This document shows positions 1 through 34,173 of a stretch of 34,173 bases of DNA, piece after piece; within the stretch, counting starts at the first letter, position 1, and each line of letters starts with the position of its first letter. The notes beneath the pieces are model-generated. The model did no database searches and was not told the DNA's origin. It saw only the letters and a list, made by a program, of their open reading frames with translations. The position numbers were made by a program, and so were the translations under genes. This DNA comes from Pseudooceanicola lipolyticus (GTDB taxonomy: Bacteria > Pseudomonadota > Alphaproteobacteria > Rhodobacterales > Rhodobacteraceae): contig NZ_PGTB01000033.1 in NCBI RefSeq assembly GCF_002786325.1, positions 1 through 34,173 of the forward strand. Reading direction: 5' to 3'.

Positions 1-190
1 CGCGCCGCGGCCCACGGTGCCGCGCACCACGGTGCAGCCGACACGGCCCAAACCCGCCGCACCCCCTGCCCCGGCGCAGCCCTCGGTGCAGGACACCTCG
101 ACGGGCACCGTGTTCAAGAACCCGCCGAACTATTGCCCGCAATTCGGCTCCACCCCCGATTGTATCGACGGCTCGCCAAGGCGCAATTGA
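1..190 (+). CDS. C-terminal fragment of a proline-rich protein of unknown function
   Basis: An open frame enters from the left edge (first full codon at base 2) and stops at TGA 188-190. About 62 residues are visible. The first half is rich in Pro, Ala and Thr and looks like an extended, disordered linker. The tail contains two cysteines in the stretch NYCPQFGSTPDCI, followed by a basic end. A Pro/Ala linker with a small two-cysteine tail would fit an exported or envelope protein, but neither the N-terminus nor a recognisable domain is visible, so no function is assigned. The frame is supported by GC-rich codon use and by the terminator that follows directly. Confidence 0.6.
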   Translation, partial: APRPTVPRTTVQPTRPKPAAPPAPAQPSVQDTSTGTVFKNPPNYCPQFGSTPDCIDGSPRRN

Positions 191-211
191 TCCCGGCCCC
201 GGACATGAAAA

Positions 212-235
212 ACGCGCAGGCCGGGGCCTGCGCGT
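212..235. terminator. Bidirectional intrinsic terminator between convergent genes
   Basis: A perfect 11-bp inverted repeat (212-222 with 225-235) has only two bases between the arms. On the plus strand it is followed by a weak T-run near 241-246. On the minus strand it is followed at once by TTTT. It lies between the stop at 190 and the minus-strand stop at 261, so it can serve both converging transcripts. Confidence 0.75.
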
Positions 236-260
236 CGATCTGTTTTCAAATGCCCTGAAG

Positions 261-2135
261 TCAGAGCGTGACGAAGGTGTCGTCGCTTTCCAGAACCGCC
301 AGGAAGGGCGAGATCGGTCCGCTGCTGAGCGCGGCGGCGTCGCTGTCCTGGGTGTTGGCCACCAGATCGGCGGGGGCCACCACGATCACCTCTTCGGTTT
401 CCACGCTGGCCGCGGCGCCGGTGGAGCTGCCGAATTCGAAGGCATCGGCGGTCATCGTGGTGATCTCGACATCCGAAATGGTACCGTCGAACACACCCTT
501 GTAGCCGGCCTTGCCGGTCTCGGAAGACCAGCCAAGCGCGCCCAGTTGCAGGTGCTCGCCATTGTTGACCCAGGACATGTCGAAATCGGCTTCGCCGATC
601 AGTTCACCATTCAGCCAGGCCGCAACCTGACCATCGCCGAAGCTGACTTCGACATTATAGGTCTTGTGGGTCTGGATGTTCTCGGCCGTCAGGATCACAT
701 CGCTTTGACCATCCTGGAAGCGGACGTTCAGCGTGCCGTTGGCGACGTAGATGGTGAAGTGGTTGCCACCGCCGGTATAGCCCGCCGCATCTTTCGACAG
801 GACACCGGACCAGCCGGCCACCCGATCGGCGTTGAAGTTCAGCGAAATGGTGCCGGACTCGATTGCCAGATCCTCGGTCGCCGCCAGTTCGACAACGTCG
901 ATCGCGTGCTGCACTTCCAGCGCGCCGGCGCGCGAGAACACCACCTTTTCCGTCATCACCGGTTCTTCCGGCTCGGGCTCGGTCACGCCACCCGAGGAAT
1001 CCCCGGTCGACGGTTCCGACGGAGTCTCGGTTGTCGGCGTCTCGGTTGCGGGCTGCTCGCTCCCGCCACCCGTGTCGACTTCGTTCAGAAGATCGGCAAT
1101 GAAGTCGACCGCGCCCATCTCGAGCGCTTCCAACTCGGACCCGACCACCGGGATGAAATCCGACCAGGCTGCGCCGGTGCCCTGGAACAGGGCGCTGAGA
1201 TCGGCATCGCGGCCATAGATGAAGTTGTCGCCGATATTGGACGACTTGGTTTCATCATAGAGGATCTTCATGACATTGCCGGTCACCGTGGTGCCCGAGT
1301 TGTCATAGCCCGCCTTCTCGGCCAGCCGGATGATGGCGCCGCCACCATTCAACGGGATCAGCGTGTTGTTCTGAACGACAACGTTTTCTTCACCACCGTT
1401 GATGTAGATCGAGTTGACCGAGTTGACCGCGATCAGGTTCTCTTCGATCAGCAGGTCGGAATAGCCCCCTGCCCCCGGATCGGAGATGAAGATGCCCTGC
1501 GGCGTCACCGTCTTGTCGCCGGTGTCGCGGTCATCATACATCAGGTTCCGCCGGATGGTGATGTCATGCGGCGTTTCGCCGTTCACACCAAACATCTGGA
1601 TGAAATCCGAGTGGTTGTATCCGCCGCCCTCGTCCCGATAGTCCTCGGGCTGGGTGTCGAAGAAATAGTTGCCTTCGACCAGGCCGTTATAGCTGTTGCC
1701 GGTGATCCGCATCAGGTCTTCCTGCGCGGTGTGGATCTTGTTGTCAGTGACCGAGAAGTCCCGGACACCGTTCAGCAGCATCGCATGGAAGCCGCCGTCG
1801 ATGTCATTGTTGGTGACGGTCAGCCCGTCGACATCGCGCATATATACCAGCCCGTCGACCTCAGAGTCCGACAGAGCCACACCATCCGAATAGTAGGCTG
1901 CGAAGACATCGACCTGGATGTCGCTGAAGCTGAGATTCGCAGCCTTGTTCATGATGATCTGATCGAAGGTTGCCCCTTGCGGATTCTCCGCAGTGATGGT
2001 GACAGCCGACGCAAATTTCGCCGAGATATTGATCGTTCCGTAGTCCCCGTCCTTGAGAACGATCGTATCGCCGCCGCTCGCCGACCCCAGTGCCTTCTGC
2101 AACTCGGATCGGTTGCTAACCGCAATTACAGTCAT
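261..2135 (-). CDS. Parallel beta-helix protein with C-terminal LamG-like domain, probably secreted
   Basis: This 624-residue protein has three parts. Residues about 1-350 form irregular repeats of the right-handed parallel beta-helix type (recurrent LxVxxNxI patterns, e.g. TVTNNDIDGG, SVTDNKIHTA, LIEENLIAVN, VVQNNTLIPL), as in polysaccharide lyases and related surface proteins. Residues about 355-395 are a Thr/Pro/Glu/Ser linker. Residues about 400-560 look like a LamG/concanavalin-type domain (NHFTIYVANGTLNVRF, AAWLNGELIG). There is no N-terminal signal peptide. The extreme C-terminus (ESDDTFVTL) is acidic then hydroxylated and hydrophobic, as in type I secretion signals, so export by that route is inferred. 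No RTX nonapeptides are present. The start at 2135 has AGGAAGGG about 10 bases upstream. A lyase or an adhesin/polysaccharide-binding role are both possible; no catalytic residues can be named. Confidence 0.8.
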   Translation of the reverse strand: MTVIAVSNRSELQKALGSASGGDTIVLKDGDYGTINISAKFASAVTITAENPQGATFDQIIMNKAANLSFSDIQVDVFAAYYSDGVALSDSEVDGLVYMRDVDGLTVTNNDIDGGFHAMLLNGVRDFSVTDNKIHTAQEDLMRITGNSYNGLVEGNYFFDTQPEDYRDEGGGYNHSDFIQMFGVNGETPHDITIRRNLMYDDRDTGDKTVTPQGIFISDPGAGGYSDLLIEENLIAVNSVNSIYINGGEENVVVQNNTLIPLNGGGAIIRLAEKAGYDNSGTTVTGNVMKILYDETKSSNIGDNFIYGRDADLSALFQGTGAAWSDFIPVVGSELEALEMGAVDFIADLLNEVDTGGGSEQPATETPTTETPSEPSTGDSSGGVTEPEPEEPVMTEKVVFSRAGALEVQHAIDVVELAATEDLAIESGTISLNFNADRVAGWSGVLSKDAAGYTGGGNHFTIYVANGTLNVRFQDGQSDVILTAENIQTHKTYNVEVSFGDGQVAAWLNGELIGEADFDMSWVNNGEHLQLGALGWSSETGKAGYKGVFDGTISDVEITTMTADAFEFGSSTGAAASVETEEVIVVAPADLVANTQDSDAAALSSGPISPFLAVLESDDTFVTL

Positions 2136-3699
2136 AGAATCAGTGCCCTTCCTGGTCCCCAGTTTGAAACATTATGTGACCTGCTCACCCGATAGCGTCG
2201 CTGGCGTCAACAATCACTTGTTCGACTCGGCGGATTTTCGCGAAAATCCGGCATCAAACGGACGTATTTCGCCGATTTTGTTCCCGGGCGATTGTCAAAT
2301 CGCCAAATTTGCCTTTGGGAGGTCAATTTGCGACCCGCCGGAGCAGGAGATTACCGCTGCGTTAATTTTCAATTTACAGGCGATTTCCGCCGGATGCTCG
2401 CCTTTAACGAGCAGATCCATCCGGTCTGACAACGCGAGGCGGAACCGGGCCACGCGGTCAGGATCGCTCTATTGCCGCGCTGCAGCATCGCGGCCGTAGA
2501 TATTGTATCCGCACCTAGGTATCGGCCTTTCGTGTGCGGTACGCCCTGTATTTGCCATAGTATGGTAAAAGCCAGGTTAACGCGGGAGTTCCGCCTGGAC
2601 AGCCGTCTTGCGACATCTTGGCGACGCCGGCCGAGCCTCCCGCGGAGCCTGCCGCAGGGGACCGGATTCAGCCCGCGCATGACTGCCACACCCCGCAACA
2701 GAGGTTTCCCACTTCGCGCCCAGTTGCTGGATTTTTGTTAAATATAGCCTCGGAATTTTGGCGGGACTCGGGCTGGAAAATTTGATCAATGAGACTTCAA
2801 ACCGTTAATACGCCTTTAATCCAAAATTTGAGATGGCTCACGCTGTCGTGACGCGACATCAAATTAATGCAATTCAATAAACATTATTATAAAGGTGGAT
2901 AATTGATCTCCAAGCAGAAATAAAAGTTGATGACGCGAAGCAAATTCAAAAAGAAAATAGTATTTAGATTTCTCGCGATTCTCGGATACCTCGCTTCATC
3001 GCTTCCGCCGCCGCAAACATTACCGGGTCGGCCCATCGCTTTGCCCGGCCACTCCGTAGCAGACCGTTCTGCAACGCCCCCGGTTCGGGACCCCGACCGG
3101 GTTCGCGAACCCCCGCCCCCGAGGCAGGCCCCCGGCCTGCACGAAAGCCGAAGCCGGCCGCGCCGCCACGTGGGATCAACCGGGAAGCTCGGGAGAACAG
3201 ATGGTTATACCGCGAAGCTCACCCACCTTTGCCTCGATGCCCCCGGTCACGCCACGGGCACGCCCCCACTCCGCAGTCCATCTGGCTTGGCTCTGGGTCA
3301 ATTCGCTGCCGGTTCCCGGAGGCCTCGCGTGGCTTTTTTCCAACAGATCCGAACTTGTTTATTTCCAGTAATTGCATTTCACGCGGAAAACTTTAATTCG
3401 TTAACCTTCGCGTTAGATTCGGTGACCCGGCCAAGCTGGAAACCGATCACAAGTGTATTACCTGTGGAACCAAAACCGCACTTCTATTGCAGAGTGCAGC
3501 CAACGCCTCGGGCGCGGAATCACCTGCGCAATCTCATCCATTATGGTTAGCGCGATACTATCCAGATTTAGTAGGGTGCATCGACCACACCACCACGTAA
3601 GGTTACGAGAGCGAGAGCGAGAGCTTATCAGAATTGCTTGAATTCGTTGGGGCAAGCCGGGCCGCGGCTATGTCAGCCCCGCGGGAGGCGCCGAGTGCT
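2136..3699. other. Long stretch without a convincing gene
   Basis: About 1.56 kb. The part next to 2135 must hold the promoter of the beta-helix gene; no clear -35/-10 pair was found. Bases about 2740-2970 are strikingly AT-rich compared with the rest of the window, and bases about 3000-3260 are GC-rich with small hairpins such as GCAGGCC/GGCCTGC near 3123-3139. A short tandem CGAGAG x3 occurs at 3606-3623. Open frames here (e.g. 2927-3550 plus, 2369-2698 minus) lack a ribosome site and protein-like composition. If the island call is right, this was the original sequence just downstream of the tRNA-Leu gene. Confidence 0.55.
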
Positions 3700-3713
3700 T
3701 GGTGCGGTCGAGA
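3700..3713 (+). repeat. Distal attachment-site repeat (copy of the tRNA-Leu 3' end)
   Basis: TGGTGCGGTCGAGA at 3700-3713 is identical, in the same orientation, to 23424-23437, which is the complement of the last 14 bases (including CCA) of the tRNA-Leu gene. Tyrosine recombinases of the P4/tRNA-associated type leave exactly such a partial tRNA copy at the far end of an island. It lies 150 bp from the integrase remnant. The match could be extended by GAC if one base is gapped. Confidence 0.75.
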
Positions 3714-3862
3714 GACACTAAACCGTTAACCACGGCTGTTGCATGCTGTCAGAATTTTCCCCTAAACTGTAGGCATTTGTAACGCTCGCTGTCGGACGGT
3801 GTTCCATAGAATAGCCCGCCAACGCGGACTCACTTGGGGGGGGGCCATTTGGGGGACCGAGC

Positions 3863-4997
3863 AAAAACAAGCTGACCCTGGTCGCGATCCAGAACGCGCT
3901 GGACGGCAAGTTTCAGAACGGTGTCGGGTTGATACTGATCAAGAATGGCGGCGGAAGATGGGCTCGGCTCGATTGACGACCTAACCCTGGCCGCCGTGCG
4001 CAAGGCGCGGGACGAATGCGCCCGCGTGTTGGCCGTTGGGCGCGCTCCGATTTCCGAGCGTGAGCTCGCACAGGAGCAGATCATCGCCGACTAGTAGCGC
4101 TTCGATCATACGTTCGAAGACACGCCGAGATCGCCTTCGAGGTGAAAAAGATGAAACTGCGCGGCAAGTGGATGTCGCCGATCCGCGTTCACATGACCCC
4201 CAAATGCGGTCTCCTACAGAAGTCGAAGCTCCCCCCAACCGATATTCGGGCGGCTCTGGCGCCGATCTGGCGCCGATCTGGCGCGAGAAACCCCGACCGC
4301 GATGAAATGCGTCGAGCGGACCCGGTTCATATTTTCTCACGCCAAGCTCCGGCGTCGACTACAACCCCGACACGGTGAAGAAGGCAAAGACGATGCTGGG
4401 AGAGGTCATGCACAAGACGGTCTCGATCACCGCCTCCCCCTGGCGAGAGAACGCGGATCTGTTCCTAAAGCTCAAAGATCGCGGCTGCTTGCACCAATGC
4501 CTGCGCTGGGTCATCCTGACCGCGGTGCGTAGTGAAGGAGCGACGCAGGCGCTATGTAGCGAGATCGACGGCGATATATGGACGGTGCCGGCCGTCCGAT
4601 TAAAGGCGAGAGAGGGATGCAGACCGATTTCCGCGTGCCGCTGAGCGGCCCCGCGCTAGAGATCGCGCGGGAGGCGGCAGAATATTCGGAAAACTTCCTG
4701 TTCCCCGGTCATATGGGACGGAAGGGTGGGACCGGAACCGCGCTGCAAAAGGCGCTGAACCAGATCGGTGAATCCGGGCGTCCGCACGGATTCCGCACGA
4801 GCTTCCGGACCTGGGTGCAGGATACCTAGGCGGCGAGCTTCGATGTCGCCGAGACGGCCCTCGCCCACATGGTCGGGAGCAAGGTGGAGCGCTCCTATGC
4901 GCGTTCCGATCTACTAGAGACTCGTCCTGGGCTGTTGGACAAATGTGCCTGCTTCGTCAAAAGAGAGAGCGCCGCTGTCGTGGCGTTCAGGCGCTGA
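3863..4997 (+). pseudogene. Decayed tyrosine integrase (P4-like phage integrase)
   Basis: Protein fragments in several frames follow the order of a roughly 400-residue tRNA-targeting integrase. An N-terminal arm-binding-like part (NKLTLVAIQNALDGKF, then LAAVRKARDECARVL) leads to a core-binding part (KWMSPIRVHMTPKCG, ALAPIW). The catalytic domain follows: box I LTAVRSEGATQALCSEIDG with its Arg, box II HGFRTSF (HxxR), then LAHMVGSKVERSYARSD with the late His and Tyr. The C-terminus ends at TGA 4995-4997. Lesions: in-frame TGA at 3974, frame change before 3981, TAG at 4092, frame change near 4130, an 11-bp tandem duplication at 4258-4279, another shift near 4600, and an in-frame TAG at about 4827. 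The exact original start is unclear; a 9-base G run lies just upstream. Confidence 0.85.
4258..4279 (+). repeat. 11-bp tandem duplication inside the integrase remnant
   Basis: GGCGCCGATCT occurs twice in direct tandem (4258-4268 and 4269-4279), with a third partial copy starting at 4280. Removing one unit restores the expected integrase reading LAPIWREKP, so the duplication is one of the frame-breaking lesions. Confidence 0.8.
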
Positions 4998-5004
4998 CGA
5001 CCCG

Positions 5005-5267
5005 ATGCGCCAGTTCCATCTCTACTGCCCCTGCGGGCAATCGGAGCGGCTCCTCTGCGGCGCGACAATAGACGCTCTCATCGAACTGGACCGCCTATCG
5101 GAGATCGCGGCAACGAAACCCACCGTGCCCCCGAGGTCGCCCAGTTCGAACACACCGACGGTTTCTTCAACCGGCGGCGCGAACACGCAGCAAAAGGCTG
5201 GAAGGCTCTCGCGACCTTCGAACAGAAAGCCGCTAACCATGAGCACTTGATCAAAACTGAACCGTGA
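5005..5267 (+). pseudogene. Small decayed gene of unknown function after the integrase
   Basis: Two protein-like stretches lie in different frames. The first, from the ATG at 5005, begins MRQFHLYCPCGQSERLLCG and continues ATIDALIELDRLSEIAATKP. The second, at 5133-5267, contains AQFEHTDGFFNRRREHAA and ends in NHEHLIKTEP before TGA. They join into one sequence if one base is added in the C-run near 5128-5132. The CxC...C pattern near the start could bind metal. No family was recognised. Position directly behind the integrase and the frameshift suggest a fossil accessory gene of the mobile element. The following 5268-5498 holds nothing recognisable. Confidence 0.35.
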
Positions 5268-5498
5268 CATGCCGGGAAAATTGGGCTGTGCTTTGACACC
5301 TGCCCCCAAGGCCTCGGCTGTTTCCTAGTAAATTGAAGACTACTGCCCTGTTCCGACAGGTCACATTAAACAGTCGAACGCTTCCTTGACTACGCCGACA
5401 TCACAGCAATTCTCGGCTGGCTCCGCCATTTGCCAACAAGACATAGGCTCGAAAACACGACCGCAAGCAGAGGAACGCCAAATCGTGCTCTTGGGTCA

Positions 5499-6728
5499 TC
5501 AAGCTGATCGCAGCTCTACCGGGACGGAGTCGAAGCTTCGCAAGTTATTGTTTAGCCGTTGGCGTACTGGGCCGCAGGGGGTTATGGTGCGGACCCGCTC
5601 GGCCAGCGCCTGCAAGATTAATTCACCCTCCATTCGGGCTATCATCTGGCCGATGCACATATGCACACCGTTGCCAAGGGCCAGCTGGGCCTGCGTTTTT
5701 CTATTGAGATCGAAAACATTTGGGTGCTCGAATGCATCAGGATCCCGATTGGCAGCGCCCAGCATAACGATGATCTTGTTGTTCGCCGAGACGACGCAAC
5801 CGTCGCCGAAATCGACGTCTTCCATCGTAAGTCGGCAGATGCTCTGAATTGGCGTTTCCAGTCGCATTGCCTCATCGAAAGCCACTCGGATCCTCTTCGG
5901 GTCGGCGCGAAGAGCCAGGTACTGGTCGGGCGCCTGCGCCAGATAGTGGATCGCTGCCGCGATCGTTGCAGACGTCGTGTCCAACCCACCCCGCAGGAAG
6001 GATCGGATCAGAAGCGGCGCAATTTCAGGTGCGATCTCTCCGCGATCGGCGGCTTCATAAATCTTCAGGCCAAACCCGCCTGGCAAAAGTGACTCGCGCT
6101 GCATCTGCTGGTTGTTCCAGTCCATGATCCGTGCGGCTTTGGCCTCGGTTTCCAGAAGTCGAGCGTTGCGCGGCCCCTGGCTGTCGAAGTTCAGGGCACC
6201 TAACAGAAACAGATTATCGCGCCGCTCGGGGCTGTCGGCCCAGCCGATTGCAGTGGGGAAAACTTCGGAGACGAAAACCTCGGCAAGATCGCCGACGGCG
6301 TCGATCGGACCGGCATCTACGAGGTCGTCAATCAACTTTTCAGCGCGGCCGCTAAATGCTTCACGCCATTCGCGGATGACCTTTGGCGTCAAGATTCGCT
6401 GCAACGCGGTACGCACTCTGGTATGGTCGGGGGGATCAACCTCCAGAATGGGGCTGGGCGCGCGCCAGGCATCAGGCGAGCGCACATCGGCAATGCCGGC
6501 CCCCGATGTGGATGAAAACCGTTCCCAATCCTTGAGGGCCCGTCCGACATCCCGGTGACGTCCCATTGCGAAAACGCCGTAGCGCGGCATGAATACCACC
6601 GGCCCAGCCTGCCGAACCTGATCGAACATCGCGAATGGACTTTCCAGCGTGGCGTCGTCATACGGATCGATATCGAGGCGCGGAATTGTGTCAGAAACGA
6701 CAACCTGGGTGCTACTGAGAAGGGGCAT
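5499..6728 (-). CDS. Cytochrome P450, CYP199-like
   Basis: This is a 409-residue soluble class I-type P450. Visible motifs are the I-helix acid-alcohol pair in GGLDTT (Asp250, Thr251), the K-helix ExxR (Glu286-Arg289), and the heme loop LGNGVHMCIG with ligand Cys358. The C-terminal half (ANRDPDAFEHPNVFDL, VHMCIGQMIARMEGE, RLNNNLRSFDSVPVEL) resembles the CYP199A family, which hydroxylates or O-demethylates para-substituted benzoates. An Arg-x-x-Ser (Arg89, Ser92) lies where that family holds the carboxylate, judged from memory. The usual Phe of FGxGxHxCxG is Leu351. The start at 6728 is preferred because AAGGAT lies 7 bases upstream; an ATG at 6746 has a poorer site. It is the last gene of the operon, 25 bp after the flavin oxidoreductase. 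No ferredoxin or ferredoxin reductase is encoded in the window. Substrate is inferred only. Confidence 0.9.
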   Translation of the reverse strand: MPLLSSTQVVVSDTIPRLDIDPYDDATLESPFAMFDQVRQAGPVVFMPRYGVFAMGRHRDVGRALKDWERFSSTSGAGIADVRSPDAWRAPSPILEVDPPDHTRVRTALQRILTPKVIREWREAFSGRAEKLIDDLVDAGPIDAVGDLAEVFVSEVFPTAIGWADSPERRDNLFLLGALNFDSQGPRNARLLETEAKAARIMDWNNQQMQRESLLPGGFGLKIYEAADRGEIAPEIAPLLIRSFLRGGLDTTSATIAAAIHYLAQAPDQYLALRADPKRIRVAFDEAMRLETPIQSICRLTMEDVDFGDGCVVSANNKIIVMLGAANRDPDAFEHPNVFDLNRKTQAQLALGNGVHMCIGQMIARMEGELILQALAERVRTITPCGPVRQRLNNNLRSFDSVPVELRSA

Positions 6729-6753
6729 GGCTCTATCCTTTTGCATCTGCTTC

Positions 6754-7863
6754 TCAACAAACCTTCAACGCGGGATCCGCCATCTGCCAGCCCGCCCAGG
6801 CCGGATGACCGGCCCGCTGGGCCTGCACCGGCAACGATGGGTTGGCCCCCAGCCGATATGCGGCCCACCAGCCCCAGCGAGGATTCGCCAGAAAGGCGCG
6901 GGCCAACGCCACCATGTCAGCCTTGCCCGAAGCGATGACATCTTCGGCCTGTTCCGGTGTGGCGATCATGCCAACGGCCCGCACTGGCATGCTGGTTGCG
7001 GACTTCACGGTTGCCGCAAAATCCACTTGGTAAAGCGGGCCCACCTCAACCTTTTGTGCGGGATCGATCCCGCCTGAGGTCACATCGACATAATCGCATC
7101 CGGCGGCCTCAAGTGAGCGCGCAAGGGCTACCGCATCCTGAGGGACTAGCCCGCCCTCGATCCAGTCGGATGCGGTGATCCGCATGCCAACTGCAACTTC
7201 GGGGGCTGCAGCACGGGTGGCCTGCAACACCTCGATCAGCAGGCGCATTCGGTTTTCGGAATTGCCACCGTAGTCGTCGGTGCGCTTGTTGGTCACGGGT
7301 GAGTGGAACTGATGCAGAAGATAGCCATGTGCAGCGTGTATCTCGATTAGGTCGATGCCGGCGCGAACAGCGCGCGCAGCGGCCTGGGCATGTGCGTCGA
7401 TCAGCGCGCGAATATCTTTAGGCTCCATCTCCCGCGGAATTGGTCCGGACCCAAGTGCTAGAGGCGACGGAGCCATGGTCGGCCATGCCCCCTCGGCAGA
7501 TGTCAGCGCCAAGCCGCCGTTCCAAGGGACTTGCATTGCCGCCTTGCGTCCGCCATGGCCGATCTGCACCCCCACCCGCGCCGGTCCAACCGCGCGCAAT
7601 AGCGCGACCGTCTCCGCCAGCGCGGATTCGGTCCTGTCGTCGTACAGTCCGCAGTCGCCGTGCGAGCATCGGCCCTCGGCAGTGGGTGAAGTCATTTCGA
7701 TCATGACCAGACCCGCCCCGGAATTGGCCAATCCGCCCAGATGTGCCTTGTGCCACTGGCCGTGCGCTCCATCTTCGGCGCTATATTGCGCCATAGGGGC
7801 GACCACCAGGCGGTTGTTCAGCTTCAAGGGGCCAAGTTCAATCGGAGAGAACAGTTCGCTCAT
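6754..7863 (-). CDS. Old Yellow Enzyme family oxidoreductase (YqjM class), Cys-to-Ala variant
   Basis: This is a 369-residue NADH:flavin oxidoreductase/OYE TIM barrel. The FMN enzyme normally reduces C=C bonds conjugated to carbonyl or imide groups. Visible are the N-terminal FSPIELGPLKLNNRLVVAPM, the active-site pair His176/His179 in HAAHGYLL, the RTDDYGG loop, and the phosphate-binding ADMVALARAFLANPRW. The redox-tuning cysteine of YqjM-type enzymes (APMC) is Ala25 here (APMAQYS), unlike the paralogue at 18259. The start codon overlaps the acylase stop by 4 bp (ATGA), so translation is probably coupled. Members can also be demethylases or dehydrogenases in catabolic pathways, and the reaction direction cannot be told. 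Confidence 0.92.
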   Translation of the reverse strand: MSELFSPIELGPLKLNNRLVVAPMAQYSAEDGAHGQWHKAHLGGLANSGAGLVMIEMTSPTAEGRCSHGDCGLYDDRTESALAETVALLRAVGPARVGVQIGHGGRKAAMQVPWNGGLALTSAEGAWPTMAPSPLALGSGPIPREMEPKDIRALIDAHAQAAARAVRAGIDLIEIHAAHGYLLHQFHSPVTNKRTDDYGGNSENRMRLLIEVLQATRAAAPEVAVGMRITASDWIEGGLVPQDAVALARSLEAAGCDYVDVTSGGIDPAQKVEVGPLYQVDFAATVKSATSMPVRAVGMIATPEQAEDVIASGKADMVALARAFLANPRWGWWAAYRLGANPSLPVQAQRAGHPAWAGWQMADPALKVC

Positions 7864-10232
7864 TTCGTGTCCACTGCTATCAGCGTAATACGCTGGGAAA
7901 CGGCGGCATCGATGGCCGCGTCAGAATACAGAAAGGGAACGTATTCACCACGCGCCCATGGCTCGAAGAGGTTATCGTAGAATGGGCTTCGCGGGTCGCC
8001 CGACTGCCCCGGGGCAGTGATGCAACGCGACTTATCCCAGTCCCCCACATCCAGCACGAACCTGACCGAAGCTCCCGTGGTCACGCGAAAGTCGCTTTCA
8101 CGATACGCGGCATGCATGATGGTCGAGGCCGACCCGGGCTTGGGCGCGGGTCCGACGTCGGCCAGATCGATCCAGTTAGAGCCGAGATCGCGGGATAGGG
8201 GATGTTCGAAATAAGCATGGTGCAACTTGCCCCACGCCCATGTCGATGTATCGGGTCCGAATTTCTCCGTCAAATCGTACAGCGTTCCACGCAATGTGCT
8301 GGCTAGCAAGGAGTTGCGACCGGCCTCAGGGTCTGGGCCAAAGGGTGCGGTGGGAGTTTCCAACGCTGACAGCAGTCCTTCGACGTCACCGGGAAAAAGC
8401 AGCCCGTGCAAAGCCGGATCGGGAACGAACAGGCTGAAAAGCGCGGGCTTCAGCCGTTTGTGGAGCCACCATTCCTGGATCAGGCCGGCGGTTGACCCGA
8501 CTGAAAGCATGCAATCCCAGTCCAGCAAAAGCTTGATGATGGCGGCCAATTCCGGGTCGCTTTTGATCTCGGCCGTCCGCAACAGTTTTTGCAGGCGCAT
8601 CCCCGGCCACGAGAACGTGTCCGTTTGCAGAGCACAACTTTCATCCAGACTGTGGTCCTCAGAGTTTCCCAACACATCGTGGAGGCGCAGAGCGCGGCTT
8701 TTTTCCAGCCATTCATAGCCGATCTGAGTGATTTCATGCTGCCAGTCGTCTGGAAGGTTCGCCTCGTTCGCGGAGGCGACATATCGCGTTTCCGGATTCA
8801 CTTGGCTTGGCATCTTGTCCAACGGTACCATGCCATCCCACTCAAATTCGCCATTGCCGGGGACGGGCAACAGGCCGTCCCATTCAGGTCGCACCGGGGT
8901 GAAGCCGTAGGGCAGCCATGCGATATTTCCCGAGGTATCCGCGTACACATGGTTCAGCGCCGGGGCACCAAACCGGGCAACACCTTCGCGGAACTCGTCG
9001 AGGTCGCGTGAACGCATGGTGGAGACACCAGCCAGGTAGGCGCAGGTCCCCGGCTCCCACCAGACCGATCGCAATGCATAGGCGCGGGACTTCTCGGGTT
9101 GAGCCAGCAGTACGGGACCGTGGCGGGTAAACAGCAGGTCATGCGTCTCTGTCGCATGGCCGCGGATCTCAAATTCCTCGGGAATTACGGTCATCGCCTC
9201 CCAGGCATCTGCGAAGCGATATTCCAAAGGGTTATCCGGGTTGGTTTCGTATTGATAAATGTCTTCCTGGTCCGAGCCGAAGATCGTCGCCGTGAAAGCG
9301 CAGGTGCCGTTGTGCCCCATGCACAACCCAGGTGCGATCGGTTCGCCGGTGCCAATTACATTAAAGCCCGGGGTGCGCAGATGCACCAAGTACCTCAAAG
9401 CCGGAACTGCGTGCATTCGGTGCGGATCTCCGGCGATCACCGGACGTCCAGTCGAAGTTCGCGCCCCCGCCACAGCCCAGTTGTTTGACCCTGTCCAATG
9501 CGCGTCCTCGATGACCTCGGCCAGTGAATTCACAAAGCGCCACTTTGAAGCCTCGGCCCGGGTGGCATTCAGGCGACCCGGGTCGAAGCTGACGCCGGCT
9601 GTAGCGAGCTTGAAGCGCTCCAGCACCTCTAAAGGCACATCTTCGAATTCGATACCGCCTGCATTCCTGGGGGTCACACGAGGCTCGAGATTCTTTCGGA
9701 GCAAATCGGCTTCGGCCGTAGCTTCCGACAGGACAACACAACGCAAAACCTCGGAAATCGCGTTACGGGTCAAAGCGTGGCTGCGGATGCGTACGACATC
9801 CTCTGGCTGCCACTTTTCGGGCTTAGATCCGGTCTTGTCGAATTCCGGCGGTAGCCGCTCCGGCTCGGCCGCACACAGATCGATCCACGCATTGATGCCG
9901 GCGACGAAAGCTGTGCAGATCTCCTCCATGTCATCGGCATAAGCGCGATACTCGGCCTCGATATCGCCACGATACAGAAAAGCGCGGGCCGCGATGTCCT
10001 GCTCAAGAAATCCGGGGCCGAACGAAGCGGCCAGCCTGCCCAGCCCGCGCTTGCGCCAAAGGTCCATCTGCCACAGCCGGTCGCGCGCAGCATTGAACCC
10101 TTGGAGATAGAAGCCATCCATGGTGGACCGGGCGCGCAGATGGGGAATACCCCACGTGTCGATCAGAATCTCGGCATCGCTCTGCAATCCACTGACCTGC
10201 AGCGTTTCGTCCTCAAGGGCAAGGTCTTTCAT
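7860..10232 (-). CDS. Penicillin acylase family Ntn-hydrolase (peptidase S45)
   Basis: This 790-residue precursor belongs to a family that hydrolyses amide bonds of acyl or arylacyl amides (penicillins, N-acyl homoserine lactones, other amides). The N-terminal part has the family signature IDTWGIPHLRA and GFNAARDRLWQMDLWRKRGLGRLA. The autocatalytic cleavage site is HWTGSNNWAVAG, with Ser249 as the predicted nucleophile and first residue of the beta chain. Further family-like stretches are PVIAGDPHRMHAVPALRY and YVASANEAN. Unlike the periplasmic penicillin G acylases and AHL acylases, no signal peptide is seen. The chosen start MKDLALEDET at 10232 leaves only a short leader, so a cytoplasmic enzyme is inferred. 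The ribosome site before 10232 is weak; the frame is open further upstream but reads as the antisense of the preceding gene. It lies 62 bp after the imidase-like gene and is fused by ATGA to the OYE gene. Confidence 0.9.
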   Translation of the reverse strand: MKDLALEDETLQVSGLQSDAEILIDTWGIPHLRARSTMDGFYLQGFNAARDRLWQMDLWRKRGLGRLAASFGPGFLEQDIAARAFLYRGDIEAEYRAYADDMEEICTAFVAGINAWIDLCAAEPERLPPEFDKTGSKPEKWQPEDVVRIRSHALTRNAISEVLRCVVLSEATAEADLLRKNLEPRVTPRNAGGIEFEDVPLEVLERFKLATAGVSFDPGRLNATRAEASKWRFVNSLAEVIEDAHWTGSNNWAVAGARTSTGRPVIAGDPHRMHAVPALRYLVHLRTPGFNVIGTGEPIAPGLCMGHNGTCAFTATIFGSDQEDIYQYETNPDNPLEYRFADAWEAMTVIPEEFEIRGHATETHDLLFTRHGPVLLAQPEKSRAYALRSVWWEPGTCAYLAGVSTMRSRDLDEFREGVARFGAPALNHVYADTSGNIAWLPYGFTPVRPEWDGLLPVPGNGEFEWDGMVPLDKMPSQVNPETRYVASANEANLPDDWQHEITQIGYEWLEKSRALRLHDVLGNSEDHSLDESCALQTDTFSWPGMRLQKLLRTAEIKSDPELAAIIKLLLDWDCMLSVGSTAGLIQEWWLHKRLKPALFSLFVPDPALHGLLFPGDVEGLLSALETPTAPFGPDPEAGRNSLLASTLRGTLYDLTEKFGPDTSTWAWGKLHHAYFEHPLSRDLGSNWIDLADVGPAPKPGSASTIMHAAYRESDFRVTTGASVRFVLDVGDWDKSRCITAPGQSGDPRSPFYDNLFEPWARGEYVPFLYSDAAIDAAVSQRITLIAVDTK

Positions 10233-10294
10233 TACACGGGTCCAGTCCGGTTGTCTGTGACGGTCCCGGGTTGTCCGAGACCGGAGCGTTTGGT

Positions 10295-11128
10295 TCAAGC
10301 GGCTTCGGGTTCGCCGGCAGCGATCCAGGCCTCGGCGACTTCCGTTCCGGTCGCGAACCATACGTTGGGGAAAGTGCGGATAAAGGCGATCAGCTCGCGC
10401 AGCATCGCGATTCGCGAAGGACGGCCAGTGATTTGCGGGTGAAAGATGATGTTGTACAATCCGCCCCAACGGTACAGTTCCCGAAACTCATCTTTGTAGA
10501 TGGCCAGCAAGTGTTGGTTGGGAAACATCGGGCGGGGGCTCGCGACGGAGAACAGCGCGTAGGGCGCATCGTCCAGCGACCAGTGCCATGGAAGCTCTAC
10601 CGGGCCTTTGGAACCGTCTTCGAACCGATGGCGATAGGGCATTACATCATTCATCAGGGACGAATTGTACAGCATCTCGTGTTGCGCCAGCAATGTGAAG
10701 AGGCCCGAACTGACTTCACCTGCCGGCGACCGGTATCCGCGCGGACGAATACCCAAGACCTTATCGAAGGCCTCAAGGCCCCGTTCGAATTCCTCGACTT
10801 CTGCAGCGGGATCGTCCGACACCCAGCGGTGCGAGTACGAGTGGTGCGCCACCTCATGGCCCGCCTTCACCACCGCCTCACAGCGCTCAGGATGGTTTTC
10901 GACGGTCCATCCAGGGATGAAAAAGGTGCTTTTGACCCCGGCGTCGGCGAGCGTATCAAGTATCTTCGGCACCCCCACCTTGGCACCGTATGTCCCTTGG
11001 CTCAGGATACCGGGGCGCGCGGCGTTGGCCTTGTCCCGCGAGGTCCACAGCGTTTCGGCGTCGAAATCAAAGGTCAACATAACGGCACATCGGGCACCAT
11101 TGGGCCATTTCACTGAAATATCGTGCAT
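10295..11128 (-). CDS. Polysaccharide-deacetylase-fold hydrolase, PuuE/cyclic-imidase-like
   Basis: This 277-residue protein has the NodB-type deacetylase fold: TFDFDAE (Asp21, Asp23), the metal-binding HSYSH (His96, His100), and the arginine motif RSPAGE. N-terminal CAVMLTFDFDAETLW, absence of a signal peptide, and FHPQITGRPSRIAML near the C-terminus point to the cytoplasmic branch that includes PuuE allantoinase and bacterial cyclic imide hydrolases, rather than chitin or peptidoglycan deacetylases. A C-N ring-opening hydrolase is therefore likely; exact substrate unknown. The start is set by a strong AGGAGG six bases upstream of 11128. It sits 19 bp after the dehydrogenase and before the acylase, so two different amide/imide hydrolases are adjacent in the operon. 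Confidence 0.85.
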   Translation of the reverse strand: MHDISVKWPNGARCAVMLTFDFDAETLWTSRDKANAARPGILSQGTYGAKVGVPKILDTLADAGVKSTFFIPGWTVENHPERCEAVVKAGHEVAHHSYSHRWVSDDPAAEVEEFERGLEAFDKVLGIRPRGYRSPAGEVSSGLFTLLAQHEMLYNSSLMNDVMPYRHRFEDGSKGPVELPWHWSLDDAPYALFSVASPRPMFPNQHLLAIYKDEFRELYRWGGLYNIIFHPQITGRPSRIAMLRELIAFIRTFPNVWFATGTEVAEAWIAAGEPEAA

Positions 11129-11147
11129 CGTGATCCTCCTATAGGGC

Positions 11148-11912
11148 TCATTCGGTCGAAAATGGCGCGTGTCGCGTGGCCAGGAAGCCACCATCAACCG
11201 GCAGGACCGCCCCAGACACGAAGGAGGCCTCGTCAGAAGCCAAAAAGGCAATGACGGCAGCCTGTTCGTGGGGCTGTGATATGCGGCCCAACGGGATAGG
11301 CGCGACCTGCAGCTGCCGGTATCGCGAGCTTTTCAGGTGTTCCTGCGTCATTTCCGTGGCAACGACACCGGGCGCGATGGCGTTCACGGTTATGCCCTTG
11401 GGCCCCAGTTCGGTGGCCAATTGGCGGCTGAACTGGGCGATTCCGGCCTTGGCCACACCATAGCCGATGGTTCCCGCATTGCCGATCATTCCGAAGATGG
11501 AACTGACGTTGACGACCCGTCCGCCGGGACGACGCAGACGTGGCGACAGGTCGCGGGTCAGGCTGATAACGGCCCGAAGATTCACTTCGATCAGCCGAAG
11601 CAGATGTGCATCATCGGAGTCGGGTAAAAGCCGCGAACCGCCGATGCCGGCGTTGTTCACCAATATGTCCAGCGGACCAACGTCCATCCCGTCCAATTGT
11701 GCCAGCACACTGGCGGAAGCGCCGGGCTCCGCCAAGTCCAGAATCAGGCCCGTCTGGCCCATTGCATTGGCTGTTTCTTCGACTTGGTCCAACTGGTCGA
11801 CAAGAAGGACACGCGCACCATCCTGCGATAAACGCAACGCGGTAGCGGCACCGATGCCCCGCGCCGCACCAGTAACAACGGCAGTTCGACCTGCGAAACG
11901 CGGTTTAGGCAA
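11148..11912 (-). CDS. Short-chain dehydrogenase/reductase, TTG start
   Basis: A classical 254-residue SDR. Visible are the NAD(P)-binding TGAARGIG, the structural LVNNAGIGG, the catalytic VSSIFG serine and YGVAKAG (Tyr-x-x-x-Lys), and the C-terminal SGAVLPVDGGF. The Asp after beta-2 (VLLVDQ) favours NAD(H). The best start is TTG at 11912. It follows GGAGG at a spacing of 5 and overlaps the upstream dehydrogenase stop by 8 bp, exactly as that gene overlaps the ATPase gene. The longer frame to 11969 would overlap deep into the neighbour. It probably oxidises an alcohol intermediate of the pathway; the substrate cannot be read from sequence. Confidence 0.88.
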   Translation of the reverse strand: MPKPRFAGRTAVVTGAARGIGAATALRLSQDGARVLLVDQLDQVEETANAMGQTGLILDLAEPGASASVLAQLDGMDVGPLDILVNNAGIGGSRLLPDSDDAHLLRLIEVNLRAVISLTRDLSPRLRRPGGRVVNVSSIFGMIGNAGTIGYGVAKAGIAQFSRQLATELGPKGITVNAIAPGVVATEMTQEHLKSSRYRQLQVAPIPLGRISQPHEQAAVIAFLASDEASFVSGAVLPVDGGFLATRHAPFSTE

Positions 11913-12675
11913 GGCGTCCTCCGTCGATCGGAAGCGCGATACCGGTGGTGAATGACGCGGCATCACCAAGAAGATAGCTCACGGCGGCGGCGACCTCGTC
12001 AGGTTCTCCCATACGTCCCATCGGATGGACCGCGGCAATGCGGCGCCGACGTTCAGCTTGGGCTTCGGGCCCATTCGCGAATGCGATACTGGATTCTAGC
12101 ATCGGTCCGGCGATGCTGCCGGGGCACACACAATTGATGCGGATGTTCTGATCCGCGTGGCTGAGCGCCAGCGTGCGGGTCATCATGACCACGGCGGCCT
12201 TGGTGACCGAATACAAAGGCACATCGGCCGAGGCCTGCATGCCAGCGGTAGATGAAAACAGGACAACCTCGCCCGCGCCACCGATCTTCATCTGGGGAAT
12301 AATGGCCTTACAGATCCGCCAGACAGCGCGGACATTCAGGTTGAAAAGGCTGTCAAATTCATCCTCGGTCACGTCGATCAAGGGCTTCATTGGACCAAAC
12401 AGCCCCGCAGTTGCCACCAGCCCGCGTACGGGTCGGTCAAATGCCCGTGCAGAAAAGTCGGCCAGCTTATCGACCGTCTTGCCGTCTGCTACGTCGCCGA
12501 CAAAACCTTTTGCGCCTGGGCATTTCTCCAGCGTCCCCTCCAATGCTTCGACAGACAGATCAGCAAGGACAAGATCAGCGCTGAGAGCGGACAAAGCCTG
12601 CGCTGTTGCACGCCCAAGCGCCCCGCCCGCGCCGGTGATCAGGATCGTCCGTCCTGCCAAATCCGCATTAGGCAT
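11905..12675 (-). CDS. Short-chain dehydrogenase/reductase with atypical NNAG motif
   Basis: A 256-residue SDR with TGAGGALG cofactor loop, LADLS (Asp after beta-2, favouring NAD), catalytic FSSTAG and YSVTKAA, and the C-terminal TTGIALPIDGG. The usual NNAG is ATAG (LVATAGLFG), a change seen in some divergent SDRs. The start at 12675 has AGGTGGAG upstream, and its ATG overlaps the ATPase stop by 8 bp (ATGCCTAA), so it is translated in step with the transporter. It is followed by a second SDR with the same overlap. Two SDRs in a row suggest successive oxidations or a pair of stereospecific enzymes (inference). Confidence 0.88.
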   Translation of the reverse strand: MPNADLAGRTILITGAGGALGRATAQALSALSADLVLADLSVEALEGTLEKCPGAKGFVGDVADGKTVDKLADFSARAFDRPVRGLVATAGLFGPMKPLIDVTEDEFDSLFNLNVRAVWRICKAIIPQMKIGGAGEVVLFSSTAGMQASADVPLYSVTKAAVVMMTRTLALSHADQNIRINCVCPGSIAGPMLESSIAFANGPEAQAERRRRIAAVHPMGRMGEPDEVAAAVSYLLGDAASFTTGIALPIDGGRLA

Positions 12676-14329
12676 TGGTGGGCTCCACCTTGGGGCGCGT
12701 CTTTGACGCAGTAGCATTCGTAGCGCTGCTTCGCAGAGCCGTATCGCCGCCTGGGACCGAGGCAAAGAGTTGGCGCGTGTAGCTGTGCTGGGGTGCGCCA
12801 AACAGATCGGCGGCGGGCTGAAGCTCGACTACCTCACCTCGCTGCATGACTGCGATACGGTCGCAGATCTGGGCCGCCACTCGTAGATCGTGGGTCACGA
12901 ACAACATGGCCAAGCCCAACCTTTTTTGAAGGTCGGCCAGTAGTTTCAGAACCCGGGACTGGACCGAAACATCGAGGGCCGACACCGCTTCGTCCGCGAT
13001 CAAAAGGGCGGGTTTCAAGGCAATGGCTCGCGCGATCCCGATGCGTTGACGCTGTCCGCCGGAAAACTCGTGCGGATAGCGGTCTGCGGCCTGCTCAGGC
13101 AAGCCGACCAGTTTCAGCAATTCGCGCGCTTCCTTCATGGCCACTTCCCTGCTTAGGCCATGAGTCTCCGGACCTTCGGCAATAATCCTGCCAACTTTCC
13201 GCCGCGGGTTCAGCGAGGCGTAGGGGTCCTGAAACACCATCTGGATCTTCGACCGTGCTTGGCGGAGCTCAGCCGACCTGAGGTCAAGAAAGGAAGTTCC
13301 GTTGATCGAGACCTTACCGGATTCCGGTTCGATCAGGCGTACGATACACCGCGCGGTCGTCGACTTACCCGAACCGGATTCGCCCACAATACCCAATGTT
13401 TCGCCACAGCGGATTTCCAACGATACATCGTTGACCGCCTTGACCAACCGCCCGTTACCAAACATGCCTTTCCGACCGAAAGTTTTTTTTAGGTTGCTGG
13501 CCTTCAGCACTGTTGGCGCATCACCCAAGGGTCGCGGAACTGGGGGAATCAGCGACGGTACGGACGCAATCAGCGCCTTGGTATAGTCGTGCGTGGGCTG
13601 GTTCAGCACCACATCGGCCGGCCCCTGTTCCACTGCAATACCCTGCTGGAGCACCACAACCTTGTCGGCGATTTCGCGGACCACCCCGAAATCGTGCGTT
13701 ATCAGCATGACAGAGGTGCCGTGATCACGCCGCAGGCGGTCGATCAGCTTCAGGATCTGGGCCTGAGTAGTCACATCCAGCGCGGTTGTAGGCTCGTCCG
13801 CAATTAACAACTTGGGACTTAGGGCAAGGGCCATTGCGATCATGACGCGCTGGCGCTGCCCGCCTGACAATTGATGGGGGAAAGCCTTGGCGATTAACCT
13901 GGGATCTGGCAGCCCCATTTCTTCCAACAGGGCTTCGATGCGGGAACGGGTGACTTTGGACTTCTGGCCGTGAGCCATGAAAACCTCTTCCATCTGGTCC
14001 CCGATCTTCATCACCGGGTTCAGTGATGTCATCGGTTCCTGGAAGATCATGCCGATGTCACGGCCGCGAATGCGCTGCATCGCTGCGGTGTCGGTGACTG
14101 GAACTTCGGTTCCCGAGAGGCGGATACTACCGCCCGCTACCTTCACCGTATCCGGCAGCAACCCCATTACTGCGTGGGCGGTCATGGTCTTTCCCGACCC
14201 GGATTCCCCGACCACGCACATGGTTTCTCCTGTTTTTATGGTCACCGAGAATTTCTCGACGGCGTGGGCCCGATCCGAGTTCGCGGGAAGCGCTATCGAC
14301 AGGTCGGTGATCTGAAGAACGGCAGTCAT
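12668..14329 (-). CDS. Fused double ATPase of a peptide/opine-type ABC importer (DppDF-like)
   Basis: One 553-residue chain carries both nucleotide-binding domains of an oligopeptide-type importer. Domain 1 has Walker A GESGSGKT (41-48), Q-loop FQEP, signature LSGGQRQ and Walker B LLIADEP. Domain 2 has Walker [10 protein letters not shown] (316-324), signature FSGGQRQ and Walker B LLIADEA followed by VSALD. Each repeat carries the family-specific C-terminal region ([12 protein letters not shown] and [12 protein letters not shown]). Usually these are two proteins (DppD and DppF); the fusion is common for this family in alphaproteobacteria. The ATG at 14329 overlaps the permease stop by 4 bp (ATGA), with a purine-rich ribosome site AAGGGGA upstream. 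It energises uptake of the substrate processed by the downstream enzymes. Confidence 0.93.
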
Positions 14330-15168
14330 TTCCGTCCCCTTTCCTTTAAACGAGGATTGAGGAAATCGTTCAGACCCTCGCCCACAAGGTTCAGGGCAAG
14401 CACCGTCAAAAGGATGGCGACCCCGGGAAAGAAGCTGATCCACCAGCCATCGAGAAGTCTGGTTCGCCCGGCGCCGACGACGTAGCCCCAGGTCATCATG
14501 TCTGGGTCACCAAGCCCGAGAAACGACAGCGCTGATTCTAGCAATATCGAGCTCCCGACCATGAGAGAGGCCATCACGATCAGCGGTGCAATCACGTTCG
14601 GCAATACCTGCGTGAAGAGGATCCGGGTCGATGTTTGCCCGATTACAATGGCAGCTTGCACATATTCCCGCGACCGTAAGCTCAACACCTCGCCGCGCAC
14701 CAACCGCGCGACGGGCGGCCAACTGACAATAGATATCGCCATGATGATCGACAGGAAACTCGGCTCCAAAATGGCGACGATCACGATCGACAGGGCAAAG
14801 GCGGGAATAGTCTGGAAGAACTCAGTGACGCGCATCAGAATGTCGTCGGCCCAGCCACCGAAATAGCCTGCCATCGCACCGATCGGCACACCGATCAGCA
14901 GCGATACGACAGTGGCCACCAGTCCGACAATCAACGACGCGCGTGCGCCATGAAAAACAGCTGAGGCAACGTCGCGACCCAACACATCGGTGCCAAAAAG
15001 GTACCTGCCGGAAAAAACCTCTGGCGGGATCATCGGCCTGGCCACCATACGCCAGGGACTTTGCGGAAACAGCAGTGGGGCGGACAGGGCGCAGCCGATG
15101 ATAACCACCAGCACGACCAGGCCGATGAAGCCACCACGATTTCGGGCGAAATGTCTAAGCGATCTCAT
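14326..15168 (-). CDS. Peptide/opine-type ABC permease (DppC-like)
   Basis: This 280-residue inner-membrane permease has a DppC-type N-terminus (MRSLRHFARNRGGFIGLVVL) with one helix and a large loop (GTDVLGRDVASAVFHGARAS). The binding-protein-dependent transport domain follows, with about five further helices. The ATPase-coupling EAA loop is recognisable (RSREYVQAAIVIGQTSTRIL). The start at 15168 overlaps the stop of the upstream permease gene by 4 bp (ATGA). The next gene starts with another ATGA. It pairs with the DppB-like subunit to form the channel. Confidence 0.92.
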   Translation of the reverse strand: MRSLRHFARNRGGFIGLVVLVVIIGCALSAPLLFPQSPWRMVARPMIPPEVFSGRYLFGTDVLGRDVASAVFHGARASLIVGLVATVVSLLIGVPIGAMAGYFGGWADDILMRVTEFFQTIPAFALSIVIVAILEPSFLSIIMAISIVSWPPVARLVRGEVLSLRSREYVQAAIVIGQTSTRILFTQVLPNVIAPLIVMASLMVGSSILLESALSFLGLGDPDMMTWGYVVGAGRTRLLDGWWISFFPGVAILLTVLALNLVGEGLNDFLNPRLKERGRK

Positions 15169-16142
15169 CGGGCGATCTCGATTCGGGGATCTGCAAAGCG
15201 ATAAAAAAGATCCGTAATGATGTTGAATAGTACGACCAGCGCCGAGCAGACGAAAAACACCCCCAAAAGCACCTGGTATTCTCGTTGCATCAGGGCGTCG
15301 AACAACAGCCGCCCAATGCCAGGCCAAGCAAAGATAGTTTCGATCAGCACTGCACCACCAACGATCTGACCAGCTTGAAGGCCCGCCAGCGTGACTACCG
15401 GCAGAATGGCGTTGCGCGCTATGTGTCGGCGCGTGATGTATCCTTCGCCTAGCCCCTTGGCGCGGGCGGTCTTGATAAAATCTGCGCCCGCGATTTCGAG
15501 GGTCGAAGCGCGCATGATCCGAGCGTAAAGCGCCGTGTAAAAAAGGCCCAGCGTTGTCGCGGGTAGGATGAGATGGCGGCCGACGTCGATGATATGCGCC
15601 CAACCGGAGTAGTTCGCGCCGACCGTGGCATAGCCGATGTTGGGCAACCAGCCCAGTTTTAGCGCGAACAGGACCTGGCCTAGAAGGGCGATCCAGAACA
15701 GGGGCATCGCGTAGAAGATCAGCGCAAATATTGTGATCAACGTGTCTTGCAGGGTGCCGACCCTGCGCGCCGCCAGAACCCCCAAAACCACCCCCAGTAT
15801 CAGCGACACGACGAAAGCTGTGCCCGTCAGCAGCAAAGTGGCAGGGAGACGCTCGGCGATCATGTCCAACACGGTACGGTTGTTGCGGGCCGAATGCCCC
15901 AGGTCCAGCGTAGCGATACCCTTCATGTGGATCCACAGCTGTTCGATCACCGGCTTGTCCAGTCCAAACCGTTCACGCAGTTGCGCGATGTACACAGGAT
16001 CGGCCGCTCCAGATTCACCCGCCAGTACACTGGCCGGATCGCCGGGGGCGATGCGGATGAGGAAAAAGTTCATCACGGCGATCGCCAGAAGGACTAGTAT
16101 GCCCTTTAAAACGCGCGTCAGGGTGAAACGGAGAGTATCCAT
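15165..16142 (-). CDS. Peptide/opine-type ABC permease (DppB-like)
   Basis: A 325-residue membrane protein with the DppB pattern: first helix and amphipathic signature (LAIAVMNFFLIRIAPGDPA), then the periplasmic LRERFGLDKPVIEQLWIH region. The transport domain carries the EAA loop (KTARAKGLGEGYITRRHIARNAILP) and ends in FYRFADPRI, typical of this subunit. The ATG at 16142 is chosen over a TTG at 16199 because homologues start just before this helix; the ribosome site (GAGG close to the start) is modest. It is separated from the binding-protein gene by 63 bp containing a hairpin, which may set the stoichiometry of transporter parts. Confidence 0.9.
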   Translation of the reverse strand: MDTLRFTLTRVLKGILVLLAIAVMNFFLIRIAPGDPASVLAGESGAADPVYIAQLRERFGLDKPVIEQLWIHMKGIATLDLGHSARNNRTVLDMIAERLPATLLLTGTAFVVSLILGVVLGVLAARRVGTLQDTLITIFALIFYAMPLFWIALLGQVLFALKLGWLPNIGYATVGANYSGWAHIIDVGRHLILPATTLGLFYTALYARIMRASTLEIAGADFIKTARAKGLGEGYITRRHIARNAILPVVTLAGLQAGQIVGGAVLIETIFAWPGIGRLLFDALMQREYQVLLGVFFVCSALVVLFNIITDLFYRFADPRIEIAR

Positions 16143-16172
16143 CGGCCTCAATCCAGGGGGTACAGGCAGGTC

Positions 16173-16197
16173 GTCCTCGCCCGGTTCGGACGAGGAC
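16173..16197 (-). terminator. Intercistronic hairpin between binding protein and permease genes
   Basis: GTCCTCG (16173-16179) pairs with CGAGGAC (16191-16197) around an 11-base loop. No T-run follows on the minus strand. Such hairpins after the binding-protein gene commonly protect its mRNA or cause partial termination, giving more binding protein than permease. The role is inferred from position. Confidence 0.4.
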
Positions 16198-16205
16198 AAG
16201 GCGGA

Positions 16206-17777
16206 TCAGTCGTCTATCCATGCTTTCAAAAGGCCATCATTGGCCCCCGAAGCGGTGGTTATGTACTCTTTGACATTGCAATGGGTGACCGTCGGGAAGT
16301 TCACATCCACCGACCACAGGGCCGGCATCTCGTCCGCGACCATCTCGTGGATCTGCTTGTAGATTGCCGGGCGGTCGGCCGCAGGGGCTATGGCGCCTTC
16401 TTCCCACAGTGCGTCGATCTCGGGGTTCGCATAGCCACCAATGTTCGAGAACGGGTTGCCGACATCAATGGTCGAAGACACCCACATCCGTGCCACGCCC
16501 AACGCCGGGTCACCGTATTGGTAGGTCCAGTTGTTGGTTATGTCAAAGTCGCCCGAACTGGCACGCTGGTTCCAACCGGCAGGGTCGGTCGCGATCATCT
16601 TGATATTCACGCCGACGTCATTGAAATTCTGGCGGGCAATCTCGGCAGTCCGGATCCAATTTTCGCCATATGGCGTTGGCATCAAACGCAGCTCCTCTCC
16701 ATTATAGCTGGAGGCCTCGATCAACTCGCGCGCTTTGTCCGGGTCGAATTCATAAGGATAGTCTGAATTTTTCGGGAAGAATTTGGTCCGAGGGGAGATT
16801 GGGCCGGTGCCGATTTCACCGTAGCCGCCCCAGACAACGTCCCGGATGAATTCCGTGTCCAGCGCATACATCAACCCCTGACGAAATGTCTTGTCGGCCA
16901 AAGGTCCAGACCGAACATTCAACTGGAAATATGATTGAGGCGCAAAGAGCTCCCAGCCTTCTGTGGTGACGCAGACGTTGTCGACCTTTGACAAGCGCTC
17001 CACATCCGCGCTTTCCAATGAACCTCCGGTCATCACGTCGACTTCGCCGGTTTCGAAGGCAATCGCCCTGGAGGCAGCATCAGGGATGAACCTGAAAATC
17101 GCTCCGTCCAGGCGAGGCAAGCCATCTATATAGTAGTCCTCGTTTTTGACCAGTTCGACATGCGACCCATTCACCCACTCTTTGAATTTCATCGGGCCGG
17201 TGCCGATAGGCGAGTTGTTCATTGGGTTTGCGGCAATGTCAGTCCCCTCATAGATATGAGCAGGAACGATAGGCATTGACCCGTTTTCAAATACCATAAG
17301 CACAGGATCGAAGATGTGCTTGAGCGTAAGGGTGACTTCGAATTCACCCGTTTTCTCGATTTTCTCAACATGGTCGGCATTGATGGTTCGCCAACGCGGG
17401 TTTACCTGCAGCAAGAAGTCTGTGAGCGAAAACATCACGTCATCTGCCGTGAAAGGTGTGCCGTCATGCCAGGTCACGCCTTCACGGATTTTGAAGGTGT
17501 AGATTGTTTCACTGTCGTCGACCGTCCAGGATTCGGCCAGAGAGGGTATCGGCTCAAGTTCAGGCGAGAATCGCAGCAAAGATTCCAAGATGTTGCCCGA
17601 AACCATCTGCGTCGGAGTGTTGGTCACAAGACCAGTTAGCAGGCTGGGCGGTTCCGGCGTGACGACCACCTGAAGGACCCCACCTTGCTTGGCTTCCTCT
17701 TGGGCATAGGCAGCTAGGGCCACCACTGATGCCAAGGCAGAACTGAGAAGCACGTTTCTAAGAGACACTGTGAGCAT
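16206..17777 (-). CDS. Extracellular solute-binding protein, family 5 (peptide/opine type)
   Basis: A 523-residue periplasmic receptor. The start at 17777 (AGGGA seven bases upstream) gives a typical signal peptide: MLTVSLRN, then a hydrophobic run (VLLSSALASVVALAA), with predicted cleavage after AYA. The in-frame ATG at 17798 has no ribosome site and would lengthen the polar leader. Family hallmarks are the LAESWTVDDSETIYTFKIREGVTWHDGTP region, TGPMKFKEW, and FRQGLMYALD. It delivers substrate to the DppB/C-like channel. Family members bind peptides, opines, glycosides or nickel; which one cannot be told. It is the first gene of the catabolic operon, so its promoter in 17778-18258 drives the whole unit. 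Confidence 0.92.
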   Translation of the reverse strand: MLTVSLRNVLLSSALASVVALAAYAQEEAKQGGVLQVVVTPEPPSLLTGLVTNTPTQMVSGNILESLLRFSPELEPIPSLAESWTVDDSETIYTFKIREGVTWHDGTPFTADDVMFSLTDFLLQVNPRWRTINADHVEKIEKTGEFEVTLTLKHIFDPVLMVFENGSMPIVPAHIYEGTDIAANPMNNSPIGTGPMKFKEWVNGSHVELVKNEDYYIDGLPRLDGAIFRFIPDAASRAIAFETGEVDVMTGGSLESADVERLSKVDNVCVTTEGWELFAPQSYFQLNVRSGPLADKTFRQGLMYALDTEFIRDVVWGGYGEIGTGPISPRTKFFPKNSDYPYEFDPDKARELIEASSYNGEELRLMPTPYGENWIRTAEIARQNFNDVGVNIKMIATDPAGWNQRASSGDFDITNNWTYQYGDPALGVARMWVSSTIDVGNPFSNIGGYANPEIDALWEEGAIAPAADRPAIYKQIHEMVADEMPALWSVDVNFPTVTHCNVKEYITTASGANDGLLKAWIDD

Positions 17778-18036
17778 TTTTGTTTCCCTATTGGTCATTT
17801 GAATCGGCCTTTTCGCCAGCTTGAACTGGACTGTTTTCGCCTGCCGTTCGGCAGTGGCACGAGTTGCTTGGTATTGCTGTATTCTTCCCACCTGCCAGAC
17901 ACGCCGTACCGAGTTTCTGCCCCGTCCGGCCCTTCTTGAGATCGAAGGTCGAAGACGGAGGATCATTAGGGCGACAAACTGCGGAGACCCCACTATTTGG
18001 TACGGAAGAATTGAATAGCGATACCTTCATGTCATT

Positions 18037-18066
18037 ATTCGTTGCATCCTGTTTTCGTTCTGTCAA
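18037..18066 (-). promoter_or_regulatory. Candidate promoter for the transporter/enzyme operon
   Basis: A consensus TTGACA on the minus strand (18066-18061) is followed after 18 bp by ACGAAT (18042-18037), a poor -10. It overlaps the plus-strand candidate, so the two could compete. The leader to the binding-protein ATG would be about 250 bases. Confidence 0.3.
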
Positions 18067-18070
18067 TAAT
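18042..18070 (+). promoter_or_regulatory. Candidate promoter for the second OYE and IclR genes
   Basis: A -35-like TTGCAT (18042-18047) and a -10-like AATAAT (18065-18070, five of six matches to TATAAT) are separated by 17 bp. They would give a leader of about 180 bases before the ATG at 18259. The pattern was found by eye and is weak at -35. Confidence 0.35.
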
Positions 18071-18097
18071 CTTTGTGTCAGTCAGTTCGCACTGATC

Positions 18098-18133
18098 CGA
18101 GTGCCGTTAACTCGACCGGACAGCGGAACCGCT
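18098..18133. promoter_or_regulatory. Inverted repeats, candidate IclR operators
   Basis: Two palindromes lie close together: CGAGT-7 bases-ACTCG at 18098-18114, and AGCGG-AA-CCGCT at 18122-18133. IclR proteins bind short palindromes near the divergent promoters they control, and these lie just downstream of the plus-strand promoter candidate. No experimental consensus is available to match. Confidence 0.3.
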
Positions 18134-18258
18134 TGGCATAATCGGCAAGCCCTGACCCCAAATCCTGGGGCTCCCTGGCGACGTCAGAATGGAAATATAT
18201 GTCTACTTACAAAGCCTTATCCGAAAGATGGGGCCTTGCACGATTGAAGGAGCTCTTT

Positions 18259-19356
18259 ATGTCGACTCAAATGTTTGAGCCAATCAAGCTTGCAGATGTC
18301 CAATTGAAGAACCGCGTGGTGCTCGCCCCGATGTGTCAGTACAGTGCCACGCCTCAAGGGAGCGTAACGGATTGGCATTTCGTCCACTGGGCGCAGTTTC
18401 TACTGGCCGAGGCCGGTCTGCTCATTATTGAAGCGACGGGCGTGCAACCGCAGGGGAGAATCACATCAGCCTGCGTTGGGCTGTATGACGACGAAAACGA
18501 GGCTGCGCTGAAGTCGGTGCTGGAACGGGTGCGTCCCTTCGGCGATGCCCCGATCCTATTGCAGTTAAGCCACGCGGGCAGAAAGGCAGCACAGCCCGTT
18601 CCGGGAGCAGATGAAAAGCAGGGGGAGATAATCAACGATAAATGGCTGGTCGAAGGACCGTCGCCTATCGCCTTTGGGGATGGCTGGCAGGTTCCTCACG
18701 AAATGAGCGAAGCAGAAATTGACGCGCTGGTGGTGGCTTTTGGCGAGTCGGCACAGAGAGCGGTTCGGGCGGGCGTTCAAGGTATCGAGATTCATGCCGC
18801 CCATGGCTATCTTCTCAGCAGTTTCCTGTCACCTTTGGCCAACCGGCGGACTGATGCATACGGCGGTTCGTCTGAAAATCGAAGACGCCTGCCACTGCGT
18901 GTCTTCGACGCGGTGCGGGAAGCGTGTCCACTCGGCATGCCCGTCGGAATGCGGATAAACGGCACCGACTGGTCCGAAGGCGGCATAACCCTGGAAGATG
19001 CCATCGACCTTGCACGTGCACTGGCAGATCGCGGCTGTGACTTCCTCGACGTTTCGACCGGCGGCAATGCACATGCGCGCATACCGGTTGGCCCCGGCTA
19101 TCAGTTGTCATTTGCCGATGCAGTGCGCCGAGCCTCCGGTCTTCCTACTATTGCAGTGGGCATGATTCGTAGCCCGCTGCATGCCGAAGCCATCATTTCC
19201 TCGGGCCAGGCTGATATGGTGGCGCTCGGCCGGGGCTTTCTAAATAATCCGCGCTGGGTTTGGCATGCAGCCGAGTCACTCGGCGTTGATCTGGAAGTGG
19301 CGCAGCCGTATGCATTTGGCGCAACCTCTGCCTACAGACCGACGCGTGGTCGCTGA
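18259..19356 (+). CDS. Old Yellow Enzyme family oxidoreductase (YqjM class)
   Basis: This 365-residue FMN-dependent ene-reductase/NADPH dehydrogenase-type barrel has all class hallmarks. These are Cys26 in APMCQYSA (the redox-tuning cysteine), QLSHAGRKA, the substrate-binding pair His179/His182 in HAAHGYLL, RTDAYGG, and the FMN phosphate site ADMVALGRGFLNNPRW. The start at 18259 has AAGGAG six bases upstream; the longer frame from 18199 has none. It is a paralogue of the operon's OYE at 6754, which lacks the cysteine. It is followed after 30 bp by an IclR gene, so it is probably co-regulated with the cluster. Confidence 0.93.
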   Translation: MSTQMFEPIKLADVQLKNRVVLAPMCQYSATPQGSVTDWHFVHWAQFLLAEAGLLIIEATGVQPQGRITSACVGLYDDENEAALKSVLERVRPFGDAPILLQLSHAGRKAAQPVPGADEKQGEIINDKWLVEGPSPIAFGDGWQVPHEMSEAEIDALVVAFGESAQRAVRAGVQGIEIHAAHGYLLSSFLSPLANRRTDAYGGSSENRRRLPLRVFDAVREACPLGMPVGMRINGTDWSEGGITLEDAIDLARALADRGCDFLDVSTGGNAHARIPVGPGYQLSFADAVRRASGLPTIAVGMIRSPLHAEAIISSGQADMVALGRGFLNNPRWVWHAAESLGVDLEVAQPYAFGATSAYRPTRGR

Positions 19357-19386
19357 GTTGGCGCATCACACAATGCCGGAGGCCCT

Positions 19387-20172
19387 ATGATCAAGCACCG
19401 ATATCCGCAGGTCGACGAAAACTTGCGCGTGAAGACCGCCGACCGGGTTCTTGATGTCCTGGAGTGTTTTGCCGCGCCGCCAAATCAAAAGTCGCTTGGT
19501 GAAATTGCAGCGGCAACCGGTATCAACAAAAGTGCGGTTCAACGTATCTGTCGCACCCTGGTCGGGCGCGGTTATTTGGAACAGAGCCAAGAAGCGCGGC
19601 TGCGGCTCGGTCCGGCTCTGCTGGAGCGCTCCTTTGATTTCCTTCGCTTTAACCCCCTGATCGAAAGGGGCAGTCCCATTCTGCTCGACCTGCGGCGTGA
19701 AACGAAAGAGCGAGTCGACCTCAGCTTATTCGATCCTTACCATGACAACCTGTCAATTATATACGCCTTCCGGCTGCAGAGTAAGCGGGAAACACTGTAT
19801 GCCACTCTGTCAGGAAGGCGCTTTCCGGCGGCAAGCACCTCTGGGGGGCGCGCATGCATGGCGCATCTGCCTGATCAGACCATTGACGAGATCATAGATT
19901 TGTCAGACCTGAAACGGATCACGCCTCAGACCATCATTGACCCAGAGGGCATATGGGAAAAGATCCGCTTTGGGCGCGAGCATGGTTATTGCCTTGCTGT
20001 GGAAGAGGCGCTTCTGGGCGAGATCGTGCTGGCCGCCGCCGTTCTGAACAGCCACGGCCAGCCTATCGGCGCAATTCATATCGCCGGATCGCTGAATACA
20101 TGGACTCCGCAGGATTTCTGCGACCGCTTTGCCCCTCTTGCAATGTCTGCCGCGCAAGCCATCAGCGGTTGA
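19387..20172 (+). CDS. IclR family transcriptional regulator (first of two)
   Basis: A 261-residue protein. The N-terminal winged helix spans about residues 17-65 (TADRVLDVLECFAA, SLGEIAAATGINKSAVQRICRTL, GYLEQ). The C-terminal GAF-like effector domain spans about residues 80-260 (GRRFPAASTSGGRACMA, GIWEKIRFGREHGYCLAVEE, GAIHIAG). IclR proteins control aromatic and other catabolic operons by sensing a pathway compound. GGAGG lies four bases before the ATG. The gene lies between the second OYE and a second IclR gene, next to the divergent operon that it probably controls. Confidence 0.92.
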   Translation: MIKHRYPQVDENLRVKTADRVLDVLECFAAPPNQKSLGEIAAATGINKSAVQRICRTLVGRGYLEQSQEARLRLGPALLERSFDFLRFNPLIERGSPILLDLRRETKERVDLSLFDPYHDNLSIIYAFRLQSKRETLYATLSGRRFPAASTSGGRACMAHLPDQTIDEIIDLSDLKRITPQTIIDPEGIWEKIRFGREHGYCLAVEEALLGEIVLAAAVLNSHGQPIGAIHIAGSLNTWTPQDFCDRFAPLAMSAAQAISG

Positions 20173-20257
20173 AGGCGAATGCGGCAGGAGATCCCAATTG
20201 CCCTTTTAGTGTGCCACTGCTACCTACGGCCGAACCAGTCACTCAGCGAGATTGCAA

Positions 20258-21073
20258 ATGGCAAAGTCCGGCCCTACCAAAAGGGACGTTGCTGTTCCTC
20301 ACCCGCGAGTTGATCGCGAGGGCCTAGACGAAAGACTTTATCTTCAATCCCTCGGGCGGGCGCTGGATGCTCTGGACACCTTCGGTTCTGCCCATCGCGC
20401 CAAGTCTCTGAATGAGATCGCATCCGATCTGGGTGTCACCAAGAGCGCAGCACAACGCACCGTCTATACCTTGCTTGCGCATGGGTACCTCGAGAAGGCA
20501 AGCGGCACAGGGTACCGGCTTGGGCGGCAGGTGCTATGCAACAGCTTCAATTTTTTGCGGATGGATCCTTTGGTCCAACGCGCAGCCCCCGTACTGACGC
20601 AGTTGAGACAAGCCTCGAACGAGCGGGTTGACCTGACCCTTTTCGAAGAAACCACGGTGATCTACGCGCTAAGGTATCAAAGTAAACGTGAAAGCTTGCA
20701 TACAGCCCTTTTGGGTCGCAGGTTGCCCTCGTTTTTGTCGGCTGGAGGACGAGTTTGCCTAGCCAACCTGTCCGACGAGGTCGTAGACGACATTCTCGCA
20801 AACTCAGAACTGATCGCCTCGACGCCACGCACCATCACTAGCGTGCCGGAGATCTGGTCGAAGATCACCGCAGCCCGCGAAGACACCTACGCATTCGCTC
20901 AGGAAGAGGCCGTAATGGGGGAAGTCGAAGTTGCCGCAGCAATTTTGGATCAGAGCGGTAAACCGGTCGGCGCCGTCCATATCTCGGGACTGTTGAGCGA
21001 TTCCGATGAGAGTTCGTTTCGAGCCCAGTTCGCCCCACTCGTGCTTGAGGCTTCGAGGGTACTGGGAGCTTAG
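20258..21073 (+). CDS. IclR family transcriptional regulator (second of two)
   Basis: A 271-residue paralogue of the preceding gene. The winged helix (LGRALDALDTFGSA, SLNEIASDLGVTKSAAQR, HGYLEK) is preceded by a longer polar leader. The effector domain follows (LLGRRLPSFLSAGGRVCLA, EIWSKITAAREDTYAFAQEE, GAVHISG). The two regulators align along their full length, so they arose by duplication and may respond to different intermediates. The ATG at 20258 has only a weak ribosome site (GCGAG); a TTG two codons earlier is possible. The 85-bp gap to the first IclR gene allows co-transcription. Confidence 0.9.
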   Translation: MAKSGPTKRDVAVPHPRVDREGLDERLYLQSLGRALDALDTFGSAHRAKSLNEIASDLGVTKSAAQRTVYTLLAHGYLEKASGTGYRLGRQVLCNSFNFLRMDPLVQRAAPVLTQLRQASNERVDLTLFEETTVIYALRYQSKRESLHTALLGRRLPSFLSAGGRVCLANLSDEVVDDILANSELIASTPRTITSVPEIWSKITAAREDTYAFAQEEAVMGEVEVAAAILDQSGKPVGAVHISGLLSDSDESSFRAQFAPLVLEASRVLGA

Positions 21074-21583
21074 AAGTTAAGTCCCGGTATACGGTATATG
21101 GGGTTGCTGATGAATTTGCCCATATTAGAAAGAGCTCTCTCCCCGATCTGTCAGACAAGATCAAAGGCTTCAACGCGCGGTTGCTGACTATGGCGATGCA
21201 GGAGGCTCATAAGATAATCTAGAGCGTGGAACATGGTGCAGAGCTTAACGCGACTAGGCACATTCGGCGGGTCTCTGCGGATCCGATCGATAAAGACCTG
21301 CGTCTTCAGGATCGCATCAGCCAGAGCTTCGACGTCTGGCTTCGGTATTCCAGCCGTTCAGCTCGGCCCGCCGGTGATGGAGACGGTACCAAATTCTCGA
21401 CTTCAGAACGCTCCCATCTCTTCCGGGGGTGAATCATCTGCGTGCGGTAGACGTAACGCACGTCGGTGTGGCCCAGCGTCAACTTTCACGGGTCGCATTC
21501 CACCAACATGCGGTGCACCTCGCCGCGCGCCACTGACTTTGAGGCTTGGTTCATTCGGACCTCGATCGTGGCGTGTTGCCCTG
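21074..21583. other. Degenerate region with gene remnants
   Basis: There is no intact gene in these 510 bp. Protein-like stretches appear on the minus strand in different frames, for example AFDLV-ending 21151-21360 (listed separately). Another stretch lies around 21420-21560 (GEVHRMLVEC, then an in-frame TGA, then KLTLGHTDVRYVYRTQM). The second is vaguely recombinase-like (LGHTDVR) but too short to assign. The region looks like a scar between two cargo blocks. Confidence 0.4.
21151..21360 (-). pseudogene. Remnant of an unidentified helical protein C-terminus
   Basis: About 70 codons stay open on the minus strand down to TGA at 21151-21153. They read as a plausible helical tail (DVEALADAILKTQVFIDRI, then TMFHALDYLMSLLHRH). 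An in-frame stop lies just upstream near 21360 and no start is available. The HALDYL pattern recalls PhoU-like helical domains, but this is a weak resemblance and the family is not assigned. Confidence 0.3.
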
Positions 21584-22354
21584 TTAGCGGCGGTACTCGG
21601 GGGCGATCGCGTCCAGCCGGCGCAGATACGCCTGCCATTCGGAATCGGACCTGCCATTCCGCTCAATGCTATCGTAGGCCTCGGCGTACTGGCGCGCCGT
21701 GTGCTCGGCCACCGCTTCGGGCATCACCACCGGCGTCAACCCCATGCTCAGCGCCGCGACCTGCGCCTTGCAGGACCTCTCTAGGTTCAACGCCAGCTTG
21801 ACCGCTTCGGCCACCGACCGGCCCAGCACCAGCGTGCCGTGGTTGCGCAGCAGCATGACCTGCTTCTCGCCAAGATCGGCAACGATGCGCTCGCGCTCGG
21901 CCAGATTCAGCGCGATGCCCTCGTAGTCGTGAAAGGCGATGCGGTCGTGGAACTGCGCCGACCACTGATTGAGCGGCAGCAACCCCTCCTCAACCGAGGA
22001 CACCGCGACCCCGGCCACCGTGTGTGTGTGCAGCACGCAGACCGCGTCATGGCGTGCCATATGCACCGCCGAATGAATGGTGAATCCAGCGGCATTTACC
22101 CCTGCTCCGTACGGGTCGTCGATGACCACTCCCGTCTCATCGATCGTGACCAGATTTCCGGCTGTCACCTCGTCGAACCGAAGCCCGTAGGGATTGAGCA
22201 AGAACCGCGTCTCGCCCTCGAGCCCGTCGGGTAACCGCGCCGAGATATGCGTGTAGATTCCGTCGTCCATGCCGTGCAGCGCGATCAGCCGGTAGGCCGC
22301 CGCGAGATCTCGCCGCAGCGCCGCAATACTGTCGCTCCGTGTGCCGTCCGCCAT
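21584..22354 (-). CDS. Class II aldolase/adducin family protein
   Basis: A 256-residue cytoplasmic protein with the zinc-dependent class II (fuculose-phosphate) aldolase fold. Metal ligands are visible as His109 and His111 in VLHTHTVAG and His171 in LRNHGTLVLG. THISAR near residue 35 and FLLNPYG near residue 51 are also typical. Members are aldolases, epimerases or decarboxylases of hydroxy-acids and sugars; many in catabolic clusters are of unknown substrate. The start at 22354 has AGGGA eight bases upstream; the frame extends to 22726 without support. It stands alone, separated from the main cluster by decayed sequence, so its link to the pathway is uncertain. Confidence 0.88.
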   Translation of the reverse strand: MADGTRSDSIAALRRDLAAAYRLIALHGMDDGIYTHISARLPDGLEGETRFLLNPYGLRFDEVTAGNLVTIDETGVVIDDPYGAGVNAAGFTIHSAVHMARHDAVCVLHTHTVAGVAVSSVEEGLLPLNQWSAQFHDRIAFHDYEGIALNLAERERIVADLGEKQVMLLRNHGTLVLGRSVAEAVKLALNLERSCKAQVAALSMGLTPVVMPEAVAEHTARQYAEAYDSIERNGRSDSEWQAYLRRLDAIAPEYRR

Positions 22355-23160
22355 GTATGCCGTCCCTTTCATTGCGGTTTCAAAAGGAAGGCCATCGAAG
22401 TTGGTCGAGTCAAGTGAATTGTCGACAATCGCCGTTCCAGCAATTTGATTTATTGCGACCCAGCGGCCGAGGCAGGCAAATTCATGGCAGAGATGCAGGA
22501 CTGCAAGGGCTTCGCACCGCTTGATAGCGAGACACTTTTGCAGCAATAGAAGCGACTGCTCAGCTAGGTGATCGTTTCCAAACAGCTTCCAGCCAAGCAG
22601 TGGCTGTCGGAAGCCGTCGTCGTGTGTCGACTGGGTGCCAGGTGCGTTCCGGTGCGCGTAGCAGCGCGCCTGCTCGTGAACTCGGGCCTCGTGAGCTATG
22701 TGCCTCGCCGGGGGCTTCGTCCGCAAAGGTCACCTCTTGCGGGTTCGAAGACCGCTACAAACTGCGCCTGATAATCGCGGTCCCGACGGTGAGGCGGCTG
22801 ATGCAAGTCGTACCAACCCGGCAAATAGACGAGATCACCGCATCGTCGGCCCGTGCTTCGATACAGCCATGCAGATCAAGCCGGACATGGAGTTCCTTCG
22901 GATGCTCTGAGGCACCGGAGGGGCGCCACGCCAGCCCGGCCTCGACCGGAAGGCCGTCGCCGGTGCTCCCAACGGCCAACGGGCTGGCCAAGAAACAGAA
23001 CACTGGCCACGTCGGCCTCGGTGGGGAGACGCTCCAACTCCGCCTCGCCAACGAGGCCCGATATGAGCCATGTCCGTTCGGAAAGAAATGCCTCTGGTGG
23101 AGCGTCGCGTCGAGGACGGGCACAGCCGCCGGCTGGCACGGCTGGTATTGCAATGAACGA
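22355..23160. other. Island segment without an intact gene
   Basis: About 800 bp. It contains the upstream region of the aldolase-family gene and several mutually overlapping open frames. One minus-strand stretch reads fairly like protein (22876-23139; TWLISGLVGEAELERLPTE, then DVASVLFLGQPVG). Another minus-strand stretch at 22755-22920 contains HPKELHVRLDLHGCIEA. They lie in different frames and have no ribosome site, and no family was recognised. Decayed mobile-element genes are the likeliest content. Confidence 0.35.
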
Positions 23161-23177
23161 TCAGGGGAGAAACGGTC

Positions 23178-23382
23178 ATGCCCCCCCTTCTATGTTCGCG
23201 TCGCCCGGGCTCAAGATGTCCTCGGTTTGCATCGATCCGCGATCTATCGCTGGGACAGCGCCGGCCTGCTGACGATTCACAAGCGCGAAAATTGCTCGTT
23301 TCTGCGCGTCGCCGAAATGGAAAGCCTCATTGAAGGCGGCAAAAGCTTGGGGGACCACTTGGGGGGCCGGGCGAAGGGATGA
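23178..23382 (+). pseudogene. AlpA/excisionase-like helix-turn-helix gene, frameshifted in a C-run
   Basis: Downstream of the C-run the frame encodes FYVRVARAQDVLGLHRSAIY, RWDSAGLLTIHKREN, and CSFLRVAEMESLIEGG. This is a MerR/AlpA-type DNA-binding domain of the kind used as excisionase or integrase activator. A good ribosome site GGGGAGA precedes ATG 23178-23180, but the ATG is followed by seven Cs (23181-23187), one too many for frame. With six Cs the protein would begin MPPFYVRVARAQ and be about 67 residues. It is therefore broken, slippage-controlled, or a sequencing error. It lies about 40 bp from the tRNA-end att site; in the circular form it would be directly upstream of the integrase. 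Confidence 0.6.
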
Positions 23383-23423
23383 CAGTCGAAGCCACCTATC
23401 TTTTACAACTTATCTAGGTGAAA

Positions 23424-23437
23424 TGGTGCGGTCGAGA
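23424..23437 (+). repeat. tRNA-side attachment-site repeat
   Basis: TGGTGCGGTCGAGA at 23424-23437, complement of the last 14 bases of the tRNA-Leu gene including CCA, matches 3700-3713 exactly and in the same orientation. The island lies on the 3' side of the tRNA, as expected for integration that keeps the tRNA intact. Confidence 0.75.
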
Positions 23438-23510
23438 AGACTCGAACTTCCACGGGTGTTACCCCACAGCGACCTCAACGCTGCGCGTCTACCAATTCCG
23501 CCACGACCGC
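23424..23510 (-). tRNA. tRNA-Leu, anticodon GAG
   Basis: On the minus strand the sequence starts GCGGTCG and ends CGACCGC-A-CCA, a seven-base-pair acceptor stem with encoded CCA. The anticodon arm is CAGCG-TTGAGGT-CGCTG, giving anticodon GAG. The T-arm contains GTTCGAGTC, and there is a long variable arm (TGGGGTAACACCCGT region) as in class II tRNAs. Length is 87 bases. It is the attachment target of the island on its 3' side. Confidence 0.95.
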
Positions 23511-23658
23511 ACGTCAGAGGCTTGGGTAGAGCGGGCTATAGACGACGGGGCAGACCTTGTGAAGAGGCAATTGGGTGCGAATCTGCTCTCCCTGGCGTGA
23601 ATTTCCCCGGCCTTCGGACCGTGATAGGGTGGCCCCGCAACAGCTGACGGAGACCTCC

Positions 23659-24312
23659 ATGCAACCGCCCCCGACCCCGCTGCAGATCGATATCGTTTCA
23701 GACGTGGTCTGCCCCTGGTGCATCATCGGCTTCAAACAGCTGGAACAGGCGATGGGCGCCACCGGGATGGGCGCCTATGTGCGCTGGCATCCGTTCGAAT
23801 TGAACCCGCAGATGCCGCCCGAGGGGCAGAACCTGCGCGAACACCTGGCCGAGAAATACGGCACCACCCCCGAGCAGAGCCGCACCGCGCGGCAGCGGCT
23901 GACCGATCTGGGCGACAGCCTGGGCTTCACCTTCCATTACTCCGACGACACGCGGATGGTGAACACCTTTGCCGCGCATCAGCTGCTGGACTGGGCGGCG
24001 GAACAGAATCTGCAGCACCCGTTGAAAATGGCGCTGTTCGCGGCGTTTTTCACCGAGGGCAAGGACGTGTCCGATCACGCGGTGCTGGCCGCGGCCGCCG
24101 GTGCGGTCGGGCTGGACCCGGCCCAGGCGCGCAGCGTGCTGGACAGCGGCAGCCATGCCGAACAGACCCGTGCGAAACAGCGGGTCTGGCTGGAGCGCGG
24201 CATCAGCGGCGTGCCGGCGATGGTGTTTGCCGGCAAGTACCTGGTGACCGGCGCGCAGGGCGCCGAGGGCTATGCCGAGGTGCTGCGGCGCTGCGCGGCC
24301 GAAGCCGCCTGA
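23659..24312 (+). CDS. DsbA family oxidoreductase (FrnE-like)
   Basis: A 217-residue thioredoxin-fold protein with an inserted helical domain. The active site is CPWC (Cys18, Cys21) after the first strand ([12 protein letters not shown]), with the cis-Pro loop GVPAMVF. There is no signal peptide, so it is the cytoplasmic FrnE-type rather than periplasmic DsbA. It is likely a disulfide oxidoreductase or isomerase active under oxidative stress. GGAG lies six bases before ATG 23659. It is followed after 37 bp by lipB, possibly co-transcribed. Codon use is strongly GC-rich, marking the return to core chromosome. Confidence 0.9.
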
Positions 24313-24349
24313 CCCTTTCGCCCCACGGCACGGCGCGGTAAACAGGCGC

Positions 24350-25030
24350 ATGGAATGGATCATCACCGACGGGCTGACCCCCTATGACGACGCGCTGGCC
24401 TTTATGGAGGCGCGCGCCGCCGCCATTGCCGCGGGCCGCGCCGGGGAATGTATCTGGCTGCTGGAGCATCCGCCGCTGTACACCGCCGGCACCAGCGCCC
24501 GGCCCGAGGACCTGACCGATCCGGGCGGCTTTCCCGTCTACAAGACCGGGCGCGGCGGGCAATATACCTATCACGGGCCGGGCCAGCGGGTGATCTATGT
24601 CATGCTGGACCTGCGCGCGCGCGGCCGCGACGTGCGCTGTTTCGTGCAGCAGCTGGAACGCTGGGTGATCGCCGCGCTGGCCGAGTTCAACGTTACCGGC
24701 CATATCCGCGACGGCCGCGTCGGCGTCTGGGTCGAACGCGAGGACCGGCCGCGCAACGCCGACGGATCGGTGGCGGAAGACAAGATCGCCGCCATCGGCA
24801 TCCGCCTGCGCCGCTGGATCAGCTTTCACGGCATCGCCATCAATGTCGATCCGGACCTGACCCATTACTCCGGCATCGTGCCCTGCGGCATCCGCGACCA
24901 CGGCGTGACCAGCCTGGTCGATCTGGGCCTGCCCGTAACCATGGGCGACCTGGATGTCGCCCTGCAGCGCAGCTTTGCCGAGGTGTTCGAAAGCGGTGCG
25001 GCGCAGTCACCGACGCGATGCGCGGTCTGA
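24350..25030 (+). CDS. lipB: Octanoyl-[acyl-carrier-protein]:protein N-octanoyltransferase LipB
   Basis: This 226-residue cytoplasmic enzyme transfers octanoyl from ACP to a lysine of lipoyl domains, the first step of lipoate synthesis. Signatures are [25 protein letters not shown] with His75, the conserved Lys145 ([13 protein letters not shown]), [11 protein letters not shown], and the catalytic Cys179 in GIVPCGI. The start ATG at 24350 is chosen by homology to the N-terminal MEWIITDGL. It converges on the LuxR-type gene, whose stop is only 7 bp away. Confidence 0.95.
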
Positions 25031-25037
25031 ACCCGGT

Positions 25038-26735
25038 TCAGCCCGCACGCCGCGCCAGGATCTCCTCCAGCGCCTCGAACACGGCGTCGGGCCGCTCGTA
25101 GATCAGCAGCAGCCCGGCATCGGACAGGACGCGCACATCGACATTGGCGCGCCCGTGCATCGCCGCGACCATACTGTTGGCGCGAAAGACGGGATCATGG
25201 GCGCCGCTCAGATAGATTGCTCGGGTGCGCAGCGGGGCCAGCCCAGCCGCCCAGTCTCGCACCACGTAATGGCTGTCGGTGGCAAAGCCGGGCGGCCCCT
25301 GCTCGACCGAAAAGCGGAAACCGGATTGCAGCAACCGCGTCAGCTGCAGCCGCCGGACCACCTGGTACTCTTGCGTATCGGGCTTGAACAGCGACTTCAT
25401 GAACTCTTCGACCCCGGCCCCGTCGACCTGCGCGATCCCGGCGCGCAGCAACGTGGGCAGCAGCGCGGGAAAGTAGCGCGCGGTATAGGCCACCACCCGC
25501 TGCCATGTCGGCATGTAGCTGAGCTGGTGCAGCCGGGTGATCGGCGCATTGCCCGCCGCCGCCACCACGCCGGACACGAGATTGCCAAGGCGGCTGGCCA
25601 GGCTGTGGGCGTAAAACGCGCCACCCATCTGGCTGAGCAGCACCGGCCGATCAAGGTTCAGCCGCTCGATCAGTTCGCGGATATGCGCCTCGACGATGTC
25701 AGGCGCCTGCTCGACCCGGTCGACCGGGGTGGAACGGCCAAATCCGGGACGCACCGGCATCACCACCTGCATGTTATGGGCGAGAAACCGATCGTAGTGA
25801 AATTGCAGTGGGCCGGGCCCGTCCATCATGCCGTGGCAGAAGATCACCGGCCGGCCATCGCGCGGGCCCAGCCGATAGATCTGCATGTCTTTCCCCGTGG
25901 TCATCCGCATCACCTGGAAGGGGAGGTTGATCTCGGCCGTGGAGCGATGCGGATCGGCGCGGTTCTGGTTGATCAGGAACACCACCAGGCGGATCAGGTC
26001 CACCTGCCCCGGCGCGCCCGACTTGGCCAGCACCGCCTTGGCCTGGTTGCGCACCGTGTGTTCCGAGCGGCCCGACAGTTCGGCAATCTGGCGCAGGCTG
26101 TGGCCGGCCAGAAGGTTGCGCACGATATCCACCTCGGCGCGGGACAATCCGAAAGAGGTGACCAGCATCTCCTCGGCCTGTTCCGACCATTGGTATTCCA
26201 GCGCCTCGACCACCACCATCAACTCGGTGCCCCCGGCCGCATCCGGCACCGGCACGACCCGCGCCAGCAGGTGCCGCGGCAGATTGCCGGTGGACAGCAC
26301 CACTGGCGGTGCCACCGCGGTGCCGCCCTGTGCCGCGCGCATCAGTTGGTCGAAAAGCTCGGCGGAGTGAGCCGACAGGTTGGATTTGAACGCGGCGATT
26401 GACAGGTCGCCCGTCAGGAGGTCGCGGGCGCGGGCGCTGGCGGCGCGGATCCTGCCGCCATGCTCGGCCAGCAGCGCAAAACCATCGGCCTCTGCGATGC
26501 GATCGGCGACGCTGGATTGCGGCGCCCGGCGGCCCAGCTGTTCGAGGATTTCATAGGCCCGGACGAAATGGGCCGTGAGTTCGGGATCAATCTCCAGCGA
26601 CTCAGGCCCGGCCTCGTCGGCGCCGCCTTGCCGGTCCTGGGCGTCAAGCGCGGCCTGCACGTGATCGCCCCAAGCCTCGACAAACGCGTTGTACAGCTCG
26701 GGCCGGATCACTGTTTCATAGATCGCAGCGATCAC
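25038..26735 (-). CDS. LuxR-type regulator fused to a catalytically degenerate alpha/beta-hydrolase domain
   Basis: A 565-residue three-part protein. Residues about 1-180 may be a PAS-like or unknown sensory region. Residues about 195-255 are a LuxR helix-turn-helix (FGLSRAEVDIVRNLLAGHS, LRQIAELSGRSEHTVRNQAK). Residues about 285-562 form an alpha/beta-hydrolase fold (PVIFCHGMMDG oxyanion loop, VVMPVRPGFGRS, YLSGAHDPVF with Asp514). At the nucleophile elbow, expected GxSxG reads LSQMG, putting Gln369 in place of Ser. The usual C-terminal His (xGHxxxxE) is Leu542 (DAGLLLIYERP). Two of three catalytic residues are missing, so the domain probably senses a ligand rather than hydrolysing it. The start is GTG at 26735 with an unusual ribosome site (GAGAGG directly before it), so the true start is uncertain. 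Confidence 0.88.
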   Translation of the reverse strand: MIAAIYETVIRPELYNAFVEAWGDHVQAALDAQDRQGGADEAGPESLEIDPELTAHFVRAYEILEQLGRRAPQSSVADRIAEADGFALLAEHGGRIRAASARARDLLTGDLSIAAFKSNLSAHSAELFDQLMRAAQGGTAVAPPVVLSTGNLPRHLLARVVPVPDAAGGTELMVVVEALEYQWSEQAEEMLVTSFGLSRAEVDIVRNLLAGHSLRQIAELSGRSEHTVRNQAKAVLAKSGAPGQVDLIRLVVFLINQNRADPHRSTAEINLPFQVMRMTTGKDMQIYRLGPRDGRPVIFCHGMMDGPGPLQFHYDRFLAHNMQVVMPVRPGFGRSTPVDRVEQAPDIVEAHIRELIERLNLDRPVLLSQMGGAFYAHSLASRLGNLVSGVVAAAGNAPITRLHQLSYMPTWQRVVAYTARYFPALLPTLLRAGIAQVDGAGVEEFMKSLFKPDTQEYQVVRRLQLTRLLQSGFRFSVEQGPPGFATDSHYVVRDWAAGLAPLRTRAIYLSGAHDPVFRANSMVAAMHGRANVDVRVLSDAGLLLIYERPDAVFEALEEILARRAG

Positions 26736-27158
26736 CCTCTCGCGTGTCCCGGCAGCGGGAGATTGAGGTTTTGGTTCGTCCTTAATTTGTTTTGTCTCTC
26801 CGGTATCCCTGCGCGACGCAGCCCGGAAGCCCCCTAATTAATCTATACCTTTGGCCCAAATGGGTCATGACCGTCTAAATTTCCGACACTAATTTCGCCC
26901 TGTCGTTCCTTCCGTGAGTGACGTTCATTGATACAGCGTATGTAACCCCGGCGAAATCCGGGCCCCAGTTATTAAGACCAGAACGCCGCTCCGGCTGCCG
27001 GGGCGGCGTTTCTCTTTGGTGTCGCAGCCCGCCCGGGTTGGTGCGATGGCCGAAGATGCACAGCAAACCCGATCGGATGGCAAGAATTGTTTCTTGATTT
27101 GAGGCAGACCGCCGCGCTCTGGGTGAATATTTGACCATTCAGCGACACCCCCATGCCC
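26736..27158. other. Intergenic region with a candidate small-RNA or terminator structure
   Basis: A 423-bp gap between the start of the LuxR-type gene and the stop of the cation exporter gene. The left part should contain the promoter of the LuxR-type gene. The centre holds two tandem hairpins (listed separately). The minus-strand open frame at 26875-27138 lacks a ribosome site and protein-like character. Nothing else is recognisable. Confidence 0.5.
26946..27016 (+). ncRNA. Candidate small RNA ending in a strong hairpin
   Basis: Hairpin 1 is CCCGG-cgaaat-CCGGG (26947-26962). Hairpin 2 pairs 26982-26994 with 26998-27010 as a 13-bp stem (one G-U pair) and a three-base loop, followed by TCTCTTT on the plus strand. 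No plus-strand gene ends here, so a short independent plus-strand transcript is possible. Alternatively hairpin 2 terminates the cation exporter transcript on the other strand, though no T-run follows there. Confidence 0.35.
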
Positions 27159-28070
27159 TCAATGGCCGATCAAGCGCGTGTTGGTGCAGGTGGCGCTGTT
27201 CAACTCGATATCCAGCGTGGTGTGGCCGATGCCAAAGCGATCGCGCAGGGTCTGCTTGATGCGGGCGCCGATCTGCTGCTGGCGGCCATTGTCCGATTCG
27301 TCGATCACCACATGCGCCTGCAACGCGGCGCGGTGCTCTTCCATTTGCCACAGGTGCAGGTGGTGCAGGTCTTTCACCCCCGGCACCGCGCGCATCGCGG
27401 CGATCACCTCGGACATTTCCATATCCGGCGGGCTGCCCAGCATCAGCACCCGGATCACCCCGCCGGCCTCGGCCTTGACATGCCACAGGATATAGCCGGC
27501 GATCAGCAGGGTGACCACCGGGTCCACCCAGGTCCAGCCCCACAGGATCACGCAGGTGCCGGCGAGGATCACCGCCACCGATCCCAGCGCATCGGCCAGG
27601 TTGTGCAGGAAGGCGGCGCGGATATTCATGCTGTGTTTCGACATCGAATAGGTCAGCGCCGCGGTCAGCAGGTCGACCATCAGGGCAATGACGGCGATCC
27701 AGACCACCAGCCAGCCGTTGATCGGCTGCGGCTCCAGCATGCGCAGGATGCCCTCGTAGATCAGGTACAGGGCCAGCACCACCAAGGTGGTGTAATTGAC
27801 CAGCGCCGCCACCACCTCGGCACGGCCATAGCCAAAGCTCATCGACTCGTCGGCGGGGCGGCGGGCGATCTTGCGGGCGAAAAACGCGATGATCAGCGAA
27901 ATCGCGTCGGAAAAATTATGCAGCGCGTCGGCGATCAGCGCCAGCGAGCCGGACAGCAGGCCACCAACCACCTGCGCCAGCGTCAAGACCATGTTGACCA
28001 CGACCGCCCAGGCCACGCGGGCATCGCCGGCATCGGGGTCGATGTGGTGGTGATGGTGGTCGTGCGGCAT
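27159..28070 (-). CDS. Cation diffusion facilitator family transporter (CzcD/ZitB-like)
   Basis: This 303-residue inner-membrane exporter of divalent metal ions (usually zinc, also cobalt or cadmium) works by proton exchange. It has a His-rich N-terminus (MPHDHHHHHIDPD) and six transmembrane helices. The zinc-site motifs are in TM2 (ADALHNFSDA, HxxxD) and TM5 (HNLADALGS, HxxxD). A cytoplasmic ferredoxin-like domain with HHLHLWQ and HVVID completes the CDF pattern. The start at 28070 has GAGG seven bases upstream and is preferred to 28094. It is followed in the same direction by a gap and no partner gene; metal specificity is not determinable. Confidence 0.93.
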   Translation of the reverse strand: MPHDHHHHHIDPDAGDARVAWAVVVNMVLTLAQVVGGLLSGSLALIADALHNFSDAISLIIAFFARKIARRPADESMSFGYGRAEVVAALVNYTTLVVLALYLIYEGILRMLEPQPINGWLVVWIAVIALMVDLLTAALTYSMSKHSMNIRAAFLHNLADALGSVAVILAGTCVILWGWTWVDPVVTLLIAGYILWHVKAEAGGVIRVLMLGSPPDMEMSEVIAAMRAVPGVKDLHHLHLWQMEEHRAALQAHVVIDESDNGRQQQIGARIKQTLRDRFGIGHTTLDIELNSATCTNTRLIGH

Positions 28071-28167
28071 GGCCGGTCCTCGACGAGCGTCCAAGCCTAT
28101 GTAACCGTGGTCATGCCCCAGACATCAATAGAAAATCGCCCCACCGCCCGGCTGCGGTCCGCTCGGT

Positions 28168-28593
28168 TCAGGCCGCTTTCAGGGCGGCGCGGATCTTCTC
28201 GGCATGGCCGGCGATGGCGTCCATATCGCCCATTTGCCCCGGCGCGCGCAGCGCGACGCCGCTGTGACGCGGCAGAATGTGGAAATGCAGGTGAAAAACC
28301 TCCTGCCCGCCGACCGCCTCGTTGAACTGCTGGATCGTCACCCCGCCGGCATCGAAGGCCTCTTTCACCGCGCGCGCCACTTTCTGGGTGACCGCGATCA
28401 CCGAAGCCAGTTGTTCGGTGCTGGCGTCCAGCAGATTGCGGCACGGGGTCTTGGGAATCACCAGGCAATGGCCGTCGGCGCGCGGCATGATGTCCATAAA
28501 CACCAGCGTGTCGTCATCTTCGTAAACCTTGGTCGACGGGATCTCGCCCCGCAGGATCTTCGCGAAGATGTTGTCCGGATCATACTCTGCCAT
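28168..28593 (-). CDS. HIT family nucleotide-binding protein (Hint-like)
   Basis: A 141-residue cytoplasmic histidine-triad protein with the catalytic HLHFHILPR (residues 101-109, HxHxH). The N-terminal motif NIFAKILRGEIPSTKVYEDD and the DIMPRADGHCLVIPK segment are typical of the Hint branch. Such proteins hydrolyse AMP-linked substrates such as adenosine phosphoramidates. The purine-rich GGGGGA lies four bases before ATG 28593. It lies 97 bp upstream of the cation exporter on the same strand and is divergent from ctaD. Confidence 0.93.
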   Translation of the reverse strand: MAEYDPDNIFAKILRGEIPSTKVYEDDDTLVFMDIMPRADGHCLVIPKTPCRNLLDASTEQLASVIAVTQKVARAVKEAFDAGGVTIQQFNEAVGGQEVFHLHFHILPRHSGVALRAPGQMGDMDAIAGHAEKIRAALKAA

Positions 28594-28762
28594 GGGGTCC
28601 CCCGCCGGTTGCTTTGAAGTGTGGTTCTATTTGGGATTTGCAAAGGGTCAAGCCCGCAGCGCCGCCTCGGCAGGCGCCGGGGCGCGTCAATTTATCTTGA
28701 TTCGAAGCACGATCTGGCCTTGAGGCACCCTGCCCGTCATTCTAAAACTTGAAAAAACCTGT

Positions 28763-28781
28763 GCCCCGGCCTGTCCGGGGC
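28763..28781 (+). other. Hairpin in the ctaD leader
   Basis: GCCCCGG (28763-28769) pairs with CCGGGGC (28775-28781) around CCTGT, 28 bases upstream of the ctaD start. No T-run follows, so it is more likely an mRNA-stabilising or regulatory structure than a terminator. Confidence 0.35.
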
Positions 28782-28809
28782 CCGTTCAGTTGTTAGCAGG
28801 AGATGCCTT

Positions 28810-30483
28810 ATGGCAGACGCAGCCATTCATGGTCACGAGCACGAGGATACGCGTGGCTTTTTCACGCGGTGGTTCATGTCCACCAACCACAAGGATATCG
28901 GCCTCCTCTATCTTGGGGTGTCCGCCCTTGTTGGTCTGATCTCGGTTGCCTTCACCGTCTATATGCGGTTGGAGCTGATGCATCCGGGCGTGCAGCATAT
29001 GTGCATGGAAGGCGCCCGGCTGTTCGCCGATGCCTCGGCCGAATGTACCCCCAACGGCCACCTGTGGAACGTGCTGATCACCGGCCACGGCATCCTGATG
29101 ATGTTCTTCGTGGTGATTCCCGCGCTGTTCGGCGGTTTTGGCAACTATTTCATGCCGTTGCAGATCGGTGCACCGGACATGGCCTTCCCGCGGATGAACA
29201 ATCTCAGCTTCTGGCTCTACGTTGCCGGCACCTCGCTGGCGGTGTGTTCGGTGCTGGCGCCGGGCGGCAATGACCAGGCCGGTTCCGGCGTGGGCTGGGT
29301 TCTGTACCCGCCGCTCAGCGTGCTTGAGGGCGGCATGTCGATGGACCTGGCGATCTTCGCGGTGCACGTTTCGGGCGCCTCGTCGATCCTGGGCGCGATC
29401 AACATGATCACCACCTTCCTGAACATGCGCGCGCCGGGCATGACCCTGTTCAAGGTGCCGCTGTTCGCCTGGTCGATCTTTGTCACCGCCTGGCTGATCC
29501 TTCTCAGCCTGCCGGTGCTGGCCGGTGCCATCACCATGCTGCTGATGGACCGCAATTTCGGCTTTACCTTCTTCGACCCGGCCGGTGGCGGCGACCCGAT
29601 CCTGTACCAGCACATCCTGTGGTTCTTCGGCCACCCGGAAGTGTACATCATCATCCTGCCCGGCTTCGGCATCATCAGCCACGTGATCGCGACCTTCTCG
29701 CGCAAGCCGGTCTTCGGCTATCTGCCGATGGTCTGGGCGCTGATCGCCATCGGCGGTCTGGGCTTCGTGGTCTGGGCGCACCACATGTACACGGTGGGCA
29801 TGACGCTGAGCCAGCAGGCCTATTTCATGATGGCCACCATGGTGATCGCGGTGCCGACGGGCGTGAAGGTGTTCAGCTGGATCGCCACGATGTGGGGCGG
29901 CTCGATCGAGTTCAAGACCCCGATGCTGTGGGCCTTCGGCTTCCTCTTCCTGTTCACCGTGGGCGGCGTGACCGGCATCGTGCTCAGCCAGGCGGGCATC
30001 GACCGCTACTATCACGACACCTATTACGTGGTGGCGCATTTCCACTACGTGATGAGCCTGGGTGCGATCTTTGCAATCTTTGCCGGGATCTACTTCTACC
30101 TGCCCAAGATGACCGGGCGGATGTACCCCGAATGGGCCGGCAAGCTGCATTTCTGGACGATGTTCATCGGTGCAAACCTGACCTTCTTCCCGCAGCACTT
30201 CCTGGGCCGCCAGGGCATGCCGCGCCGCTATATCGACTATCCCGACGCCTTCGCGCTGTGGAACCTGTGGTCGAGCCTGGGCGCCTTCCTGTCCTTCGCC
30301 TCGTTCCTGTTCTTCTTCGGGGTGATGTTCTACACCCTGCGCTCGGGCGCGCGGGTGACCGCGAACAACCCGTGGAACGAATACGCCGATACGCTGGAAT
30401 GGACCCTGCCCAGCCCGCCGCCGGAACACACGTTCGAAATCCTCCCCAAGCAGGAGGACTGGGACAAGCACCCGGCGCATTAA
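28810..30483 (+). CDS. ctaD: Cytochrome c oxidase subunit I, aa3-type
   Basis: The 557-residue catalytic subunit of the terminal oxidase has 12 transmembrane helices. Heme a and heme a3-CuB ligands are visible: His in [14 protein letters not shown] (CuB His and the cross-linked Tyr, preceded by Gly-His); the WAHHM His pair; and [13 protein letters not shown] with the a3 and a ligands. The D-channel Asp/Asn region ([13 protein letters not shown]), the Glu of GHPEVY and the K-channel Lys (PTGVKVFSW) identify an A1-type heme-copper oxidase. AGGAG lies seven bases before ATG 28810. The gene stands alone, ending in a strong terminator, as is usual for Rhodobacterales, where the other cta genes are elsewhere. 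Confidence 0.97.
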
Positions 30484-30503
30484 GGACGAACGCAAGACCT
30501 TGG

Positions 30504-30535
30504 AAAGACCCCGCCGGCGCGGGGTCTTTTCTTTT
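30504..30535 (+). terminator. Intrinsic terminator of ctaD
   Basis: Perfect 11-bp stem (30504-30514 with 30519-30529), four-base loop CGGC, followed by a T-rich tail TTTTCTTTT. It lies 20 bp after the ctaD stop. Confidence 0.93.
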
Positions 30536-30608
30536 GGCGAGGCGGTTTTTTGACCGGTTCGAGCCCAGGGATTAAACTGTGGCGAGTCACCGCGAACGGA
30601 GCCCCGCC

Positions 30609-31220
30609 ATGCCCGCACTCGACTTCTGGTACTCGATCGGCAGCACCTATTCCTATCTGACCGTCATGCGCATTGCCGAGCATTGCGCGGCGCAGGGCGT
30701 CGACGTGGTCTGGCGCCCCTTCAACGTGCGCGAGATCATGATCGAACAGAACAACATCCCCTTCGCCGGCAAGCCGGTGAAAAGCGCCTATATGTGGCGC
30801 GATATCGAACGGCGCGCGGCGCTGTACGATCTGCCGGTCCGGGTTCCGGCGCCCTACCCGCTGGACAACCTGCCGCTGGCCAACCAGGTGGCGGTGCTGG
30901 GCATGGCCGAGGGCTGGGGCGCGGCTTATACGGTGGAAACCTACCGGCGCTGGTTTCAGGACGGTGCCCCCGCGGGGAGCGAGCCCAACCTTTCGGCCAG
31001 CCTGCGCGCGGCCGGCCAGGATCCGGAGCGGGTGATCGCGGAGGCGGACAGCGAAGCCGGAGTCGCACAGCTCGCCGAGGCCACCGCCGCGGCGCGCCAG
31101 ACCGGGGTGTTCGGCGCCCCGACCTTTGTCACCGGCGGCGAGCTGTTCTGGGGCGATGACCGGCTGGACGATGCCATCGCCTGGGCGCAGCACGGCAGCC
31201 TGCGCAGGCGCGGCAGATGA
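30609..31220 (+). CDS. 2-hydroxychromene-2-carboxylate isomerase family protein (DsbA/kappa-GST-like)
   Basis: A 203-residue cytoplasmic thioredoxin-fold protein. The N-terminus LDFWYSIGSTYSYLTVMR carries the serine-rich glutathione site of the HCCA isomerase/kappa-class GST group instead of CxxC. GVFGAPTFV is the cis-Pro loop and FWGDDRLDDAIAW is the conserved C-terminal motif. Family members isomerise glutathione-dependent intermediates of naphthalene breakdown, but chromosomal copies like this often have unknown substrates. GGAG lies seven bases before ATG 30609; the longer frame starts at GTG 30579 without support. Confidence 0.9.
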   Translation: MPALDFWYSIGSTYSYLTVMRIAEHCAAQGVDVVWRPFNVREIMIEQNNIPFAGKPVKSAYMWRDIERRAALYDLPVRVPAPYPLDNLPLANQVAVLGMAEGWGAAYTVETYRRWFQDGAPAGSEPNLSASLRAAGQDPERVIAEADSEAGVAQLAEATAAARQTGVFGAPTFVTGGELFWGDDRLDDAIAWAQHGSLRRRGR

Positions 31221-31261
31221 GCCTGTTGCCGCGGTTCCGGCGGCGGCTGTAAACTGGCGGT

Positions 31262-31756
31262 ATGCCCTATAGCTGGATCCAGACCGAAGCCACCGAACCC
31301 CGCCAGGAACTGCATCTCTGGCCGCACCAGTCGTTGCGACCGGGCGGCTTCGTGCTGTTTATCGGGGTCACGCTGGCGCTGGTGCTGCTGCCGCTGCTAC
31401 CGGTGCTTGGCACCGCGCTGCTGTGGGGGCTGCTGCCGTTCATGGCGCTGGCGGTAGGCGGCGTGTGGTTCGCCATTCACCGGTCGCGACGGGCGGCGCA
31501 GATCCTCGAAATCCTCACCCTGACCGACAGCCGCGCCCAGCTGGTGCGGCACAATCCCGGCGGCAATGTGCAGCAATGGGACTGCAACCGCCACTGGGCG
31601 CAGCTGTTGATGCACGAGGCCGATGGCCCGGTGCCACATTACGTGACGCTGCGGGGCGGCGGGCGCGAGGTAGAGATCGGCGCCTTCCTGTCCGAGGACG
31701 AGCGGGTTGCGCTGTATGACGAACTGAGCCGCAGGCTGCACCGGCCCGCGGCCTGA
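31262..31756 (+). CDS. DUF2244 domain membrane protein
   Basis: A 164-residue protein. A short polar N-terminus (YSWIQTEATEPRQELHLWPHQSL) precedes two close transmembrane helices (residues about 29-70). A soluble domain follows with LTLTDSRAQLVRHNPGG, WDCNRHWAQLLMHE, and VEIGAFLSEDERVALYDELS. This is the DUF2244 pattern, widespread in alphaproteobacteria, function unknown. It starts 41 bp after the isomerase-like gene and converges on the YqeY gene with a 4-bp gap. Confidence 0.88.
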   Translation: MPYSWIQTEATEPRQELHLWPHQSLRPGGFVLFIGVTLALVLLPLLPVLGTALLWGLLPFMALAVGGVWFAIHRSRRAAQILEILTLTDSRAQLVRHNPGGNVQQWDCNRHWAQLLMHEADGPVPHYVTLRGGGREVEIGAFLSEDERVALYDELSRRLHRPAA

Positions 31757-31760
31757 CCGC

Positions 31761-32225
31761 TCAGCCCGAGCAGAGCCGGTCCTTGACCATCGGACCAACC
31801 TTCCCGAAATCCATCTGGCCGGTATATTTGGTCTTCAGCTCGGCCATCACCTTGCCCATGTCGCGGATGCTGGCCGCGCCGGTCGAGGAAATCGCCGCAT
31901 CCACCGCCTTGGCCAGCTCGGGTTCGCCCAGCTGGCGCGGCAGGAATTCCTCGATTACCTCGATTTCCTCACGCTCGCGTTCGGCCAGGTCCAGCCGCCC
32001 GCCTTCTTCATAGGCCTGCGCGCTTTCTTTCCGCTGCTTGGTCATCTTGCCCAGGATGGCCAGGACCTGGGCATCGCTGACGCCTTCGTCCTGGCCCTCG
32101 CCGCGGGCGGCGATGTCCTGGTCCTTGATGGCCGCATTGATCAGCCGCAGGGTCGACAGGCGCATGGCTTGTTTATCGCGCATAGCCTGTTTGAGGGCCG
32201 AATTGACCCGGGACCGCAAATCCAT
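31761..32225 (-). CDS. GatB/YqeY domain protein
   Basis: A 154-residue cytoplasmic protein. The N-terminal helical part is MDLRSRVNSALKQAMRDKQA and RLSTLRLINAAIKDQDI. The C-terminal YqeY tail is EEFLPRQLGEPELAKAVDA, IRDMGKVMAELKTKYTGQMD, and VGPMVKDRL. The fold matches the tRNA-binding tail of GatB amidotransferase; the role of stand-alone YqeY is not established, though tRNA-linked amide transfer is suspected. The start at 32225 is chosen because the family begins with this MxLRxR pattern; the ribosome site (GGAACG) is modest. It is divergent from carA, sharing the 187-bp region 32226-32412. Confidence 0.92.
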   Translation of the reverse strand: MDLRSRVNSALKQAMRDKQAMRLSTLRLINAAIKDQDIAARGEGQDEGVSDAQVLAILGKMTKQRKESAQAYEEGGRLDLAEREREEIEVIEEFLPRQLGEPELAKAVDAAISSTGAASIRDMGKVMAELKTKYTGQMDFGKVGPMVKDRLCSG

Positions 32226-32412
32226 ATTGTTCGTTCCATCCCCATGGATCGTCAAGTTTTCCACAATAGCCAAACCGGGTTGCGGGTACAACCGGCCTTG
32301 CGCGAGGGAAACCCGTTGTTTCCGGGGCCGGTGACATTTTGGGCAGCGGGTTGACCCGCCCGCGCACCGCCCTTAGAGATCGGTCGATTTGCCCAGACCG
32401 GAGACTCGCCCC

Positions 32413-33576
32413 ATGTCCGCCCTCGCCCCTCGGAAGCCGACCGCCTGCCTTGCCCTTGCGGATGGAACCGTGTTCTACGGCACCGGCTTTGGCGCCACCG
32501 GGCAGACGGTGGCCGAACTGTGCTTCAACACCGCGATGACCGGCTATCAGGAGATCATGACCGATCCGTCCTATGCCGGGCAGATCGTCACCTTTACCTT
32601 CCCGCATATCGGCAATGTCGGGGTGAACCCGGAAGACGACGAAACCGCCGATCCGGTGGCCGAGGGCATGGTGGTGAAATGGGACCCGACCCAGCCGTCG
32701 AACTGGCGCAGCGCCGAGACGCTGTCGACCTGGCTGGAACGCCGGGGCCGGATCGCCATCGGCGGTGTCGACACCCGGCGGCTGACCCGCGCGATCCGCC
32801 AGCAGGGCGCGCCGCATGTGGCGCTGGCCCATGATCCCGACGGCAAGTTCGACCTTGCCGCGTTGGTCGAGGCGGCGCGCGGCTTTGCCGGGCTGGAGGG
32901 CATGGACCTGGCCAAGGACGTGACCTGCGCGCAATCCTACCGCTGGAACGAGATGCGCTGGGCCTGGCCCGATGGCTATCCGACCCAGGAGGCGCCGAAA
33001 TACAAGGTGGTCGCGGTGGATTACGGCGCCAAGCGCAACATCCTGCGCTGCCTGGCCAGCGTCGGCTGCGACGTGACCGTGCTGCCCGCCTCGGCCACCG
33101 CCGCGGATGTGCTGGCGCATGGGCCCGATGGGCTGTTTCTGTCCAACGGCCCCGGCGACCCGGCGGCAACCGGATCTTACGCGGTGCCGATGATCCGCGA
33201 GGTGATGGACAAGTCGGACATGCCGGTCTTTGGCATCTGCCTGGGCCACCAGATGCTGGCGCTGGCGCTGGGGGCACGCACGGTCAAGATGAACCACGGC
33301 CATCATGGCGCCAACCACCCGGTCAAAGATCTGGAAACCGGCAAGGTCGAGATCACCTCGATGAACCATGGCTTTGCCGTCGATGCGCAGACCCTGCCGC
33401 AGGGCGTGATCGAAACCCACCGGTCGCTGTTCGATGGTTCGAATTGCGGCATCCGCATGGCCGACCGGCCGGTCTGGTCGGTGCAGTACCACCCCGAGGC
33501 CAGCCCGGGACCGCAGGACAGCTTTTACCTGTTCGAGCGCTTCGCCGCGGCGATGGACAAGAAGGTCTCGGCCTGA
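32413..33576 (+). CDS. carA: Carbamoyl-phosphate synthase small subunit
   Basis: This 387-residue glutamine amidotransferase subunit supplies ammonia to CarB for carbamoyl phosphate, feeding arginine and pyrimidine synthesis. The N-terminal CarA-specific domain has [34 protein letters not shown] and GVDTRRLTR. The class I amidotransferase domain has LSNGPGDP, the nucleophile Cys in [29 protein letters not shown] and the catalytic QYHPE. GGAG lies about 9 bases before ATG 32413. No carB follows; the next gene is unrelated, as is common in this group. Confidence 0.97.
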
Positions 33577-33618
33577 TCGCCGATCAATTTTAACCCGGCC
33601 TTAACCGACCCAATGCCA

Positions 33619-33646
33619 CCCTGCCCCGGACCGATCCGGGACAGGG
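33619..33646 (+). promoter_or_regulatory. Hairpin overlapping the ribosome site of the next gene
   Basis: CCCTG (33619-33623) and CCCGGA (33625-33630) pair with TCCGGG (33635-33640) and CAGGG (33642-33646), with one C-A mismatch and a CCGA loop. The right arm covers the start of the AGGGGGA ribosome site before ATG 33656, so folding could limit translation. It could alternatively reduce read-through from carA, but there is no T-run. Confidence 0.35.
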
Positions 33647-33655
33647 GGATTGCAG

Positions 33656-34173
33656 ATGGCGGCACCGCAACTTCGGCTGGTCCCCCGGCCGCTTGAGACG
33701 CCCTTCGTGCCGCAACGCCTGCCAATCGGGCGCAAGCTGGTTGAAACCGGCGCGATCTCCCCGGAACAGCTGGTCAAGGCGCTGCATCTGCAGCGCACGC
33801 ATAAGGCGCAGCTGGGCGAGATCCTGGTGGCCGAGGGCTGGGCCCGCTCGGAACAGGTTCAGACCGCGCTGGCGCGCCAGTTCGGCCTGCCCCGCGCCGA
33901 GCTGTCCGCCCCCCCACCCGACCGGACGTTATGCGCGAAAAAGCCCGCCTTGTACTGGCTGCAACATGGGGCCCTGCCCTGGAAGCGCGAGGGCGGCGCG
34001 GTGCTGATCGCCACCGCCAGCCCCGACCGCTTTGACCAACTGCGCCAGGAACTGGCCGATGTGATGGGACCGGTGCGGCCGGTGCTGGCCGACAAGGCCG
34101 AGATCGCCCGCGCCACCGCGCAGGCGATGCGCCCGGAACTGGCCCGAACCGCCAGCGCCCGCGTCGCCCCCGA
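33656..34173 (+). CDS. Protein with N-terminal MshEN (GspE-N) domain, truncated; probably a glycosyltransferase
   Basis: The first 172 residues are visible; the gene runs off the right edge. Residues about 23-80 form the MshEN-type repeat (GRKLVETGAISPEQLVKALH, KAQLGEILVAEGWARSEQVQ, TALARQFGLPR), which in other proteins binds cyclic di-GMP. This is followed by LPWKREGGAVLIATASPDRF. In Rhodobacteraceae this N-terminus commonly precedes a family 2 glycosyltransferase with membrane helices. A type II secretion or pilus ATPase is the alternative, and the missing part would decide. AGGGGGA lies six bases before ATG 33656, partly inside a hairpin. Confidence 0.7.
   Translation, partial: MAAPQLRLVPRPLETPFVPQRLPIGRKLVETGAISPEQLVKALHLQRTHKAQLGEILVAEGWARSEQVQTALARQFGLPRAELSAPPPDRTLCAKKPALYWLQHGALPWKREGGAVLIATASPDRFDQLRQELADVMGPVRPVLADKAEIARATAQAMRPELARTASARVAP

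Follow-up and report, generated by a model that had tools for sequence, protein, structure and literature searches.

The analysed window, a stretch of 34,173 nucleotides from Pseudooceanicola lipolyticus, harbors ten tightly packed genes on the minus strand (5499-17798), which encode an importer, two short-chain dehydrogenases (SDRs), a NodB-fold hydrolase, an S45 acylase, an Old Yellow Enzyme (OYE) and a CYP199-type P450, while a second OYE and two IclR regulators are located on the divergent side (18259-21073) (Table 1). Pfam and NCBIfam scans confirmed each of the families that the original prediction had named at these places, i.e. a peptide-type importer of the Opp/Dpp type (an SBP_bac_5 protein, two permeases matching BPD_transp_1 and an ABC ATPase with two domains), two SDRs (both adh_short), a deacetylase-fold hydrolase (Polysacc_deac_1), an acylase (Penicil_amidase), an OYE and a P450 (p450) in the operon and a second, divergent OYE (both Oxidored_FMN). 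Since the gaps between the ten minus-strand genes range only from -59 to +63 bases, these genes likely form a single operon. The region separating them from the divergent genes is likely to serve as a control region for both directions.

Table 1 Features of the gene cluster. Coordinates refer to the window; percentages are identities and L034 denotes one of the related loci.
Feature	Coordinates	Strand	Evidence
CYP199-type cytochrome P450	5499..6746	-	42% to CYP199A4; haem Cys364
Old Yellow Enzyme 1	6754..7863	-	Pfam 3.5e-63; nearest structures 8pun, 5ocs
S45 Ntn acylase, D-succinylase-like	7860..10232	-	Pfam Penicil_amidase 1.3e-183
NodB/CE4-fold hydrolase, candidate cyclic-imide hydrolase	10295..11128	-	Pfam Polysacc_deac_1 5.8e-20
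Short-chain dehydrogenase 2, candidate hydroxylactam-to-imide oxidase (putative)	11148..11963	-	Pfam 3.2e-55; YGVAK at 168
Short-chain dehydrogenase 1	11905..12675	-	Pfam 1.1e-46; YxxxK: YSVTK at 155
Two-domain ABC ATPase	12668..14329	-	Pfam ABC_tran twice, oligo_HPY
ABC permease 2 (OppC/DppC type)	14326..15168	-	Pfam 1.1e-29; 58% to L034
ABC permease 1 (OppB/DppB type)	15165..16142	-	Pfam 2.4e-39; 58% to L034
Periplasmic substrate-binding protein (SBP), SBP_bac_5 (Opp/Dpp type)	16206..17798	-	Pfam 1.8e-80; hydrophobic N-terminus
Likely control region for both directions	17799..18258	.	460 bases between the two divergent gene sets; coordinates
Old Yellow Enzyme 2, divergent	18259..19356	+	Pfam 2.4e-69; 47% to OYE1; 59% to L034 OYE
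IclR-family regulator 1	19387..20172	+	Pfam; best model PcaR/PobR-like, TIGR02431, under cut-off
IclR-family regulator 2	20258..21073	+	Pfam; 44% to regulator 1

All thirteen genes have a GC3 of 0.60-0.70 versus 0.79-0.88 in the twelve flanking genes measured. The cluster thus extends past position 19356 to include the two IclR genes (19387-21073), based on their composition and on related loci. A class II aldolase gene (21584-22372) was rejected as a pathway member, because its GC3 is host-like (0.83) and no homologue with at least 40% identity was present in 21 hydrolase-centred loci. No exact repeat of at least 16 bases of the tRNA-Leu 3' end was detected elsewhere in the window, and integration at this tRNA gene is therefore unproven. 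Two short ORFs (4375-4832), which appear recombinase-like by eye, gave no Pfam match at E values up to 0.1. In a megablast search of plasmids with the operon DNA, 19 records were hit, in each case over no more than a short stretch (41-407 bases) of the ATPase gene.

The NodB-fold hydrolase had been described as PuuE- or cyclic-imidase-like, and the first half of this description did not hold. The protein scores 86.4 bits against the PuuE model TIGR03212 (cut-off 424.6), comparable to relatives in loci L005 and L034 (79 and 107.5 bits), whereas proteins of the PuuE side in L008, L009 and L044 reach 303-354 bits, likewise below the cut-off. Its metal-ligand motifs are intact (FDFDAE at 20-25, HHSYSH at 95-100), while the PuuE-type signature in the alignment consists of N-Y-E-E type and HGWRW motifs; in the part of PMC3084791 that contrasts PuuE with HP0310, metal is absent from the PuuE active site. 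When placed in a tree, the hydrolase fell outside the PuuE-type clade, which was represented by L008, L009, L044 and a partial 3s6o chain rather than by PuuE itself (3cl6, 1z7a). Score, motifs and tree therefore rule out a PuuE allantoinase. The nearest solved chain by both sequence and structure is 3rxz of M. smegmatis (39.4% identity), with HP0310 of Helicobacter pylori (3qbu, 27.5%), PuuE and 3s6o close behind and HP0310 tied with 3s6o in the structure ranking; the exact placement of 3rxz and 3qbu in the tree is unsure, since both join as long branches and the bootstrap is not settled. Both share with the window protein the metal-ligand motifs and an ELPxxWxLDD-type motif, and HP0310 is the closest structure given for the fungal cyclic imidase HxnM in the pertinent part of PMC9304392. 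Based on fold kinship and partner genes, the protein is a candidate cyclic-imide hydrolase.

Alternatively, the NodB-fold enzyme could be a small-molecule N-deacylase or deformylase, which together with the acylase strips an amine or amino acid of two different N-acyl groups, the carbon part being degraded by the P450, the SDRs and the OYEs. Deacetylases are abundant in this fold family, the first structure outside the nearest group is ArnD, a deformylase by name, and the nearest solved chain, 3rxz, is without known activity; furthermore, the HyuA/HyuB-, AtzE- and creatininase-type genes that adjoin some hydrolase relatives indicate merely that some C-N bond is attacked. However, the hydrolase model lies 6.5 Z units nearer to the group of 3rxz, HP0310, 3s6o and PuuE than to the next row, a difference to which length may contribute, and in 7 of the 21 loci the hydrolase is accompanied by another amide hydrolase that is unrelated to it (S45, C45 or amidase), which better fits a successive hydrolysis of imide and amide. 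We regard the N-deacylase explanation as doubtful, albeit worth serious consideration, and retain imide opening as the candidate activity.

The P450 is 42.0% identical to CYP199A4 over 393 columns. As P450s with more than 40% identity are assigned to the same family, here CYP199, the predicted CYP199-like nature of the enzyme is substantiated. It shares the haem Cys and the carboxylate anchor with CYP199A4 and CYP199A2, with R95, S98, R248 and S249 in the residue table corresponding to R92, S95, R243 and S244 of CYP199A4, but it carries F185Q, S247R and A248G, by which the phenyl-packing face is altered in all three linked P450s; among the phenyl-packing residues L98, F185 and A248, only L98 is conserved in the window protein (residue roles according to the part of PMC11854964 on the CYP199A4 pocket). 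No ferredoxin gene was found among the ten operon genes. Both OYEs, which we take from their nearest structures to be of the YqjM/XenA-like class, match the OYE part of a salicylyl-CoA 5-hydroxylase/oxidoreductase model below its cut-off; OYE1 contains HAAHGYL at 176 and an Ala within PMAQYS, where OYE2 has a Cys.

These features raise the question of whether the compound degraded is an aryl or hetaryl carboxylate similar to 4-methoxybenzoate. In this case, the P450 would act as O-demethylase, the SDRs and OYEs would process the ring or a side chain, and the role of the hydrolases would be limited to removing an amide-linked side group. The kinship to CYP199A4 with its intact anchor, the OYE matches and the best model of IclR regulator 1, PcaR/PcaU/PobR (TIGR02431, 143.6 bits, cut-off 284.75), would all be in line with this. 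Yet the thirteen genes include neither a ring-cleavage dioxygenase nor a CoA ligase, and the P450 is found close to only 2 of the 21 hydrolase relatives. Given the altered phenyl pocket of all three linked P450s, a plain CYP199A benzoate demethylase is kept as an unlikely alternative.

A search of gene neighborhoods, as had been suggested, revealed that the same gene types co-occur in distant Alphaproteobacteria (partner homologues scored at ≥ 40% identity). Nearly the entire set is present in one run on a plasmid (NZ_CP084953) of Sulfitobacter indolifex, whose strain DSM 14862 comes from seawater, at 41-59% identity, comprising acylase, IclR, two permeases, ATPase, SBP (40.6%), hydrolase, two SDRs and an OYE; compared to the window cluster, this run lacks the P450, has another gene order and contains an acylase from a different tree branch. 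Another genome of the same family encodes acylase, both SDRs, hydrolase, P450 and IclR, but a different importer. Homologues of SDR1 and SDR2 lie near the hydrolase in 7 and 9 of the 21 loci, respectively. Of all enzymes in this neighborhood, the OYE is the most poorly conserved. From the co-occurrence and the shared GC3 we conclude that the gene set is beyond chance, and the thirteen genes seem to have arrived together. A chance collection without a common pathway could account for the variable transporter type, OYE and P450 and for the seven hydrolase loci without any scored partner, but it is very improbable given the common codon composition, the operon spacing and the near-complete content shared with the S. 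indolifex plasmid.

The acylase, correctly predicted to be an S45 Ntn hydrolase, is nearest to D-succinylase (7eby; 42.7% over 783 columns, E 1.1e-200, next best chain 6e-52), with 671.9 bits versus 179.9 for the next chain (a lone beta chain, to which the corresponding alpha chain adds 72.8). Like the D-succinylase of Cupriavidus sp. P4-10-C (7eby, 7ea4), it features Ser beta1 within a GSNNW stretch, its mature beta chain starting at Ser249; what sets it apart is that it adjoins an imidase-type hydrolase in one operon. D-succinylase cleaves N-succinyl-D-amino acids. Its action on D-amino acids is described in the part of PMC11241749 concerning this enzyme. No signal peptide was apparent from the N-terminal hydropathy, and the acylase is thus probably cytosolic. 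A grouping with AHL acylases was not observed, and kinship excludes an AHL or penicillin acylase identity (PvdQ model NF051460, 41.5 bits, cut-off 950). Inactivation or scavenging of beta-lactams or acyl-homoserine lactones, which S45 membership, a match to penicillin G acylases (2.4e-50) and a distant one to PvdQ might suggest, is scarcely credible, since D-succinylase is by far nearer, no signal peptide is visible and such a role accounts for neither the SDRs and OYEs nor the P450 and the hydrolase.

In our best reading, an imported N-heterocycle would be converted into a cyclic imide, then into an omega-carboxyacyl amide and finally into acid and amine. The Opp-type importer, whose family is clear, would admit the intact compound, which the P450, with its CYP199 carboxylate anchor retained, could hydroxylate or dealkylate. 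One or both OYEs may saturate a maleimide- or pyridone-type ring double bond, if present, and one SDR would oxidize the resulting hydroxylactam to the cyclic imide; a side alcohol or aldehyde would be the substrate of the other. An N-substituted succinamate or glutaramate would result from opening of the imide by the NodB-fold enzyme, as suggested by its fold and partners, and from this product the acylase would release the amine and a dicarboxylate, putatively succinate, glutarate or hydroxyglutarate; the IclR proteins presumably control expression. Maleimides from tetrapyrroles, N-substituted pyrrolidones, pyridinium carboxylates and Maillard pyrroles were considered as substrates, but none of them is claimed here. 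In our estimation, the probability is about one half that the genes were acquired horizontally as an inducible module for the catabolism of a carboxylate-bearing nitrogen-ring compound, whose imide is opened before the amide is cleaved.

The original prediction recognized no described pathway with this gene set, and no bacterial N-heterocycle route like the proposed one was found in the open-licence literature searched, where hxn was the only OYE plus imidase cluster. The enzyme logic, however, occurs in the Aspergillus nidulans hxn nicotinate pathway (HxnT, HxnW, HxnM, HxnN), in which, according to the pathway description in PMC9304392, an alkene reductase, an SDR producing a cyclic imide, a cyclic imidase and an amide hydrolase act in this order downstream of monooxygenases, with nicotinate being degraded via 3-hydroxypiperidine-2,6-dione. 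By enzyme kind, both clusters combine an OYE-type alkene reductase, an SDR, a NodB-fold hydrolase and an amide hydrolase. In the same description, the fungal amide hydrolase is nearest to FAAH1 instead of S45, the monooxygenases HxnX/HxnV are compared to NicC and 3-hydroxybenzoate hydroxylase instead of a P450, and the transporters are HxnP/HxnZ instead of an Opp-type ABC importer (PMC9304392); none of the thirteen genes corresponds to HxnS. The cyclic imide hydrolase of P. putida YZ-26 (AAY98498), listed as kin of HxnM (64.2%) in this part of PMC9304392, can by this comparison be assigned to the same fold group as the window hydrolase. The predicted reduce-then-open route is partly supported, the OYE being the enzyme with the poorest conservation near the hydrolase.

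More tentatively, the cluster might represent a bacterial N-heterocycle route absent from the literature searched, in which P450 and SDR make the imide from an imported N-substituted, carboxylate-bearing ring and the imidase and a cytosolic D-succinylase-type acylase release the amine. On several occasions, the imidase may have gained another amide hydrolase as partner (S45 apparently twice, C45, amidase), and the pair could be a general module for lactams and imides of natural or man-made origin. Drugs, fungicides and solvents include imides and lactams, which makes bacterial genes for breaking such compounds down practically useful. If our reading is true, neighbors of catabolic transporters misnamed as polysaccharide deacetylases would gain a testable function, i.e. 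cyclic-imide hydrolysis, and a natural role would be suggested for D-succinylase-type acylases. Moreover, the fungal hxn logic, i.e. reduction or oxidation to an imide, opening and cleavage, would be present in bacteria as a mobile module.

Under the Pfam scan, the families of the cluster described in the original prediction were confirmed. The genome of 5.2 Mb is distributed over 439 contigs, of which contig C255 provides the window (bases 1-34173), and the ten minus-strand genes follow each other with intergenic gaps of −59 to +63 bases. Third-position GC content (GC3) is 0.60-0.70 in the ten genes and the three divergent genes. Across twelve genes of the flanks (eleven to the right and orf1 to the left, most of them named by eye) it lies at 0.79-0.88, and the right-hand shift is located between IclR2 and a class II aldolase gene. 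Because GC3 is uniform within the thirteen genes and differs from that of the flanks, they look, by composition, like a single acquired block.

Features of the cluster, its surroundings and related loci (window coordinates unless prefixed).
Feature	Coordinates	Strand	Remarks
Operon: SBP, two permeases, two-domain ATPase, SDR1, SDR2, NodB-fold hydrolase, S45 acylase, OYE1, P450	17798-5499	minus	Pfam; SBP starts at 17798, P450 ends at 5499
OYE2 and two IclR regulators	18259-21073	divergent from operon	Pfam; 460 bases between
Putative right border of acquired block	21073-21584		GC3 jumps from 0.60-0.70 to 0.83
tRNA-Leu(gag)	23424-23510	minus	about 2 kb beyond the right border, 3' end towards block
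Two overlapping short ORFs, tyrosine recombinase pieces by eye	4375-4832	plus	no Pfam match at E up to 0.1
Protein with right-handed β-helix region and laminin-G-like domain	261-2135	minus	possibly an extracellular polysaccharide-active protein
Second hydrolase of same type in own genome	G000:C247:12318-13073		39% identity; two weaker ones at 29%
Phreatobacter: hydrolase, then acetolactate-synthase-like TPP enzyme, isochorismatase-family hydrolase, nucleobase-type permease	L005:11069-14784		permease by eye
Bradyrhizobium nitroreducens: luciferase-like monooxygenase, FAA hydrolase, metallo-β-lactamase-fold protein, aldehyde dehydrogenase near hydrolase	L006:743-8770		best model for the dehydrogenase is succinate-semialdehyde dehydrogenase, score below its cut-off

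Relatives were searched with the hydrolase as probe. The scan of genome contigs returned five loci, in Phreatobacter (76%), Bradyrhizobium nitroreducens (73%), Rhodobacteraceae HLUCCA12 (63%) and two at 24-26%. Matches with E of 1e-60 or better occur in 7 of the 395 genomes of the family and in 16 of the 385 of the class, matches at E 1e-95 in 2 of 398 phylum genomes (own genome included in each), and matches at E 1e-100 in two of the 43 genomes of another order. Among plasmids, 609 records match, five of which were examined as loci together with one further record, an acylase match.

The original prediction had called for a search for the same gene set elsewhere, and the set indeed recurs. 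It is nearly complete on a Sulfitobacter indolifex plasmid, where the acylase, an IclR, both permeases, the ATPase, the SBP, the hydrolase, both SDRs and an OYE lie in a single run of genes, which contains no P450 gene. A same-family genome (L039) encodes SDR2, the acylase (60%), SDR1, the hydrolase (76%), the P450 (60%) and an IclR (60%), next to an importer of the branched-chain type (by eye). The Phreatobacter locus has the P450, IclR, SDR1, SDR2 and the hydrolase, and a Roseomonas marmotae plasmid has IclR, SDR1, SDR2, the hydrolase and an SBP. Judged from the gene content of these loci, the core is IclR, SDR1, SDR2 and the hydrolase, often with an amide hydrolase and sometimes with a P450 or OYE, and the importer is exchangeable between related clusters.

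Other neighbourhoods differ in their content. The Phreatobacter locus perhaps uses the same imide step on a different substrate, and the Bradyrhizobium nitroreducens neighbours, with their succinate-semialdehyde dehydrogenase-like gene, are hinting at a C4 product. On a Bosea sp. plasmid, creatininase-family, LLM monooxygenase, AtzE-type and arginase-family genes beside the hydrolase look like a cluster for ureide or N-heterocycle breakdown.

Partners were counted, with thresholds set by us, in 21 loci centred on the hydrolase and 6 to 29 kb long, a non-random sample of matches with long flanks (short-flank matches L015, L016, L025-L031, L052 and L075 excluded). SDR1 was present in 7, SDR2 in 9 (leaving out the Sulfitobacter SDR2 (41.5%), which is below the coverage limit), IclR in 8, the S45 acylase in 3, the P450 in 2 and an OYE in 1; seven loci contained none of the scored partners. 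Eleven acylase-centred control loci, ten from the family search and one plasmid, yielded one IclR and no SDR1, SDR2, P450, OYE or hydrolase; the IclR matches of L066 and L069 (41-43%) are below the counting threshold. Another set recurs in four loci (L066, L067, L069 and L072), where Opp permeases and a two-domain ABC ATPase of 54-55% identity stand beside a D-succinylase-like acylase, accompanied by an IclR-type gene in three of the four and by an M81-type peptidase in L066 (by eye).

The acylase is closest to D-succinylase (E 1.1e-200, 671.9 bits, 42.7% over 783 columns), followed by the glutaryl-7-ACA acylase beta chain (6e-52), which is level with penicillin G acylase (2.4e-50). PvdQ is far behind, and a grouping with AHL acylases, which would have spoken against the original prediction, was not found. 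A ring-opened N-substituted imide is precisely an omega-carboxyacyl amide. The beta chain begins at Ser249, with His at beta23. The hydropathy profile shows no evident signal peptide, so the acylase probably acts in the cytosol, downstream of import. Such an acylase (E 1e-180 or better) occurs in 13 of 395 family genomes (own included); the hydrolase adjoins it in three of these and is absent from the stretches read in nine, the remaining one (L056) being a 3.8-kb contig too short to show neighbours. On the acylase tree (16 rows), the window acylase clusters with L039 and L040 (100/99) and the Sulfitobacter acylase with L073 (96/95), so that hydrolase-linked acylases require two changes, which the starred branches force; these may be two gains, or one gain and one loss. 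The hydrolase tree is best explained by two changes, with one forced, on a bootstrap that had not settled.

The P450 is 42% identical to CYP199A4; the Val at 298 in the CYP199A4 structure row is presumably an engineered variant, and this position was left out of interpretation. R92, S95, R243 and S244, which bind the substrate carboxylate of CYP199A4 according to PMC11854964, are retained in the window P450 and both linked relatives. All three carry F185Q, S247R and A248G, and L98 is retained in the window P450 and is V in the two relatives. The retained anchor and the altered other positions suggest a substrate that carries a carboxylate and is more polar than a benzoate. OYE1 and OYE2 (47% identical) share the HAAHGYL motif and differ in PM(A/C)QYS, with Ala in OYE1 and Cys in OYE2; both SDRs contain YxxxK. 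Membership in these two families leaves the substrate unfixed.

A second amide hydrolase lies near the hydrolase in at least 7 of the 21 loci, three S45 enzymes included. An amidase-signature protein adjoins it in L035 and L037 (E 1e-93 and 5e-89), and an AAT-family protein is near it in L007 and L047 (E 4.5e-12 and 1.4e-9), the former being a C45 protein (217.5 bits, cut-off 85). Some of these loci also carry HyuA/HyuB-like genes (named by annotation or by eye). According to PMC9304392, HxnN of the Aspergillus hxn pathway is an amide hydrolase too, one nearest to FAAH1.

The families, the operon layout, the shared composition, the recurrence and the residue states are observations; we infer a route, in its reactions as well as in their order, in which a compound would be imported, oxidised by the P450, saturated by an OYE where needed and converted by SDR oxidation to a cyclic imide, whose ring would be opened before cleavage of the amide releases a dicarboxylate and an amine, all under the control of IclR. 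The observation in the original prediction holds, and its reduce-then-open idea is supported in part and sharpened; the reduction would be an optional step, with an OYE in one of the 21 hydrolase-centred loci. We give about even odds (0.5) to our main reading, that the cluster would encode a bacterial version of a known kind of route, comprising import, oxidation to a cyclic imide, opening and amide cleavage; these odds were lowered slightly because HP0310 and the PuuE side are not told apart by the structure ranking. The closest described system that we found, by enzyme logic, is the Aspergillus hxn route.
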